This document shows positions 1 through 64,000 of a stretch of 64,000 nucleotides of DNA, piece after piece. Numbering within the stretch: position 1 is the first letter of the stretch; each line of letters starts with the position of its first letter. This stretch comes from Bacteroidia bacterium (GTDB lineage: Bacteria > Bacteroidota > Bacteroidia > Flavobacteriales > Flavobacteriaceae). The notes under the pieces are model-generated. The model was not told the origin of the DNA. It saw only the letters and a program-made list of their open reading frames with translations, and did not search any database. Location of the stretch: contig JAUIGO010000003.1 of assembly GCA_030429955.1 (NCBI GenBank), forward strand, positions 1-64,000, written 5' to 3'. The position numbers were made by a program, and so were the translations under genes.

Positions 1-296
1 ATCCCAAAACACTTATAAACGTTGAAAAAGAACTAAAGATAAATGGCTTGACAAAACGTTACGATATTGTGGTATACAATTCTGATGGGAGCATTCATTT
101 GATTGTTGAGTGTAAATCGCCAAAAATTAATATCAATCAAGACACTTTTGACCAAATTGCACGATACAATTTAACTTTAAATGCCACCTTCTTGATGGTA
201 ACTAATGGAATTAATCATTATTATTGTGCTATAGACTTTGAAGCTGAGCGTTATCAGTTTTTAAAAGACATTCCTCATTACGCGATAAATGAATAA
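1..296 (+). CDS. HsdR N-terminal domain nuclease-like protein (5' truncated)
   Basis: The frame is open to the window edge (codons run from position 3), so the true start lies outside; the in-frame TTG at 48 is internal. The visible ~97 residues include the PD-(D/E)XK half-signature RYDIVVYN...LIVECKSP, in which the Asp and the ExK (Glu-Cys-Lys) are the expected metal/catalytic residues, followed by a helix rich in conserved Asn/Tyr. This matches the stand-alone 'type I restriction HsdR N-terminal domain' proteins of about 150 aa that are widespread in Bacteroidota and lack the helicase part of HsdR. The stop overlaps the next ATG by 8 nt, so it is translationally coupled to the DUF998 gene. 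A role in restriction is not supported: no hsdM or hsdS is seen. The true function is unknown. Confidence 0.75.
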   Translation, partial: PKTLINVEKELKINGLTKRYDIVVYNSDGSIHLIVECKSPKININQDTFDQIARYNLTLNATFLMVTNGINHYYCAIDFEAERYQFLKDIPHYAINE

Positions 297-915
297 GACA
301 ATCACATTTTGGCTAGGAATTTTAGGAGCACTATTTTTTATTACTCCTTCTGTTTTAGGCGGTTTACAATTTGAAAACTATAGCCACATCAGTCAGTTTA
401 TAAGCGAAAGTTATGCTTTTGGCACTCCTTATGGAGTTTACATGAGGTTTTTGGGATTTATTCCTAGTGGAATATTAATTACAATGTTCTCCTTCTCATG
501 TTGGAAACTGTTACCAAAATCTAACGTACTAAAAATAGGACTTTTTGGGTTTGGCGTGTTTTATGGCATTGGCACTATCATGGTTGGGCTATTTCCTTGT
601 GATGAAGGCTGCAACAAAGAGTTAATCAATCCGAGCGTATCACAATTAATTCATAACATTTTCGGAGGGCTAACCTATTTAATAGTCCCTGCTTGTTTGA
701 TATTAATTGGTTTTAGTTCAAGAAAATGGAGCGATTCAACTTCCTTCTCATCACTTTCTATTATTTGTGGCACCACAGCATTAATGTTTAGCATGCTGCT
801 TTTAAGTGATTCTGATGGAAATTATATTGGTTTGTTTCAGCGAATAACTGAGGGTTCTATATTATTTTGGTTAATTAACTTTGCCTTTTATATTAAAAAT
901 AATAATCACACTTGA
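289..915 (+). CDS. DUF998 family integral membrane protein
   Basis: The 208-residue product is strongly hydrophobic, with about six transmembrane segments (residues ~7-25, 50-68, 80-102, 122-142, 155-172 and 182-200). The pattern, including a central Pro-Cys-Asp-Glu-Gly-Cys loop (residues ~103-108) before SQLIHNIFGGLTYLIVP, fits the DUF998 family of small bacterial membrane proteins. No catalytic role is known for the family. The ATG at 289 overlaps the upstream gene by 8 nt and the stop overlaps the TTG start of the glycosyltransferase by 4 nt, so the three genes form one coupled unit. The two loop cysteines could form a disulfide; that is inference. Confidence 0.8.
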   Translation: MNKTITFWLGILGALFFITPSVLGGLQFENYSHISQFISESYAFGTPYGVYMRFLGFIPSGILITMFSFSCWKLLPKSNVLKIGLFGFGVFYGIGTIMVGLFPCDEGCNKELINPSVSQLIHNIFGGLTYLIVPACLILIGFSSRKWSDSTSFSSLSIICGTTALMFSMLLLSDSDGNYIGLFQRITEGSILFWLINFAFYIKNNNHT

Positions 916-1901
916 AAATTGCAGTCGTCATATTAAACTGGAACGGAAAAAAACTTTTAGAAGAGTTTTTGCCTTCAGTTGTTGCACATTCTGAAAATGC
1001 AACTGTGTATTTAGCAGATAATGCCTCAACTGATGATTCCATTGAGTTTACCATTAAAAATTTCCCAACGGTTAATATCATTCAAAACAAAATTAATGGA
1101 GGTTATGCCAAAGGCTATAACGATGCTTTAAAAGAGATTGAGGCAGATGTGTTCTGTTTGTTGAACAATGATGTGGAAGTTTCTGAAAATTGGCTGCAAC
1201 CTATTATCGATTGTTTTCAAGAAGATTCTAAAACTGCGATTATTCAACCTAAATTATTAGATTACAAAAACAAGGCCTATTTTGAATATGCTGGAGCAGC
1301 TGGAGGATTTGTAGACAAATATGGTTATCCTTATTGCAGAGGGCGAATTTTCAACACTATTGAAAAAGATAAGCAGCAGTATGAAGGTGTTTCTGATATT
1401 TTTTGGGCGTCTGGAGCTTGTTTCTTTATTAGAGCATCTGTTTTTGAAACACTCAACGGTTTTGATGAATCTTATTTTGCACACCAAGAAGAAATTGATT
1501 TATGCTGGCGAGCCAAAAACTTAGGTTTTCAAATTAAATACGTAAGTGCTTCTGTAGCTTATCATTTAGGTGGCGGAACTTTGAATGCAATAAATCCCAA
1601 AAAAACCTTTTTAAATTTTAGGAACAGCTTATACAACTTAACCAAAAATGCTAAAGGAAATTTATTTTTTCTCATTATTGTTCGTTTATTTTTAGATGGT
1701 ATTGCTGGTATAAAATTTTTATTATGCTTTAAAGCAAGTCATACGTTAGCCATTGTAAAAGCACATTTTTCGTTCTATAAAAATTTTCCAAGATTTTATA
1801 AGCAAAGGAAAAAATTGCAGCAAAAAGCCAAATATTATAATAAAACCTCAATTGTATGGCAATATTTTGTAAAAAATAAACGAATTTTTAATAGTTTATA
1901 A
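912..1901 (+). CDS. Family 2 glycosyltransferase
   Basis: This 329-aa GT-A glycosyltransferase transfers a sugar from a nucleotide sugar to an unidentified acceptor, probably in cell-surface polysaccharide or lipid glycosylation. It shows the N-terminal VVILNWNG strand, the DNASTDDS nucleotide-binding segment, the NNDVEV metal-binding (DxD-like) motif, GACFFIRASVF and the catalytic-loop motif FAHQEEIDLCWRAK, so the catalytic domain is complete (residues 1-240). Residues ~250-275 are hydrophobic, consistent with membrane association. The start is TTG at 912-914, in a TTGA overlap with the upstream stop; the protein begins exactly at the family's first beta strand, which supports this start. 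Acceptor specificity cannot be read from sequence. Confidence 0.9.
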   Translation: MKIAVVILNWNGKKLLEEFLPSVVAHSENATVYLADNASTDDSIEFTIKNFPTVNIIQNKINGGYAKGYNDALKEIEADVFCLLNNDVEVSENWLQPIIDCFQEDSKTAIIQPKLLDYKNKAYFEYAGAAGGFVDKYGYPYCRGRIFNTIEKDKQQYEGVSDIFWASGACFFIRASVFETLNGFDESYFAHQEEIDLCWRAKNLGFQIKYVSASVAYHLGGGTLNAINPKKTFLNFRNSLYNLTKNAKGNLFFLIIVRLFLDGIAGIKFLLCFKASHTLAIVKAHFSFYKNFPRFYKQRKKLQQKAKYYNKTSIVWQYFVKNKRIFNSL

Positions 1902-1951
1902 CTCGTTAGTAAAAGTTTTGTTAATAGTATATTTTACTAGTGTTTTTTATA

Positions 1952-1959
1952 TATTTTTG
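1952..1959 (+). promoter_or_regulatory. Candidate -7 box (TAnnTTTG) upstream of the OmpA-like lipoprotein gene
   Basis: TATTTTTG matches the Bacteroidota -7 consensus TAnnTTTG and lies 35 nt before the ATG at 1995. The nearest upstream TTTG (1917-1920) is 31 nt away, longer than the usual 17-23 nt, so only the -7 element is convincing. Confidence 0.35.
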
Positions 1960-1994
1960 TACTAAGTTTTAAAACTCATTTAACAATTAAACCA

Positions 1995-2855
1995 ATGAAA
2001 AAAATATTAGTTCTGGGCCTTTCAACAATGCTCTTATTAAGCTCATGTGTATCTAAAAAAGAATATGCTGCACTAGAAGCCAAACAAAAAGAAACTCAAG
2101 ATTTATTAAACTCTGCAACCGTTAAACTTAATAGCTGTTTAGCTGATGCCGCTGCTGCAAATGCTCGTGCTGAATCTTTAAATGAACGACTTGCAGATAT
2201 GAAAAAGTCCAATGAGAACTTAATTCAAAGCAACAAAGACCTTACCATGCTTACCTCTAAAGGAGCTAGCAATGTTGAAAAAACATTGGAAAGCATGAAA
2301 GAAAAAGATTTAAAAATTTCGCGCTTACAAGACGCTATTTCCAAAAAAGACAGTGTTATGCTTGCTTTGGTAACAAGTTTGAAGAAAGAAGTAGGTATTA
2401 ACGACCCAGACATTGAAATAAATGTTGAAAAAGGTGTGGTATTTATTTCAATAGCAGACAAGCTTTTATTTAAAACAGGAAGTTATACAGTTACAGCTAG
2501 AGCACAAGAGGTGCTTGCTAAAGTTGCAAAGGTGGTAAACAGTAAACCAAACTTTGATGCTATGGTTGAAGCTCATACAGATAACGTACCTTACCAAAAA
2601 GGCGTATTGTTAGACAATTGGGATTTAAGTGTAAAACGCGCTACTTCTGTTGTTAGAGTTCTTGAAGAATTAAACGTAAATCCGAAACAGCTTATTGCTG
2701 CTGGTCGTGGTGAGTATGCTCCAGTTGCAGAAAATGATACAGCTGAAAACAAAGCGAAAAACAGACGTACACGTATTGTAGTAATGCCAAAAATTGACGA
2801 ATTCTACGATATGATTGAAAAAGAAATGAAAAACTTAGAAGCTGGTGGCAATTAA
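1995..2855 (+). CDS. OmpA family peptidoglycan-binding outer-membrane lipoprotein
   Basis: The 286-aa product has a lipoprotein signal with lipobox LLSSC (Cys at residue 17), a predicted coiled coil over residues ~20-120 (AALEAKQKETQDLL onward), and a C-terminal OmpA domain (residues ~150-270). The OmpA domain carries the peptidoglycan-binding signature: VEAHTDNVPY, then NWDLSVKRATSVVRVL, the GRGEYAP loop and the NRRTRIVV end. The family binds meso-diaminopimelate of peptidoglycan non-covalently and tethers the outer membrane to the wall. It has its own candidate promoter and is followed by a GNRA-loop terminator. The coiled coil followed by OmpA domain is typical of Bacteroidota Pal-like lipoproteins rather than beta-barrel OmpA. 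Confidence 0.9.
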   Translation: MKKILVLGLSTMLLLSSCVSKKEYAALEAKQKETQDLLNSATVKLNSCLADAAAANARAESLNERLADMKKSNENLIQSNKDLTMLTSKGASNVEKTLESMKEKDLKISRLQDAISKKDSVMLALVTSLKKEVGINDPDIEINVEKGVVFISIADKLLFKTGSYTVTARAQEVLAKVAKVVNSKPNFDAMVEAHTDNVPYQKGVLLDNWDLSVKRATSVVRVLEELNVNPKQLIAAGRGEYAPVAENDTAENKAKNRRTRIVVMPKIDEFYDMIEKEMKNLEAGGN

Positions 2856-2877
2856 GAACTCATAAAAAAATTAAGAA

Positions 2878-2905
2878 AGCTCAATCGAAAGGTTGGGCTT
2901 TTTTT
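2878..2905. terminator. Bidirectional terminator between OmpA-like and YrdC-like genes
   Basis: A 9-bp stem (2878-2886 with 2891-2899, two G-T pairs) closes a GAAA tetraloop and is followed by a T run to 2905; an A run upstream gives the mirror-image signal. The two flanking genes converge on it, and the stop codon of the minus-strand gene (2904-2906) sits within its T tract. Confidence 0.8.
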
Positions 2906-3524
2906 ATAGGATATCCAAACTTCCTTTCCCTTCTCTAATAATTACAACATCTCCATCAGAAACATCAATAACTGTTGATGCTTCATTATCACCATAACCA
3001 CCATCAATAACAAGGTCTACTAAGTTGTCCCATTTTTCTTTGATAAGTTCGGGATCGGTTGTGTATTCTATTATTTCATCTTCATCGTGTATAGATGTTG
3101 AAATGATAGGTCGTCCCAATTTTTTTACAATTTCAATAGCGATATTATTGTTTGGAACACGAATACCGACTGTTTTCTTCTTTTTAAAAGGGTTTGGCAA
3201 ATTTTTAGAACTTGGCAAAACAAATGTGTACGGTCCAGGCAAAGCACGTTTTAATAACTTAAAGGTAGAAGTGTCTATTTGTTTTACATAATCACTTAAA
3301 TTGCTCAGATCATGACACACAAAAGAAAAGTTGGATTTTTCTAACTTCACTCCTTTTATCTTGGCCACTCGCTCCAAAGCTTTTAAGTTGGTAATATCAC
3401 AACCCAATCCATAAACAGTGTCTGTAGGATAAATAATTAAACCACCTTTTTTTAAAATATTGACAACCTTCTCAATTTCTTTAGGATTTGGGTTTTCTTC
3501 GTAAATTCTAATAAACTCGGCCAT
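2904..3524 (-). CDS. YrdC/YciO-type L-threonylcarbamoyladenylate synthase family protein
   Basis: This 206-aa protein belongs to the Sua5/YrdC/YciO fold, which makes threonylcarbamoyl-AMP for the t6A37 modification of ANN-decoding tRNAs. Visible signatures are GGLIIYPTDTVYGLGCD near residue 30, LPGPYTFVLPSSK near 95, the basic VGIRVPNN and the nucleotide-binding PIISTSI. Classical YrdC has STSAN at that last place; here it is STSI followed by acidic residues, which points to the YciO branch, whose in vivo role is less certain. The length equals the single-domain form, with no Sua5 extension. No second YrdC copy is in this window, so whether it is the organism's t6A enzyme cannot be decided. 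Confidence 0.85.
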   Translation of the reverse strand: MAEFIRIYEENPNPKEIEKVVNILKKGGLIIYPTDTVYGLGCDITNLKALERVAKIKGVKLEKSNFSFVCHDLSNLSDYVKQIDTSTFKLLKRALPGPYTFVLPSSKNLPNPFKKKKTVGIRVPNNNIAIEIVKKLGRPIISTSIHDEDEIIEYTTDPELIKEKWDNLVDLVIDGGYGDNEASTVIDVSDGDVVIIREGKGSLDIL

Positions 3525-3857
3525 AATAGTTATATTATTAAACGTTTTACAAAGTAACTAATTATTTATATATGAATATGCTAAAATATATGCTGCTTTG
3601 ATATTTTAATAGTATTCAAGCATCATTAAATTGTTTCAATTGTTTTTGCCATAAAAGGGTGTTAGTAAGACATTGACAATCTCATTTCCCAACAGATAAC
3701 CAAATGGTTTATGAATCTGGCGAAAACTTAAAACTTCAGCTGAAAAAGATTATTAACTCATACAGACTGAGAAGTTAAACTAAAAAACTCCCATTCATTT
3801 GGGAGTTTTTTGAGTTATAAAATAAGGCTTTGGTTAATAATAAAAATCGTTAAATTA
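3525..3857. other. 333-bp intergenic region without a supported gene
   Basis: This AT-rich stretch lies between two minus-strand genes. The only longer frame is a 24-codon ATG frame at 3704-3778 (+) with no recognisable motif, not supported as a gene. It ends in a strong hairpin terminator (3782-3811) that serves the minus-strand gene at 3858-4430 and could also end a plus-strand small RNA. The start side (3525-3560) must hold the promoter of the YrdC-like gene; no clear TAnnTTTG box is seen there. Confidence 0.5.
3782..3811. terminator. Rho-independent terminator (bidirectional)
   Basis: A perfect 12-bp stem (3782-3793 with 3800-3811) closes a 6-nt loop, with six A on one side and six T on the other, so it can act in both directions. 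It follows the stop of the minus-strand gene 3858-4430 by about 45 nt. Confidence 0.8.
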
Positions 3858-4430
3858 TTATTTACATTTCAGATAATTACTCAAAGCTAAATTAAATGAT
3901 TCTTTAGCATCAAAATCTTCAATCAGACCATTACCTTTCATGTCAATAAACGCACTAATACCATGCTGTATCATATAAGTTGGATGATAAGTTGGTTCAC
4001 CAACTTCTTTTATTTTCAAACAAATCTCACCTAAACTTTCTGAATTTGACTCTAACTCTTTCCGTATACTTTGAAAAATTAAATCAATCTGATTTTCATC
4101 AAATGACGCAAACATATTCTCTTGTAGCATTAATATAGCTTGATGTGCAGTCTTGTCTTTAACTCTAAAAGTATCATACTTTCCATATACTCCCGCAATG
4201 GCAAAAAGTCGAGCAGCCTTTTGATATTCTTTTGCTTGTACACATTTAGTCATACCATTAAGAATATCTACAGGATTATTATTGTTTTTAACTTCATTTA
4301 AACTAATACACTCTAAAGGATTAGGTGACTCTAAATTACCTTCCGCCTCTATAGATATTATTTTTTGAGCATTAATAGAATTTACTTCGAATATTATTAA
4401 TGCTAGAATAAATAGTTTCTTCTTTTTCAT
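3858..4430 (-). CDS. Secreted protein of unknown function
   Basis: The 190-residue product starts with a clear Sec signal peptide (KKKK, then a hydrophobic core, cleavage probably after INA at residue ~21). The mature part is mixed alpha/beta with few aromatic residues; it has Cys at ~42, 63, 136 and 189. I do not recognise a family. A segment around 145-160 (PTYHPTYMIQHGISAF) looks like a conserved core. It is the last gene of the minus-strand run mnmA, subtilase, flavoprotein, this gene, with a 13-nt gap to the flavoprotein gene and a strong terminator behind it, so it is probably co-transcribed. A periplasmic role is inferred only from the signal peptide. Confidence 0.7.
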   Translation of the reverse strand: MKKKKLFILALIIFEVNSINAQKIISIEAEGNLESPNPLECISLNEVKNNNNPVDILNGMTKCVQAKEYQKAARLFAIAGVYGKYDTFRVKDKTAHQAILMLQENMFASFDENQIDLIFQSIRKELESNSESLGEICLKIKEVGEPTYHPTYMIQHGISAFIDMKGNGLIEDFDAKESFNLALSNYLKCK

Positions 4431-4443
4431 AGTGAATCAATTT

Positions 4444-5385
4444 TCACAAACCAACAACATCCTTTTTAGCTGCTTCAAATTCAGCTAAGATTTCAGAAAC
4501 AATTTCAGCTACTGGCTTTATGTCGTGTATGAGTCCAGCTATTTGTCCTATTTCAAGTTCGCCATCATCCAAATCGCCTTCAAACATACCACGTTTGGCT
4601 CTCGCTCTTCCTAATAATTCTTTGAGCTGTTCTGCTGTTGGTGCTGTTTTATACAGTTCTTGAATCTCGTTATAGAATTTGTTTTTAATCAAACGTACAG
4701 GAGCCAGCTCTTTTAAAGTTAACTGTGTTGCACCTTCTTCAGCATCAACTACAACTTGCTTAAAGGCTTGATGTGCTGAGCTTTCTGTACTTGCTACAAA
4801 TCGGCTTCCAATTTGTACACCATCTGCTCCTAAAACCATAGTGGCCAACATACCTCTTCCTGTGGCAATGCCTCCAGCTGCAATCAACGGAATGTTAATT
4901 TTTTCTTTAACCATTGGAATTAAGGTCAACGTTGTTGTTTCATCACGTCCATTATGTCCTCCAGCTTCAAAACCTTCAGCAACCACAGCATCTACTCCAG
5001 CTTCTTGTGCTTTTAAAGCGAATTTTACACTACTAACCACATGCACCACAGTAATGCCTTTATCTTGTAACCATTTGGTCCAGGTTTTTGGATTTCCAGC
5101 AGAAGTGAATACTATTTTGACATCTTCCTCAACAATAATGTTCATAATATCCTCAATGTTTGGATATAACATTGGCACATTAACTCCAAAAGGTTTATCT
5201 GTTGCTTTTTTGCATTTTTGAATGTGCTCACGCAACACATCAGGATACATGCTTCCTGCACCTATTAAACCTAGAATTCCAGCATTACTAGACGCTGAAG
5301 CCAGCCTCCAACCACTGTTCCAAATCATACCTGCTTGTACAATTGGATATTGAATACCAAAGAGCTTCGTTATTTTATTCTGCAT
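4444..5385 (-). CDS. Nitronate monooxygenase / FabK-like FMN oxidoreductase
   Basis: This 313-aa TIM-barrel flavoprotein belongs to the nitronate monooxygenase (2-nitropropane dioxygenase-like) family, which also contains FabK enoyl-ACP reductases. Seen are IQAGMIWNSGWRLASA at the N-terminus, AGILGLIGAG, EGFEAGGHNGRDETT (FMN phosphate and substrate region), IAAGGIATGRGM and GADGVQIGSRF, the standard FMN-binding succession. The start ATG abuts the upstream subtilase stop with no gap. Typical family length is 310-360 aa, so it is complete. The substrate (nitronate, enoyl thioester or other) cannot be assigned from sequence alone. Confidence 0.88.
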   Translation of the reverse strand: MQNKITKLFGIQYPIVQAGMIWNSGWRLASASSNAGILGLIGAGSMYPDVLREHIQKCKKATDKPFGVNVPMLYPNIEDIMNIIVEEDVKIVFTSAGNPKTWTKWLQDKGITVVHVVSSVKFALKAQEAGVDAVVAEGFEAGGHNGRDETTTLTLIPMVKEKINIPLIAAGGIATGRGMLATMVLGADGVQIGSRFVASTESSAHQAFKQVVVDAEEGATQLTLKELAPVRLIKNKFYNEIQELYKTAPTAEQLKELLGRARAKRGMFEGDLDDGELEIGQIAGLIHDIKPVAEIVSEILAEFEAAKKDVVGL

Positions 5386-6993
5386 TTATTGCTTTAAAAG
5401 TTTTAATGATTTTGAATTAACACCTTCGGCTTGAATCTTTAAGAGATACAATCCGCTTGACAACTGTTGTAAATCGACAGGTTGAAAAGGTTGGATAATG
5501 GTTTCAATAACCAATTTTCCTAAAATATCATGAATATATAAATTCGCATTTTCTACCTCATCTGGAAACAGTACTTGTAAGGTTGTTTCAACAGGATTTG
5601 GAAAGAGTTTAAACTCAGTTAGTTCATTATTTTGGTTGCTTAGTTCTGTAGCTAAAGCATTACCTAAATTAGGGATACCATAACCTAAAAAATAATCAGG
5701 TGTTGTGTATTGTGACGCAGATTCTCTTACCAATTGCATCAGTTCAGCATTGGTTAAATCTGGAAGCGCCTGACGCAAACAAGCCAAGCCTCCTGTCATA
5801 ATTGGAGAACTGAAAGACGTTCCATTATTTTGAACAATAACGTTATCTGGTCCTATCACATAAGCTGCAGCTCCACGAGCTACAACATCAGGTTTTTGTG
5901 TTGGTTGTATGGCACTGCCTTGAGAACTGAACGACGCATAATCTCCGTTTAAATCTACAGCTCCTATGGTAAAAACACCTTGAGCATCAGCAGGTGCATT
6001 AACACCTGAAGCTCCAGCGTTTCCAGCTGAATTGATCAAAAGCAATCCTTTTTCAAAAGCAATATTGGCGCCTCTGGTGATAAATGCTGTGTTACCATCT
6101 AAATCACTGTTTGAATAACTGTAATTCGGGTTGTCATAACCTTTATATCCTAATGAGGTATTAATAATATCAACACCTAAACTATCTGCACGCTCAGCAG
6201 CTTCAACCCAATAGCTTTCTTCCACAGGATTTTCATGTTCTGCTTCTTCTGTTCTGAACAAATAATACGAAGCATCTGGAGCAGTACCTACATATTGATC
6301 CTGTATAAAACCAGCCATTGTGCTTAACACCTTTGTTCCATGTGTATTACCTGTGTAAGCATACACATCAGCAGTTCTGTTTACAAAGTCATAACCATCT
6401 AACAAGTCTCCAGCATCTCTTAATCTCTGAAATGCTCCCATAGTGTTCACGTTTGGAAAACCTGCATCTAACACAGCAACTGTAACACCTTCTCCTGTAA
6501 AATCCAATTCATGAAGAGCATCAGCATTTATCATTTCAACTTGATTTTGAGTGTTGCCATAGTCAAAATCAACTAAGGCATCTTCAACTTCAAATTTATT
6601 CATGTCATCATTAATTTGAATTGGTGACATATTTAAACCATCATCTGCAAAATCAATTGAAGATACAAAGTTCAGATTCAAAAGGTCATTGATATCAGAT
6701 TCGGTACCTCTTACATGAACAGCATTAAACCATTTAGATTTAGCCAAAACCAATATTCCAGTTGCGTTTTTTACTTGAGTGATATAACTTTCATTTACAG
6801 GAACATCGCGCTCATCAATAGCAACGTTATGATTTGCTTTTCGGTCTATTGCTTTTTGGGTAAGAATCGTTATAGGATTTGCAAGAGCAGTTGCAACATC
6901 TTCTTTATCGACAAAATAAACCCAAGCATCTTCTTGAGCAAAAAGGATGCATTGAAAGAAAATGAAACTTACAAAAAGTAATTTCTTTAGCAT
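5386..6993 (-). CDS. Subtilisin-like (S8) serine protease with type IX sorting domain
   Basis: This 535-aa exported protease has a Sec signal peptide (to about residue 19), a propeptide-like region (20-150) and an S8 catalytic domain with the full triad: Asp176 in VAVLDAGFPN, His218 in NTHGTKV and Ser393 in NGTSFSSP; Asn325 in SAGNAG supplies the oxyanion hole. The C-terminus (about 460-535) begins with LFPNPVETTLQV and ends in SLKLLKQ, a type A C-terminal domain for the Bacteroidota type IX secretion system, so the enzyme is likely delivered to the cell surface or medium. Its own promoter was not identified; it lies 24 nt after mnmA and runs directly into the flavoprotein gene. Confidence 0.92.
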   Translation of the reverse strand: MLKKLLFVSFIFFQCILFAQEDAWVYFVDKEDVATALANPITILTQKAIDRKANHNVAIDERDVPVNESYITQVKNATGILVLAKSKWFNAVHVRGTESDINDLLNLNFVSSIDFADDGLNMSPIQINDDMNKFEVEDALVDFDYGNTQNQVEMINADALHELDFTGEGVTVAVLDAGFPNVNTMGAFQRLRDAGDLLDGYDFVNRTADVYAYTGNTHGTKVLSTMAGFIQDQYVGTAPDASYYLFRTEEAEHENPVEESYWVEAAERADSLGVDIINTSLGYKGYDNPNYSYSNSDLDGNTAFITRGANIAFEKGLLLINSAGNAGASGVNAPADAQGVFTIGAVDLNGDYASFSSQGSAIQPTQKPDVVARGAAAYVIGPDNVIVQNNGTSFSSPIMTGGLACLRQALPDLTNAELMQLVRESASQYTTPDYFLGYGIPNLGNALATELSNQNNELTEFKLFPNPVETTLQVLFPDEVENANLYIHDILGKLVIETIIQPFQPVDLQQLSSGLYLLKIQAEGVNSKSLKLLKQ

Positions 6994-7017
6994 TTTTTAT
7001 GATTTGGTATCTGCAAG

Positions 7018-8205
7018 TTAAGAAATAACTCCAGAACCAACTAATTCATCGTTGAGATACCAAGCTACAAATTGACCTTCGGTTATTGCTGATTGAAATT
7101 CTTCAAATGCGACATATAAGCCATTGCTCACTTTGTAAAGTGTTGCTTTTTGAAGTGGCTGTCTGTATCGTATTCGAGCCATAACATCCATTGATTCGCC
7201 TTCCTGAATGGCTAAATCTTCACGAATCCAGTGTAACTCATCATTAGTTACAAAGAGTGCTTTTTTATATAAACCAGGATGCGATTTCCCTTGTCCTGTG
7301 TAAATCACATTCTCCTCAACATCTGTATCTATCACAAATAAGGGTCCTGCTGTTCCACCAACAGCCAAACCTTTTCGTTGACCTTTGGTAAAATAATGTG
7401 CACCTTGATGCTTGCCTACTATACGACCATCAGAAACGTTGTAATCCATTTTTCTGGATTCATATACAAGCTGATCTTCAACCGAGTTGAAACTTGGAGC
7501 TGTTTGAGAATACAATTGATAATCTTCAGGAATTTCTACAATAACACCTTCCTTAGGTTGGAGCTGTTGTTGTAAAAAATCTGGAAGTTTCACTTTTCCA
7601 ATAAAACACAAGCCTTGAGAATCTCTTTTTTCAGCAGTAATTAAATCCTGTTCTGTAGCAATTTGTCTCACTTCTGGTTTGGTCAATTCACCGATTGGAA
7701 ATAAAGTTTTTGCCAGTTGTTCTTGAGATAATTGACATAAAAAGTACGATTGGTCTTTGTTGTTGTCTTTCCCAGCTAACAATTGATAAATGTTCTTACC
7801 CTCTTTTTCAATAGTCCCTTTTCTGCAATAGTGACCAGTTGCTACAAAATCGGCTCCTAAGTCCAAGGCAATTTTCATAAAGACATCAAACTTAATTTCT
7901 CTGTTGCAAAGTACATCTGGATTTGGCGTACGACCTCTTTCATATTCATTGAACATGTAATCGACAATGCGCTCTTTGTATTGAGCACTTAAATCGACTG
8001 TTTGAAACGGAATGCCTAACTTTTCAGCAACTAGCATGGCATCGTTGCTATCTTCCAGCCAAGGACACTCATTAGATATAGTCACAGAATCGTCATGCCA
8101 ATTCTTCATAAAAAGTCCAATAACCTCGTAGCCTTGCTCTTTTAAGAGAAACGCTGCAACGCTAGAATCTACACCTCCAGAAAGTCCTACTACTACTCTT
8201 TTCAT
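7018..8205 (-). CDS. mnmA: tRNA-specific 2-thiouridylase MnmA
   Basis: MnmA thiolates uridine-34 of the tRNAs for Lys, Glu and Gln. Seen are the PP-loop SGGVDSS at residue ~9, the catalytic cysteine in [12 protein letters not shown], the second catalytic cysteine in SQGLCFIGK, and the C-terminal beta-barrel ([12 protein letters not shown] onward). The 395-aa length is somewhat above the E. coli length (about 368). I place the start at the ATG at 8203-8205: the in-frame TTG 21 nt further upstream (8224-8226) is part of a perfect -7 promoter box and cannot be in the mRNA made from it. The gene heads a minus-strand run that continues into the subtilase gene. Confidence 0.95.
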
Positions 8206-8223
8206 TATTAATTTTAAGAATTG

Positions 8224-8231
8224 CAAAGATA
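8224..8231 (-). promoter_or_regulatory. -7 promoter box of mnmA (TATCTTTG)
   Basis: Read on the minus strand, TATCTTTG matches TAnnTTTG exactly and places transcription start about 12 nt before the mnmA ATG. No good TTG/TTTG -33 element is seen at the usual distance. Confidence 0.55.
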
Positions 8232-8286
8232 CAATTTTTCATCGTTTTGATTTGAATTTCATCATTTTGCTTATCTGCTTTTAAGA

Positions 8287-8336
8287 AATATTTTGTTTAA
8301 CTTTAACAAAATATTATTAAACAAATAATATTTTTG
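8287..8336. promoter_or_regulatory. Nested inverted repeats in the FAS1 lipoprotein promoter
   Basis: Three overlapping dyads lie 45-95 nt before the ATG at 8380. First, AATATTTTGTT (8287-8297) and its perfect complement AACAAAATATT (8305-8315), 7 nt apart. Second, TGTTTAA (8294-8300) with TTAAACA (8317-8323). Third, ACAAA (8322-8326) with TTTGT, overlapping a -7-like TATTTTTG (8329-8336). A second -7-like TAATCTTTG follows at 8339-8347. Such symmetry right at the promoter suggests a dimeric regulator's operator; the regulator is unknown. Confidence 0.45.
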
Positions 8337-8379
8337 TCTAATCTTTGTATTTAAATATTAAACAATTAAAATTCAGAAA

Positions 8380-9750
8380 ATGAAAACAACGAATCACCTA
8401 AAAAAAATCACATTATTGCTAGCAGTCGTATTTATGGCTTACTCTTGCAGTAATGACGACGACAACACAACTGATCCACCACAATCAACAACCATTACAG
8501 CTTTAGCAAGTGCTTCAGGAGACTTAAGCATCTTAGTAGCTGCTTTGCAACGAGCTGGTTTAGACACAACTTTAGACACAGCAGGAGATTTTACAGTATT
8601 TGCTCCAACAAATACAGCTTTTGCAAATTTCTTAGCTGATAATAACTTTACTGCTTTAGAAGACATCCCAGTTGATGTTTTAACTCAAGTATTATTAAAT
8701 CATGTTATTGCTGGCGAAGCATTTTCAACTGCCTTATCTACAGGATATGGTAACACTTTAGCCACTAAATCTGGGACAGGAGAAAATTTAAGTATTTATA
8801 TAGATACTGCAAGTGGAGTAAGTCTGAACGGAGTATCAAATGTAACTCAAGCTGATATTGATGCTTCAAACGGAGTTATACATATCGTAGATGCAGTTAT
8901 TGGTTTACCTAACATTGTAGATCATGCTGTTGCGAATTCTAACCTTTCAAGTTTAGTAGGAGCTTTAACAGCTGGCGGAAATACGACCTTTACAACATTA
9001 TTGTCAACTCCTGGAGATTTTACAGTCTTTGCTCCTAACAATGATGCATTTGCTTCTTTTACTACTTCAAATGACTTAGCAAGTGTTTTAGCAAACCATG
9101 TTATTCCTGGTGCTACAGCAATTTCTACTGGATTGTCAAATTCTTATGTTAATACTGCTGCAATGTTAAGTGGAACAATGACACCTTTAAGTATGTACAT
9201 TAATGTTGACAGTGGTGTTACAATTAATGGAAGTTCAAATGTAGTTGCTGCAGATATAGTTGCTACAAATGGTGTAATTCATGTTGTTGATGAAGTGATT
9301 GACTTACCAACTATTGCAACCTTTGCAACTTCAAATGCTGCACTTTCAATATTAGTTGATGCCTTAGCTTATGCAGATACAGGAATGTCTACAGTAGATT
9401 ATATTGATACAGTTTCTGATGCAACTACTGGACCTTTTACTGTATTTGCTCCTACAAATGATGCTTTTGTATCTCTTTTAGCTGAATTAGAATTAAACGC
9501 TCTTACAGATTTAACTCCTGAGCAAGTTGATGCTGTATTATTATACCACATTGTAAATGCAAACGTACAATCGTCTCAATTACAAAGTGGAACTGTTGCA
9601 ACTCTAGGTGGAGATATCACTGCTGATGCTACAGCTTTTACACTTACAGATCCAAATGGAAGATTAAGTAATATTGTAACATCTTTAGTAGATATCCAGG
9701 CTGCAAATGGTGTTGTACATGTTATAGATAAAGTATTATTAAACGATTAA
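8380..9750 (+). CDS. Triple FAS1 (fasciclin) domain lipoprotein
   Basis: The 456-aa product is a lipoprotein (signal ending AYSC, Cys at residue 23, then an Asp/Asn/Thr-rich linker) with three tandem FAS1 domains at about residues 38-175, 178-307 and 308-456. Each shows the FAS1 H1 box (DFTVFAPTNTAFANF, DFTVFAPNNDAFASF, PFTVFAPTNDAFVSL) and H2 box (NGVIHIVDAVI, NGVIHVVDEVI, NGVVHVIDKVL). FAS1 domains mediate cell adhesion or surface attachment. The mature protein is acidic and Thr/Ser/Ala rich, as expected of a surface protein. The gene is a single transcription unit with an elaborate promoter region and a strong terminator. Placement of the lipoprotein on the outer surface is inferred from the acidic residues after the Cys. 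Confidence 0.93.
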   Translation: MKTTNHLKKITLLLAVVFMAYSCSNDDDNTTDPPQSTTITALASASGDLSILVAALQRAGLDTTLDTAGDFTVFAPTNTAFANFLADNNFTALEDIPVDVLTQVLLNHVIAGEAFSTALSTGYGNTLATKSGTGENLSIYIDTASGVSLNGVSNVTQADIDASNGVIHIVDAVIGLPNIVDHAVANSNLSSLVGALTAGGNTTFTTLLSTPGDFTVFAPNNDAFASFTTSNDLASVLANHVIPGATAISTGLSNSYVNTAAMLSGTMTPLSMYINVDSGVTINGSSNVVAADIVATNGVIHVVDEVIDLPTIATFATSNAALSILVDALAYADTGMSTVDYIDTVSDATTGPFTVFAPTNDAFVSLLAELELNALTDLTPEQVDAVLLYHIVNANVQSSQLQSGTVATLGGDITADATAFTLTDPNGRLSNIVTSLVDIQAANGVVHVIDKVLLND

Positions 9751-9838
9751 TATATAATCAGATTGAATTGGTTGGTAAATCTTAATTAGATTGGTTGTTA
9801 GCCATAGACTATTCTTACATAATTTATGGTCTATGCAA

Positions 9839-9869
9839 AAAAAAGCTCCTTATTTTAAGGAGCTTTTTT
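9839..9869. terminator. Bidirectional terminator after the FAS1 gene
   Basis: The hairpin pairs 9839-9852 with 9856-9869 (AAAAAAGCTCCTTA and its complement) around a 3-nt loop, ending in a T run. It lies between two converging genes. A weaker dyad, CATAGAC...GTCTATG, just upstream (9803-9836) adds a second hairpin. Confidence 0.8.
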
Positions 9870-9871
9870 AA

Positions 9872-10573
9872 TTAATTATTTTTCTTTTGAAGCTTAGGAA
9901 CGTAAGTGAAATTCTTTTCATCAACTAGTTTGTTGTTTTCATAAAATTTCCAAATTCCTGTTTTCTTGTTTCGTTTGTATTGTCCTTCAGATAACATCTC
10001 TCCTTTCCCATTAAACGATTTTGAAGGTCCATGAAGTTCGCCATTTTCATAAATAAACGATTTTAAAACAACACCTTTTAAAGAATATACTTCTGAGAGT
10101 CCTTCTATTTTGCCATCAACATAAGTCGCTTTTTCTGCTAATTGACCATTGTCATAATAAACCAATCGTTCGCCTTGTAACACACCATTGTCGTCATAAG
10201 TTTCAACAGTCATTATTTTGTCAGAATTTTTATGATAATAAATCCACTTGCCAACATAGGTTTTACCAACCATTTTGCCTTCGCTAATGATTTTGCCTCT
10301 TGAGGTGAGGAACTTTACCTCAGCACTATCATCATTGGCATTGAATAATTTGGTAGCAGACAAAACGCTTTTCTTTTTGACTAGAATGTAAAACTTAAAC
10401 AAGCCAATTTCTTTCCCATGGTCAAACTCACCTTCATAACGTAATTGTTCAGTGCCATCAAAATTCTTTTTCCAGATACCATGTCGTTTGCCTTCGGCAT
10501 CAAACTGATTGATATTCTGTGCCCAACTAATAGCACAGACAAAAAATAAAAGAATCATTGCTTTTGTTTTCAT
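9872..10573 (-). CDS. Secreted MORN-variant repeat (YwqK-like) protein
   Basis: The 233-aa product has a signal peptide (cleavage near AISWAQ, residue ~18) and five to six degenerate MORN-type repeats of the G-x-W/x-x-Y-Y/F-x-N/D-G form, for example GKRHGIWKK, GKWIYYHKNSDK, GERLVYYDNGQLAEKA, GPSKSFNGKGEMLSEGQY and KTGIWKFYENNKLV. Databases often call this family 'toxin-antitoxin system YwqK family antitoxin'; no toxin gene is nearby and the protein is exported, so I do not transfer that name. Function is unknown; MORN variants form extended beta-hairpin surfaces. It lies behind a concentric palindrome (10609-10659) and shares a terminator with the FAS1 gene. Confidence 0.8.
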   Translation of the reverse strand: MKTKAMILLFFVCAISWAQNINQFDAEGKRHGIWKKNFDGTEQLRYEGEFDHGKEIGLFKFYILVKKKSVLSATKLFNANDDSAEVKFLTSRGKIISEGKMVGKTYVGKWIYYHKNSDKIMTVETYDDNGVLQGERLVYYDNGQLAEKATYVDGKIEGLSEVYSLKGVVLKSFIYENGELHGPSKSFNGKGEMLSEGQYKRNKKTGIWKFYENNKLVDEKNFTYVPKLQKKNN

Positions 10574-10608
10574 CAGTTCAAATTTATTGTTTTTTATTGG
10601 TCAGATGT

Positions 10609-10659
10609 AACATCCATATAATCATTTTCACAGTGTGACAAAATTTAGTCATGGATGTT
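10609..10659. repeat. Concentric imperfect palindrome (51 bp)
   Basis: AACATCCAT (10609-10617) and its perfect complement ATGGATGTT (10651-10659) enclose a second dyad, TCACAGTGTGA (10628-10638), with almost the same centre; ATTTT/AAAAT also pairs between them. It lies upstream of the minus-strand gene at 9872-10573, within the usual operator distance, and could equally form a cruciform or RNA hairpin. Confidence 0.5.
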
Positions 10660-10702
10660 TCATATACTCAATAACGTTGTTGTTGTTTCAAAATTGTATA
10701 AC

Positions 10703-10730
10703 AAAAAAGCTGCCAAAATTGGCAGCTTTT
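10703..10730. terminator. Terminator after yidC
   Basis: The hairpin AGCTGCCAA/TTGGCAGCT, flanked by an A run (10703-10708) and a T run (10727-10730), lies directly behind the yidC stop read on the minus strand. Confidence 0.75.
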
Positions 10731-10732
10731 AA

Positions 10733-12637
10733 TTATTTTTTTCCTTTTTGCATTCGTTTTTGCTCTTCTGCTTTTTCCATCATTTCTTGCATTTTCTTAG
10801 CAAACTTACCTTGTTTTTTAGGCTTGGCTTTGTTCACTTGAATTTGAGCATGAATTTTATCTTCATCTAAGATATAATTCTTAATCACTAGCATAATCCC
10901 AATAGTAATTAAGTTAGAGATGAAGTAGTATAAACTTAATCCTGCTGCATAGTTATTAAAGAATACCAACATCATTAATGGAGAGAAATAAATCATCCAT
11001 TTCATCATTTTTGCCATGTCTGGCATTCCTTCTTGAGTTGGCTGAGACGCCATTTGTTGTCCTGTTGTCATTTTCATATAAAAGAAAATAGCGACAGCAG
11101 CTAATATTGGAAACAAACTGACGTGGTCGCCATAAAACGGAATGTGGAATGGTAATTCTGCAATCACATCATAGGACGATAAATCATCAGCCCAAAGGAA
11201 ACTTTTTTGGCGTAATTCAAACGCTGTCGGGAAAAACATGAATAAAGCATAGAACACAGGAAGTTGTACTAAAGCAGGCAAACAACCACTCATTGGATTG
11301 GCTCCAGCTTTGTTATACAACTTCATGGTTTCTTGCTGCTTTTTCATAGCATTGTCTTTGTACTTCGCTGCAATTTCAGCAATCTCTGGTTTTAAAATTT
11401 TCATTTTAGCCTGAGATAAGTAAGACTTATACAATACTGGAGATAAAACCAATCTCACCAAAATAGTCATGACTATAATAGCGATTCCGTAAGGTAAGAA
11501 ACCACTTAAAAATCCAAATAATGGAATAAATAAAGCTTTATTGATCCATCCGAAAATTCCCCAACCAAATGGGATACTTTCTTCTAAATCGCGCTTGTAT
11601 TTTTTAAGTACCTGACTGTCTGTTGGACCATAATACATGTTTAACGACTCATTAACTTCGCCACCATCAAGCTCTAAAGGGATTGATACTGCATAGCTCT
11701 TAGTAAACAAGGTGTCAACTTCTTCATCGTTCATTAGGTTAAACGATTTTAAGTTCGCTGTTTTAAAAGGCTTATCAGTTAATAAGATAGAGCTAAAAAA
11801 GTGTTGTCTGAAAGATAACCAACGAACATCAACTTCGGTCTCTTCATCATCACCCATTTGACCTAACTTATCAATTCGGTCTTCTTCATATTTATAAGTT
11901 AATCGCGTGTATCGGTTTTCGTAAGCAATACTTTTTGCTTGTCTACGTCCTTTTAATTTCCAATCTAAAACAATATCCTGACTTCCATTAATGACACCAT
12001 CCAATCCTTGAGATTTCACAGATAAATCAAGCATATAATCGTTAGGCTTTAACTCATATCTGTATTCAAGAAAGCGTGTTTCAGACACTTTTAATTTCAT
12101 GGACAATACTTGGTTGCCATTGCTCTGAGTTAAAGTTGGCTGAAAATATAAGTCTTGCGTATTGAGCGTTCTGTTGTCAGACGTTCCAAATTTAATGTTG
12201 AAAATGGAGTTTTGGTCTTTAATCAGATGTACAGGAAGTGAGTCGTATCTTGTAAATTTCTTTAATTTAGCTTCAGTAATATAACCGCCTTTGTTATTGA
12301 CTTTAAGATAAAGAACTTCGTTTTCTAAAACGGTTTCCTCTTGAGAATTAATAGCATTAGCTGAATATGCAAAAGCGCCAATTTTATTTTGAAGCTCCGC
12401 CATTTGCACAGAATCCTGTGGGTTACTGATGCTGTAATCTTCAGAAGTGGTAACTAAGGTTTCAGAAGCTTCAGCTTCCTTGGCTTTTTTCTCAGCTTCA
12501 ACTTGCTCTTGCTTTGCTTGTTCTTGGGCTTCTAATTCTTCTGGAGTAGGTTGGTTGTTATATAACATCCATAATAAGATTCCGAAAATGAGGACAAAAC
12601 CTATTATAGAATTTAAGTCAAATTTTTTTTCTTCCAT
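10733..12637 (-). CDS. yidC: Membrane protein insertase YidC
   Basis: YidC inserts and folds inner-membrane proteins, alone or with SecYEG. The 634-aa protein has the N-terminal membrane anchor (residues ~9-26), an acidic/Ala/Gln-rich linker, the large periplasmic beta domain (about 95-350) and the five-TM 60KD_IMP core (about 365-590). The conserved hydrophilic-groove arginine is in TILVRLVLSP, and NPMSGCLPALVQLPVFYALF is the signature of the family. The tail after residue 600 is Lys-rich, suited to ribosome contact. Length and order are those of Gram-negative YidC. It follows pyrG by 61 nt on the same strand and probably shares its transcript. Confidence 0.97.
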   Translation of the reverse strand: MEEKKFDLNSIIGFVLIFGILLWMLYNNQPTPEELEAQEQAKQEQVEAEKKAKEAEASETLVTTSEDYSISNPQDSVQMAELQNKIGAFAYSANAINSQEETVLENEVLYLKVNNKGGYITEAKLKKFTRYDSLPVHLIKDQNSIFNIKFGTSDNRTLNTQDLYFQPTLTQSNGNQVLSMKLKVSETRFLEYRYELKPNDYMLDLSVKSQGLDGVINGSQDIVLDWKLKGRRQAKSIAYENRYTRLTYKYEEDRIDKLGQMGDDEETEVDVRWLSFRQHFFSSILLTDKPFKTANLKSFNLMNDEEVDTLFTKSYAVSIPLELDGGEVNESLNMYYGPTDSQVLKKYKRDLEESIPFGWGIFGWINKALFIPLFGFLSGFLPYGIAIIVMTILVRLVLSPVLYKSYLSQAKMKILKPEIAEIAAKYKDNAMKKQQETMKLYNKAGANPMSGCLPALVQLPVFYALFMFFPTAFELRQKSFLWADDLSSYDVIAELPFHIPFYGDHVSLFPILAAVAIFFYMKMTTGQQMASQPTQEGMPDMAKMMKWMIYFSPLMMLVFFNNYAAGLSLYYFISNLITIGIMLVIKNYILDEDKIHAQIQVNKAKPKKQGKFAKKMQEMMEKAEEQKRMQKGKK

Positions 12638-12698
12638 TTACTTTATTATAAATCTTGGTTGTGTTTACCTTTATCAAAAAAGCAACCGAAGATATGTT

Positions 12699-14375
<1,677 letters not shown>

Positions 14376-14455
14376 TTATATAAAGATAGTTTTAGGTTAT
14401 TTATGAGGTATTGTTAATAACCTTATTTGCACTGCAATATAAGTAGAACTACGTA

Positions 14456-14486
14456 TTGATTTTACATTCTAAAAATAATAACTTTG
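14456..14486 (+). promoter_or_regulatory. Candidate promoter of the DUF4375 gene
   Basis: TTG (14456-14458), a 20-nt spacer and TAACTTTG (14479-14486) fit the Bacteroidota TTG-N17-23-TAnnTTTG promoter. A second identical -7 box, TAACTTTG, lies at 14525-14532, closer to the ATG at 14556, without an equally good -33 element (TTG at 14494-14496, 28 nt away). Two start sites are possible. Confidence 0.5.
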
Positions 14487-14555
14487 CTAACTGTTGCTAT
14501 AAACAGTTAAAAAAGTTTATATCATAACTTTGTGCATAATACCTGAATCGTAGAT

Positions 14556-15233
14556 ATGTTTAAAAATTTAGGAAAACGACCAAAAGGTGCTGATTTTAAC
14601 GAACAGCTCGAGTATTTATCTCAATTAGATGAATATGAAGAAACTGATTTCGAGCAAATGGAAATTAAAAAGCACCAACCGAATTTAAAAAATTCTAACA
14701 CACAGAATGATGAGATATTTGATGAATCTGAAAAATTTAAAAATAGAAAAATCTATAAAAAACTTGATGCTAAAATTCTCAATGATATAAAAGATGACCA
14801 CTTAATACAGACAATATTTGATACTTTGAGCGATAAAGTAGAATCAAATTTTGAAAATGAATATGAGATAGTAAAATCCTTTAATAAACATAAGCAAATC
14901 ATTTATTCTATTTGGGTATTTACAACAGAGGTTGATAATGGTGGATTTTTGCAGTTTTATAAAAACTCAAGTGGTAAATTTTCAAAAATGGCTCAAAAGA
15001 GTTTAAAACTAATTAATGCATATAGTCATTATGAGATTTTAAAAAAAGCTAATAATTACTTCGGTAGTTTAAAATACAGCCTTTTAAAAATTTGGCATAA
15101 AATCAACAGCTCATATGATTTCCCAAAACTCAACAAACTGGATAATGAATATTATAAAATATCCAAACAAGAAAATTTAGATAAACTACAAATTGCTTAC
15201 ATAAGAAAGAATATTGAGCATTTTATAAATTGA
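14556..15233 (+). CDS. DUF4375 (DMP19-like) domain protein
   Basis: The 225-aa product has a charged, low-complexity N-terminal third (residues 1-75, many Glu/Lys/Asn) and a C-terminal DUF4375 domain (about 85-220) recognised by the hallmark EVDNGGFLQFYKNSSG followed by alternating helices. DUF4375 proteins are small soluble proteins of uncertain role, some found near polymorphic toxins as presumed immunity proteins; no toxin gene is seen here. It is a lone gene on the plus strand with its own promoter, facing away from pyrG and followed by a structured repeat. That arrangement, single ORF plus structured tail, resembles a mobile gene cassette, which is an inference. Confidence 0.8.
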   Translation: MFKNLGKRPKGADFNEQLEYLSQLDEYEETDFEQMEIKKHQPNLKNSNTQNDEIFDESEKFKNRKIYKKLDAKILNDIKDDHLIQTIFDTLSDKVESNFENEYEIVKSFNKHKQIIYSIWVFTTEVDNGGFLQFYKNSSGKFSKMAQKSLKLINAYSHYEILKKANNYFGSLKYSLLKIWHKINSSYDFPKLNKLDNEYYKISKQENLDKLQIAYIRKNIEHFIN

Positions 15234-15240
15234 AAAAGTA

Positions 15241-15370
15241 CTATGCGCAACAACGTATAAAATTTATTGCTAGTTCTAACCTACTTCTGAAAACCCTTGC
15301 GGATTTTCTATTCGGTATTTATTTGCTAAATTACGTGCTTAATCATGCAACTAATCATCATGCAAACACA
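15241..15370. repeat. Structured intergenic repeat, possible cassette-boundary (attC-like) remnant
   Basis: The core is a hairpin, GAAAACCC-TTGC-GGATTTTC (15289-15308, one C-A mismatch), within weaker outer complementarity (for example TAGTT at 15271-15275 with AACTA at 15350-15354), beginning at CAACAACGTATAA (15248 onward). Blocks of this form, a CAACGTATA-like edge with an inner GAAAATCC-loop-GGATTTTC hairpin, recur from memory between genes of many marine flavobacteria; I could not check this. The overlapping 72-codon frame (15230-15448) has no protein character and I do not call it a gene. Confidence 0.4.
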
Positions 15371-15444
15371 TTAAACAATACCCAAAAAAAATTAAATCCC
15401 AAAAACCTATTGCCCAATTCTATTCTTTATAGTACTTTTAGTTT

Positions 15445-17652
15445 ATGACAGATGTTGAGATTGAAAAAGAAAATGCAGCTATTGCAAAAGAGTACAAAGA
15501 ACTCTTACAAATTAGTTATCGATTGCTTACAGATGATGACAAAAAACTCATCAGAAAAGCATTTGACGTAGCTGTTGATGCGCATAAAGATCAACGTAGA
15601 AAATCTGGAGAAGCCTACATTTTCCATCCTATTGCAGTTGCCAAAATTGTAGCATCAGAAATAGGTTTGGATGCCACTTCTATTGCTGCTGCATTACTTC
15701 ACGATGTGGTTGAAGATAATGACAATTATAAAATTGACGACATTGAGCAACTTTTTGGTGAAACGGTCGCTAAAATTGTAGATGGTCTTACAAAAATTTC
15801 TTCGCTTAATAAAGACATGGACGTATCCATGCAAGCAGAGAATTTTCGTAAAATGTTACTTACCCTAAATGACGATGTTCGTGTTATTATTATCAAAATT
15901 GCTGATAGGCTTCACAACATGCAAACCATGGAGTCCATGCGTCCAGATAAGCAAGTCAAAATAGCATCAGAAACCTTATACATTTATGCTCCTTTAGCAC
16001 ACAGAATTGGACTCTACAACATTAAAACAGAACTTGAAGATCTTGGTTTAAAATACACAGAGCCTGAAGTGTACAATGACATCTTGACCAAGATGCAGGA
16101 AAGCAAAGAACAGCAAGATAAATACATCAAAGAAATTAGCGAAGTGTTAAAAACCTCTCTTGATAAAGAGAAATTAAACTACGATATAAAAGGACGACCA
16201 AAATCAATTTTTTCTATTCGTAGAAAAATGATCAAACAAGGTGTTTCTTTTGATGAAGTGTACGATAAGTTTGCAGTACGAATTATTTATAAATCTGACC
16301 TCGAAAACGAAAAATTCCTAGCTTGGAAAATTTACTCCATTGTAACAGATCACTTCAGACCTAATCCAATACGATTACGTGATTGGATTTCATCGCCAAA
16401 ATCAACAGGATATGAAGCCTTGCACATTACAGTTATGGGACCTAAAGGTCGTTGGGTAGAAGTGCAAATCCGTAGTGAACGTATGAATGAAATAGCTGAA
16501 AAAGGTTATGCAGCGCACTACAAATACAAAGAAGGTGATGATAAAGAAGACAGCCTAGATACTTGGGTTAGCAGGCTTCAAGAAGCCTTAGAAAATCCTG
16601 ATGGTAATGCTGTAGATTTTGTAGAGCAATTTAAACTTAATCTCTACTCTAAAGAAATATATGTATTCACTCCAAAAGGTGATTTAAAATCCCTTCCTAA
16701 AGGTGCAACACCATTAGATTTTGCTTTTAGTATTCACACCGAAGTTGGTATGAAAACTCGTGGTGCAAAAGTAAACGGGAAATTGGTTCCTTTAAGTCAT
16801 GAATTGCAAAGTGGAGATCAAGTTGATATTTTAACTTCAGACAATGCAAAACCCAATGTAAACTGGTTAGATTATGCTACAACAGCCAGAGCTCGTAGTA
16901 AAATAAAATCGTCTTTAAAAGAAGAAAAGAAAGTTATTGCTGAAGATGGTAAAGAAATTTTACGTAGAAAACTAAAGCAACTTAAAATAACACTTAACGA
17001 AAAAAGCATCAATGAGCTTGTTACCTATTTTAAATTAAAAACAAGTTTAGATTTGTTTTATCGTGTTGGTGTTGGCTCTATCGATAATAAAATGCTTAAA
17101 GATTTCTCCAATTCACGCAGCAATGCTTTTGTAAGCTATTTTAAAAATAAAATACGAAAACCAAGCACTCCTCCAGATATTGACAAAGATGAAATCACAG
17201 CTAAGTATGATATGCTGGTGTTTGGTAAGGAAGAGGAAAAACTCGATTACAAATTATCCAACTGCTGCAACCCAATTCCTGGTGATGATGTGTTTGGCTT
17301 TTTAACCATCAACGAAGGCATTAAAGTTCATAAAAAAAATTGCCCTAATGCTTTGAGCTTACAATCCAACTACGCTTACAGAATTATGTCAGCCAAATGG
17401 ATAGACTCCACACAACAAGAGTTTACTGCTGTTATAAAGTTGACAGGAATTGATAATTTAGGATTGGTAAATGATGTGACTAAAGTCATTTCTGGCACTA
17501 TGCATGTAAATATGAAAAACATCAGTTTTGAGTCTGATGGTGGTATCTTTTCAGGTAAAATCACTGTTGTTGTAAAAAACAACAATTTGGTTAAAACGCT
17601 TATGGATAGAATTAAAAAAATTAATGGTATAGAAAAGGTGCATAGAGTTTAA
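15445..17652 (+). CDS. rsh: Bifunctional (p)ppGpp synthetase/hydrolase (RelA/SpoT)
   Basis: This 735-aa alarmone enzyme contains every Rel domain. The hydrolase domain is at 45-200 (RRKSGEAYIFHPIAVAKI and the metal-binding LLHDVVEDN, so hydrolysis is intact). The synthetase domain is at about 235-350 (GRPKSIFSIRRKM, SSPKSTGYEALHITVMG). TGS follows at about 405-465 (YVFTPKGDLKSLPKGATPLDFAF). The conserved Cys region is SNCCNPIPGDDVFGF, and an ACT domain ends the protein. Because both catalytic sites look intact it should set the cell's only or main ppGpp level. ATG 15445 is preceded by TACTTTTA, one base from a -7 box. Fur follows after 27 nt. Confidence 0.95.
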   Translation: MTDVEIEKENAAIAKEYKELLQISYRLLTDDDKKLIRKAFDVAVDAHKDQRRKSGEAYIFHPIAVAKIVASEIGLDATSIAAALLHDVVEDNDNYKIDDIEQLFGETVAKIVDGLTKISSLNKDMDVSMQAENFRKMLLTLNDDVRVIIIKIADRLHNMQTMESMRPDKQVKIASETLYIYAPLAHRIGLYNIKTELEDLGLKYTEPEVYNDILTKMQESKEQQDKYIKEISEVLKTSLDKEKLNYDIKGRPKSIFSIRRKMIKQGVSFDEVYDKFAVRIIYKSDLENEKFLAWKIYSIVTDHFRPNPIRLRDWISSPKSTGYEALHITVMGPKGRWVEVQIRSERMNEIAEKGYAAHYKYKEGDDKEDSLDTWVSRLQEALENPDGNAVDFVEQFKLNLYSKEIYVFTPKGDLKSLPKGATPLDFAFSIHTEVGMKTRGAKVNGKLVPLSHELQSGDQVDILTSDNAKPNVNWLDYATTARARSKIKSSLKEEKKVIAEDGKEILRRKLKQLKITLNEKSINELVTYFKLKTSLDLFYRVGVGSIDNKMLKDFSNSRSNAFVSYFKNKIRKPSTPPDIDKDEITAKYDMLVFGKEEEKLDYKLSNCCNPIPGDDVFGFLTINEGIKVHKKNCPNALSLQSNYAYRIMSAKWIDSTQQEFTAVIKLTGIDNLGLVNDVTKVISGTMHVNMKNISFESDGGIFSGKITVVVKNNNLVKTLMDRIKKINGIEKVHRV

Positions 17653-17679
17653 AAATAGTTTAAATTTGCACTGAAATTT

Positions 17680-18132
17680 ATGAGTGTTAAAACTGAACAT
17701 ACAAACCAAGAAATTGTAAAAAATGTCTTCACCAAGTTTTTGGAAGACAATGGCCACAGAAAAACACCTGAACGTTACGCTATTCTTCAAGAAATTTATG
17801 ACAGTAAAGAGCATTTCGATATCGAGTCGCTTTACATCAAAATGAAGAATAAAAAGTATCGCGTCTCTCGTGCAACCCTTTACAATACAATAGAATTACT
17901 CTTGGAATGTGCCCTGGTTAGAAAACATCAGTTTGGGAAAAACCAAGCGCATTACGAAAAATCTTATTTCGACAAGCAACACGATCATGTTATCTTAACA
18001 GACACTGGCGAAGTTGTTGAGTTTTGTGACCCAAGAATTCAGTCCATCAAAAAAACGATTGAAGAGGTTTTTAACATTGACATTCATAATCATTCACTCT
18101 ACTTTTACGGAACAAAAAAACAATCAAACTAA
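17680..18132 (+). CDS. fur: Fur family transcriptional regulator
   Basis: The 150-aa product has the Fur winged-helix N-terminus ([15 protein letters not shown], then [21 protein letters not shown] as recognition helix) and a dimerisation domain with the metal-site segment [18 protein letters not shown]. The CxxC structural zinc sites of E. coli Fur are absent; a single Cys remains in EFCDP. The clade (Fur, Zur or PerR) cannot be told from this. A -7 box, TAAATTTG (17661-17668), lies only about 12 nt before the ATG, giving a very short leader. The stop is 8 nt before purA, so both are probably co-transcribed. Confidence 0.9.
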
Positions 18133-18139
18133 TTAAATA

Positions 18140-19411
18140 ATGGCAGTAGATTTACTACTAGGACTACAATGGGGAGACGAAGGCAAAGGAAAAATTGTTG
18201 ATGTATTGACCTCTAACTACAATATTATTGCACGATTTCAAGGAGGTCCAAATGCAGGACACACCCTCGTTTTTAATGGCATGAAGCATGTTTTACATAC
18301 CATTCCATCTGGAATATTTCATGACAGTGCAAAAAACTTAGTTGGTAATGGAGTCGTTATAGATCCTGTTATTTTTAAGAAAGAACTTGATAAGTTAGAA
18401 GAACAAAATGTAGATTACAGAAAATCACTGCTAATTTCCAGAAAAGCCCATTTAATTTTACCAACACATCGTTTGTTAGATGCTGCCAGTGAAACTGCTA
18501 AAGGAAAAGCCAAAATTGGATCAACCCTTAAAGGTATTGGTCCAACATATATGGACAAAACTGGTAGAAATGGCATCCGAGTTGGCGATTTAGAATTATC
18601 AGATTGGAAAGAAAAGTATCGTGCACTAGCCAATAAGCACGAAGCGATGATTGATTTTTACGATGTAAACATTCAATATCAATTAAAAGAATTAGAAGCT
18701 GAATTTTTTGAAGCTATTGAAGTTTTAAAATCATTAACCTTTATTGATTCAGAAGAATACATATATCAAGCCCAAAAAAGCGGAAAAACCATTTTAGCTG
18801 AAGGTGCTCAAGGCTCGTTATTAGATATAGATTTCGGTACTTATCCTTTTGTTACATCTTCAAATACTACTGCAGCTGGAGCATGTACAGGATTAGGCGT
18901 TGCACCAAATCAGATTGGTGAAGTCTTTGGAATTTTTAAAGCTTATACCACACGAGTTGGTTCTGGACCTTTCCCAACTGAATTATTTGATGAAGTTGGA
19001 GAAACTATGGGACGTGTTGGAAATGAATTTGGTGCTACAACAGGACGTCGTCGTCGTTGTGGTTGGCTAGATTTAGTAGCGCTTAAATATGCTTGCCAAG
19101 TTAATGGTGTTACTCAACTTATGATGATGAAAGCAGACGTTCTTTCAGGTTTTAAAAGCTTAAAAGTTTGTACTGCTTATAACTACAAAGGTGAAACCAT
19201 TACTCACTTGCCATACAATATTGAAGCTGAAAACGTAACGCCAATATACTCAGAGCTTAAAGGCTGGAAAGAAGATTTAACTCAAATGGATAACGATAGT
19301 CAATTACCAAAAGAGCTAAACGACTATATTGATTACTTAGAAAAAGAACTGGAAATTCCAATTAAGATTGTCTCTGTGGGACCAGATAGAAAACAAACTA
19401 TTTTCAGGTAA
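18140..19411 (+). CDS. purA: Adenylosuccinate synthetase
   Basis: PurA condenses IMP with aspartate using GTP, the first committed step to AMP. The 423-aa protein is full length and carries GLQWGDEGKGKIVD (P-loop and catalytic Asp), GGPNAGHTLV (catalytic His), GSTLKGIGPTYMDK, AEGAQGSLLDIDFGTYP, TTGRRRRCGWLD and the C-terminal VSVGPDRKQTI. It starts 8 nt after the Fur-family gene. Fur and purA adjacency appears conserved in flavobacteria (from memory). Confidence 0.98.
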   Translation: MAVDLLLGLQWGDEGKGKIVDVLTSNYNIIARFQGGPNAGHTLVFNGMKHVLHTIPSGIFHDSAKNLVGNGVVIDPVIFKKELDKLEEQNVDYRKSLLISRKAHLILPTHRLLDAASETAKGKAKIGSTLKGIGPTYMDKTGRNGIRVGDLELSDWKEKYRALANKHEAMIDFYDVNIQYQLKELEAEFFEAIEVLKSLTFIDSEEYIYQAQKSGKTILAEGAQGSLLDIDFGTYPFVTSSNTTAAGACTGLGVAPNQIGEVFGIFKAYTTRVGSGPFPTELFDEVGETMGRVGNEFGATTGRRRRCGWLDLVALKYACQVNGVTQLMMMKADVLSGFKSLKVCTAYNYKGETITHLPYNIEAENVTPIYSELKGWKEDLTQMDNDSQLPKELNDYIDYLEKELEIPIKIVSVGPDRKQTIFR

Positions 19412-19505
19412 GCTGTTAAATCTGTATTAAGTTAGGTCTTAAAATATTGCTAATGCGCAATAAGACATCAATATTATAGTTACTTTTACTACAAAATAAG
19501 TAAGC

Positions 19506-21347
19506 TTGAAAATTAATAAATCTTCATATATAATAGTCGTATTAGTCTTTCTATACTCGAGTGTTTCCTTTGCACAAAAAGTTCGTAGAATAGATATTGA
19601 TTCTTCAGGATTTATGTCAAAAAATGAGGCAGAATATCCTGGAGCAACTATTTTTACGCGTGATGATATGAACCAGGTTAAAATTTCACATGAAGGTGTA
19701 ACCTTGTGGTGCGATCAGGCTATTTATTATAGTGTTCAAGACTTTATAGAAGCTTATGGTAATGTAAAAATCAACCAAGGTGACACCATCAACATGACCT
19801 CAAAATATGTTGAATACAGTGGAAAAACACAATTGGCTTTTGCAAGTGGTGACGTTGTCCTAACCGACCCAACATCAACTATTACATCAGATACACTTTA
19901 TTTTGATCGTATAAAACAGCAAGCCTTTTACAGAAACAAAGGTAAAGTGGTTAGAGATTCTTCGGGAACCATCACAAGTAAGATTGGTCGCTATTACATG
20001 GAAATTCAAAAATATCAGTTTGTTGATAGCGTAAAATTGGTCAATCCAGAATATGTCATAGATTCAGATCGTTTAGATTTCTTTTCTGAACCTGGTTATG
20101 CTTATTTATTTGGACCAACTACTATTACTGGAGAAACGAGTAAAATATACTGCGAACGCGGTTTTTATGACACTAATAATGACGTTGGATATTTCTTGAA
20201 AAATTCAAAGATTCATTATGATGATCGCTTAATTGAAGGCGACAGTCTCTATTTTGATAGAAATAAAAGTTTTGCCTCAGCAACCAATAACATAAAAATT
20301 ACAGACACTATCAATAAAGCTATTGTAAAAGGTCATTACGCTGAAGTGTTTAGAGAAAGAGATTCGGTGTTCATAACAAAACGTGCTTTAGCCATTACAG
20401 TTCAGGAAAACGATTCTATCTACATTCATAGTGACACCTTAATGGTAACTGGTAAGCCTGAAAATAGAATCACGCGAGCTTATTATAATGCAAAGATTTA
20501 TAAAACTGACTTAAGCGGAAAAGCAGATTCTATTCATGTAGATCATAAAAAAGGATTGACACAACTTATTAATTTAAAACGATTCTCACCAAAAGATGCT
20601 TTTGCTGGAGCACGTCATCCTGTGATTTGGAATATCGACAACCAAATGACTGGAGATTCCATACATATTCTCTCTAATGTTGAAACCAAAGAATTGGATA
20701 CCTTAAAAGTTTTTGATAATGCCTTCTTAATTAGCAAAGACACAGTTGCTGGCTCCGATGGTTTTGATCAAATAAAAGGTCAAAAATTGATTGGTTTATT
20801 CAGAGATAATGAACTTTACAATGTAGATATCATTAAAAATGCTGAAAAAATTTACTATTCCTACAATGAAGAACAAGAACTAGTTGGTATTGATAAATCC
20901 AAATCAGGAAGTATTAACATCAAGTTGAGTAATAACACTATTGACGAATTACGATTACTCCAACAAGTAGATGGTTCTATTTATCCAGAAGAAGATTTCC
21001 CAAAAAACGCAAGTAAATTGAGAGGCTTTGTTTGGAGAGATGAAGAGCGACCTAAAAGTGTTGATGATTTATTTAAAGACGATCCTCCTCTTATACTACC
21101 AGTAATTAAAGGTTTGGAAGACTACATTCCACAAGAAGATTTCTTTGATGAAGAACTAATGAAACGTATTGATTCAGCTGGAAAAGGTGTAACTAATAAA
21201 AAACAAGAAAATAAGGCTGCACGTCAAGTTCCTAAAAATCGTCAAAATTCAACCAAACCATTAAGAACTAAGCCTGTTGGAAAAATTGGGCAACCTATAC
21301 AACTAAGGAAGCAGGATACCATTTCAAATAAAAAGAAAGACAATTAA
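19506..21347 (+). CDS. OstA-like (LptA/LptD N-domain) lipopolysaccharide transport protein
   Basis: This 613-aa exported protein has a signal peptide (about residues 1-23, ending SVSFAQ) and two stretches of beta-jellyroll OstA repeats (about 50-330), each of the form 'DQAIYYSVQDFIEAYGNVKI...YVEYSGKTQLAFASGDVVL'. OstA/LptA modules form the periplasmic bridge for lipid A. The C-terminus is Lys/Pro/Gln rich and probably disordered. The start is TTG at 19506: it is the only start before the signal peptide, the next Met being inside the mature part. A 94-nt gap follows purA. Bacteroidota carry such large OstA-like proteins besides LptD; the exact step is inferred. Confidence 0.85.
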   Translation: MKINKSSYIIVVLVFLYSSVSFAQKVRRIDIDSSGFMSKNEAEYPGATIFTRDDMNQVKISHEGVTLWCDQAIYYSVQDFIEAYGNVKINQGDTINMTSKYVEYSGKTQLAFASGDVVLTDPTSTITSDTLYFDRIKQQAFYRNKGKVVRDSSGTITSKIGRYYMEIQKYQFVDSVKLVNPEYVIDSDRLDFFSEPGYAYLFGPTTITGETSKIYCERGFYDTNNDVGYFLKNSKIHYDDRLIEGDSLYFDRNKSFASATNNIKITDTINKAIVKGHYAEVFRERDSVFITKRALAITVQENDSIYIHSDTLMVTGKPENRITRAYYNAKIYKTDLSGKADSIHVDHKKGLTQLINLKRFSPKDAFAGARHPVIWNIDNQMTGDSIHILSNVETKELDTLKVFDNAFLISKDTVAGSDGFDQIKGQKLIGLFRDNELYNVDIIKNAEKIYYSYNEEQELVGIDKSKSGSINIKLSNNTIDELRLLQQVDGSIYPEEDFPKNASKLRGFVWRDEERPKSVDDLFKDDPPLILPVIKGLEDYIPQEDFFDEELMKRIDSAGKGVTNKKQENKAARQVPKNRQNSTKPLRTKPVGKIGQPIQLRKQDTISNKKKDN

Positions 21348-22533
21348 AACAGATTTCTTTACATATCAAGCGCAAACCACACCTCATCCTTTGGCAATGG
21401 AAATTTCACATGCCGAAGGCTCATACATTTATGACACTAACAATAAAGCTTATCTTGACTTTGTAGCTGGAGTTTCGGCTTGTAGCTTAGGGCATAGACA
21501 CCCAAAAGTTGTAGATGCTATTAAAACTCAATTAGACAAATATTTACATGTGATGGTTTATGGTGAATACGTGCAACAACCAGCTGTTGAGTTGACTAAG
21601 TTATTAGCAAAACATTTGCCTGAACCTTTAGAAACCACCTATCTCACCAACTCAGGAACCGAAGCCATTGAAGGCTCTATAAAACTTGCCAAACGCGTTA
21701 CTGGTCGTTCACAGATTATCTCTGCTCATAATGCATACCATGGCAACACACTTGGAGCTATGAGTGTTATGGGTTATAACGAACGTAAACAACCATTTTT
21801 GCCGCTTATTCCAGATGTTAAGTTTATCGAGTTTAATAATGCTGAAGATTTAAAAAAAATCACAACCAAAACAGCTGCAGTTATTTTAGAAACGATACAA
21901 GGTGGCGCAGGATTTATTGAGCCAAAAAATAATTACTTAACCAAAGTAAGACAGCGTTGTGATGAGGTCGGTGCACTATTGATTTTAGATGAAATTCAAC
22001 CTGGAATAGGACGTACTGGAAAGTTATTTGGCTTTGAACATTACAATTGTCAACCTGATATTGTAGTTACAGGAAAAGGTCTTGGAGGTGGTTTGCCAAT
22101 AGGTGCCTTTACAGCTTCAAAAACCATGATGGACACCTTAAAAGACAATCCTAAATTAGGTCATATCACAACCTTTGGTGGTCATCCAGTGATTGCTGCT
22201 GCAGCCTTAGCAACCTTAACCGAAATTACTTCTACAAGTTTAATGAGTGAAACCATTGAAAAAGAAAAACTCGTTAGAAAACATTTGAAGCATCCTTTAA
22301 TTACTGATATTCGAGGCAAAGGATTAATGCTTGCAGCTTTAACACCTTCTGCCGAAATTACTAATGAAGTCATACTAAAAGCACAAGACGAAGGACTTAT
22401 TTTATTCTGGCTATTATTTGAAACAAAAGCCATCAGAATCACACCACCTCTCACCATTTCAAATGAAGACATCATAAAAGGCTGTAAAATTATTGTTGAC
22501 ATCTTAAACAAAATTCAGGAAAGTCAAAAATAA
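21343..22533 (+). CDS. Class III PLP-dependent aminotransferase, probable ATT start
   Basis: This fold-type I class III aminotransferase (acetylornithine/ornithine/4-aminobutyrate aminotransferase group) shows NSGTEAIEGSIKLAKR, SAHNAYHGNTLGAMSV, the PLP-binding LILDEIQPGIGRTGKLF, the Schiff-base Lys in VTGKGLGGGLPIGAF and TTFGGHPVIAAAAL. The first standard start codon is TTG at 21391, but the frame upstream encodes DFFTYQAQTTPHPL, which is the usual N-terminus of these flavobacterial enzymes. Back to the in-frame stop at 21304 there is no ATG, GTG, TTG or CTG; only ATA (21316, 21328) or ATT (21343) remain. ATT at 21343 overlaps the preceding stop codon and gives 396 aa. If the TTG is used instead the coordinates are 21391-22533. 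The amino-group donor is not determinable. Confidence 0.85.
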   Translation: MKTDFFTYQAQTTPHPLAMEISHAEGSYIYDTNNKAYLDFVAGVSACSLGHRHPKVVDAIKTQLDKYLHVMVYGEYVQQPAVELTKLLAKHLPEPLETTYLTNSGTEAIEGSIKLAKRVTGRSQIISAHNAYHGNTLGAMSVMGYNERKQPFLPLIPDVKFIEFNNAEDLKKITTKTAAVILETIQGGAGFIEPKNNYLTKVRQRCDEVGALLILDEIQPGIGRTGKLFGFEHYNCQPDIVVTGKGLGGGLPIGAFTASKTMMDTLKDNPKLGHITTFGGHPVIAAAALATLTEITSTSLMSETIEKEKLVRKHLKHPLITDIRGKGLMLAALTPSAEITNEVILKAQDEGLILFWLLFETKAIRITPPLTISNEDIIKGCKIIVDILNKIQESQK

Positions 22534-22631
22534 CCTTACTTCAGACTGTTAATTAATTTGTTGAAAACATTGAGCGAATTTTCTTCATAGCTCTAAATAG
22601 AATACTAAATTTATTTCGATGAACATTAACA

Positions 22632-24041
22632 ATGCCTATGGAGTTTAGTCAGTTTGACGACAACGAAAATTTATCATTATCAAAATTTGAATCGATGTTA
22701 AAAACAAACAACGTTTTGTTTTTCGATTCCAATGAATTTGAGAACATCATACACCACTATCTCGAAAACGGAAAGATAGCTCTAGCTAAAAAAGCAATCA
22801 AGCTTAGCTTAGAGCAACATCCTGATTCCACAAACTTAAAATTATTTAAAGTAGAAGTGTATGTGTTTGAAAACAAGCTAGATGAAGCCAATAAATTGCT
22901 CGATGCTCTATATCAGTTAGAACCAAATAACGAAGAAGTTTTTATTCAAAAAGCTAATATTTTATCTAAACAAGACGAACACCAAAAAGCTATTGACACG
23001 CTTTTAATCGCATTGGATTTTGCAGAAGATTCATCCGATTTGTATTCATTAATTGGAATGGAATATCTATTTCTGGATCAATTTGAAGAGGCCAAAGCGA
23101 ATTTCATGAAGTGTCTCGAAGCTGATATTGAAGATTATTCTGCACTCTATAATATCATTTATTGCTTTGATTTCTTGCAACAGACAGACGAAGCCATAGA
23201 ATATTTAACCATGTATTTGGACAAAAACCCATATTGCGAAGTGGCATGGCATCAATTAGGAAAGCAATATTTTGATAAAAAAGAATACCAAAAGGCCTTA
23301 GCTGCTTTTGATTTTGCAATTATTTCAGACGATATGTTTATAGGTGCTTACCTTGAAAAAGGAAAAGTTTTAGAAAAACTAAAGCAATACGACGAAGCTA
23401 TTGAATGTTATAAAGTAACCTTAGCCATAGACGATCCTACTTCTTTTGCACTATTAAGAATTGGTCATTGTTTCGAAAAGTTAGGACAAAATGATTTGGC
23501 TGTACAACATTATTACAAAACAGTTGAAGAAGATCCTCTGTTAGATAAAGGCTGGATTGCTATCACAAAATATTATTTAAAAATTCAAGATTACCAAAAC
23601 TCGCTACATTATATAAATAAAGCCATAAACATTGACGATGACAATGTAGTTTACTGGAAATTATATGCCCAAATTAATCATCGGCTAAATTTCTTGGAAG
23701 AAGCTGAACGAGGTTATAAAAGAACTCTGGAATTAGGAAATTATGAACTGGACACATGGCTTTCCAGAGGTGATATTCTTATAAAGCTAGGCGAATATGA
23801 AGCAGCCATGTTTAACTTTGAGCAATGTGTTGAGTTTTATCCAGAAAGCGAAGAAGTTGAGTATAGACTTGCTGGACTCAAATTAAAACTTCAAAAAATC
23901 AGTGAAGGTGTTATTCATTTAAACAATGCACTAACGCTAAATTTCGATTATAACTTTATTCTTGAAGAACTTTTTCCAACTATTTATAAGCGACCATCTG
24001 TAATAAAAATTATAGCCAAATTTAAAAAGGCTTCCAGTTAA
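22632..24041 (+). CDS. Tetratricopeptide repeat protein
   Basis: This 469-aa soluble protein without a signal peptide consists of about eleven TPR/Sel1-like helical pairs (residues ~40-445). Good examples are PYCEVAWHQLGKQYFDKKEY, YLEKGKVLEKLKQYDEAIEC, FALLRIGHCFEKLGQNDLAV and DTWLSRGDILIKLGEYEAAM. It is probably a scaffold for protein-protein contact. It precedes two DUF368 transporter genes by 33 nt and is probably co-transcribed; to my knowledge TPR, DUF368, DUF368, aroE is a recurrent order in flavobacteria. The start may be Met1 (22632) or Met3 (22638); partner proteins are unknown. Confidence 0.85.
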   Translation: MPMEFSQFDDNENLSLSKFESMLKTNNVLFFDSNEFENIIHHYLENGKIALAKKAIKLSLEQHPDSTNLKLFKVEVYVFENKLDEANKLLDALYQLEPNNEEVFIQKANILSKQDEHQKAIDTLLIALDFAEDSSDLYSLIGMEYLFLDQFEEAKANFMKCLEADIEDYSALYNIIYCFDFLQQTDEAIEYLTMYLDKNPYCEVAWHQLGKQYFDKKEYQKALAAFDFAIISDDMFIGAYLEKGKVLEKLKQYDEAIECYKVTLAIDDPTSFALLRIGHCFEKLGQNDLAVQHYYKTVEEDPLLDKGWIAITKYYLKIQDYQNSLHYINKAINIDDDNVVYWKLYAQINHRLNFLEEAERGYKRTLELGNYELDTWLSRGDILIKLGEYEAAMFNFEQCVEFYPESEEVEYRLAGLKLKLQKISEGVIHLNNALTLNFDYNFILEELFPTIYKRPSVIKIIAKFKKASS

Positions 24042-24074
24042 AATTCCATACCTTTAAGCCTCTTAATTACAAGT

Positions 24075-24998
24075 ATGCAAAGACGTTTAATAGATTATCT
24101 TATCATCTCATTAAAAGGCATGGCAATGGGAGCAGCAGATGCTGTCCCAGGAGTTTCTGGTGGCACTATTGCTTTTATTTCTGGTATTTATGAAGAGCTT
24201 ATAAATACCATTAGTGGTGTCAATCTGTCTTTATTAACAACCTTAAGAAAAGAAGGTTTTTTTACCTTTTGGAGTCAACTAAATGGCAACTTTATTTTGG
24301 CCCTTCTAAGCGGAATCATTATAAGTTTTGTTTCCTTTATGAGGCTCGCCAAATATTTACTTGAAAATCATCCAATACTGATTTGGTCATTCTTTTTCGG
24401 GCTTATCATTGCCAGTATTTATTTTGTTGGAAAACAAATCACAAAGTGGCATTTAGCAACCTTCGCCGGAATTATTATTGGTGCTGTAATTGCTTATTAT
24501 ATTACTACAATTCCAGCATCATCTGTAAATGAAAGCTCATATTTTTTGTTTTTTGCTGGTGCCTTAGCCATTTGCGCCATGATTTTACCAGGAATCTCAG
24601 GTTCATTTATACTCGTCATATTAGGTGCTTATAAAACATTAAGTGATGCTATTAGCGATTACGATTTTAAAAAATTAGCCCTATTTGTTGGTGGAGCTAT
24701 TGTTGGCTTGCTTAGTTTTAGCCATGTTCTTAAATGGTTGTTCAAAAAATACCATAATTTAACTTTAGCATTGCTAACAGGTTTTATTATTGGTTCTTTA
24801 AACAAAGTTTGGCCATGGAAAAAAGTGTTGACTTGGCGTGAAAATTCTGAAGGCATTCAAGTGCCATTTCTTGAAGAAAGCGTGTCTCCTTTTGTATTTA
24901 ATGGTGATGCAAAATTAGCGCTTGCAATTAGCTTTATGGTTATTGGTTTTTTAACTATCTTTTTGCTTGAAAAATTAGGTTCAAAAGCCAACAAGTAA
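24075..24998 (+). CDS. DUF368 (PopT-type) undecaprenyl-phosphate translocase family, copy 1
   Basis: This 307-aa polytopic membrane protein of DUF368 has about nine TM helices and the two signature half-repeats: KGMAMGAADAVPGVSGGTIA (residue ~13) and MILPGISGSFILVILGAY (residue ~172). DUF368 (PopT) proteins are established as C55-phosphate flippases that return the lipid carrier for peptidoglycan and O-antigen synthesis to the cytoplasmic face. No residue here distinguishes that substrate. A second DUF368 gene starts 1 nt after the stop, and the two proteins align over their whole length, so this is a tandem duplication or a heteromer pair. Confidence 0.88.
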   Translation: MQRRLIDYLIISLKGMAMGAADAVPGVSGGTIAFISGIYEELINTISGVNLSLLTTLRKEGFFTFWSQLNGNFILALLSGIIISFVSFMRLAKYLLENHPILIWSFFFGLIIASIYFVGKQITKWHLATFAGIIIGAVIAYYITTIPASSVNESSYFLFFAGALAICAMILPGISGSFILVILGAYKTLSDAISDYDFKKLALFVGGAIVGLLSFSHVLKWLFKKYHNLTLALLTGFIIGSLNKVWPWKKVLTWRENSEGIQVPFLEESVSPFVFNGDAKLALAISFMVIGFLTIFLLEKLGSKANK

Positions 24999-24999
24999 A

Positions 25000-26019
25000 A
25001 TGCAAAGCACACGATCATTTACAGATAAATTATTTCTAGTTATTAAAGGACTAGGAATGGGAGCTGCCAATAAAGTTCCTGGTGTATCTGGTGGTGTTGT
25101 GGCTTTTGTAGCTGGCTTTTACGAAGAGTTTATTTACTCCTTGCAAAAGGTAAACGGAAAAGCATTTAAGTTATTAGTTAATGGTCGTTTTACAAGTTTC
25201 TTTCGTTATATCAATGGTCGTTTTCTAAGCCTCTTGTTTCTAGGAATGGTTGTAAGTTATTTTAGTGTTTCCAAAATTCTTGATTACCTCATAATACATT
25301 ACGAGCTATTTGTTTGGAGCGTGTTTTTTGGAATGATTATAGGCTCCATATATTACATCAATAAAGATTTTAAAGATTGGAATACCAAAACAGTCGTTGC
25401 TCTCATTATTGGAATTAGCATTGGTCTTGGCATTAGTTTTTTAGATCCAGCAAAGCAGAATGACAACCTTTGGTTTGTTTTTTTCTGCGGAATAATTAGT
25501 GTTTCCGGAATGACACTTCCTGGTTTTTCAGGCTCGTTCATATTGATTTTACTCGGTAATTATGTATTGTTACTCGTTGATTCTGTAAATGCTTTATACG
25601 ATACGATTGCTGATGTATTTACATGGAATTTCGATTTCATCTCAAACCCTGAGCGCATCAGAATGCTCAAAGTCCTAGCTGTATTTACCTTAGGATCTGT
25701 TGCAGGTTTAGTCACTTTTTCACATATATTAAATTACGTTTTAAAGCACTATAAAAACATTACATTATCAATTTTAATGGGTTTTATTATTGGGTCGCTT
25801 GGTGTGGTTTGGCCATGGAAAAAAACCATATATAAACTTTCAGAAACTGGAGAGATTTTAAAGGATAGAACTGGCGAAAAAATAATTGAAAACTACCAAC
25901 GTTTTTTACCAGAACTAAACTCAGAAACCTTTACAGCAATAGCATTTGTGGTAGTAGGTATCCTCATCGTGTTGGCTTTAGAATGGTATGGACAAAAAAC
26001 AAGAAAGTTACGTGTATAA
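25000..26019 (+). CDS. DUF368 (PopT-type) undecaprenyl-phosphate translocase family, copy 2
   Basis: This 339-aa paralog of the preceding gene has the signatures KGLGMGAANKVPGVSGGVVA and MTLPGFSGSFILILLGNYVLL. It differs from copy 1 in the first motif (AADAVPG becomes AANKVPG), in a ~20-aa longer loop around 190-215 (DTIADVFTWNFDFISNPERI) and in a longer C-terminal loop before the last helix (KDRTGEKIIENYQRFLPEL). The aroE gene overlaps its 3' end by 32 nt. Both copies keep the family core, so both should be active; whether they act on different prenyl carriers is unknown. Confidence 0.88.
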   Translation: MQSTRSFTDKLFLVIKGLGMGAANKVPGVSGGVVAFVAGFYEEFIYSLQKVNGKAFKLLVNGRFTSFFRYINGRFLSLLFLGMVVSYFSVSKILDYLIIHYELFVWSVFFGMIIGSIYYINKDFKDWNTKTVVALIIGISIGLGISFLDPAKQNDNLWFVFFCGIISVSGMTLPGFSGSFILILLGNYVLLLVDSVNALYDTIADVFTWNFDFISNPERIRMLKVLAVFTLGSVAGLVTFSHILNYVLKHYKNITLSILMGFIIGSLGVVWPWKKTIYKLSETGEILKDRTGEKIIENYQRFLPELNSETFTAIAFVVVGILIVLALEWYGQKTRKLRV

Positions 26020-26743
26020 GTTTGGTTTAATAGGAAAAGATATTGAATACTCCTTCTCTCGTGCCTATTTCAAAAATAAATTTGAAGCAGGAGAGTTACC
26101 GCATTCATACGTGAATTTTGACCTTAAAAACATTGACGAATTTCCCAGAATTATCAAAAACACAAAACACCTTAAAGGCTTAAATGTAACCATACCTTAC
26201 AAAGAGGCTGTTATTCCTTTCCTTGATAAATTAAATAAGAAAGCCAAAAAAATAGGAGCAGTAAATACTATAAAAATTACAAAAAAAGGAAAATTAATTG
26301 GCTATAACACAGATTATTATGGCTTTAAAAAATCAATCAACCCTTTTCTTAAACCACATCACAAAAAAGCCTTAATTCTTGGAACTGGAGGCGCTTCTAA
26401 AGCTATAGTATTTACCCTGAAAAAGTTAAATATTGAGTATAGCTATGTCTCAAGACAAAAATCAAAAAAAGTTGAATTTACTTATGATGATTTAGATGAA
26501 ACCATCATTTCAAACCATCAAATTATTATCAATTGTACACCTTTAGGCACATATCCAAATATCAACGAATGTCCTGATATACCTTATGATGGTATCACAA
26601 ATCAACATTTACTTTTTGATCTGATTTACAATCCAGAGCAAACTAAATTTTTAACCATTGGCAAACTTAAAGGAGCAACAATCTGCAATGGACATAAAAT
26701 GTTAGAGTTTCAAGCCGAAAAAGCATGGGAAATCTGGAATTAA
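25988..26743 (+). CDS. aroE: Shikimate dehydrogenase
   Basis: AroE reduces 3-dehydroshikimate with NADPH. The 251-aa product has the substrate-site motifs FGLIGKDIEYSFS (Ser pair), GLNVTIPYK (catalytic Lys), GAVNTI and YNTDYYGF (catalytic Asp), the Rossmann loop GTGGASKA and the C-terminal LIYNPEQTKFL and NGHKMLEFQAEKAW. All key residues are present. The ATG at 25988 overlaps the DUF368 gene by 32 nt; a GTG in frame just before the conserved FGLIG (about 26012) would instead give a 4-8-nt overlap and is a realistic alternative start. Confidence 0.95.
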   Translation: MDKKQESYVYKFGLIGKDIEYSFSRAYFKNKFEAGELPHSYVNFDLKNIDEFPRIIKNTKHLKGLNVTIPYKEAVIPFLDKLNKKAKKIGAVNTIKITKKGKLIGYNTDYYGFKKSINPFLKPHHKKALILGTGGASKAIVFTLKKLNIEYSYVSRQKSKKVEFTYDDLDETIISNHQIIINCTPLGTYPNINECPDIPYDGITNQHLLFDLIYNPEQTKFLTIGKLKGATICNGHKMLEFQAEKAWEIWN

Positions 26744-26844
26744 CCTGCATTTCTTCGTAAAAAGCGTGAATCTTTTTGAATTGAATAGGCTTAGTGTTAT
26801 ATTTAAAACTTGAAAGATTTTTTTGAACCTTAACATTGAAACAA

Positions 26845-28893
26845 ATGTCTGAGAAAGATAACCTGCAAGAAGCAGATGGAACACAAGAAGAAATAAAGGC
26901 AAACACAGAAAATGTGGATGCCAATAAGGCTAAAACTGAAAAAGTAACTGAGGCTGAAATTAAAAAAGAAACAAAAGCTGAAGTTGATATTGAAAATGCT
27001 AACGAAGTTGAGGCAGAAGCAGAAGCTACCGGAGAAGTAGAGAACAAAACTGAAAATGAAGTTGAAATTGATGCAGAAGCAGATTCTAAATTATCAGAAA
27101 AATCTGATGATCCACTCGATGAAATAGATGCTTCAAACGCTGAAGATGCAGAAGATTCAGACAATTCTGAACGTCACGAACTTACTGAAAAAGATTATCA
27201 TGCCATGTCTATGGAAGATTTGGTTAATGAATTGGAATCTTTGGTAAACACACGAAAAATTCAAGTGATACGCGACCACGTTGATATGATTCGTTCAGAA
27301 TTCAATGCAAAATTCAGTGAACTTTTAGAAGAAAAGAAAGAAGAATTTATAGCAGATGGAGGCAATAGTATTGATTTTAAGTTCAGCAATCCTGTAAAAT
27401 CAAAATTCAATGAGGTTTATAAAACTTATCGCAATAAACAAAAAGCGTATTACAAAAATTTAGAATCTTCTTTGCAAGCCAATCTCTCAAAACGCTTGGA
27501 AATTATTGAAGAAATCAAAGGGCTAATCAACGTTGAAGAAAACATAAACACAACCTATAAACATTTTAAAGAACTTCAAGAAAGTTGGAGAAACGCTGGA
27601 CCAATTCCAAGAGATAAGTATAACAATGTTTGGAACAACTACCATCATCATGTAGAAATTTTTTATGATTTTCTACATTTAAATCGCGACTTACGTGACC
27701 TTGATTTTAAGCATAATTTAGAACAGAAACTTAAAATTATTGAACGTGCCGAAGAATTGGCACAAGATGATAATAGCAACCGTGCTTTTAGAGAACTACA
27801 AGCATTGCATAAAATTTGGAAAGAAGAATTAGGCCCTGTTGAACGCGAACGACGAGAAGAAATCTGGGAACGTTTTAGTGCTGCTACCAAAGCAATCCAT
27901 GAAAAACGCCAAGAACATTTCAAAGAACTTGACAAGGCTTATGAAAAAAACCTAGAAGTAAAACTTGGTATTATAGCAAAAATAGACGAGGTTACTACAG
28001 ATGAAGGAAATAATCATTCTGCTTGGCAAAAGAAAATAAAAACGGTTGAAGACCTAAGAAATCAGTTTTTCAATGCTGGAAAAGTACCTATTAAAGTCAA
28101 TGAAAATACTTGGGCAAAATTCAAGGAATCTGTCAGGTCTTTCAACAGAAAAAAGAATGCATTTTACAAAGGCTTAAAGAAAGATCAATACAAAAATCTA
28201 CAAAAAAAATTGGAGCTCATAAAAATTGCTGAGGCCAACAAAGACAACACAGACTTTGCGGCCACAACACCATTAATGAAAAAAATTCAACACGATTGGA
28301 AACAAATAGGACATGTGCCAAGACGTGAAAGCGACAAAATTTGGAAACAATTCAAATCTGCTTGTAATGCGTATTTTGATAAGTTACACGAGTCTAAAAA
28401 TGCTGCCAATAAAGAAGAAATTGAAGCTTTTGAAAAGAAGAGTGCTTTAATTGAAAACATGAAATCTATTACATTTACTGACGATAAAAAGAGTAATTTA
28501 AAACTTATCAAAGAGCAAATTGAAGCATGGAAAGCTATTGGTCATGTACCTTACAGTAAACGTGCAATCAATAAAAAGTTTAATAAAGCTGTTGATGACC
28601 TTTACAACCAGCTTGATATCAGTAAAAAAGAAACTGAACTGTTAAAATACAACAGTAAATTAACAACTTTATCAACCGATCAACGCTCGCTGGATAATGA
28701 ACACAACTTTATCCGAAAGAAAATAGACGAGCTTAAAGGAGAAATCAATCAGTTGGAAAACAACTTGCAATTCTTCTCAAATGTAGAAGATGACAACCCA
28801 TTGGTTAAAGAGGTTCATAACAATATAGAACGTCATAAAAATGAGCTGGCTATTTGGGAAGAAAAACTTAGAAAAGTAAAACAATACTACTAA
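26845..28893 (+). CDS. DUF349 repeat protein with acidic low-complexity N-terminus
   Basis: The 682-aa product has a very acidic, Glu/Ala/Lys/Thr-rich N-terminus (residues 1-115) and then at least five DUF349 repeats (from about 170 to 600), each marked by a Trp-containing segment such as ELQESWRNAGPIPRDKYNNVW, LHKIWKEELGPVERERREEIW, VPIKVNENTWAKFKESV, KIQHDWKQIGHVPRRESDKIW and QIEAWKAIGHVPYSKRAINKKF. The last 80 residues form a coiled coil. Function is unknown; the domain looks like a helical scaffold. I take the ATG at 26845; a TTG three codons earlier is less likely. Strong hairpin 28901-28930 follows. Confidence 0.88.
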   Translation: MSEKDNLQEADGTQEEIKANTENVDANKAKTEKVTEAEIKKETKAEVDIENANEVEAEAEATGEVENKTENEVEIDAEADSKLSEKSDDPLDEIDASNAEDAEDSDNSERHELTEKDYHAMSMEDLVNELESLVNTRKIQVIRDHVDMIRSEFNAKFSELLEEKKEEFIADGGNSIDFKFSNPVKSKFNEVYKTYRNKQKAYYKNLESSLQANLSKRLEIIEEIKGLINVEENINTTYKHFKELQESWRNAGPIPRDKYNNVWNNYHHHVEIFYDFLHLNRDLRDLDFKHNLEQKLKIIERAEELAQDDNSNRAFRELQALHKIWKEELGPVERERREEIWERFSAATKAIHEKRQEHFKELDKAYEKNLEVKLGIIAKIDEVTTDEGNNHSAWQKKIKTVEDLRNQFFNAGKVPIKVNENTWAKFKESVRSFNRKKNAFYKGLKKDQYKNLQKKLELIKIAEANKDNTDFAATTPLMKKIQHDWKQIGHVPRRESDKIWKQFKSACNAYFDKLHESKNAANKEEIEAFEKKSALIENMKSITFTDDKKSNLKLIKEQIEAWKAIGHVPYSKRAINKKFNKAVDDLYNQLDISKKETELLKYNSKLTTLSTDQRSLDNEHNFIRKKIDELKGEINQLENNLQFFSNVEDDNPLVKEVHNNIERHKNELAIWEEKLRKVKQYY

Positions 28894-28900
28894 AAAAATC

Positions 28901-28930
28901 ACATCCTACTTGCAAAAACAAGTAGGATGT
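28901..28930. terminator. Perfect 12-bp hairpin after the DUF349 gene
   Basis: ACATCCTACTTG (28901-28912) pairs fully with 28919-28930 around a CAAAAA loop, 8 nt behind the stop. No U run follows, so it is a weak intrinsic terminator at best. The rest of the 210-bp gap to mazG holds a second dyad, CTAGGTTTTC (28968-28977) with GAAAACC...CTAG (28989-29003), and no gene. Confidence 0.55.
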
Positions 28931-29103
28931 TGACTCCTAACTAAACTAAATAAAACTACTTAACCTTCTAGGTTTTCTACCGCTTAACGAAAACCAGTAC
29001 TAGGCAGTTATAAAATTCTATAAACCCCAAATTCATAGATTTTTTTTAGTAGATACAGTATATACGTATGTAATTGCAATTTTGGATTACGAATAACCAA
29101 AAA

Positions 29104-29877
29104 TTAACATTTTTTTGCTTCTTCCCAATAAACATCCATCTCAGAAAGTGTCATTTCACTTAGTGGCTTGTTTATTTCTTTGGCTTTTTGCTCTAGATAC
29201 TGAAAACGTTTTGTGAATTTTTTATTGGTTCGTTCTAAGGCATTTTCAGGATTTATTTTTAAAAATCGAGCATAATTAATCATTGAAAACAGCACATCTC
29301 CAAATTCACTTTCAATACGTTCTTGATTGGCATTAGCTACTTCAGCTTTAAATTCAGCAAGCTCCTCCTCTACTTTTTCCCAAACTTGGTTTGGTGCTTC
29401 CCAATCAAACCCAACTCCTGCAACTTTATCTTGTATTCTACTTGCTTTTACCAAAGCTGGTAAACTTTTTGGAACGCCTTCCAATACACTCTGTTTACCT
29501 TCTTTTAACTTTAGTTTTTCCCAATTTTGTTTAACTTCCTCTTCATTGGCAAGCTCTACATCACCATAAATATGTGGATGTCTATCAATAAGTTTATCAC
29601 AAATAGAGTTGGTTACATCAGCAATATCAAAATCATTGGTTTCGCTGCCTATTTTTGCATAAAACACTATGTGCAAAAGTAAATCACCTAGTTCTTTTTT
29701 TACTTCTTGCAAATCGTTATCCAAGATTGCATCACCAAGTTCATACGTTTCTTCAATGGTTAAATGACGAAGTGATTGCATGGTTTGTTTTTTATCCCAA
29801 GGACATTGCTCGCGCAATTCATCCATGATGGTTAACAATCTGTCAAATGCTTTTAGTTGATTTTCTCTTTGGCTCAT
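29104..29877 (-). CDS. mazG: MazG nucleoside triphosphate pyrophosphohydrolase
   Basis: MazG hydrolyses NTPs to NMP and pyrophosphate, removing aberrant nucleotides. The 257-aa protein keeps both MazG domains: the N-terminal one with CPWDKKQTMQSLRHLTIEETYEL (metal-binding EExxE...) and KKELGDLLLHIVFYA, and the C-terminal one with VEEELAEFKAEV and ESEFGDVLFSMINYARFL. Usual length is 260-270 aa. It is followed on the minus strand by no gene until 28893, and the UvrD gene lies upstream (105-nt gap). Confidence 0.95.
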   Translation of the reverse strand: MSQRENQLKAFDRLLTIMDELREQCPWDKKQTMQSLRHLTIEETYELGDAILDNDLQEVKKELGDLLLHIVFYAKIGSETNDFDIADVTNSICDKLIDRHPHIYGDVELANEEEVKQNWEKLKLKEGKQSVLEGVPKSLPALVKASRIQDKVAGVGFDWEAPNQVWEKVEEELAEFKAEVANANQERIESEFGDVLFSMINYARFLKINPENALERTNKKFTKRFQYLEQKAKEINKPLSEMTLSEMDVYWEEAKKC

Positions 29878-29982
29878 GTACTAAACGTTTGAGCAAAAAT
29901 AAAGGTTTTGATTGAAGTTCAAGAGAATTGTTATTAACAGTAAATGAGCATACAATATCTTTCTGTGTTTTAAAAAATATAT

Positions 29983-32316
29983 TTATCCAATAACATCTAA
30001 TTTAGCAAAACGGAGTAACAATTTTTTTACGCCTCCATTTTCAAATTTTATTTCAGCTTTTACATCAGCTCCATTTCCTTCAATTTTAAGTACTTCGCCT
30101 TTACCAAAACGCAAGTGTTTTACAAAGTTTCCGACTACAAGCTTATTATCAAACAAGTTGGATGTTCCATTAGTGTTTTTTACTGGTTTCAGGTTTTTTG
30201 GTGTACTGATTTTAAAAGATTGAGCTTCAGGCTTTGTTTTAGATTTCTTTAAAGGTGTTCGTTGCTTTGCTGGTTTGTATCTTATGGTATTAGATGGAAT
30301 ATCTCCAAAAATATCAGCATCTAACATTGGATTGATGCGTCGTTCTTCAGGAGGTGTTAGAATCTCCAAATACTCATCATCTATTTCTTCAATAAATCGG
30401 CTTGGTTCAGAATCAATCAGTTTTCCCCAACGATATCTTGACAAGGCATAGGTTAAATAGGCTTGTCTTTCAGCTCTTGTTAAAGCTACATAAAACAAAC
30501 GTCGCTCTTCTTCCAATTCACTTCTTGTATTCATACTCATGGCACTTGGAAACAAATCCTCTTCCAAGCCAACTATAAAAACATAAGGAAACTCCAATCC
30601 TTTGGCTAAGTGAATGGTCATTAACGCTACGTGATTTGCGTCACCTTTATCGGCATCTAAATCTGTTGCCAAGGCTACATCTTCAAGAAATTCGGTTAAT
30701 GAACCTGTACTGTCTGCCAATTCTCGTTGACCTTCAACAAAATCTTTAATACCATTTAAGAGTTCTTCTATATTTTCCATTCTGGCAATCCCTTCAGGAG
30801 TTCCATCGTTGTTGAATTCTCTTATAAGACCAGAAACCTTCGTAACATGTTCAGCTAATTCAAAAGCATTAGCTGTTTGGTTCATCACCTGAAAACTAGC
30901 AATCATTGTTGCAAAATTGTCAAGTTTGGTTTTGGTTCCTGCATTGATGCCTATATCAACTTTATCAAGATTCTGAATAATTTCAAAAATCGATTTATCA
31001 TAACCATTAGCTGCAACGATAAGCTTATCAATAGTTGTTTGGCCAATGCCTCGTGCTGGAAAATTAATAATTCGTTTTAAGGCTTCTTCATCGTTTGGAT
31101 TGATAATGAGGCGTAAATAGGAAAGCACATCCTTGATTTCTTTGCGTTGGTAAAACGATAAGCCTCCATAAATTCTATATGGAATATCTCTTTTTCTAAG
31201 AGCATCTTCAATGGCTCTAGATTGTGCATTGGTACGATACAATACAGCAAAATCACTATTGTTAAGTTGATTTTGCATTTTATTTTCCCAAATAGTACTC
31301 GCTACATAGCGACCTTCATCACCATCTGTTAAAGAGCGATGTACTTTTATTTTGGAACCTTCCTCATTGGCAGTCCAAACGACTTTATCAAGTTTGGTTT
31401 CATTTTTCTCAATGATAGAATTGGCAGCACTAACAATGTTTTTAGTAGAACGATAATTTTGTTCCAGTCTAAAGACCTTCACTTCATCATAATCACGTTG
31501 GAAATTCAAAATATTGTTGATGTTCGCACCACGAAACGCATAAATACTTTGCGCATCATCACCAACCACACAAATGTTTTGAAATCGATCTGATAAAGCT
31601 CTAACAATTAAATACTGACTGTGATTGGTATCTTGATACTCATCAACCAAAATATATCTAAACCTATCTTGATATTTTGCTAGTACATCTGGAAAACGTG
31701 TGAGTAATTCATTGGTTTTAAGCAACAAGTCATCAAAATCCATAGCTCCAGCTTTAAAACAACGATCAACGTAATTTTTATAAATCTCGCCTAATTTTGG
31801 TCGTCTGGCAGCAGTATCGGCCTCCATCAATTCAGGATTCTGAAAATAGGCCTTAACCGTTATCAAACTATTTTTATATGAAGAAATTCTGGAACGTATC
31901 TGCTTGTACTTGTAGATGTCTTTATCAAGCTGCATTTCCTTAATAATGGAAGCAATCAAACGATCGGAATCCTGAGTGTCATAAATAGTAAAGTTACTTG
32001 GATAACCCAAACGTTCTGCTTCAAAACGTAATATTTTTGCAAATACAGAGTGAAACGTTCCCATCCACAAATTCTTAGCTTCACTATCACCAACAATGGT
32101 AGCAATTCTACTTTTCATTTCTCGAGCTGCTTTATTGGTAAATGTTAGTGCAAGAATATTAAAAGGATCTACACCTTGACTCATTAAATAAGCAATACGG
32201 AACGTAAGCACACGTGTTTTTCCAGAACCAGCTCCAGCAATAACAATCATAGGGCCATCCTTTTGTAAAGTTGGTGCCAATTGCGCATCGTTTAACTGAC
32301 TTAAATATTTCTCCAA
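29983..32316 (-). CDS. UvrD/PcrA-family superfamily 1 DNA helicase
   Basis: This 777-aa ATP-dependent 3'-5' helicase acts in nucleotide excision repair, mismatch repair and removal of RecA or stalled polymerases. Motifs in order: Q motif LNDAQLAPTL, Walker A IAGAGSGKTRVLTFR, Ia LALTFTNKAAREMKSR, II VDEYQDTNHSQY, III GDDAQSIYAFRGA, IV EQNYRSTKNI, V TIHLAKGLEFPYVF and VI RRLFYVALTRA. The C-terminus (about 725-777) is a Tudor-like fold, KHLRFGKGEVLKIEGNGADV, as in PcrA. It starts with TTG at 32314-32316, directly at the conserved MEKYLSQL. The gene stands divergent to the DsrE gene. Confidence 0.94.
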   Translation of the reverse strand: MEKYLSQLNDAQLAPTLQKDGPMIVIAGAGSGKTRVLTFRIAYLMSQGVDPFNILALTFTNKAAREMKSRIATIVGDSEAKNLWMGTFHSVFAKILRFEAERLGYPSNFTIYDTQDSDRLIASIIKEMQLDKDIYKYKQIRSRISSYKNSLITVKAYFQNPELMEADTAARRPKLGEIYKNYVDRCFKAGAMDFDDLLLKTNELLTRFPDVLAKYQDRFRYILVDEYQDTNHSQYLIVRALSDRFQNICVVGDDAQSIYAFRGANINNILNFQRDYDEVKVFRLEQNYRSTKNIVSAANSIIEKNETKLDKVVWTANEEGSKIKVHRSLTDGDEGRYVASTIWENKMQNQLNNSDFAVLYRTNAQSRAIEDALRKRDIPYRIYGGLSFYQRKEIKDVLSYLRLIINPNDEEALKRIINFPARGIGQTTIDKLIVAANGYDKSIFEIIQNLDKVDIGINAGTKTKLDNFATMIASFQVMNQTANAFELAEHVTKVSGLIREFNNDGTPEGIARMENIEELLNGIKDFVEGQRELADSTGSLTEFLEDVALATDLDADKGDANHVALMTIHLAKGLEFPYVFIVGLEEDLFPSAMSMNTRSELEEERRLFYVALTRAERQAYLTYALSRYRWGKLIDSEPSRFIEEIDDEYLEILTPPEERRINPMLDADIFGDIPSNTIRYKPAKQRTPLKKSKTKPEAQSFKISTPKNLKPVKNTNGTSNLFDNKLVVGNFVKHLRFGKGEVLKIEGNGADVKAEIKFENGGVKKLLLRFAKLDVIG

Positions 32317-32455
32317 TCTAATAACATTTTTAAAGTGTGAAATTAACCAATGTTTAACGGTTTTCTAAATGATAAATAGAATAATTATAAACAATTGAAA
32401 ATCTACTTCTTCTTTGGCAAAATTTAAATATCTTTAAGCCTACAAATTTTATTTT

Positions 32456-32989
32456 ATGAAAAAACTAGTACTCCCTTTTGTAATGTGTTTAATCATTTCA
32501 TTACAAACAACTGCTCAAGAAAATCAGGAAATCATTAAAGATTTTGGACAAACATTTCTTGTTGAAAATCCAGATGTAAAAACTGACATGAATGCAAACC
32601 ACAAAATTATTTTTGATGTCACTCAGTCTTCAGAAGACAAAAGCGTTGTGAATAAATATATTGATACAGCAGCTCGTTTTTTGAATATGCATGCTAAAGC
32701 AGGTTTAAAGCCAGAGCAATTACATGTTGCAATGACTATACATGGTGGCGCTTGGCAAGATGTGATGACGAATGAAGCTTATAAAGAAAAATTTGGTGTT
32801 AATAATCCTAATCTGGAACTCATCAACCAATTAACTGAAGCTGGAGTCGACGTTATTATTTGCGGACAAACAGCTGGAGCAAGAGGATTAAACAAAACCA
32901 ATGTTAACCCAAATGTTAAGTTTGCATTGTCTGCAATGACTGCCTTATTACAATATCAGAATAATGGTTACCGATTCATGAAATTTTAA
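32456..32989 (+). CDS. Secreted DsrE-family protein
   Basis: The 177-aa product has a Sec signal peptide (to about residue 20, ending TTAQE) and a DsrE-like alpha/beta domain (about 45-175): VAMTIHGGAWQDV, a central helix, and VDVIICGQTAGARGLN, where Cys130-141 region (ICGQ) is the position of the reactive cysteine in sulfur-relay DsrE proteins. The family moves persulfide sulfur in cytoplasmic relatives; the exported, single-Cys form is common in Bacteroidota and its function is open. It is the first gene of a run with the M20 enzyme (14 nt away) and the FMN oxidoreductase (10 nt further). Confidence 0.8.
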   Translation: MKKLVLPFVMCLIISLQTTAQENQEIIKDFGQTFLVENPDVKTDMNANHKIIFDVTQSSEDKSVVNKYIDTAARFLNMHAKAGLKPEQLHVAMTIHGGAWQDVMTNEAYKEKFGVNNPNLELINQLTEAGVDVIICGQTAGARGLNKTNVNPNVKFALSAMTALLQYQNNGYRFMKF

Positions 32990-33003
32990 CACACTATACT
33001 ATA

Positions 33004-34275
33004 ATGAAAAAATTATTACTCACCATCACTATGCTTGCAAGTGCTTTTACGTTTGCACAACATGGTCTAGATAAAGAAATTGCCAATATTGAAAATAAAG
33101 TCATTGAATGGCGTCGTGACTTTCACCAAAATCCAGAATTATCCAATCGTGAATTTAAAACTGCCGAAAAAATTGCAGCACACTTAAAATCACTTGGTAT
33201 GGAAGTCCAAACAGGAATTGCTCACACTGGAGTTGTAGGCATTTTAAAAGGAAAAAAACCTGGCAAAGTGTTGGCATTGCGTGCAGATATTGACGGACTA
33301 CCTGTTCCTGAACGAGCAGACTTACCTTTTAAATCGACTGCAAAAGGCGAATATAATGGTGAAGAGGTTCCTGTAATGCATGCATGTGGTCATGATACTC
33401 ACATTGCTATACTCATGGGAGTTGCCGAAATCATGTCGAAAAACACAGACAAAATAAAAGGTACTATTAAGTTCATTTTTCAACCAGCAGAAGAAGGAGC
33501 TCCTTCTGGTGAAGAAGGTGGGGCAAAGCTAATGGTAAAAGAAGGCGTCTTAAAAAACCCTGATGTAGATGCTATTTTTGGCTTACATATTGGTTCAGGA
33601 CAGCCAGTTAATACAATTGCCTATAAATCTGGAGGTATGATGGCAGCTGTAAATAGTTTTGAAATAAATGTAAAAGGCATACAAAGCCATGGATCAACAC
33701 CATGGACCAGTATTGATCCTATTATTGCAAGTGTGAAAATAATTGATGGTTTACAAACTTTAGTAAGTAGAGAAATGCCACTAACAACAGAAGCTGTTGT
33801 ATTAACCATTGGGAAAATTGAAAGTGGTGTTAGACATAATATTATACCTGAATCTGCACAAATGTTAGGCACTTTACGCACATTAGATGCAGACATGCGT
33901 GCAACAATAATTAAGCGTATGAAAGAAATGGTTCCTGCTATTGCAAAAGCCTACAGAGCTGAAGCAACTATTGATATTGATGAAGGCTATCCAATTACTT
34001 ATAATGACCCTGAACTAACAGCACAAATGCTTCCTTCTTTACAAAAAGCTGCTGGAGCCGAAAAAGTATCTGTTATTAAAGCTATAACTGGAGCAGAAGA
34101 TTTTTCGTTTTTTCAAGAAGAAGTTCCTGGACTGTTCTTTTTTTTAGGAGGAATGGCTCCTGGTGAAACCCAAGCGTTTCCGCATCATACTCCAGATTTC
34201 TATATTGATGAAAGTGGTATGTTATTGGGAGTTAAAACGTTTATTCAATTGTCATTAGACTACTTAAATAATTAA
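33004..34275 (+). CDS. Secreted M20 family amidohydrolase/peptidase
   Basis: This 423-aa enzyme of the M20D group (hippurate hydrolase, indole-acetyl-amino acid hydrolase type) has a signal peptide ending TFAQ at residue ~20. Metal ligands are visible in RADIDGLPVPE, MHACGHDTHIA, FQPAEEGAPSGEEGG and FGLHIGSG; the distal His is in FPHHTPDFYID. A dimerisation lid domain is at about 205-310 (SFEINVKGIQSHGSTPW). These enzymes remove acyl or aminoacyl groups from N-acyl amino acids, and this one should act in the periplasm. The substrate is not known. Confidence 0.92.
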   Translation: MKKLLLTITMLASAFTFAQHGLDKEIANIENKVIEWRRDFHQNPELSNREFKTAEKIAAHLKSLGMEVQTGIAHTGVVGILKGKKPGKVLALRADIDGLPVPERADLPFKSTAKGEYNGEEVPVMHACGHDTHIAILMGVAEIMSKNTDKIKGTIKFIFQPAEEGAPSGEEGGAKLMVKEGVLKNPDVDAIFGLHIGSGQPVNTIAYKSGGMMAAVNSFEINVKGIQSHGSTPWTSIDPIIASVKIIDGLQTLVSREMPLTTEAVVLTIGKIESGVRHNIIPESAQMLGTLRTLDADMRATIIKRMKEMVPAIAKAYRAEATIDIDEGYPITYNDPELTAQMLPSLQKAAGAEKVSVIKAITGAEDFSFFQEEVPGLFFFLGGMAPGETQAFPHHTPDFYIDESGMLLGVKTFIQLSLDYLNN

Positions 34276-34285
34276 AGAATAATTC

Positions 34286-35830
34286 ATGGAGTTTTTGTCC
34301 CAAATTTCTTGGTGGATGTGGATACTCATAGTATTAGCAATTGTAGCTATACGAGATATTTTCTTTCAGAAAAAACACACCATTAGCCATAACTATCCTA
34401 TTATTGGTCACTTACGTTATTTGTTTGAAAAAATCGGTCCTGAAATTCGGCAATATTTTGTAGCTAACAATCGTGAAGAATTGCCCTTTAACCGTATAGA
34501 GCGTGGTTGGATTTACGCTTCGGCAAAAAAAGAAAACAATTATGAAGGCTTTGGTACAGACAGAGATATTTATGAGCATCAGCATATTTTTATCAATAAT
34601 GCCATGATGCCATACAGGTTACCTGAGAATCATCCCAATAAAATTGATCCTAACTTTTTACCATGTGCTAAAGTTATGGGAGCATATAACAAAAGGAAAA
34701 AGCCTTATCGTCCAGCCTCTATTATAAATGTATCTGCTATGAGTTTTGGCTCATTATCTGCTAAAGCTGTTGAATCTTTAAACAAAGGCATTAAAATGGC
34801 TGGAGCATACCACAATACTGGAGAAGGTGGCTTATCACCTTATCACAGTCATGGTGGAGATGTTGTGTTTCATTTTGGAACTGGTTATTTTGGTGTTAGA
34901 GATTATGCTGGTAATTTTTCTATGGAAAAATTAAATCTTTTGGTGTTAAACAATCCATTCATAAAAGCTATTGAAATTAAATTATCACAAGGCGCCAAAC
35001 CAGGAAAAGGAGGCGTGTTGCCTGGAGCAAAAATAACACAAGAAATAGCCAATATTCGTGGAGTTGAAGTTGGCAAAGATGTTTTATCACCTCCAAACCA
35101 TTCAGCTTTCTCAAATGTAAAAGAGCTATTGAGTTTTATTGAAGACATAGCAGAAAACACAGGACTTCCAGTTGGCATAAAAGCTGCTATTGGTAAATTG
35201 AACGAATGGGAAGAGCTTGCAGATTTAATGGTAGAAACTGGGAAAGGTCCAGATTTTATTACGGTTGATGGTGGCGAAGGTGGCACAGGAGCTGCACCAC
35301 CAAGTTTTGCTGACCACGTATCATTACCTTGGGTTTATGGCTTTAGTGATTTATATAAAGTTTTCCAAAAACGAAATCTAACAGAGCGAATTGTGTTTAT
35401 TGGAAGTGGTAAGTTAGGTTTTCCTGCTAAAGCTGCTATGGCATTTGCAATGGGAGCCGATTGTATTAATGTAGCTAGAGAGGCCATGATGAGCATTGGT
35501 TGTATACAAGCCCAGGTTTGCCACACCAATCGTTGTCCAAGTGGTGTTGCAACTCAAAGTAAATGGCTGCAAAATGGTATAGATCCAACTTTAAAATCAC
35601 AGCGCTTAGCCCAATATTTTAAAACTTTCAGAAAAGAATTGGTTGAAATTACGCATGCAGCAGGTTATGAACATCCTTGCCAGTTTACTATGCAAGATAT
35701 TGATGTAAATGTTGATGATCATAATTTATCTGAGCAATTAAATAAAACCTATAACTACAAAAAAACACCTGTTGCTTATACCAATATGCAAGATTTAAAA
35801 GATTGCATGTATTTGGGAGGAAAGTGTTAG
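34286..35830 (+). CDS. FMN-binding glutamate synthase family oxidoreductase
   Basis: The 514-aa protein corresponds to the FMN/[3Fe-4S] synthase domain of glutamate synthase without the glutaminase and NAD(P)H parts. An N-terminal membrane segment (residues ~8-25) is followed by the barrel: INVSAMSFGSLSAKAVESLN, GAYHNTGEGGLSPYHS, KPGKGGVLPGAKI, ITVDGGEGGTGAAPPSF and IGSGKLGFPAKAA. The cluster ligands are CIQAQVCHTNRC (Cx5Cx4C) before PSGVATQ. It is a complete stand-alone form of a group whose electron donor and product are unknown. It is third in the DsrE, M20 run. Confidence 0.9.
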   Translation: MEFLSQISWWMWILIVLAIVAIRDIFFQKKHTISHNYPIIGHLRYLFEKIGPEIRQYFVANNREELPFNRIERGWIYASAKKENNYEGFGTDRDIYEHQHIFINNAMMPYRLPENHPNKIDPNFLPCAKVMGAYNKRKKPYRPASIINVSAMSFGSLSAKAVESLNKGIKMAGAYHNTGEGGLSPYHSHGGDVVFHFGTGYFGVRDYAGNFSMEKLNLLVLNNPFIKAIEIKLSQGAKPGKGGVLPGAKITQEIANIRGVEVGKDVLSPPNHSAFSNVKELLSFIEDIAENTGLPVGIKAAIGKLNEWEELADLMVETGKGPDFITVDGGEGGTGAAPPSFADHVSLPWVYGFSDLYKVFQKRNLTERIVFIGSGKLGFPAKAAMAFAMGADCINVAREAMMSIGCIQAQVCHTNRCPSGVATQSKWLQNGIDPTLKSQRLAQYFKTFRKELVEITHAAGYEHPCQFTMQDIDVNVDDHNLSEQLNKTYNYKKTPVAYTNMQDLKDCMYLGGKC

Positions 35831-35910
35831 TTGAAAGAATTCTGAATTCAATTTAAAAAAATATATTACTTTTAACACCAATTGACGCCTCAATAATTAA
35901 ACAAAGACCT

Positions 35911-36432
35911 ATGGAAATTGAAAAAATATTTGAAGTTTTTTTATACGCAGTTCCTTCTCTAATTACAGGAATGATAGCCTATTATTTTTTTAAAGAACAC
36001 ACCAAAAATGAAGATGGAAGAAGACGCTTCCTATTACATAAAGACTTACAAGTAAATTCCTTACCTATCAGACTCCAAGCGTATGAACGTATGGCACTTT
36101 TTTTAGAACGCATCTCGCCTAATAAATTATTACTTAGAATTTCACCAACATCTTCTGATAAAGATAGTTATGAATCTTTACTTATAGCAAGTATTGAGCA
36201 AGAGTTTGAACACAATTTATCACAGCAAATCTATTTAAGTGATGAGTGTTGGAGCATTATTTGTGCTGCAAAAAATGCCACCATTCAACTTATTAGAAAA
36301 GCTTCATTGCTTGAAAAAACAAACTCTGCCAATAAGCTTCGTGAAGTTATTTTAACCGAAATGATGGAAAAACGTGCACCAAGTGATGCAGCGCTTTCGT
36401 ATATAAAAAATGAAGTGAGCGAAATGTGGTAA
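35911..36432 (+). CDS. DUF7935-like membrane-anchored protein
   Basis: The 173-aa product has one N-terminal TM helix (about 8-25) and a basic cytoplasmic segment, then a helical domain with LPIRLQAYERMALFLERISP, a conserved core I recognise from an uncharacterised Bacteroidota family (DUF7935 as far as I recall). The C-terminus APSDAALSYIKNEVSEMW is also typical. The role is unknown. A candidate AT-rich promoter lies in the 80-nt gap upstream. The stop lies 4 nt from the converging patatin stop. Confidence 0.75.
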   Translation: MEIEKIFEVFLYAVPSLITGMIAYYFFKEHTKNEDGRRRFLLHKDLQVNSLPIRLQAYERMALFLERISPNKLLLRISPTSSDKDSYESLLIASIEQEFEHNLSQQIYLSDECWSIICAAKNATIQLIRKASLLEKTNSANKLREVILTEMMEKRAPSDAALSYIKNEVSEMW

Positions 36433-36436
36433 GCTT

Positions 36437-37345
36437 TTATTCTTTTAGCTCATTGAACAAATTATCCTGATGCTTTTTCTTGGCGTAGTCATAACCTTGC
36501 CGCCACCAATTCACCATTAAACGTTTGCTAAAAATAAGAGAGTTTTCAGTTAAGGTTGTTGGCGTGTAATAAATATTCAGATTAACATTCTTGTTTTTTG
36601 CCGCTAATTTTCCAATGGTAATATCATTTCTTTCAACTTGATCCAATAAGTGACCAAATAAGCTCAGCATCAATGAAAATGGGTTCTTACCCAATACTTT
36701 TTTATTCTCCATACTCTCGGCCTCCAAAACTATGGCATCCACCTCAGTAGCACCACGCAAAATAGCCTCACGTATAGGAACCACACAAGCCAAACCTCCA
36801 TCTGCATATTCAAAACCATCAACTGTAGCTAAAGACATAAATGGTATATAGTTACAAGAAATCCAGATCCAATTACAAAATTCTTCATAAGTACATTCAT
36901 TGATAGACTTATACTCTACTCTGTTTTTAGACAGGTTAGAAACCGTTACCACAACATCTTCTTTTGTTGCTCTAATTTCATGAAATTCCTCTTCAGTGAA
37001 ATTTCTCCTAATATTGCGCTTTAAATGCTTGCTTTCTCCAAAGGTGCGTTTCATACGTATAAACTGCCATAACGAATTAATAAAGTCTATTGACACGAAC
37101 TCTCGATCGCCTTTTTTACGCTGTACAAAAGGGCTTACACTAAAAATATCTCGCTGTGTCACATTCGTGAATAAATCATATACCTTATCAATTTTGTTTA
37201 AGGACAAATGCGGAATAAGCAAACTTCCTGTTGAAGTTCCTAAAAACATATCATACTCACTCCCAAGATCTTGCATTAAATACTGTGCAACACCTCCAGC
37301 GAACGCTCCTTTACTTCCTCCTCCTGATATCACTAATGCTCTCAT
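36437..37345 (-). CDS. Patatin-like phospholipase, copy B
   Basis: This 302-aa intracellular patatin-family acyl hydrolase has the Ser-Asp dyad: nucleophile Ser in GTSTGS (residue ~40) after the oxyanion loop SGGGSKGAFAGG (residue ~7), and the catalytic Asp in EYADGGLACVVP (DGG, residue ~183). Patatins remove acyl chains from phospholipids. The start overlaps the stop of the upstream paralog by 4 nt (ATGA), so the two are coupled. It is shorter than most bacterial patatins with membrane domains, with no transmembrane segment. Substrate unknown. Confidence 0.9.
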   Translation of the reverse strand: MRALVISGGGSKGAFAGGVAQYLMQDLGSEYDMFLGTSTGSLLIPHLSLNKIDKVYDLFTNVTQRDIFSVSPFVQRKKGDREFVSIDFINSLWQFIRMKRTFGESKHLKRNIRRNFTEEEFHEIRATKEDVVVTVSNLSKNRVEYKSINECTYEEFCNWIWISCNYIPFMSLATVDGFEYADGGLACVVPIREAILRGATEVDAIVLEAESMENKKVLGKNPFSLMLSLFGHLLDQVERNDITIGKLAAKNKNVNLNIYYTPTTLTENSLIFSKRLMVNWWRQGYDYAKKKHQDNLFNELKE

Positions 37346-38250
37346 TCTGTAATTTCTAACTGGCTAGATTTTTCATTGACATGCTTAGCAAATTGAAAAC
37401 CACTTTGCCACCATTGTGTCATTTTTTCTTTATTGAAAATTAATGAATTTGTAGTCAAAACTGTTGGTGTGTAATAAAAATTGATAATGGCGTTGTTGTT
37501 TGTTGCTACAAACTTACCAATCCTGATGTTTTGACTTTCAATTCTATCCAGCATAAAATTAAACATATTTGTTAATAACGAAAATGGATTAAGTGATGGC
37601 ATCCTGTTTAGCTGAGACACCTCAGTTTGCAAAATAATGGCATCAACTTCAGTTGCGCCTCGTTTTATAGCCTCTTCAATTGGCACCATAGAACCCAAAC
37701 CACCATCTGCATACTCACATCCATTTTTTTTAACTAGCGACATAAAAGGTGTGTAATTGCAGGAAATCCAAATCCACTCACAAAACTCTAAGTAACTAAA
37801 ATCTTTTATCGATTTATATTCAACTTGATTAAGGGAAAGGTTCGAGACCGTCACAACAACATCAAGAGAACTCTGCTTTAGAGTATTAAAATCTGTTTCT
37901 GTAATAGAATCTTCAATAAGTTTTTTTAAATGATAACTTTCACCAAAGGTCTTACTGCCTTTGATGAAATTTTTGATGATGTTATAATGATGTATTCCAA
38001 TATTCTCAACACCATGTTTCGTTTTTATTTTAAACGGACAATGGCTAAAAATATCTCTTTGCGTAACGTTTGTGTAGATTTCTTTAATTTCTTCAACCTT
38101 GCCTGATGCTAAATGTGAAACCAGTAAACTTCCCGTGGACGTTCCAATAAAGAGATCGTAACTGTTCTTTTTTTGTTCAATAAGATATTGCGCCACACCA
38201 CCAGCAAAAGCGCCTTTACTTCCTCCTCCTGAAATGACTAGTGCTTTCAT
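37342..38250 (-). CDS. Patatin-like phospholipase, copy A
   Basis: The 302-aa paralog of copy B has the same length and keeps SGGGSKGAFAGG, GTSTGS and EYADGGLGSMVP, so the dyad is intact. The central part (about 60-130) is the least similar to copy B (for example HCPFKIKTKHGVENIGIH against VSPFVQRKKGDREFVSID), as expected for a substrate-binding lid after duplication. The last ~20 residues are unrelated. Copies A and B form a two-gene operon on the minus strand divergent from recG. Confidence 0.9.
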   Translation of the reverse strand: MKALVISGGGSKGAFAGGVAQYLIEQKKNSYDLFIGTSTGSLLVSHLASGKVEEIKEIYTNVTQRDIFSHCPFKIKTKHGVENIGIHHYNIIKNFIKGSKTFGESYHLKKLIEDSITETDFNTLKQSSLDVVVTVSNLSLNQVEYKSIKDFSYLEFCEWIWISCNYTPFMSLVKKNGCEYADGGLGSMVPIEEAIKRGATEVDAIILQTEVSQLNRMPSLNPFSLLTNMFNFMLDRIESQNIRIGKFVATNNNAIINFYYTPTVLTTNSLIFNKEKMTQWWQSGFQFAKHVNEKSSQLEITE

Positions 38251-38330
38251 TTTAATTACTTATCTCACAAAGTTAAAACCAAATTATCAATTAGCCTTGT
38301 CAATACTAACAAAAGAATTATTTTAGTTGA

Positions 38331-40868
38331 ATGAATACAAATCTCCAAACTCCAATTGATTATTTAAAAGGCGTTGGTCCAAATCGTGCAGATTTGTTGC
38401 GCAAGGAGCTTGGTATTCACACTTATCAGGATTTAATTAATCTCTTCCCTAATCGTTATATTGATAGAACTCAGTATTACAAAATAAACCAATTACAGCG
38501 TAACTCAGCCGAAGTCCAAATTATTGGACAAATCACCAACATGAAAGAAGTGGCTCAAAAACGAGGTAAACGTTTGATAGCAAATTTTCAAGATGACACT
38601 GGAAGTATGGAATTGGTATGGTTTAGAGGACACAAATGGATAAGAGAAAGCATCAAACCCAATACACCTTATGTGATTTTTGGAAAAACCAATTGGTTTA
38701 ATGGTACGTTTAGCATGCCACATCCAGAAATGGAATTACTTAAAGATCATGAAAAAAGCCTAAGCTCTGCCATGCAAGCTGTATATCCATCAACTGAAAA
38801 ACTATCAAATAAAGGCATCACAAATCGCGTGATTATAAAAATCATGCAACAATTATTTTTGGACACCAAAGGGAAATTTGCCGAAACTTTATCTGAAAAT
38901 CTTCTTGAAGAACAAAAATTATTATCAAAATCAGAAGCCCTTTTTAACATTCATTTTCCGAAGTCACAATCGCTTTTAGCACGTGCTCAATTTCGTTTAA
39001 AGTTTGAAGAATTATTTTACATCCAACTTCAGTTAATTTTAAAAAATCTCATCCATAAATCAAAAATCAAAGGCTTCCCTTTTGAAAAAGTAGGCACTTA
39101 TTTCAACACCTTTTTTCAAGAGCATTTACCTTTTGAATTGACCAATGCACAGAAACGAGTTATTAAGGAAATTAGACATGATTTAGGTAGCAATGCACAG
39201 ATGAATAGACTTTTACAAGGCGATGTTGGCTCAGGAAAGACCATAGTTGCGTTAATGTCAATGTTTATAGCACTTGACAACGGTTTTCAAGCCTGCCTAA
39301 TGGCTCCAACTGAAATTTTGTCAGTCCAACACTATAATGGATTATTAGAACACTGTAATAAATTGAAAATCAGTATTAAACTACTCACTGGTTCAACTAA
39401 TACTTCAGAAAGAAAAAAAATTCATGAATCGCTTGAAAATGGCGATTTACAGATCCTAATTGGCACTCATGCCTTGCTTGAAGATAAGGTGAAATTTAAA
39501 AATTTAGGGCTTGCTATTATTGATGAGCAACATCGATTTGGAGTTGAGCAACGAAGTAAATTATGGAAGAAAGGCCCTCCTCTTTCCTCCCAAAGGGAGG
39601 ATGCAAAATCTATTCGTCAAAAGTATATGACTGCGCGTCCATTAGCATATAAATTGATGAAGGAATTACAACAAGAAAATAAAAAAAACAGCACTGAAGC
39701 AGAACGTGCCTTATGGGAATCTTTAAGAGGTAAAAAATTAGATGTCAAATTTAGAAGGCAACACATCATAGATGAATTTATAGTTGATTTTGTTTGCCTA
39801 GAAAAAAATCTCATTATAGAAGTAGATGGAGGTTATCATACAAACATAGAGCAAAAAGAAGCTGATGATTTACGAACACAAATTCTAAACGAGATTGGAT
39901 TCACAGTGATTAGATTTACCAATGAGCAAATTATTGGAGATATTGATAAAGTTTTAGAATATATTGAGAACAGGCTAAAAAGCCTCCCTTCTGGGGAGGT
40001 TGGTGGGGCTTCTATTCCTCCACACATTTTAATTATGACTGCAACTCCAATTCCGAGAACATTAGCTATGTCTGTTTATGGTGATTTGGACATCTCAATA
40101 ATTGATGAATTACCTCCTGGAAGAAAGGATATTAAAACCGTACATCGATACGATAATAATCGACTTAAAGTTTGGCGATTTTTAAAGGATGAAATTAAAA
40201 AAGGCAGACAGGTTTATATCGTTTATCCATTAATCCAAGAAAGTGAAACTATGGATTATAAAGATTTAATGGATGGCTATGCGAGTTTGGAGCGAGATTT
40301 TCCAAAACCAGAATATCAAATTTCAATTGTGCATGGAAAAATGAAGGCTGTAGACAAAGATTATGAAATGCAACGCTTTATGAAAGGTGAAACCCAAATC
40401 ATGGTTGCCACAACTGTAATTGAAGTAGGCGTAAATGTACCAAATGCTTCGGTTATGGTTATAGAAAGTGCTGAACGTTTTGGTTTATCCCAATTGCATC
40501 AATTACGTGGTCGTGTTGGTCGAGGTGCAGAGCAAAGCTATTGTATCTTGATGACAAGCCATAAGTTAAGCAATGACAGTAAAATACGGTTAGAGACTAT
40601 GGTAAAAACCAATGATGGCTTTGATATTGCTGAAGTAGATTTAAGATTGCGAGGACCAGGCGATATTATGGGAACACAGCAAAGTGGTGTGTTGAACTTA
40701 AAAATTGCAGACATCATTAAAGATAAAGATATCTTACAGCAAGCACGTTATTACGCCAAGCGTGTTTTAAACAATGATCCTTCGCTATCTCTTCTTGAAA
40801 ACAAAACGATTCTGAATACATATAAACAACTAAGTAAATACAAGAACATCTGGAATTATATTAGCTAA
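38331..40868 (+). CDS. recG: RecG helicase with in-frame DUF559 nuclease insertion
   Basis: RecG reverses stalled replication forks and remodels Holliday junctions. The 845-aa frame has the wedge OB domain (about 60-170), Walker A GDVGSGKT (297-304), APTEIL, DEQH (398-401), TATPIPRT (570-577), and motifs IV-VI up to QLHQLRGRVGRGAEQSYCIL. All helicase motifs are intact. Between KLWKK (414) and IPPHIL (562) sit 147 residues foreign to RecG: a Vsr-like DUF559 domain with STEAERALW (454-462), DEFIVDFVC (Asp486), IIEVDGGYH (Glu497, Asp499, His503). Without the insert the protein is 698 aa, the normal RecG length. The insert has no stop and is bounded by GC-rich hairpins. Whether the chimera is a stable, active helicase or nuclease is unknown. 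Confidence 0.95.
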   Translation: MNTNLQTPIDYLKGVGPNRADLLRKELGIHTYQDLINLFPNRYIDRTQYYKINQLQRNSAEVQIIGQITNMKEVAQKRGKRLIANFQDDTGSMELVWFRGHKWIRESIKPNTPYVIFGKTNWFNGTFSMPHPEMELLKDHEKSLSSAMQAVYPSTEKLSNKGITNRVIIKIMQQLFLDTKGKFAETLSENLLEEQKLLSKSEALFNIHFPKSQSLLARAQFRLKFEELFYIQLQLILKNLIHKSKIKGFPFEKVGTYFNTFFQEHLPFELTNAQKRVIKEIRHDLGSNAQMNRLLQGDVGSGKTIVALMSMFIALDNGFQACLMAPTEILSVQHYNGLLEHCNKLKISIKLLTGSTNTSERKKIHESLENGDLQILIGTHALLEDKVKFKNLGLAIIDEQHRFGVEQRSKLWKKGPPLSSQREDAKSIRQKYMTARPLAYKLMKELQQENKKNSTEAERALWESLRGKKLDVKFRRQHIIDEFIVDFVCLEKNLIIEVDGGYHTNIEQKEADDLRTQILNEIGFTVIRFTNEQIIGDIDKVLEYIENRLKSLPSGEVGGASIPPHILIMTATPIPRTLAMSVYGDLDISIIDELPPGRKDIKTVHRYDNNRLKVWRFLKDEIKKGRQVYIVYPLIQESETMDYKDLMDGYASLERDFPKPEYQISIVHGKMKAVDKDYEMQRFMKGETQIMVATTVIEVGVNVPNASVMVIESAERFGLSQLHQLRGRVGRGAEQSYCILMTSHKLSNDSKIRLETMVKTNDGFDIAEVDLRLRGPGDIMGTQQSGVLNLKIADIIKDKDILQQARYYAKRVLNNDPSLSLLENKTILNTYKQLSKYKNIWNYIS
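39585..39601. repeat. Left terminal hairpin of the DUF559 element
   Basis: A 7-bp perfect stem, TCCTCCC/GGGAGGA, with AAA loop, GC-rich and translated as the codons for SSQRED in the RecG frame. Confidence 0.7.
39979..40011. repeat. Right terminal hairpin of the DUF559 element
   Basis: CCTCCC (39983-39988) pairs with GGGAGG (39994-39999). An outer AAGCC (39980s) can pair with GGCTT (40007-40011). The strand continues TTGGTGGGGCTT. Translated as KSLPSGEVGGAS. Confidence 0.7.
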
Positions 40869-40872
40869 AAAA

Positions 40873-40909
40873 AACTCAAAGCCCCTAACCAACCAAGAAG
40901 ACTTTGAGC
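40873..40909. repeat. Hairpin with element-like core downstream of recG
   Basis: CTCAAAG and CTTTGAG (40875-40881 and 40902-40908) enclose AAGCCCCTAACCAACC (40879-40894), close to the complement of the right end of the DUF559 element (AAGCCCCACCAACC). No U run follows, so its use as the recG terminator is doubtful. The remaining ~200 nt up to 41115 are AT rich; no promoter box is convincing. Confidence 0.4.
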
Positions 40910-41115
40910 TATAAAACAGACATTAAAAATAGTCGTTTTTTAATTGATGTTTTTTACTTCATCTTTTTTAAAGATAAGTTGCTTATGCTGCATAAAACGT
41001 TAGCACTTTGTTAATTAACGTATTCTTATGATGACTTTAACAGCCTGATTTTTTTGACAATAAAACCTTAACTTAGCACAAAACAAGCTACTTAAGCTTT
41101 CATTAAACCAACTAC

Positions 41116-44019
41116 ATGAAACTTAAAACCGTTATACAAATACTTTGCTTTTGCAATCTTCTCTTTTTAAGTTGCACAAAAGCCAATACCTCTAAAGCTT
41201 CTATTCAAGAAGTACCAATGACTTTTAAAACCTATCCTTTTTCAGATCCAAGTCCTGTTGTAGATATGAACAACATTTATCCTTACTTTAAATTTGATGG
41301 TTATACAGATAATGCTATTGAACAATCTTGGAAAATGGTAGTTCTAGAAAATGACTACATCAAGGTATTTGTTAGTCCTGAGATTGGAGGGAAAGTTTGG
41401 GGAGCGATTGAAAAATCGACTGGAAAAGAATTTTTGTACTACAATGATGTTGTAAAATTCAGAAATATTGCCATGAGAGGTCCTTGGACGTCTGGTGGTT
41501 TAGAATTTAACTTTGGAGATATTGGTCATGCACCTTCCTGCTCTACTCCTGTTGACTATAAATTAGTTGAAAATGATGATGGCAGTGTTTCTTGCATCGT
41601 TGGCGCTTACGATTTACCTTCAAGAACACGCTGGAACATAGACATCAAACTCCCTAAAGATAAAGGCTATCTTGAAACAAAGGTCTCTTGGTTCAACACA
41701 ACCAATCAGTTTACAACCTATTACCAATGGATGAATGCTGCTGCTAAAGCCTCAGGCAATTTAGAATTTACCTATCCCGGAAAGAATTTTATTGGACATA
41801 ATGGTGAAACTGGTAATTGGCCAATAAATGACAACAGAGATATTTCAAAATACGAGAACAATAATTTCGGTGGCTATAAATCGTATCATGTACTCAATGC
41901 GTATTCTGATATTTTTGGTGGTTATTGGAAAGATGATGATTTCGGATTTGGACATTACGTTAATTATGATGAAAAACCAGGTAAAAAACTTTGGATTTGG
42001 GGATTATCAGATCAAGGCATGATTTGGGAAGATTTGCTTACAGACACAAAAGGTCAATATATTGAGTACCAAGCTGGAAAATTGTTCAACCAAGCATCAC
42101 CTGGAAGCACATTGTCACCCTTTAAGCACAAAGAATTTGAGCCTCATGCATCAGATGTTATGACCGAACTTTGGTTTCCGCTAAAAGACACTAAAGGTAT
42201 GGTTTCAGCTTCTAAACAAGCCGTTCTAAATGTTGAAACCTCAAAGGATTCCTTAACGGTTTACGTGAGCGCATTAGAAACACTCTCAGAAACTTTACAT
42301 ATTGAACAAGAAGGAAATGCACACCAATTTGAAGTCAAGCTTAATCCTTTAGACGTGTTTAAAACAACGATAGCTCATAATCAGACAAAAGAATTTAATA
42401 TTCGACTCGGTGAGAAACTGTTGACATATTCATCACACCCAAAAGATGTCTTAGTCAACAGACCACTAAACCATAAAGCTGATTTCAATTGGGATTCAGC
42501 ATACGGAATTTACACTAAAGCTTTGGAGCTTGAAAAGCAACGTCAATACGATGAAGCTTTAAACGAATACCACAACTGTATTGAAAAAGACCCCGGATTT
42601 TTACCAGCATATAGTAGGTTATCTTTGGCTTATTATAGAAAAATGGATTATCAAAGTGCTTTAAAGTACAGCGAGGAGGCCTTGTCTATTGATACTTACC
42701 ATCCAGAAGTCAACTACGCTTATGGTCTTGCAAATGTTAAGCTTGGTCATATTGCAGATGCTAAATCTGGATTTTCTCTAGCTTCACAATCACCTAGCCT
42801 TCGCTCCTCTTCGTTTGTAGAATTAGCAAAATTGTTTTTAAAAGAAAACAATCATCAAAAAGCACTTCATTACGCTCATAAAGCTATGGATTCTGATAGC
42901 AATAACATTTTAGCTTATATGATTCAAGCTTTTGCTAACAGAGATTATAATAAAACAGAAGCTAAAAATGCCATACAAACCATTTACAAACTCGACCCTC
43001 TTTCAGATTTTGCACGTTTTGAAGAAGTGCTTCTAGGCGAAAATAATTTAGAAACTTTCAATTCAGGAATCACAAATGAATTGCCTTTTGAATCGTATTT
43101 AGAATTAGCAGCCACATATCTACAATTTAATGATATTGCATCTGCAATTTCTGTTTTAAAAGAAAGCCCAAAACATCCAATAGTCAATTTATGGCTTGCT
43201 AATCTTGATAAGGATAATCAAAACAACTACTTAGAAAGTGCTTTGCAGGCATCAGCCGAAATGATATTTCCACATCGTGCTGAAACCGCTGAGTTTCTTC
43301 AAAATTCGCTTAAAACAAATCAGCATTGGAAACTAAAATACTATTTAGGACTTATTTATTGGCACAAAGGATTGAAAGAAAAGGCTTCAGAATTATTTGA
43401 ACAATGTCAAAGCGAGCCAGATTTCTCGGCATTTTATTTAACAAAGTTAAAATTGGTTGAAATGATTCCTTCTGAAGAAAGAAATCATCTTGAAAGAGCA
43501 ATGGCATTGGATCCAAATGATTGGCGTACAGCCTTAGCCTTAAACAATAATTACCTTAACAATAATGAAACTTCTAAAGCCATTACTATTGGTGAAAAAT
43601 TTATACAATTGTTTCCTGAAAACTCACAAATTGGTATGAATTACACCTCAGCCCTTTTAAAAGATAAACAATATTTGAAGGCTTTCACTTTCTTGGAAAA
43701 TTTCAACATCTTACCGTTTGAAGGCTCTACTGAAGGCAAAAAGATTTACACCTTAGTTTGTATAAAATTAGCACTAAAATCATACTCTCAGAAGCAGTAC
43801 GAAGATGCCATTATGTATGCTGAAAAAGCAAAATTATGGCCAAGAAATCTTGGTGTTGGAAAACCTTATGATGTTGATGAACGTTTGGAAAATTACATCA
43901 TTGTAAAAGCAAATGATAAACTGGGAAAAAATTCCGATTCTCAAAAATTAAAAGACGATTTAATGAAAACACCTTCAGATATCGAATTGACACGTGAAGC
44001 TTTAAAAACACTAAACTAA
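41116..44019 (+). CDS. DUF5107 and TPR lipoprotein
   Basis: The 967-aa lipoprotein (signal ending LFLSC, Cys ~20) has a DUF5107 domain (about 45-340): IEQSWKMVVLENDYIKVFVSPEIGGKVWGAIE, RNIAMRGPWTSGGLEFNFG, and WGLSDQGMIWEDLL. A second beta module follows (about 360-455), then at least ten TPR units (about 460-960), for example PAYSRLSLAYYRKMDYQSAL and NYAYGLANVKLGHIADAK. DUF5107 resembles galactose-mutarotase and beta-sandwich domains of glycoside enzymes. The gene precedes a putative glycoside hydrolase by 10 nt, so glycan handling at the outer membrane is a reasonable inference. No SusC/SusD pair or sensor is present, so the substrate is open. Confidence 0.8.
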   Translation: MKLKTVIQILCFCNLLFLSCTKANTSKASIQEVPMTFKTYPFSDPSPVVDMNNIYPYFKFDGYTDNAIEQSWKMVVLENDYIKVFVSPEIGGKVWGAIEKSTGKEFLYYNDVVKFRNIAMRGPWTSGGLEFNFGDIGHAPSCSTPVDYKLVENDDGSVSCIVGAYDLPSRTRWNIDIKLPKDKGYLETKVSWFNTTNQFTTYYQWMNAAAKASGNLEFTYPGKNFIGHNGETGNWPINDNRDISKYENNNFGGYKSYHVLNAYSDIFGGYWKDDDFGFGHYVNYDEKPGKKLWIWGLSDQGMIWEDLLTDTKGQYIEYQAGKLFNQASPGSTLSPFKHKEFEPHASDVMTELWFPLKDTKGMVSASKQAVLNVETSKDSLTVYVSALETLSETLHIEQEGNAHQFEVKLNPLDVFKTTIAHNQTKEFNIRLGEKLLTYSSHPKDVLVNRPLNHKADFNWDSAYGIYTKALELEKQRQYDEALNEYHNCIEKDPGFLPAYSRLSLAYYRKMDYQSALKYSEEALSIDTYHPEVNYAYGLANVKLGHIADAKSGFSLASQSPSLRSSSFVELAKLFLKENNHQKALHYAHKAMDSDSNNILAYMIQAFANRDYNKTEAKNAIQTIYKLDPLSDFARFEEVLLGENNLETFNSGITNELPFESYLELAATYLQFNDIASAISVLKESPKHPIVNLWLANLDKDNQNNYLESALQASAEMIFPHRAETAEFLQNSLKTNQHWKLKYYLGLIYWHKGLKEKASELFEQCQSEPDFSAFYLTKLKLVEMIPSEERNHLERAMALDPNDWRTALALNNNYLNNNETSKAITIGEKFIQLFPENSQIGMNYTSALLKDKQYLKAFTFLENFNILPFEGSTEGKKIYTLVCIKLALKSYSQKQYEDAIMYAEKAKLWPRNLGVGKPYDVDERLENYIIVKANDKLGKNSDSQKLKDDLMKTPSDIELTREALKTLN

Positions 44020-44029
44020 TCACAGCCTT

Positions 44030-47000
44030 ATGAACCAACTAAGCAGAATAACAGTAATAATATCAATTTTGATATGTGCTTGCTCAAAAACAGAAACTGA
44101 TAACGCAAATTATAGAAATAAGGAAGTTACAGCATCCTATTATGATGTGCCTTACGAAAGTGGAAATTGGGAACACCCAAAATACAAAGAAGCTTTTGAG
44201 TCTTTTGGTAATCAACGTGCAGTAATTGAATTATCATCAAACACAATTGAAAACACTCAAATTATAATCCCTTGGAGACGTCGCGACAACCATCCTGAAA
44301 CAAAAGACATTATTATTGTAGATGCTAGTACAAATGAAGTTGTAGAAAACAAATATGTTATAGAAAACAATAACGAATTTGGTCACCTTGTATTCAAGCC
44401 AAATCAAGATTCAAAAATGTATTATGTGTATTATTTTCCGCACCAATCTACAGGTTCTTACTATCCGAAATTAAACTACAAAGCACCAACACAAACCGAA
44501 GATAAAACTTGGTTAAATGAGATAGAGCAAACCAATATTAGTGATTTACCAAAAGCCAACGTAACAAGCATACAATCCATTGATGATTTTCATAGCTTTT
44601 TCCCAATGGAAGTAATTGCAACTCAAGAGGAAGTTTCTGAATTTATGAGTAACAATCCTCAGCCTTATTATGTATTCCCAGAATACAGAAACAATCCAAT
44701 AAAACTCACAGATTTTTTACCTGTTCGTTGGATTAAAAACCCAGAATCAATAATTGGCATTTCAGATAATGCAAAACGTGGTGAATACTACACGTTTCAA
44801 GTTGGAGTGTATTCTTCTGAGAATGATTTAGAAGATCTAGAGATAACCTTTTCAGATTTAAAGAGTGCTAACAACAGTATTTCAAAAGCAGAAATTACTT
44901 GTTTTAACAAAGGAGGTATTGATTTAAATGGTAAATCATTTGATAAGATAGTTTCTGTACCAAAAGGAAAGACTCAAGCACTTTGGTTTGGCATCAATAT
45001 TCCAGAAACTGCAACGCAAGGCACTTATAAAGGTAGCGTTATTATTAAACCAAAAAGCATGGTTGCAGATACTGTTTATGTAAAACTTAATGTATCGTCT
45101 GAAAAAATAGAAAACCATGGCGATGACCAACCTGAAAACATGACGCGATTACGTTGGCTAAATTCAACCATTGGAACTGATGAAGATTTTATTATAAAAC
45201 CGTTTACTCCTGTTGAAATTTCAAATAAAACCCTTAGCATTCTTGGTCGTGACATTGAACTGAACGAATTTGGTCTACCAAATAATATTGATTCTTATTT
45301 CACACCAGAAATGACCAAGTTTTCAACTGAGAAAGAGCACCTATTAAAACAACCTATTCAATTAAATGTCACAAAAAATGATGGATCAACAATTGAATGG
45401 ACTTCTAGTGATTATACTATCAATCAAACCCATAAAAGTGTTGTCAATTGGCAAGCTATAAATACTTCTGATAATTTAACACTGACTATTAATGGCACAT
45501 TGGAATACGATGGTATGCTAGAATATAACATGCAATTAATTGCAAAAAACAACATCCATTTAAACGATGTTAATCTGCAAATCCCAATGCAGAAAGACGC
45601 TGCAAAATACATACTTGGTCTTGGTGAAAAAGGAAGCTCTTTAAAAAAATCAATCCATTGGAAATGGAACGTTACCAAACACCATGAAGGTGCTTGGTTG
45701 GGCGGCATTAACAAAGGACTTCAATTTGTACTGAGAGATGAAAATTACGAGCGTCCTTTGAACACTAATTTCTACCAACAAAAACCATTAAACCTTCCTC
45801 CTTCTTGGCACAATGATGGCAAAGGAGGTATTGACATCACAATGCAAAACGATGGTGTTTTAGTGAAGAACTACAGTGGCGAAAGAACCGTGCAACAAGG
45901 TGATACCCTAAATTTTAATATTCGTTTTTTAATTACGCCTTTCAAATTAATTGACACTAAAGAGCATTTCAATACACGTTTTGTACATAAATATATCCCT
46001 GTAGATTCTGTTGTCAATTACAACGGAACCATCGTGAATGTGCATCATGCTAACGAAATAAATCCTTATATCAACTATCCATTTTTCAATCTGGACAAAC
46101 AAAAGGCTTATATTGATGAAGCTCACAGCAAAGGTATTCGTGTGAAACTTTATAATACCATTAGAGAACTCACCTATAAATCACATGAATTGTTCGCACT
46201 AAAAAGTCTTGGAGATGAAATTTTAAACGATGGTGAAGGTGGTGGTCACAGTTGGCTTCAAGAACATTTTAAATCTAATTATCACTCTGCTTGGCATGCT
46301 ACAAGCGTTAACGATGCTGCCATACTAAATAAAGGCACTTCCAGATGGACCAATTACTACATTGAAGGTATTAATTGGCTGGTAAAAAATCAAGAGATTG
46401 ATGGCCTTTATCTAGACGATATTGCTTTCAGCAGAAGCACTGTAAAACGCATTGCAAGTGTGTTTGACACACATAGAGAATCGTTTGTGATTGATTTACA
46501 TTCAGCCAATCAATACAATAATCGTGATGGTTATATAAATAGTGCCTTTTTGTATATGGAACATTTTCCATACATATCAAGGCTATGGTTTGGTGAGTAT
46601 TTTGAATATGATTTAGATCCTGATTATTGGTTAACCGAAGTGTCTGGAATTCCTTTTGGGCTAACAGGAGAAATGCTAGAAAAAGGAGGCCATCCTTATC
46701 GTGGATTAGTTTACGGAATGACCACACGTGTTTATCATAATTTTAATCCAGGAGCGATTTGGAAATTATTTGATGATTTTGATATTGCTAATGCGGACAT
46801 GTTAGGCTATTGGGTTGATAGATCTCCAATAAAAACAAATCACCAAAATATAAAAAGCACAGTTTATGTACATGATAATAAAGTATTGATTGCGATTGGC
46901 TCTTGGTCTGATAAAAACGAACAAGTCACTCTAAACATTGATTGGAATGCTTTAGGCTTTAATAAAAATTCAGCACAACTAACAAGCCCTGAAATTAAAG

Positions 47001-47095
47001 GCTTGCAGTTACATAATACGCATGATATCAATAAGCCTATCACAGTTGAAAAGAATCAGGGACTTATTTTAGTATTGAATAGAAAAAGTGAATAA
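44030..47095 (+). CDS. DUF6067-like glycoside hydrolase family lipoprotein
   Basis: The 1021-aa lipoprotein (LICAC lipobox, Cys ~18) has N-terminal beta-sandwich modules (about 200-540) and a C-terminal barrel (about 640-920) with YINYPFFNLDKQKAYIDEAH, IRVKLYNTIREL, a likely acid pair in GLYLDDIAFSR (about residues 792-802), YMEHFPYISRLWFGEYFEYD and PFGLTGEMLEKGG. This ends with a beta domain (about 930-1021). The order matches large glycoside hydrolases of the DUF6067/GH group in marine Bacteroidota. Glu and Asp in the barrel motifs are the candidate catalysts. It is second in the operon with the DUF5107-TPR lipoprotein. The glycan is not identifiable. Confidence 0.72.
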   Translation: MNQLSRITVIISILICACSKTETDNANYRNKEVTASYYDVPYESGNWEHPKYKEAFESFGNQRAVIELSSNTIENTQIIIPWRRRDNHPETKDIIIVDASTNEVVENKYVIENNNEFGHLVFKPNQDSKMYYVYYFPHQSTGSYYPKLNYKAPTQTEDKTWLNEIEQTNISDLPKANVTSIQSIDDFHSFFPMEVIATQEEVSEFMSNNPQPYYVFPEYRNNPIKLTDFLPVRWIKNPESIIGISDNAKRGEYYTFQVGVYSSENDLEDLEITFSDLKSANNSISKAEITCFNKGGIDLNGKSFDKIVSVPKGKTQALWFGINIPETATQGTYKGSVIIKPKSMVADTVYVKLNVSSEKIENHGDDQPENMTRLRWLNSTIGTDEDFIIKPFTPVEISNKTLSILGRDIELNEFGLPNNIDSYFTPEMTKFSTEKEHLLKQPIQLNVTKNDGSTIEWTSSDYTINQTHKSVVNWQAINTSDNLTLTINGTLEYDGMLEYNMQLIAKNNIHLNDVNLQIPMQKDAAKYILGLGEKGSSLKKSIHWKWNVTKHHEGAWLGGINKGLQFVLRDENYERPLNTNFYQQKPLNLPPSWHNDGKGGIDITMQNDGVLVKNYSGERTVQQGDTLNFNIRFLITPFKLIDTKEHFNTRFVHKYIPVDSVVNYNGTIVNVHHANEINPYINYPFFNLDKQKAYIDEAHSKGIRVKLYNTIRELTYKSHELFALKSLGDEILNDGEGGGHSWLQEHFKSNYHSAWHATSVNDAAILNKGTSRWTNYYIEGINWLVKNQEIDGLYLDDIAFSRSTVKRIASVFDTHRESFVIDLHSANQYNNRDGYINSAFLYMEHFPYISRLWFGEYFEYDLDPDYWLTEVSGIPFGLTGEMLEKGGHPYRGLVYGMTTRVYHNFNPGAIWKLFDDFDIANADMLGYWVDRSPIKTNHQNIKSTVYVHDNKVLIAIGSWSDKNEQVTLNIDWNALGFNKNSAQLTSPEIKGLQLHNTHDINKPITVEKNQGLILVLNRKSE

Positions 47096-47097
47096 TT

Positions 47098-48303
47098 TTA
47101 CTCGGATAATAAGACGTTCATAAAGTCGTTAAATTCCTTTTGAAAACTTATGTACTTATCTCCAGTAGCTGGACCATTAAAACCTGTATGAATTTTTCTA
47201 ACTTTTCCTGTTCTATCTAAGTAAATCGTTGTTGGGTACGAAATTACTTTATTAAGCATAGGCATTTTTTCTTGTGCTTTACCTTTATCATTAGTACCTA
47301 TTTGCGCAATTAAAATCTGGTAATTCAGCCCAACGCGTTCTTTCATTCTAGTAATGCCTTTTATAGCCTTCTCCTCTGTTTTAGCGTTTTCAAAAGCCAA
47401 AGCTACGATCTCTAAGCCTTTATCTTTATTAGCTTCGTAGTATTTTGAATAAAACTTGGTTTCATCTAAACAATTAGGGCAATACGAACCCATCAACTGC
47501 ACCAAAACCACTTTATCTTTAAATTGCTCATCAGTTAATGACACCATATTGCCTTCTAAATCCGGAAACGAAAAATTAAACGTGTCATAGCCTTCGTTTA
47601 TAAAGGTTAAGGTATATTCATCAGGTAATTCGAAATTCGGATTTGGTTTTCCAACAAAAGTTTCAAGAGAGTGATTTCCAGAGTAAAAGTTTCCAACCAT
47701 TGTAGAATCGGTTACATGAGCTTTAAACAAAAATGCATGTGCTCCATCAAAGGTTGAAATCTTCAAAGTATCAGCACTTACAATACCTTCCAAAAAGCGA
47801 TAATCTCCAGCAGGTGTTCTAATGGTTCCCGTAACTCTATTTCCTTTTTGTTTTAAAGTAGCTTTTGAAGGATATATACTACCATAATTATTAAACTCCA
47901 TTTCCCAAACGCCTGAAACATCAACATTACCAGTTGCTGTGTTATCGAATCGGTCTTTTACATCATATTCAGCATAAAAATCTACGTATCTATCTCTATC
48001 AGCATCTATCCATTGACCTGTAATATTTTTACCATCAAACTTAGCATTAATAACTGTTCTAAAAAACGGTAATTTTATAAAAATAGAGTCTTTCTCATAA
48101 CTAATTTCGTCAACTTCAATGACTTCTTCAGCATTATAAATTTTTAAAGTCGCCTCAGAGGTCACTTCAAAAATAAAAGGCATGGCCTGATTATCTTGAG
48201 CTATCAAGTTCCCTCTATAAGGACCTATTTCTAAAGTTTCCACTTCTTTTTCTTGACAAGAAATTATGGATAGAAAAAGGATAATCAATAAACTATTTCG
48301 CAT
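47098..48303 (-). CDS. TlpA-type thioredoxin-like lipoprotein
   Basis: The 401-aa lipoprotein (signal ending IISC, Cys 16) has an N-terminal beta-rich region (20-220) of no named family and a C-terminal AhpC/TSA-Redoxin domain (about 225-395) with the active-site QLMGSYCPNCLDE (CPNC, Cys275 and Cys278) and cis-Pro segment SYPTTIYLD. It should reduce disulfides in the periplasm. It converges on the glycoside hydrolase gene (2-nt gap, no terminator seen), so the transcripts overlap. No redox partner is in this window. Confidence 0.88.
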   Translation of the reverse strand: MRNSLLIILFLSIISCQEKEVETLEIGPYRGNLIAQDNQAMPFIFEVTSEATLKIYNAEEVIEVDEISYEKDSIFIKLPFFRTVINAKFDGKNITGQWIDADRDRYVDFYAEYDVKDRFDNTATGNVDVSGVWEMEFNNYGSIYPSKATLKQKGNRVTGTIRTPAGDYRFLEGIVSADTLKISTFDGAHAFLFKAHVTDSTMVGNFYSGNHSLETFVGKPNPNFELPDEYTLTFINEGYDTFNFSFPDLEGNMVSLTDEQFKDKVVLVQLMGSYCPNCLDETKFYSKYYEANKDKGLEIVALAFENAKTEEKAIKGITRMKERVGLNYQILIAQIGTNDKGKAQEKMPMLNKVISYPTTIYLDRTGKVRKIHTGFNGPATGDKYISFQKEFNDFMNVLLSE

Positions 48304-48498
48304 ACCTGAATGATTTGTTCTATGGTTCGAAATAACAACATTTTACTTAGATAAAAAAATAAGCTTATACCTAGAGTTAAAAGTGAAGTATTATTATATT
48401 TACTCAGGTGGTTTCTATCTAGTTAAACATGGCTTCGTGAACCTACTTTATATTTTTATTTCATCCATTTTTACCAATAAAAAATGAAAAAAAATATG

Positions 48499-48506
48499 TA
48501 GGTTTG
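48499..48506 (+). promoter_or_regulatory. -7 promoter box of pheT (TAGGTTTG)
   Basis: An exact TAnnTTTG match 20 nt before the ATG of pheT at 48527, giving a very short leader. No clear -33 TTG is present; TTTA at about 48470 is the best candidate. The rest of the 223-bp gap (48304-48498) is AT-rich and holds no gene. Confidence 0.5.
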
Positions 48507-48526
48507 TCGCTTGTAAAGACTACACA

Positions 48527-50956
48527 ATGAAGATTTCATATAATTGGTTAAAACAATTTATTAAAATTGATTGGAATGCCGAAAAAACTGGCGAACTACT
48601 AACAGATTTAGGTCTTGAAATTGAAGGTATTGAAGCCTATCAATCTGTTAAAGGCGGTTTGGAAGGTGTTATTGTTGGCGAGGTGCTAACTTGCGAACAA
48701 CATCCAAATGCAGATCGATTAAAAGTCACCACTGTTAATGTTGGCACAAAAGAGCCATTACATATTGTTTGTGGTGCTCCGAATGTAGCCGCAGGACAAA
48801 AAGCACCTGTAGCTCCTATTGGCACAACATTATACACCCTTGAAGGTGAAGCTTGGACCATTAAAAAAGGAAAGATTCGTGGTGAAGTTAGTGAAGGGAT
48901 GATTTGCTCTGAAGATGAAATTGGTTTAGGCACTTCACACGATGGCATTATGGTTCTTGACAACAACTTAAAAGTTGGGACACCTACTGCTGAAATTTTT
49001 AAAGTAGAAAACGATCAGGTTTTTGAAATTGGCTTAACACCTAATAGAGCTGATGCCATGAGTCACTTTGGTGTCGCTAGAGATTTGAAAGCTGGATTGA
49101 TTCAACAAGAAGTGAACTTAGAATTGATTACACCTTCAGTGAGTGCCTTTCATGTAGATAATCGTGCACTAAAAATTGATGTTGATGTTCAAGATAAAAA
49201 ACGAGCTCCAAGATATTGTGGTGTCACTATTTCTGGATTGAAAGTTAAGGAATCACCAAGTTGGCTACAACACCGATTGAAAGCCATTGGTTTATCACCT
49301 ATTAACAATGTGGTTGATGCAACCAATTATGTGCTGCATGAATTAGGTCAACCCTTGCACGCTTTCGATGCAGATAAAATAAATGGCAAAAAAATCATTG
49401 TAAAAACCCTTCCTGCTGGAACTAAATTTATCACACTTGACGAAGTTGAGCGTGAATTACATGAGGAAGATTTAATGATTTGCGATGGTAAAGAAAACCC
49501 AATGTGTATTGCTGGAGTTTTTGGTGGTATACATTCTGGAGTAACAGAAGAAACAACAAGTATCTTTCTAGAAAGTGCTTATTTTAATCCTGTTTCTATT
49601 AGAAAAACAGCAAAACGTCACGCCTTAAATACGGATGCATCTTTTAGATTTGAAAGAGGTATTGATCCAAACATTACAGAATATGCCTTAAAACGTGCTG
49701 CTTTATTAATTGTCGAAATTGCTGATGGAGAAATTACCAGTGATGTGATTGATGAATATCCTTTAAAAATTGAAGATTTTCAGGTTCGTTTAAGTTTTGA
49801 GAACGCTAAAAATTTGATAGGTGAAGAGATTCCGAAAGAAACCATCAAACAAATTTTAATGTCTTTGGATATTAAAATTAACAACGTTACTGAAACAGGC
49901 TTGGGCTTAACAGTTCCTGCATACCGAAACGATGTACAACGTGAAGCTGATATTATTGAAGAAATCTTACGTGTGTATGGATATAATAATGTTGGCACCA
50001 CTGAAAAGTTGAATGCTTCCATATCAAATTCTTCAAGATTTGAAGACCATAAAGTGCAGAATGTTATCGGAAATCAATTAGTCTCACAAGGATTTTATGA
50101 GATTATGGCCAACTCGTTAACAACTCCTAACTATACTAAGTTAAGTGAGCAGTTAAAAGAGGAACATAATGTCACGATGCTAAATCCGTTGAGTACAGAT
50201 TTATCTGTATTAAGACAATCGTTGTTGTTTTCAGGGTTGGAAGCCATTGCGCACAACATCAACCGAAGACAAACCAGTTTAAAGTTGTTTGAATTTGGCA
50301 AAACCTATCATAACTACAATGATGCACGTGAGGAGCATAAACATTTAAGTTTGTTAGTGACTGGAAATAAAAATGCCGAACGTTGGAATACTGAAAACAA
50401 AGCAAGCGATTTCTTTTATTTAAAAGGCAGTGTTGAGGCTATTTTAAACCGATTAGGAATTTCCAGAGCAAGAACTTCTCCAATTAAAAATGATGTGTTT
50501 AGCGAAGGCTTAAGTCTCGGACTTGGTAAAACCAAGTTAGTAGACTTTGGCATAGTCAAGAAGTCCATTTTGAAAAAATTCGGAATTTCTCAAGAGGTTT
50601 TGTTTGCCGATTTTAATTGGGACAATATTCTTGAGGTTGCAAAACGCAATAAAATTATGTTTACAGATATTCCAAAATATCCGGAAGTTAGACGTGACTT
50701 TGCTCTATTATTAGACCAATCCGTTTCATTTGAGGAGATCCATAAAATTGCGAATCAATCTGAAAAGCAATTGCTTAAAAACGTGAATTTGTTTGATGTG
50801 TACGAAGGCAAAAATCTTCCAAAAGGCAAAAAGAGTTATGCAGTAAGCTTCACATTGCAAGACGAACACAAGACGCTTACTGATAAACAAATTGACAAGA
50901 TCATGAGCAAGTTACAAAGCAGTTTTGAAAAGCAGCTTGGAGCTGAGTTGCGATAA
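48527..50956 (+). CDS. pheT: Phenylalanine--tRNA ligase beta subunit
   Basis: PheT pairs with PheS to charge tRNA-Phe. The 809-aa protein has the complete order: EMAP-II-like tRNA-binding fold (about 40-150, VIVGEVLTCEQHPNADRLKV), the B3/B4 editing domain (about 215-390, ISGLKVKESPSWLQHRL, NYVLHELGQPLHAFDADKI, ASFRFERGID), B5 (about 410-480), a catalytic-like core (about 490-690) and the C-terminal FDX-ACB anticodon domain (YPEVRRDFALLLDQSVSFEE, LTDKQIDKIMSKL). The length of 800-810 aa is that of the family. The gene stands alone; pheS is not in the window. Confidence 0.97.
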   Translation: MKISYNWLKQFIKIDWNAEKTGELLTDLGLEIEGIEAYQSVKGGLEGVIVGEVLTCEQHPNADRLKVTTVNVGTKEPLHIVCGAPNVAAGQKAPVAPIGTTLYTLEGEAWTIKKGKIRGEVSEGMICSEDEIGLGTSHDGIMVLDNNLKVGTPTAEIFKVENDQVFEIGLTPNRADAMSHFGVARDLKAGLIQQEVNLELITPSVSAFHVDNRALKIDVDVQDKKRAPRYCGVTISGLKVKESPSWLQHRLKAIGLSPINNVVDATNYVLHELGQPLHAFDADKINGKKIIVKTLPAGTKFITLDEVERELHEEDLMICDGKENPMCIAGVFGGIHSGVTEETTSIFLESAYFNPVSIRKTAKRHALNTDASFRFERGIDPNITEYALKRAALLIVEIADGEITSDVIDEYPLKIEDFQVRLSFENAKNLIGEEIPKETIKQILMSLDIKINNVTETGLGLTVPAYRNDVQREADIIEEILRVYGYNNVGTTEKLNASISNSSRFEDHKVQNVIGNQLVSQGFYEIMANSLTTPNYTKLSEQLKEEHNVTMLNPLSTDLSVLRQSLLFSGLEAIAHNINRRQTSLKLFEFGKTYHNYNDAREEHKHLSLLVTGNKNAERWNTENKASDFFYLKGSVEAILNRLGISRARTSPIKNDVFSEGLSLGLGKTKLVDFGIVKKSILKKFGISQEVLFADFNWDNILEVAKRNKIMFTDIPKYPEVRRDFALLLDQSVSFEEIHKIANQSEKQLLKNVNLFDVYEGKNLPKGKKSYAVSFTLQDEHKTLTDKQIDKIMSKLQSSFEKQLGAELR

Positions 50957-50960
50957 GCTT

Positions 50961-51752
50961 CTAAATATTAGAGTCAAATAAAACTTGCCAAATACCTTGA
51001 GCATTCTTTTGCCACACAAGGATGTATTTTCCATTGTATGAGCCTTTGCATTGTCCAAACTCATAAACAATAGTTTCAGAAACTGGTTCTACCAAAATTG
51101 GATTTAGTGTTAGTTGATATTGCTCATTATTCATGTAGGCATATTCTGTAACCAAATCGTTTCTACCAATAAGCAAGCGACCTCTGTTATAATACATGGT
51201 ATTTTCTGAATACACATTTTCAATTAAGGCTTTAGCATCGTGAGCATTGCATAAAGTTATCCAATTTGCGCGTTGCTTGTCTATCTCTTTTAAATCGACA
51301 TTGGATCCATCAGTTTCCATAATGAATTCCAATTCTCGTTTGTCTTCATTATTTGAGGTATTCCAAATAATGAGATGTTTTGCCAAACCATTATCTTTAT
51401 TTATAAAACGTCCTATTTCATAATCATAAGAATCACTGGCTTCAATTCTTTTTGTTGTTGATACACTTTTAACCACGAAATCACTGTTTGGAACAAGTTC
51501 TAAAATGTCATTTCTGTTTGCTAAATCAACACCATTTAAAGAAAGCACCATGGCATTTTCTGTGTACAAGTTTGAAAGCAATTCTATGTTTTTATCGTTT
51601 ATAGCTTGCATCCATTTTTGGTTTGCTGATAAAGTATCCAAAAAGATAGGTGTAGATGCTTCGCTATTTTCTTTTTTAACAGTTTGATTGCAACTAGAGA
51701 AAAACAATGTACATATTAGTAAGCTATATGCTAGAATTTGAAACTTTTTCAT
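50961..51752 (-). CDS. Lipoprotein with two NTF2-like (SnoaL/DUF4440) domains
   Basis: The 263-aa lipoprotein (signal ending FFSSC, Cys 20) shows the alpha-plus-beta cone fold twice: KWMQAINDKNIELLSNLYTENAMVL with NRNDILEL (about 45-150) and RANWITLCNAHDAKALIENVYSENTMYYNRG with GRNDLVTEY (about 160-262). Such domains bind small hydrophobic ligands or act as isomerases or dehydratases; no catalytic set stands out here, so I only assign the fold. It is the last gene of the minus-strand run, 1 nt after the DUF6090 gene. Confidence 0.75.
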   Translation of the reverse strand: MKKFQILAYSLLICTLFFSSCNQTVKKENSEASTPIFLDTLSANQKWMQAINDKNIELLSNLYTENAMVLSLNGVDLANRNDILELVPNSDFVVKSVSTTKRIEASDSYDYEIGRFINKDNGLAKHLIIWNTSNNEDKRELEFIMETDGSNVDLKEIDKQRANWITLCNAHDAKALIENVYSENTMYYNRGRLLIGRNDLVTEYAYMNNEQYQLTLNPILVEPVSETIVYEFGQCKGSYNGKYILVWQKNAQGIWQVLFDSNI

Positions 51753-51753
51753 A

Positions 51754-52509
51754 CTAAGGTTTTTCTGGTTTTATAGGAATCCCTTTCATGCCATCAACAA
51801 CAACAGTATAAAAATAAATGATTTGATCGTGCATATCCTTTAGTTCGAATAAATGGTTTTCAAAAATTCGCCTTTTAATTGGATCTTGAATAGTAGTGCT
51901 AAATTCTTTATAACCATCAATTATTGTATTTTCAGAAGTATTAAATCTAAAATATTTATGTGATAAAATACCATCATAGAAAAGGCGTTTTTCAGTTACA
52001 AACAAGGCATCAATAAACTTATCTATAAGGTCGTTAAAGTGATTAAATAACACATAATAGTTGGTTATTTTATCCTTAAGGCCTTTATCTTCAATTTTGC
52101 TAAACTCTCCAGAATTTATTAATTCGTTGTAAACAGTCAGATCTGGAATGGAAGTTCTATACTGCATATTGGCACGTGCAAATTGATTGGCATAAACACG
52201 ATAATTATTGATAGACATATTTGGGCTTAAATTTTCAATAAGACTATCAATCACAGCAATGTTACTCCTGTTGTAATCAATAGTAAACATGAGATTAAGA
52301 CTATCTGTATATACAACTTGTCTGAGTTTGTTGATTTTATTGTCGCGTTCATTTTTGGCAACCTTATTCTGATTGCTGTTGTTCAGGTTTATGGCAATTA
52401 AAATACCAATAACCACCAAAATAATTTCGCCAATAGCATAGAGCAAATATTTTTTTGCGCTATTATTGGTAACAAGTGATTTTCTAATCCGTCTGAAAAA
52501 AGCTAACAT
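51754..52509 (-). CDS. DUF6090 family membrane protein
   Basis: The 251-aa product has a short basic N-terminus, one TM helix (about 24-44, IGEIILVVIGILIAINLNNSN), then a helical extracytoplasmic domain with periodic Leu/Ile (about 60-240). KYLLYAIGEIILVVIGILIAI is the signature of the DUF6090 family, which is common in flavobacteria and of unknown function. It lies between the P1 peptidase (34 nt) and the NTF2 lipoprotein (1 nt), consistent with one transcript; a link to peptide turnover is inference. Confidence 0.85.
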   Translation of the reverse strand: MLAFFRRIRKSLVTNNSAKKYLLYAIGEIILVVIGILIAINLNNSNQNKVAKNERDNKINKLRQVVYTDSLNLMFTIDYNRSNIAVIDSLIENLSPNMSINNYRVYANQFARANMQYRTSIPDLTVYNELINSGEFSKIEDKGLKDKITNYYVLFNHFNDLIDKFIDALFVTEKRLFYDGILSHKYFRFNTSENTIIDGYKEFSTTIQDPIKRRIFENHLFELKDMHDQIIYFYTVVVDGMKGIPIKPEKP

Positions 52510-52543
52510 ATTTAGTTGATTAACAATCAGAAAATTACAAAAT

Positions 52544-53680
52544 TTAATCTTTTAATTTATTATACTTTTTCATAAGCTCCAAAACTTTATAAATTGGCAG
52601 CGATTCTATGGTATGACCATCTCGTCCAGTCACCGTTTTAGCAGCAAACAAGGCGTTTAATATAGCTTCTTCGGTAGATTCTATGGTTGCTAAAAACAAA
52701 GGTGACATATCATCATTTCTAACTTCCTTTTTATCGTTATATATAGAATCACTTTGATAAGGAATTAAATTTTCTTTTGCTGTAGACACTGCAATCACAT
52801 AATCTCCACTTCCGTTGGATGCAATACCACCTGTTTTGGCAAGTCCAAGCATTGCACGTTTGGCTAAGCGTTCTAAATTTCTAGCATTTAAAGGAGCATC
52901 AGTTATAACCACAATCATACAAGAACCATCTGCATCATTTAAAATTTTATCACGATAAGGATACTTTTGAAGTTCTTTAGCTATTGGCACACCATTAATT
53001 TCTAAAACACCTCCAAAATTGGTTTGCACCAACACACCAACCGTATAACCTCCTAATGATTCTGGCAATTGTCTTGAGGACGTACCAATTCCTCCTTTAT
53101 AACCAAAGCAAACAGTTCCTGTTCCTGCTCCAACATTGCCTTCTTCTACTCTACCACTTTTAGCATTTGCTATGGCATTCAACACGTTTTGTTCAGTAAC
53201 ATGACGTCCTCTAATATCATTTAAATAGCCATCATTGGTTTCACCAACTACTGAGTTTACCGAACGAACATCAGCATTTTCTTTTTGATTTAATGTATAA
53301 CTTACTAAACCTTCGGTTGCAGCTGCGACACTTAAGGTATTGGTAAGAATAATTGGCGTTTCAATATTACCAAGCTCTTTTACTTGGCTATAACCAGCGA
53401 GTTTTCCAAAACCATTACCTATATAAATAGCAGCAGGCACTTTATTTTGAAATATGTTGCCTTGATGTGGTACTATGGCAGTAACTCCAGTTCGTATATG
53501 GTCTCCTTCAATAATGGTTTCATGACCAACTGTTACACCTTCAACATCTGTGATGGCATTAAGTTTGCCTGGTTTTAAAACACCTATTTCAATGCCATAA
53601 TCTCTTAGTCTTTGGTTTTGTGCATTCATGTGTATTGACATAATCAATATTATAAAAAATAAGCTATTTGTTATTTTCAT
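52544..53680 (-). CDS. P1 family (DmpA-type) aminopeptidase, exported
   Basis: This 378-aa N-terminal nucleophile hydrolase of family S58/P1 has a signal peptide (about 1-20) and the family core: ITDVEGVTVGHETI, NGFGKLAGYSQV, GYLNDIRGRHVT, VGAGTGTVCFGYKGGIGTSSR (residues 183-203), VGVLVQTNFGG and ASNGSGDYVIAVST. Such proteins cleave themselves at Gly-Ser before the nucleophile; Ser291 in SNGSGD is the candidate. Known members release N-terminal D- or L-amino acids from peptides. It lies between the M14 carboxypeptidase (15 nt) and DUF6090 (34 nt). Confidence 0.9.
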   Translation of the reverse strand: MKITNSLFFIILIMSIHMNAQNQRLRDYGIEIGVLKPGKLNAITDVEGVTVGHETIIEGDHIRTGVTAIVPHQGNIFQNKVPAAIYIGNGFGKLAGYSQVKELGNIETPIILTNTLSVAAATEGLVSYTLNQKENADVRSVNSVVGETNDGYLNDIRGRHVTEQNVLNAIANAKSGRVEEGNVGAGTGTVCFGYKGGIGTSSRQLPESLGGYTVGVLVQTNFGGVLEINGVPIAKELQKYPYRDKILNDADGSCMIVVITDAPLNARNLERLAKRAMLGLAKTGGIASNGSGDYVIAVSTAKENLIPYQSDSIYNDKKEVRNDDMSPLFLATIESTEEAILNALFAAKTVTGRDGHTIESLPIYKVLELMKKYNKLKD

Positions 53681-53695
53681 TATTAGTAAATTGTT

Positions 53696-55390
53696 TTAAT
53701 TAAGACTAATCTCTTTAGTCTTTGTTCCACCTTTATCAGATTTAATGGTAAGCATGGCTTTTGCATTTGAACCATTGATTTTAATGGAATATGACAAATG
53801 CCTTTTTGAATCTGAAGAAGCATCATCACTATTTCTAGAACCTGCGATATGACCCAAATCTGTTCGGCTTTTTCCAGAAATAAGCTCTGCATTTTCAAGT
53901 TTTAAAATAGCTCGGACTGGTTGATACAGCTCTGCTTCTATTGATCTTTGGGTGATGTTTGTAGGCAGATAACCAATATTTTGAATTTCGGCAGAAAGAT
54001 TTACTACTTTATTGTTTTCAATAGGAGTAACTTTTATATCATTAATATTTAAAAGTGGACTGGTTTCAGCTAACCACAGCATCCACTCGACATACTTTTC
54101 AACTTCTGTTTTAAGAAATTGTGTTGGCGGATTTTGAAATGTGAATTTATTGTTCCATCCTCCAACTTCAACGGTTCCAAAATCAGGATGCTTTACAGAT
54201 TTCCAATTAATGAATCCTTTTCCGTCAAGGTTCTCATCGTTCCATTTAAGCTCATCATATTCTGAAATGTCGCCATCTTCGTCATAATCTTTCACAAAAC
54301 CTCCCCAAAATTCTGGAACATAGGCAACGACACCAAAATCCCAATACGACCAACTTATTAAGGTTCCATGACGATGCAATCTTGGATTGCTGTAACTAGG
54401 AATTACACGTTGTTCAGTAGTCGTGTTGTACATATTAGACAGCTCCATTATTAATCGTTGATCAGCCATATTGAAATTATCCCAATTTGTTGTGGATGGC
54501 AGTCTAAACAAAAATCCTCCTGACGTATGACCATGAAAAACACCAGTAATATTTTTATGAGAGCTAATAAATTCAATTGTGGCTCTCGTTTCAGGTTCTG
54601 ATAGAGGATAAGCTCCTGCTCCTTTTTGTTCAAATTCAAGTCCCCAATTTCTTGGAAAATTTCTATTCATATCAATACCTCCTACTCCATCTTCATTATA
54701 ACTTCCATCGCCATCATCATCAATACCTTCTATATAAATATCATAATACACATCATCAGACCCACCTAGTTCTCTTGGCTCCATAACTCGAGCATCAATT
54801 TTACTGACCTTAAATTTCCCATTCGGATTTTTAACTCTCATTTTGGTTATAATTCCGTTGCCATCAAGATCATTTCCAGGGTCTTCATCAAGTAAGCCAT
54901 CAAAATCTTCGTCATAAGGTCTAGGTGTGCTGCGCAAAACTGTTGGCGTTTGCAAAGCTAAATCCGCTCCATCAGGATTAAACTTTGGTCTGATATAAAT
55001 TACTCTAGTGTCTAATAAATTTTTAATTCTAGTGCTTTTTTCATAATTAGATAAGAGATACCAAGCATAATGTAAGGCTACTTCAGCTCCAGTTAATTCT
55101 CCAGCATGAATATTACCATCATAATAATAGGCTGGCTTAGTGTCTGCTTTACCAGTTTTTTTATTTGTTATTTCAAGCACCATTAAAGGAGAACCTTTTA
55201 ATGTGTTACCAATAGAAAACAAATTTGTAAGCTCAGGAAATGCTTTTGACCAAGATTCTAAAAGCGCATTTGCTTCAGATGAAGAATGAAATTTATCCCA
55301 TTTAGGATGCATTCCATTCTCAATTTGCGAGAAACATATTGTAGTATTCAGTAGAAAAAAAAGGGCTGCAAATAAATAAATATGTCTCAT
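53696..55390 (-). CDS. M14 zinc carboxypeptidase with Asp-rich calcium-type loops
   Basis: This 564-aa exported M14 carboxypeptidase has a signal peptide (about 1-21, ending CFSQ). Zinc ligands are His95 and Glu98 (HAGE) and His286 or His288 (VFHGHTSGG); substrate-binding Asn-Arg lies in MNRNFPRNW (Arg243 and Arg247); the general-base Glu is probably E360 in VPEFWGG. Unusual are three Asp-rich loops of the DxDxDG type inside the domain: DEDFDGLLDED (160-170) with DLDGNG (174-179), DDDGDGSYNED (224-234) and DYDEDGDISEYDE (368-380). They look like EF-hand/thrombospondin-3 calcium sites. The C-terminal region (about 440-564) is a beta domain. It is the second gene of the peptidase operon. Confidence 0.88.
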   Translation of the reverse strand: MRHIYLFAALFFLLNTTICFSQIENGMHPKWDKFHSSSEANALLESWSKAFPELTNLFSIGNTLKGSPLMVLEITNKKTGKADTKPAYYYDGNIHAGELTGAEVALHYAWYLLSNYEKSTRIKNLLDTRVIYIRPKFNPDGADLALQTPTVLRSTPRPYDEDFDGLLDEDPGNDLDGNGIITKMRVKNPNGKFKVSKIDARVMEPRELGGSDDVYYDIYIEGIDDDGDGSYNEDGVGGIDMNRNFPRNWGLEFEQKGAGAYPLSEPETRATIEFISSHKNITGVFHGHTSGGFLFRLPSTTNWDNFNMADQRLIMELSNMYNTTTEQRVIPSYSNPRLHRHGTLISWSYWDFGVVAYVPEFWGGFVKDYDEDGDISEYDELKWNDENLDGKGFINWKSVKHPDFGTVEVGGWNNKFTFQNPPTQFLKTEVEKYVEWMLWLAETSPLLNINDIKVTPIENNKVVNLSAEIQNIGYLPTNITQRSIEAELYQPVRAILKLENAELISGKSRTDLGHIAGSRNSDDASSDSKRHLSYSIKINGSNAKAMLTIKSDKGGTKTKEISLN

Positions 55391-55402
55391 ATCTTTTTAA
55401 GT

Positions 55403-56839
55403 TTATGTTTTAATCTTTTGCAATGCTCGTTCAATCATCGCAACTGCTTTGTCAATGGTTTGAAGTTTAGTTCTAAATGACAAGATAGCCATTCTAATGA
55501 CAAACTTTCCATTGATTTTTGTTGAGCTTAAGAATATTTCTCCATCCTTATGAAGTTCTTTCATTAGTTTTTCATTAAATACATTTTCGTTATCGTCATT
55601 GGTAGGATACCAAAAATAACTGACTGACAAATCTGGTTCTGGACCGACTTTAAAACCAAGTTTTACAAGTTCTTCTCTAAAGTACTGTGTCAATAACAAC
55701 TTTTCTTCAAGACAAGCTACAAATGGTTCCACACCATGTAATTGCAATGGTAACCACAATCTCAAACTTCTAAAATGTTTCGTTAATTCCGGTGAAACAT
55801 CAGCTGGATTTACTGGTGATTCTTCAGCCACAGCATCTTGCATATAATTGGCTCTTACCACATGAGAATGATAAACCGCTTGCTTATCTTTTACCAAAAC
55901 AGCACCTAAACCATAAGGCAAAAAGAGTCCTTTGTGTGGATCAACAACCAAAGAGTCAGCCATTTCAATACCTTTAAATTTTTCTCTTATGTCATCAACT
56001 AAAATAAAAAAACCTCCATAGGCTCCATCAACATGATACCACAAATTATGCTCTTTTGCTATGTTTCCAATCGCTTCTAATGGATCTATTGCTCCTGTAT
56101 CAGTTGTTCCAGCAGACGCAACAACCAAAAATGGGTTCAAGCCATTTTTTTTGTCAGTTTCTATTTTATTTTGAAGGTCACTTGTTTTAATTTTTGAATT
56201 GTCATCAAGCTCCAAATAATTAATAATAACGTCTTCCAGTCCAATAATTTTTAATGCTTTTTGAATGCAGTGATGCACTTGAGGGCTGAGATAAATAACG
56301 CTTTTTTCGATAGTGGCATTTTTTATTTTGTGTTTATCTCTTGCTGCTGTCATAGCAATGAGGTTTGCTATAGAACCTCCAGAAGTTAAGTTACCAACTG
56401 CAGTTTCCGGAAAACCGAACATTTCTTTCATCCAATCTAAGAGTACATGCTCAATAGCAACACCTCCAGGACATGAAAAATGCATTCCAACATATTCGTT
56501 AGTGACATCGACTAAAAAATCTGCTATAGCAGATGTGTAAATACCTCCTCCAGGAATATAACCAATATGACCTCCTGATGCTGGCTTTATGCCTTTTGTA
56601 GCAATTTCACTATCGTATAACTTTAAAATTTCGGCTAAGGATGTTTTGTTTTTAGAAAGTGCAAAAGCGTTAGGTGTTTCTTTAGAACCAACAAAGGTTT
56701 TTGCTGTTTCTAATTCATTTATAAAGCCATTGGCATACTTACTTACCTCATTAACATAGTTGGTTCTTTCATCTTCATTAGGCTCAAGTGTTTGTGAAAC
56801 TTTGTGTAAATCTAGTATCTGCTTTTTAAGGTTGGTCAT
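55403..56839 (-). CDS. PLP-dependent group II amino acid decarboxylase
   Basis: The 478-aa enzyme belongs to the aromatic L-amino-acid/glutamate decarboxylase family (fold type I). Motifs: HIGYIPGGGIYTSAIADF, NLTSGGSIANLIAM, the PLP-binding VDGAYGG, VVDPHKGLFLPYGLG with the Schiff-base Lys, FRSLRLWLPL. The substrate residue cannot be told; candidates include tryptophan, tyrosine, DOPA and glutamate. It has its own start after a promoterless 98-nt gap to the divergent DUF2007 gene, and heads the operon with the M14 and P1 peptidases, so peptide-derived amino acids are plausible substrates, an inference. Confidence 0.9.
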   Translation of the reverse strand: MTNLKKQILDLHKVSQTLEPNEDERTNYVNEVSKYANGFINELETAKTFVGSKETPNAFALSKNKTSLAEILKLYDSEIATKGIKPASGGHIGYIPGGGIYTSAIADFLVDVTNEYVGMHFSCPGGVAIEHVLLDWMKEMFGFPETAVGNLTSGGSIANLIAMTAARDKHKIKNATIEKSVIYLSPQVHHCIQKALKIIGLEDVIINYLELDDNSKIKTSDLQNKIETDKKNGLNPFLVVASAGTTDTGAIDPLEAIGNIAKEHNLWYHVDGAYGGFFILVDDIREKFKGIEMADSLVVDPHKGLFLPYGLGAVLVKDKQAVYHSHVVRANYMQDAVAEESPVNPADVSPELTKHFRSLRLWLPLQLHGVEPFVACLEEKLLLTQYFREELVKLGFKVGPEPDLSVSYFWYPTNDDNENVFNEKLMKELHKDGEIFLSSTKINGKFVIRMAILSFRTKLQTIDKAVAMIERALQKIKT

Positions 56840-56937
56840 GGTCGATTAATTAAATAAATAATAGAATATTATTCGTTCTGCTAAATGTACAAAATTGAAA
56901 GATTTTTCGTAACTTAATAACTCTAAAAACAATTGAC

Positions 56938-57171
56938 ATGGAAACTCATTATACAAAAATATACTCCGGAAGCATGATGATGGTAACAAATGTTGTAGCC
57001 AAACTTGAAGAAATTGGAATAACTGCTGTGGTTAAAGACGAATCTGAATCAGGTAGATTAGCTGGTTTTGGATCAGCAATACAATACTTTCAAGAAGTTT
57101 ATGTACACAATGATGAACTAGAGAAGGCAGTTCCTGTTGTACAAAGTGCTGTTGCTGAAATGGAAGCTTGA
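56938..57171 (+). CDS. DUF2007 domain protein
   Basis: The 77-aa product has the DUF2007 pattern: the N-terminal KIYSGSMMMVTNVVAKLEEIGI, the central KDESESGRLAGFGSAI and the C-terminal EVYVHNDELEKAVPVVQ. This ferredoxin-like, PII-like fold is often called a 'putative signal transducing protein'; no ligand is known. It is a single plus-strand gene between two minus-strand units, followed by a bidirectional terminator. Confidence 0.88.
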   Translation: METHYTKIYSGSMMMVTNVVAKLEEIGITAVVKDESESGRLAGFGSAIQYFQEVYVHNDELEKAVPVVQSAVAEMEA

Positions 57172-57221
57172 TTTAGTATTCAGTTTACAGTATCAGTAAT
57201 CAGTATTTATTTATTAAAATA

Positions 57222-57253
57222 AAAGAGCCTAAAATTTACAGTTTAGGCTCTTT
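57222..57253. terminator. Bidirectional terminator between DUF2007 and ABC-F genes
   Basis: A 12-bp perfect stem, AAAGAGCCTAAA (57222-57233) with TTTAGGCTCTTT (57242-57253), around an 8-nt loop, with A/T runs on both sides. Confidence 0.8.
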
Positions 57254-57274
57254 CTTTGGGGTTTTTTATTTTGA

Positions 57275-58984
<1,710 letters not shown>

Positions 58985-59062
58985 TTAACACGGCTTTTAA
59001 CGTTCAAGCTATATTTTTGTAGCCAATTAATTTATCCTTTTGTGTGGATTGATGGTCAAAAT

Positions 59063-60472
59063 ATGATGAGATTTTTACTTTTTTTTATAATTACGATTAC
59101 ATTGTTTAGCTGCAACACAAAAACTGATACCAGTTGTGGCCAAGCATTTATTGGTGGTGAAATTGTAAATCCTGTAAATGATCATCTTGTACTGTATGAT
59201 GACACTTCGCCAATTGACACTCTTTACCTTGATAAAAACAACCGCTTTTCTTATAAAATTGAAAGTTTAAGTCCTGGACTTCATTCATTTATTCATGGAG
59301 GCGAATATCAAGTGATTGTTTTAGAGCCCAATGACAGCATTATGATGCGATTAAACACCTTAGATTTTGATGAGTCTTTGGTATTTACAGGTCGAGGGTC
59401 AAAGAAAAACAACTATCTCATAAATTTATATAATAAACTAGATAGTGAGGATAAAATAATTTATGAGATTTCTAAATTAGAACCTATAGAGTTTTTGAGT
59501 GTTATAGATTCATTAACAGCTGAAAAATTAAATAACCTCGATAAGTTTAACTTAAAATACGAAAGCTCTCCTTTGTTTAAAAAAGTAGCTTTAGCTAGTA
59601 TTAATTACAATTACTCAGCTTACAAAGAACTTTATCCTTTCAGGTATTTTGGCAGATTTGAAATAAAAGACAGATCAAGTTTACCTAATCACTTTTATGA
59701 TTATAGAGCAGATATAGATTATAACGACGATGTATTAAAAGACTTTTACCCTTACTATAACTTCCTTTTCCCTCATTTTAATAACCTAGCTCTAGATCGC
59801 TATTTTGAGTTGACAAAAGATTCTGTTTTTGACAGAAATTCAATTGTTTACAATTTGAATAAATTGGATTTAATGAATGAAACGGTTTCTAACAGTGACA
59901 TTAAAAACAACCTCCTAAAATACGCAACTAGAAATTTCTTATCCTATAATAATTCTGATGCTGATTGCGATGCTATGTATGAATCTTTCCAAAACAAAAG
60001 CACCAATGAAGAACACTCAGAGTATATTACAAGTTTATACAATACAATTAAAAAACTACGTCCTGGAAACAAATTTCCAGATGTTGAAGTCATCAATTAT
60101 AAAAATGAAGTGACTAATATTGACGCTTTGTTTAACAAACCTACTGTTATTTATTTCTGGTCTCATGCTATAAAAAACCACTTTAAGAACAGCCATAATA
60201 AAGTTGCTGAATTAAAAGTAAAATATCCTAATATCAATTTTGTTTCCATCAACATCAATGCTGATAAATTGACTATGTGGAAACGTTTATTGCATCAAAA
60301 CAATTTTCCGCTAGAAGGTGAATACCGATTTAGAGATGCTGATGCTGCAAAAAAAATATTGGCCATTCAGTACATTAATAAAGTAATGGTTGTTGATAAA
60401 AACAATAGGATTATTACTTCCAATGCTAATATGTTTAGTAGCGATTTTAAAGAACTTTTAGATTTCTTATAA
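59063..60472 (+). CDS. Redoxin-like lipoprotein lacking active-site cysteines
   Basis: The ~469-aa lipoprotein (LFSC lipobox) has an N-terminal beta domain (about 30-110, of DUF4369-like form), a helical middle (about 120-330) and a thioredoxin-fold end (about 340-465: GNKFPDVEVINYKNEV, PTVIYFWSH, LKVKYPNINFVSININAD, NKVMVVDKNNRII). Where TlpA has WCxxC this protein has FWSHAIKNHF, so it has no redox pair. It may be a binding or scaffold form of the family. The ATG at 59063 (or 59066) is preferred over a GTG 21 nt upstream because it starts the signal peptide. It faces the fsa-like gene and a terminator. Confidence 0.8.
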   Translation: MMRFLLFFIITITLFSCNTKTDTSCGQAFIGGEIVNPVNDHLVLYDDTSPIDTLYLDKNNRFSYKIESLSPGLHSFIHGGEYQVIVLEPNDSIMMRLNTLDFDESLVFTGRGSKKNNYLINLYNKLDSEDKIIYEISKLEPIEFLSVIDSLTAEKLNNLDKFNLKYESSPLFKKVALASINYNYSAYKELYPFRYFGRFEIKDRSSLPNHFYDYRADIDYNDDVLKDFYPYYNFLFPHFNNLALDRYFELTKDSVFDRNSIVYNLNKLDLMNETVSNSDIKNNLLKYATRNFLSYNNSDADCDAMYESFQNKSTNEEHSEYITSLYNTIKKLRPGNKFPDVEVINYKNEVTNIDALFNKPTVIYFWSHAIKNHFKNSHNKVAELKVKYPNINFVSININADKLTMWKRLLHQNNFPLEGEYRFRDADAAKKILAIQYINKVMVVDKNNRIITSNANMFSSDFKELLDFL

Positions 60473-60475
60473 CAT

Positions 60476-60505
60476 AAAAAAGGCGCGAAAATCGCACCTT
60501 TTTTA
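60476..60505. terminator. Bidirectional terminator
   Basis: AAAAAAGG...CGCGA pairs with TCGC...CCTTTTTT (60476-60505, one mismatch) around an AAA loop, between two converging genes. Confidence 0.75.
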
Positions 60506-60521
60506 TTCTATAAATAATCTC

Positions 60522-61175
60522 TTAATTACCTTTTTGATAATCTGCTAAAAACTTAGCTAAACCAATATCTGTTAAAGGGTGTTTTAATAAACCCTCAATT
60601 GCACTTAATGGTCCTGTCATCACATCTGCACCAAGTTTTGCACAGTCTATAATATGCATGGTATGACGTACTGAAGCTGCTAAGATTTCTGTCTCAAAGC
60701 CATAGTTGTCATAAATTTGACGAATTTCAGCAATTAGATTTAATCCATCTGTTGAAATATCATCCAACCTTCCTATAAAAGGCGACACATAAGTCGCTCC
60801 TGCTTTTGCTGCTAACAAAGCTTGTCCTGGAGAAAACACTAAAGTTACGTTTGTTTTTATATCTCGTTCAGAGAAATACTTGCATGCTTTAACACCATCT
60901 TTTATCATTGGTAATTTTACAACAATTTGTTCGTGCAAATCGGCTAAGGCTTCGCCTTCTCTAATCATACCTTCAAAATCGGTTGCAATTACTTCGGCAC
61001 TTACATCACCATCTACAATATTGCAGATATCTACGTAGTGTTTTAATATGTTATTCTGACCTGTTATACCTTCTTTAGCCATTAATGAAGGATTGGTAGT
61101 AACACCATCAAGTACTCCAAGATCTTGAGCTTCTTTGATCTGATCAAGATTAGCAGTATCAATAAAAAATTTCAT
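60522..61175 (-). CDS. fsa: Fructose-6-phosphate aldolase / transaldolase-like
   Basis: The 217-aa protein has the single-domain TalC/FSA form. Motifs: [39 protein letters not shown] (Schiff-base Lys), [32 protein letters not shown]. Short transaldolases of this type either split fructose-6-phosphate or carry out the pentose-phosphate transaldolase reaction; the sequence does not decide. No other pentose-phosphate gene is near. Confidence 0.93.
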
Positions 61176-61286
61176 GTGCTGTGTTTTAAGTTGTGGAAAA
61201 ATTCTTTGCGAATTTACAACTAAATCATTCCTACTAAAGAAAAATTAATTAAAATATATTAACAACTTAAAATAGTGCCTACGAAG

Positions 61287-62090
61287 TTATAGCTTATAAT
61301 GATTCATGAGCATTTTTTCATATACTCTATCTGGAAGAATACGTTTTAGTACAATTGAAAATTTCTGCATAAACACACCTACTTTATAATGCACTTTAGG
61401 GTTTTTAGTTTCAATGATCTTATGAATTACTTTTGCCATAATGTTAGGATCACTTCCACTATCCACGTGTTCATCCATTAAATTGAGCGTGTTTTGATAC
61501 ACTTGTTTGTAAGGCGAGTTTTCCAAAACAGGAGCATGATAACGACCAGCGGCAATATTGGTTGCAAAATCTCCAGGAGCCACATTGGTTATATTAATAT
61601 TAAAACCCTTTACTTCCATTCTAAAAGCTTCAGTTATCAATTCCAAAGCACCTTTACTAGCACTATAAACACCTCTGTAAGGCAATCCCATATAACCAGC
61701 AATAGAAGTAATGTTAATAATCAATCCAGAGTTTTGCTTACGCATTTGAGGCAACGCAGCTTTTATGACATTGATTGGCCCAAAAAAATTGGTTTCAAAG
61801 TTTCGCTTAATTTCAGTTTCTGGAATTTCTTCAATAGGACCAGTTATTCCTGCACCAGCATTATTAATCAAAACATCTAACTTTCCAGCATCAGAGATAA
61901 CTTGTGCAATGCACGATTGGATCGAATTTACGTCTGTAACATCTAAAGCTACTAATGGAAAAGAACTGTCAGGATAATTTTCCGGATTTCTACTTGTTCC
62001 ATAAACTTGAAACCCTTTAGTAGTTAAAAACTCACCTATAGATTTACCAATTCCTGAAGATCCTCCTGTAATTAAAACAACTTTAGACAT
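61287..62090 (-). CDS. Short-chain dehydrogenase/reductase
   Basis: This 267-aa classical SDR has TGGSSGIGKSIGEF for NAD(P) binding, NNAGAG, the catalytic Ser in INITSIAGYMG, and YSASKGALE (YxxxK). The C-terminal basic part (MQKFSIVLKRILPDRVYEKM) is unlike many SDRs and may contact a membrane. Substrate unknown. The ATG at 62090 begins at the first beta strand; the TTG at 62106-62108, 18 nt upstream, lies next to a -7-like GACATTTG. Confidence 0.9.
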   Translation of the reverse strand: MSKVVLITGGSSGIGKSIGEFLTTKGFQVYGTSRNPENYPDSSFPLVALDVTDVNSIQSCIAQVISDAGKLDVLINNAGAGITGPIEEIPETEIKRNFETNFFGPINVIKAALPQMRKQNSGLIINITSIAGYMGLPYRGVYSASKGALELITEAFRMEVKGFNINITNVAPGDFATNIAAGRYHAPVLENSPYKQVYQNTLNLMDEHVDSGSDPNIMAKVIHKIIETKNPKVHYKVGVFMQKFSIVLKRILPDRVYEKMLMNHYKL

Positions 62091-62176
62091 AAAGCAAACA
62101 ATTTTCAAATGTCAAAATACAAATTCCAAACAATTTGTTAAGAAGAAAAACAATAAAAAATCTAAATTTTGGGTAC

Positions 62177-62277
62177 AAAAAAAGGCAAGCTACCTACATC
62201 ACACCGCTACGACCATTTACCTTTGCTTCGTTCCCGACCTGGAGGATTCAACAGGAGCTGGTTGTGTAGGACTTGCC
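62177..62277 (-). ncRNA. ffs: Signal recognition particle RNA (small bacterial type)
   Basis: Read on the minus strand, this is a 101-nt RNA with matching ends: GGCAAG near the 5' end pairs with CTTGCC at the 3' end, and CCTACA pairs with TGTAGG in the outer stem. The SRP54-binding apical loop, CAGGTCGGGAACGAAGC, is the conserved helix-8 element. It ends in a 7-nt U run. The RNA binds Ffh, which targets nascent membrane proteins. The first base follows the -7 box of a very good promoter by 5 nt. Confidence 0.93.
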
Positions 62278-62282
62278 GACTG

Positions 62283-62312
62283 CAAAGATACAATCTTTTA
62301 ATAGTTGCGCAA
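62283..62312 (-). promoter_or_regulatory. Promoter of the SRP RNA gene (TTG-N19-TATCTTTG)
   Basis: TTG (62312-62310), 19-nt spacer and TATCTTTG (62290-62283) match the Bacteroidota consensus exactly and predict transcription from the first base of the paired 5' end (62277). Confidence 0.85.
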
Positions 62313-62365
62313 TGATTTTTTTAACTGAATTTAAATAAATAAATTGCTCTCAAAATGAATACATC

Positions 62366-63418
62366 ATGCAATTTCATAAATTTCTATTACTCACAATTTT
62401 AGCTGTATTTGCTAGCTCATGTGGCTCTGATTCAAAGTCAGAAACCAATGATTTCTCATTAAGCTCAAATGCTACTTTTAATAAGAATGCCCAAGTGTAT
62501 TCCATTTCAAAAGATAAGACCTTAGAGTTAACCATTAAGAACCCAAAAAAACATACTATAGATTCTGTTTCATACCTCTATAACAACTCAAAAACAGCGT
62601 CTTCTTTTTCGTTGTCAAATTCTAAACTAGGAATTCAAGAAGTTAAAGCCACCATCTATTTTAATGGAACCTCTCAAAATGTAACGCATGCCATTCAAGT
62701 ACTTAATGACGAAACTCCAAAAGTATATGGTTTTGAAATTGTAAACGAGTATCCTCACGATATCACATCATACACGCAAGGATTGGAATTTTTTAATGGT
62801 GAATTATACGAAAGCACAGGACAACGAGGTGAATCAAAACTCCGAAAAGTGGATTATAAAACTGGTGAAGTCCTTAAAAATGTTGACTTAGAGGCTAAAT
62901 ATTTTGGTGAAGGTCTTTCCATTTTAAATAACAAAATTTACCAACTCACTTGGGAAAGTAAAACAGGGTTTGTATATGATGTAGAATCTTTTGAAAAAAT
63001 TAAAGACTTCAGCTATAATCAAAGTAAAGAAGGTTGGGGAATTTGCAATGATGAAAAAGTACTTTACAAGTCTGATGGAACTGACAAAATCTGGACGCTA
63101 GATCCAGAAACCCTTGAGGAGAAAGACTACATACAAACCTACACCAACAAAGGGAAAATTGTTGGTATTAATGAACTGGAATGGGTTAACGGAAAAATAT
63201 ATGCAAATCGTTACCAATTGGATGGTGTTGCCATTATTAATCCTGAAAATGGCGCCATTGAAGGTGTTGTCGATTTTCGTTCACTAAAGAAAAAAGTGAC
63301 TCAGCATCAAGGTTTAGATGTGCTTAATGGATTAGCTTGGAACTCCAAAACTCAAACGCTTTTTGTTACTGGAAAACGTTGGGACAAGTTGTTTGAGGTA
63401 AGAATCACTGAGAAGTAA
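62366..63418 (+). CDS. Glutaminyl-peptide cyclotransferase lipoprotein
   Basis: The 350-aa lipoprotein (signal ending SSC, Cys 19) has a beta domain (about 30-110) and a plant-type glutaminyl cyclase (PF05096-like) five-bladed propeller (about 120-350): PHDITSYTQGLEFFNGELYESTGQRG, KEGWGICND, INELEWVNGKIYANRYQLDGV and LNGLAWNSKTQTLFVTGKRW. It converts N-terminal Gln of exported proteins to pyroglutamate. In T9SS-bearing bacteria many secreted proteins start with Gln after signal cleavage, so a periplasmic role is expected. Confidence 0.9.
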   Translation: MQFHKFLLLTILAVFASSCGSDSKSETNDFSLSSNATFNKNAQVYSISKDKTLELTIKNPKKHTIDSVSYLYNNSKTASSFSLSNSKLGIQEVKATIYFNGTSQNVTHAIQVLNDETPKVYGFEIVNEYPHDITSYTQGLEFFNGELYESTGQRGESKLRKVDYKTGEVLKNVDLEAKYFGEGLSILNNKIYQLTWESKTGFVYDVESFEKIKDFSYNQSKEGWGICNDEKVLYKSDGTDKIWTLDPETLEEKDYIQTYTNKGKIVGINELEWVNGKIYANRYQLDGVAIINPENGAIEGVVDFRSLKKKVTQHQGLDVLNGLAWNSKTQTLFVTGKRWDKLFEVRITEK

Positions 63419-63422
63419 CTCC

Positions 63423-63812
63423 ATGAAAATCTACGAACAAATCCTACAAGTAAAACCTGATGACCTCGACGAACTCAACCACGTTAATAACATTCGATAT
63501 ATTCAATGGGTTAATGATATAGCTAAAGCGCATTGGTCAAAATTAGCAACACAAGATATGCTGCAAAACTATTTTTGGGTGTTGATTAATCATCATATCA
63601 CTTATAAAAGTCAAGCGTTATTAAATGATAACATACTATTAAAGACTTTTGTTAAATCTTCAGAAGGTGTTACGTCTACTAGAATCGTTGAGATTTACAA
63701 TAATGATACTCAAAAATTACTCGCTACTTCCGAAACCAAATGGTGTTTTATGGATGCTAAAACCAAAAAACCTGCTCGTATTACTTCTGAAATCATTAAT
63801 TTATTTCTCTAA
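63423..63812 (+). CDS. Hotdog-fold acyl-CoA thioesterase (4HBT)
   Basis: The 129-aa protein has the 4HBT hotdog signature DELNHVNNIRYIQWVNDIAK, with the Asp-Glu pair and the HVNN loop typical of the YbgC/4-hydroxybenzoyl-CoA thioesterase group, followed by beta strands. It starts 4 nt after the cyclotransferase stop. The acyl substrate is unknown. Confidence 0.88.
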   Translation: MKIYEQILQVKPDDLDELNHVNNIRYIQWVNDIAKAHWSKLATQDMLQNYFWVLINHHITYKSQALLNDNILLKTFVKSSEGVTSTRIVEIYNNDTQKLLATSETKWCFMDAKTKKPARITSEIINLFL

Positions 63813-63878
63813 ATATTTTCAACACATACTTTTACATCATTTTAAAAGTTATATTTTTACCAAAATGATTCAGCTTTA

Positions 63879-64000
63879 ATGAAACGCAACCTATATTTCC
63901 TAATCACAATTTCTACTTTAGTTTTCTGGAGTTCTTGCCGAAAAGATTTTGAATTCGATTTAAGTTCTGGAAATCTTGAATTCTCTAAAGATACTGTATA
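63879..64000 (+). CDS. Lipoprotein, 3' truncated by the window
   Basis: From ATG 63879 the frame is open to the window end: signal peptide MKRNLYFLITISTLVFWSSC with the lipobox Cys at residue 20, followed by RKDFEFDLSSGNLEFSKDTVY. I recall a Flavobacteriaceae family of long lipoproteins beginning like this, but the visible 40 residues are too few to name it. Confidence 0.6.
   Translation, partial: MKRNLYFLITISTLVFWSSCRKDFEFDLSSGNLEFSKDTV

Follow-up and report, generated by a model that had tools for sequence, protein, structure and literature searches.

A recurrent pair of DUF5107-TPR and full-length PF19543 proteins as a candidate glycan-processing unit, with or without a neighbouring SusC/D importer

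Introduction

In glycoside hydrolases of family GH66 an aspartate is the nucleophile and a glutamate the acid/base. These catalytic residues are described as standing at the ends of strands 4 and 6 (PMC5408701). The GH123 beta-N-acetylgalactosaminidases, e.g. BvGH123 (5l7r) and CpNga123 (5fqe), carry an N-terminal beta-sandwich (PMC11087588), and the Pfam family PF19543 is named GH123_N and given as a GH123 signature in a passage of PMC13355591. Proteins in which TPRs follow a DUF5107 domain are known from Escherichia coli K-12 (YphG, a single protein of 1,093 aa encoded in yphA-H, beside genes for a putative aldose 1-epimerase and a putative ABC transporter) and from Parabacteroides distasonis (BDI_1685, solved as PDB 5cd6, whose listing assigns no function). 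Among open-licence PMC papers, we found no functional study of DUF5107/YphG or PF19543/GH123_N proteins.

Here we describe a gene pair combining the two families. The window, i.e. the whole stretch of DNA analysed, comprises 64,000 nt of contig JAUIGO010000003.1 (GCA_030429955.1, plus strand).

41116 to 44019, plus strand: ORF1, DUF5107-TPR protein of 967 aa, predicted lipoprotein (model pLDDT 89.7; Pfam)
41173 to 41175, plus strand: lipobox cysteine C20 (LFLSC) of ORF1, read by eye from the translation
44030 to 47095, plus strand: ORF2, PF19543 ("GH123_N") protein of 1021 aa, predicted lipoprotein, with a GH123-type N module and a barrel weakly resembling GH66
44081 to 44083, plus strand: lipobox-like cysteine C18 (LICAC) of ORF2, read by eye from the translation, with an atypical -2 residue

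Results

The preliminary description of this DNA had pointed to two large, closely spaced lipoprotein genes of glycan-processing appearance, in a region devoid of SusC/SusD, sulfatases and a sensor, and this picture holds. The strand and coordinates are correct, with 10 nt between the ORF1 stop (44019) and the ORF2 ATG (44030); both N-termini have, by eye, a lipobox-like sequence, and both models match glycan-type folds in structure comparisons. Of 56 ORFs of at least 100 aa in the window, 47 were scanned against Pfam (at E 0.1 for a part including ORF1 and ORF2, at 0.001 for the others), the remaining 9 overlapping longer ORFs; none of the 47 matched SusC, SusD, sulfatase, FecR or histidine kinase, and ORF2 alone matched a glycoside hydrolase family. 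A RecG-like gene ends 247 nt ahead of ORF1 and the gene on the 3' side, 2 nt past ORF2, is convergent, so that ORF1 and ORF2 look like a two-gene unit. The promoter and terminator scan stayed at background level. A Bacteroidota-type promoter pattern gave 4 matches for a chance mean of 7.4, none close to the pair. No clear acidic surface export signal was seen.

The pairing of these two families recurs across bacteria. We kept 80 of 131 loci of relatives, so that distant ones are under-represented, and placed 57 of them in a quick LG+G4 tree, Flavobacterium being thinned by hand; the other 23 were assigned by best BLAST hit. ORFs were called crudely, and one locus (L105) was left out of the counts as it has no intact GH ORF (match at 4325-7288, right after its DUF5107). 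Two clades appear. Clade A contains the window, Cytophagales, Gemmatimonadota and others, with the order DUF5107 then GH; clade B contains Flavobacterium, Echinicola, Sphingobacterium and others, with the order GH then DUF5107. DUF5107 adjoins the ORF2 relative in 15/33 clade A and 38/46 clade B loci; in the remaining 18 and 8 it is missing or a contig end intervenes. The pair spreads over Bacteroidota, Gemmatimonadota, Acidobacteriota, Fidelibacterota and an Aminicenantes MAG, and in clade A the intergenic distance ranges from -44 to 40 nt for 14 of the 15 pairs. Pairing is nevertheless not obligatory: 10 of the 79 loci, and 5/11 in the phylum sample, are without DUF5107, the former despite at least 3.5 kb on both sides.

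The clades also differ by their neighbours. In clade B the pair lies behind SusC-SusD, inside the 10-kb flank, in 37/46 loci; one more (38/46 in total) has SusC/D but ends before DUF5107. Clade A shows SusC/D in the flanks of none of its 33 loci, of which 18 have flanks of 7 kb or more on each side and 15 a flank of less than 7 kb on at least one. Representatives of clade B are accompanied by SusC, SusD, an arylsulfotransferase-like protein, cytochrome c, M1 peptidase, GH109 and a GLAA-B-type beta-helix protein. In clade A, 5 loci have a sulfatase in the flank and 3 have GH95 immediately upstream, two of the latter (L084 and L085) being near-copies. It had been considered that relatives might usually carry the pair beside SusC/D, a rearrangement having separated them here. 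The first part is true of clade B, not of clade A; since clade A is never found with SusC/D and its gene order is swapped, the arrangement does not result from a rearrangement of this genome, and we rejected this explanation, bearing in mind the short flanks of nearly half of the clade A loci. The absence of SusC/D is a trait of the clade.

Predicted lipidation of the pair is not conserved across relatives: by a crude rule a lipobox is present in 19/29 ORF2 relatives of clade A versus 1/46 of clade B, and in 3/13 versus 2/38 ORF1 relatives.

Could the pair then form a compact system truly independent of a transporter, as first proposed? Besides the importer-free flanks of clade A, the genome has no match to PF07980 nor to sulfatases, which favours this idea. 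The PF07980 result had suggested a genome without Sus pairs, an idea dropped once PF14322 and PF12771 gave one and two matches: elsewhere in the genome there are two SusD-like genes, both at a distance of a few kb from a gene with a Plug domain, and TonB Plug domains are matched 26 times (24 above cut-off). Because these genes might provide import in trans, the transporter independence is not supported; moreover, no genes for sugar uptake or breakdown accompany the pair in the window. We regard this proposal as unlikely. Around the SusD-like genes 20 ORFs were listed and 6 scanned, giving two AraC-type regulators, a weak POTRA match, an rRNA methylase and two proteins without match.

ORF1 has the following domains.

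41263 to 42180, plus strand: DUF5107 domain of galactose-mutarotase-like fold (Pfam, fold comparison, conservation)
42499 to 43968, plus strand: TPR-type helical repeats, residues 462-951 (Pfam TPR matches; model helices)

DUF5107 (PF17128) covers residues 50-355 (E 1.2e-120; 402.6 bits for a cut-off of 24.4), followed by TPR matches, and mutarotase-like chains align to the model at Z of about 18-24. The fusion of TPRs to such a fold, which had seemed odd, is the normal layout: all 36 aligned relatives have DUF5107 and 35 a TPR_19 match, and YphG and 5cd6 share it. Residues E130, H138 and E317 of the DUF5107 domain are invariant in the 36.

ORF2 is matched by PF19543 along residues 57-1016 (model positions 6-968 of 969, 1276.9 bits); NCBIfam has no model for it.

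44753 to 45115, plus strand: beta-sandwich homologous to the GH123 N-terminal domain, residues 242-362 (profile comparison)
45209 to 45943, plus strand: galactose-mutarotase-like supersandwich, residues 394-638 (VIA-align to 3mwx)
45959 to 46834, plus strand: (beta/alpha)8 barrel, residues 644-935, in part GH66-like, not GH123_cat-like (profiles)
46415 to 46420, plus strand: D796-D797 at the end of barrel strand 4 (our strand count), D796 being the proposed nucleophile
46595 to 46597, plus strand: E856 at the end of barrel strand 6 (our strand count), proposed acid/base

The Pfam name implies that ORF2 is a GH123 beta-N-acetylgalactosaminidase working by substrate-assisted catalysis. Its N-sandwich agrees with this: it compares with the GH123 N domain at 98.0% (E 2.1e-13), its PDB profile matches are 5l7v and 5fqe, and PF22680 is found at residues 306-340 with 36.5 bits for a cut-off of 27. 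The GH109 and GLAA-B-type neighbours in clade B bear GalNAc- or Gal-related names. The remainder of the protein, on the other hand, departs from GH123. The four true GH123 proteins used as controls all match GH123_cat (PF13320; DUF4091 region) at 4e-93 or better, and their best PF19543 stretch is confined to positions 190-311 of 969; ORF2 is not matched by GH123_cat at E 0.1, and its barrel has no such match at E 10 either. The comparison of the barrel with the GH123_cat profile gives 0.2%, from 4 GH123 rows only, the same 4 that give 98.0% for the N domain. The barrel alignment contains no invariant Asp-Glu pair: strand 4 ends with D-D in 50/50 sequences, a motif compared with that of GH123 outside any homologous alignment, and one of the 4 true GH123 rows itself carries N-E at the DE column. 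In 6 genomes searched for GH123_cat at E 10, no match falls at the place of the pair, and two weak ones lie elsewhere. On the basis of the GH123 controls and the barrel profile, we rejected GH123 function as the most likely one and give it little credit; the database name "GH123" of ORF2 probably suggests an active site of the wrong type.

The barrel rather resembles GH66, weakly. The profile comparison gives 80.3% (E 1.4e-5) over only 100 columns, when GH123_cat against the same GH66 profile gives 0.1%, and aligns D796 with the invariant GH66 Asp. PF13199 (GH66) remains below its cut-off of 23.7 bits in all four barrels scanned (12.0-19.2 bits, 19.2 for ORF2), and weak matches to it are common, 16/30 matching genomes having none above cut-off; we do not claim ORF2 as a GH66 member. 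D796, D797 and E856 are invariant in 50/50 sequences, with identities down to 42%, and model strands 792-795 and 851-854 precede D796 and E856. As the GH66 match ends before strand 6, the role proposed for E856 rests on analogy.

Structure comparisons of the ORF2 model are less specific. The supersandwich aligns with 3mwx (Z 16.8, rmsd 3.0, 205 residues). Foldseek ranks GH36 and GH31 chains 1-4, with weak superposition and no Pfam match of ORF2 to those families; the nearest, the GH36 enzyme FpGalNase (8x1b, E 1.6e-17), superposes poorly (rmsd 10.2, TM 0.32/0.45) and is absent from the best 50 VIA-align matches, at the top of which LacZ-type enzymes, a PL26 lyase and a GH174 fucanase are tied at Z 16.9-17.7. 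The barrel profile has a single PDB match, unrelated (E 0.07).

Discussion

We favour, with a probability of about 0.55, an exported catabolic pair in which ORF2 is an unclassified, probably retaining glycosidase and ORF1 its mutarotase-like TPR partner. ORF2 would be a lipid-anchored multidomain enzyme whose GH123-type sandwich and mutarotase-like supersandwich hold the substrate above the GH66-like barrel. D796 would attack the anomeric carbon and E856 serve as acid/base, in a retaining reaction probably directed at an alpha-linked glycan. The DUF5107 domain of ORF1 might bind the released or incoming sugar, and possibly interconvert its anomers via E317 and a His, while the TPR superhelix could keep ORF2 or some other partner in place. 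In clade B this catabolic glycan-processing unit would act behind a SusC/D importer within one gene run; in clade A the link to the importer might have been lost or never gained, with other receptors, or a substrate made in the envelope, instead.

The preliminary description had also envisaged that the pair serves surface polymers of the cell itself; in this reading it would remodel them. The lipoprotein-like signals and the missing importer would fit, as would a PIG-L type deacetylase upstream in a few clade A loci; a GT2 gene and an LptA-like gene do occur in the window, though they lie some 39 kb and 20 kb from the pair. None of the 28 neighbour proteins scanned is clearly envelope-biosynthetic, and the sulfatase, GH95, GH109 and SusC/D neighbours of relatives point outward, to catabolism. 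DUF5107 and PF19543 are furthermore missing from 2/4 genomes of the window's genus, one of them 62% complete. Such a role seems improbable. That ORF2 is a mere glycan-binding scaffold with degenerate barrel and mutarotase domain, in line with the lack of a characterised member in literature searches, is very improbable, as both strand ends where catalytic residues are expected carry strictly identical acidic residues.

Beyond the catabolic pair, we propose more tentatively, at somewhat less than an even chance, that full-length PF19543 proteins are an unclassified glycosidase family misfiled as GH123, made of a GH123-type N module, a mutarotase-like supersandwich and a GH66-like barrel, with a dedicated DUF5107-TPR partner and a SusC/D-free lineage in several phyla. 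Should ORF2 act in the proposed way, at least one annotation resource takes as its GH123 signature a Pfam family that labels proteins with a different active site, and metagenome surveys would overcount GH123. Testable residues and a partner would also be at hand for DUF5107, a domain of unknown function present even in E. coli K-12, and the two clades would naturally allow the same enzyme pair to be compared in the presence and absence of a SusC/D importer.

Comparison with known systems

BDI_1685 has the layout of ORF1 and aligns with its model over 549 of 575 residues (Z 35.0, rmsd 4.0, 18% identity), but is shorter. YphG differs by its context, an ABC transporter and a NagC-like regulator, with no ORF2 relative among annotated neighbours. 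The GH36 FpGalNase and the GH31 enzyme MYORG (7qqh), the best Foldseek matches of ORF2, are matched across most of their length, yet at 7-10% identity. The GH123 enzymes share the N-terminal sandwich of ORF2; their catalytic barrels have no profile similarity with that of ORF2, which moreover has the extra supersandwich. GH66 dextranase and CITase resemble it in the 100-column barrel segment, with an Asp ending strand 4, and, by our strand count, in a Glu ending strand 6, but differ by the other domains. Finally, in the Flavobacterium SusC/D loci (e.g. L131) both gene families are adjacent as in the window, but in reversed order, together with an importer, a peptidase and GH109, and mostly without lipobox.

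The gene pair in its window and host genome

The preliminary description had singled out two large adjacent ORFs as a likely glycan-processing pair, in a region without SusC/D, sulfatase or sensor. Both ORFs are real and full-length, with 10 nt between them:

41116-44019, + strand: ORF1, predicted lipoprotein, DUF5107 and TPRs (Pfam)
44030-47095, + strand: ORF2, predicted lipoprotein, PF19543 positions 6-968 of 969, 1276.9 bits

The surroundings are as described: 47 of the 56 window ORFs were scanned with Pfam, and these include no SusC/D, sulfatase or sensor and are chiefly housekeeping genes, peptidases and patatins. The patatin genes in tandem, 302 aa each, overlap (36437-37345 and 37342-38250), and two PF04018 undecaprenyl-phosphate-translocase-like genes lie side by side (24075-24998 and 25000-26019). 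In an 845-aa RecG-like helicase (38331-40868), residues 445-549 form a DUF559 endonuclease-like domain that separates the DEAD part from Helicase_C. The nearest named relative, locus L081 of a Flavobacteriaceae MAG (identity 97% for ORF2, 96% for ORF1), keeps the window's gene order with lengths almost equal; on this contig, which judging by length is also that of L053, an 845-aa ORF and two 302-aa ORFs of one cluster occupy the positions of the helicase and the patatin pair.

The host genome (3.09 Mb, 121 contigs) has a single match each for DUF5107 (PF17128) and PF19543. A profile search of the whole genome gave no match for PF07980 or PF00884; with two SusD-like genes (PF12771) and 26 Plug domains (PF07715, 24 above cut-off), it is nevertheless poor in Sus systems rather than free of them. 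Among 99 relative genomes, own genome counted, PF17128 is present in 14 and PF19543 in 7, full-length in two of the latter (G000, G003); in a phylum sample of 395 genomes, own genome again counted, 23 match, 12 of them full-length. DUF5107 occurs in 2 of the 4 genomes of the genus.

Two clades of the pairing

Searching one genome per species (84,980 species) gave 131 relatives; around the best 80 loci all ORFs were clustered, then marked with local profiles. The tree (57 rows, midpoint root) divides, at SH-aLRT 100, into clade A with 31 rows, the window among them, and clade B with 26. Clade counts cover 79 of these 80 loci, L105 being excluded. DUF5107 lies upstream in 15 of the 33 clade A loci (absent in 7, no call possible in 11) and downstream in 38 of the 46 of clade B (absent in 3, no call possible in 5), so that the partner is missing in 10/79. 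Despite these exceptions, the pairing, across phyla and in both orders, argues for a joint function.

SusC/D usually adjoining the pair in relatives would have spoken against the preliminary interpretation. This is the case in clade B, where 38/46 loci have SusC/D, 37 of them also with DUF5107—counts that are not independent, since Flavobacterium predominates there—but not in clade A, whose flanks have none in 33 loci, 18 of these extending 7 kb or more in each direction. The preliminary observation is confirmed and its interpretation supported in part; a genome-wide absence of Sus does not hold, given the two SusD-like genes. Lipobox-like signals, called by a crude rule that includes wrong starts, occur in 19/29 ORF2 relatives of clade A and 1/46 of clade B; this split suggests that one clade may have switched the enzyme from soluble to lipid-anchored, or the reverse.

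Clade B representatives have SusC, SusD, an arylsulfotransferase-like protein, cytochrome c, the ORF2 and ORF1 relatives, M1 peptidase and GH109, some with an additional GLAA-B beta-helix or DUF3472 protein; upstream of this set, L140 and its kin also encode an ECF sigma factor and FecR. At L131 and other Flavobacterium loci the cytochrome c, with a SoxA/TsdA match, and the arylsulfotransferase-like protein lie within the SusC/D locus. Clade A surroundings are barer, further loci bearing assorted other genes. A sulfatase is found upstream in L093 and L094 and at a greater distance (5.8-7.8 kb) in L086 and L087, whereas in L096 it follows downstream; L137, also sulfatase-bearing, falls in clade B. 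GH95 is immediately upstream in clade A loci L084-L086, L084 and L085 being near-copies, and a protein cluster matching PIG-L deacetylase (L090 member scanned) is upstream in L090, L091 and L122. The importer and catabolic neighbours of clade B, with the sulfatase or GH95 of some clade A loci, argue for a role in glycan breakdown. The window's pair belongs to a branch, lacking SusC/D, of an uncharacterised but recurrent pairing of enzymes.

Two observations stand apart. L085, on a contig filed as an Alphaproteobacteria MAG, has an ORF2 nearly identical to that of the Cytophagales contig L084, possibly by a binning error. Five loci (L065-L069) join SusC, a SusD-like protein, an FG-GAP/ASPIC-UnbV protein and DUF5107, no ORF2 relative adjoining.

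ORF2 and the GH123 label

PF19543 ("GH123_N") serves as GH123 marker in PMC13355591. True GH123 proteins of relatives have the catalytic family GH123_cat in 4/4, and their best PF19543 stretch is confined to positions 190-311. The full-length ORF2 profile meets six beta-N-acetylgalactosaminidase-type PDB chains, all at profile residues about 226-345. Against GH123 profiles of 4 rows only, the ORF2 N domain reaches 98.0% and the barrel 0.2% with GH123_cat. According to PMC11087588, beta-NGAs share the DE motif and DUF4091.

The ORF2 model (pLDDT 89.7, pTM 0.88) comprises N-terminal sandwiches, a supersandwich, the barrel and a C-terminal sandwich, from its strand list and structure matches. Its barrel compares with GH66 at 80.3% (E 1.4e-5, 100 columns; GH66 profile of 6 rows only), and the control, GH123_cat against GH66 (4 and 6 rows), gave 0.1%. 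The catalytic Asp and Glu of GH66 are nucleophile and acid/base. In ORF2, D796 follows strand 792-795 and E856 strand 851-854, at a spacing of 60 residues; the GH66 spacing is 61-62 in 4/6 rows, those where the motif located both. In PMC5408701 the GH66 Asp is located where strand 4 ends, and the Glu where strand 6 does. Foldseek ranks first the GH36 FpGalNase, whose active-site residues are described in PMC11762096; VIA-align places LacZ-type enzymes, PL26 and GH174 on top, tied, so that the fold picks out no single family. ORF2 is a predicted glycosidase, probably mislabelled and unclassified.

ORF1 and known DUF5107 proteins

Among 36 aligned ORF1 relatives, DUF5107 is found in 36, TPR_19 in 35, and E130, H138 and E317 are identical in all. 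The ORF1 model (pLDDT 89.7) matches 5cd6 over both parts (Z 35.0, rmsd 4.0), the next matches being mutarotase-like chains (Z about 18-24). E. coli YphG shares the DUF5107 and TPR layout of ORF1.
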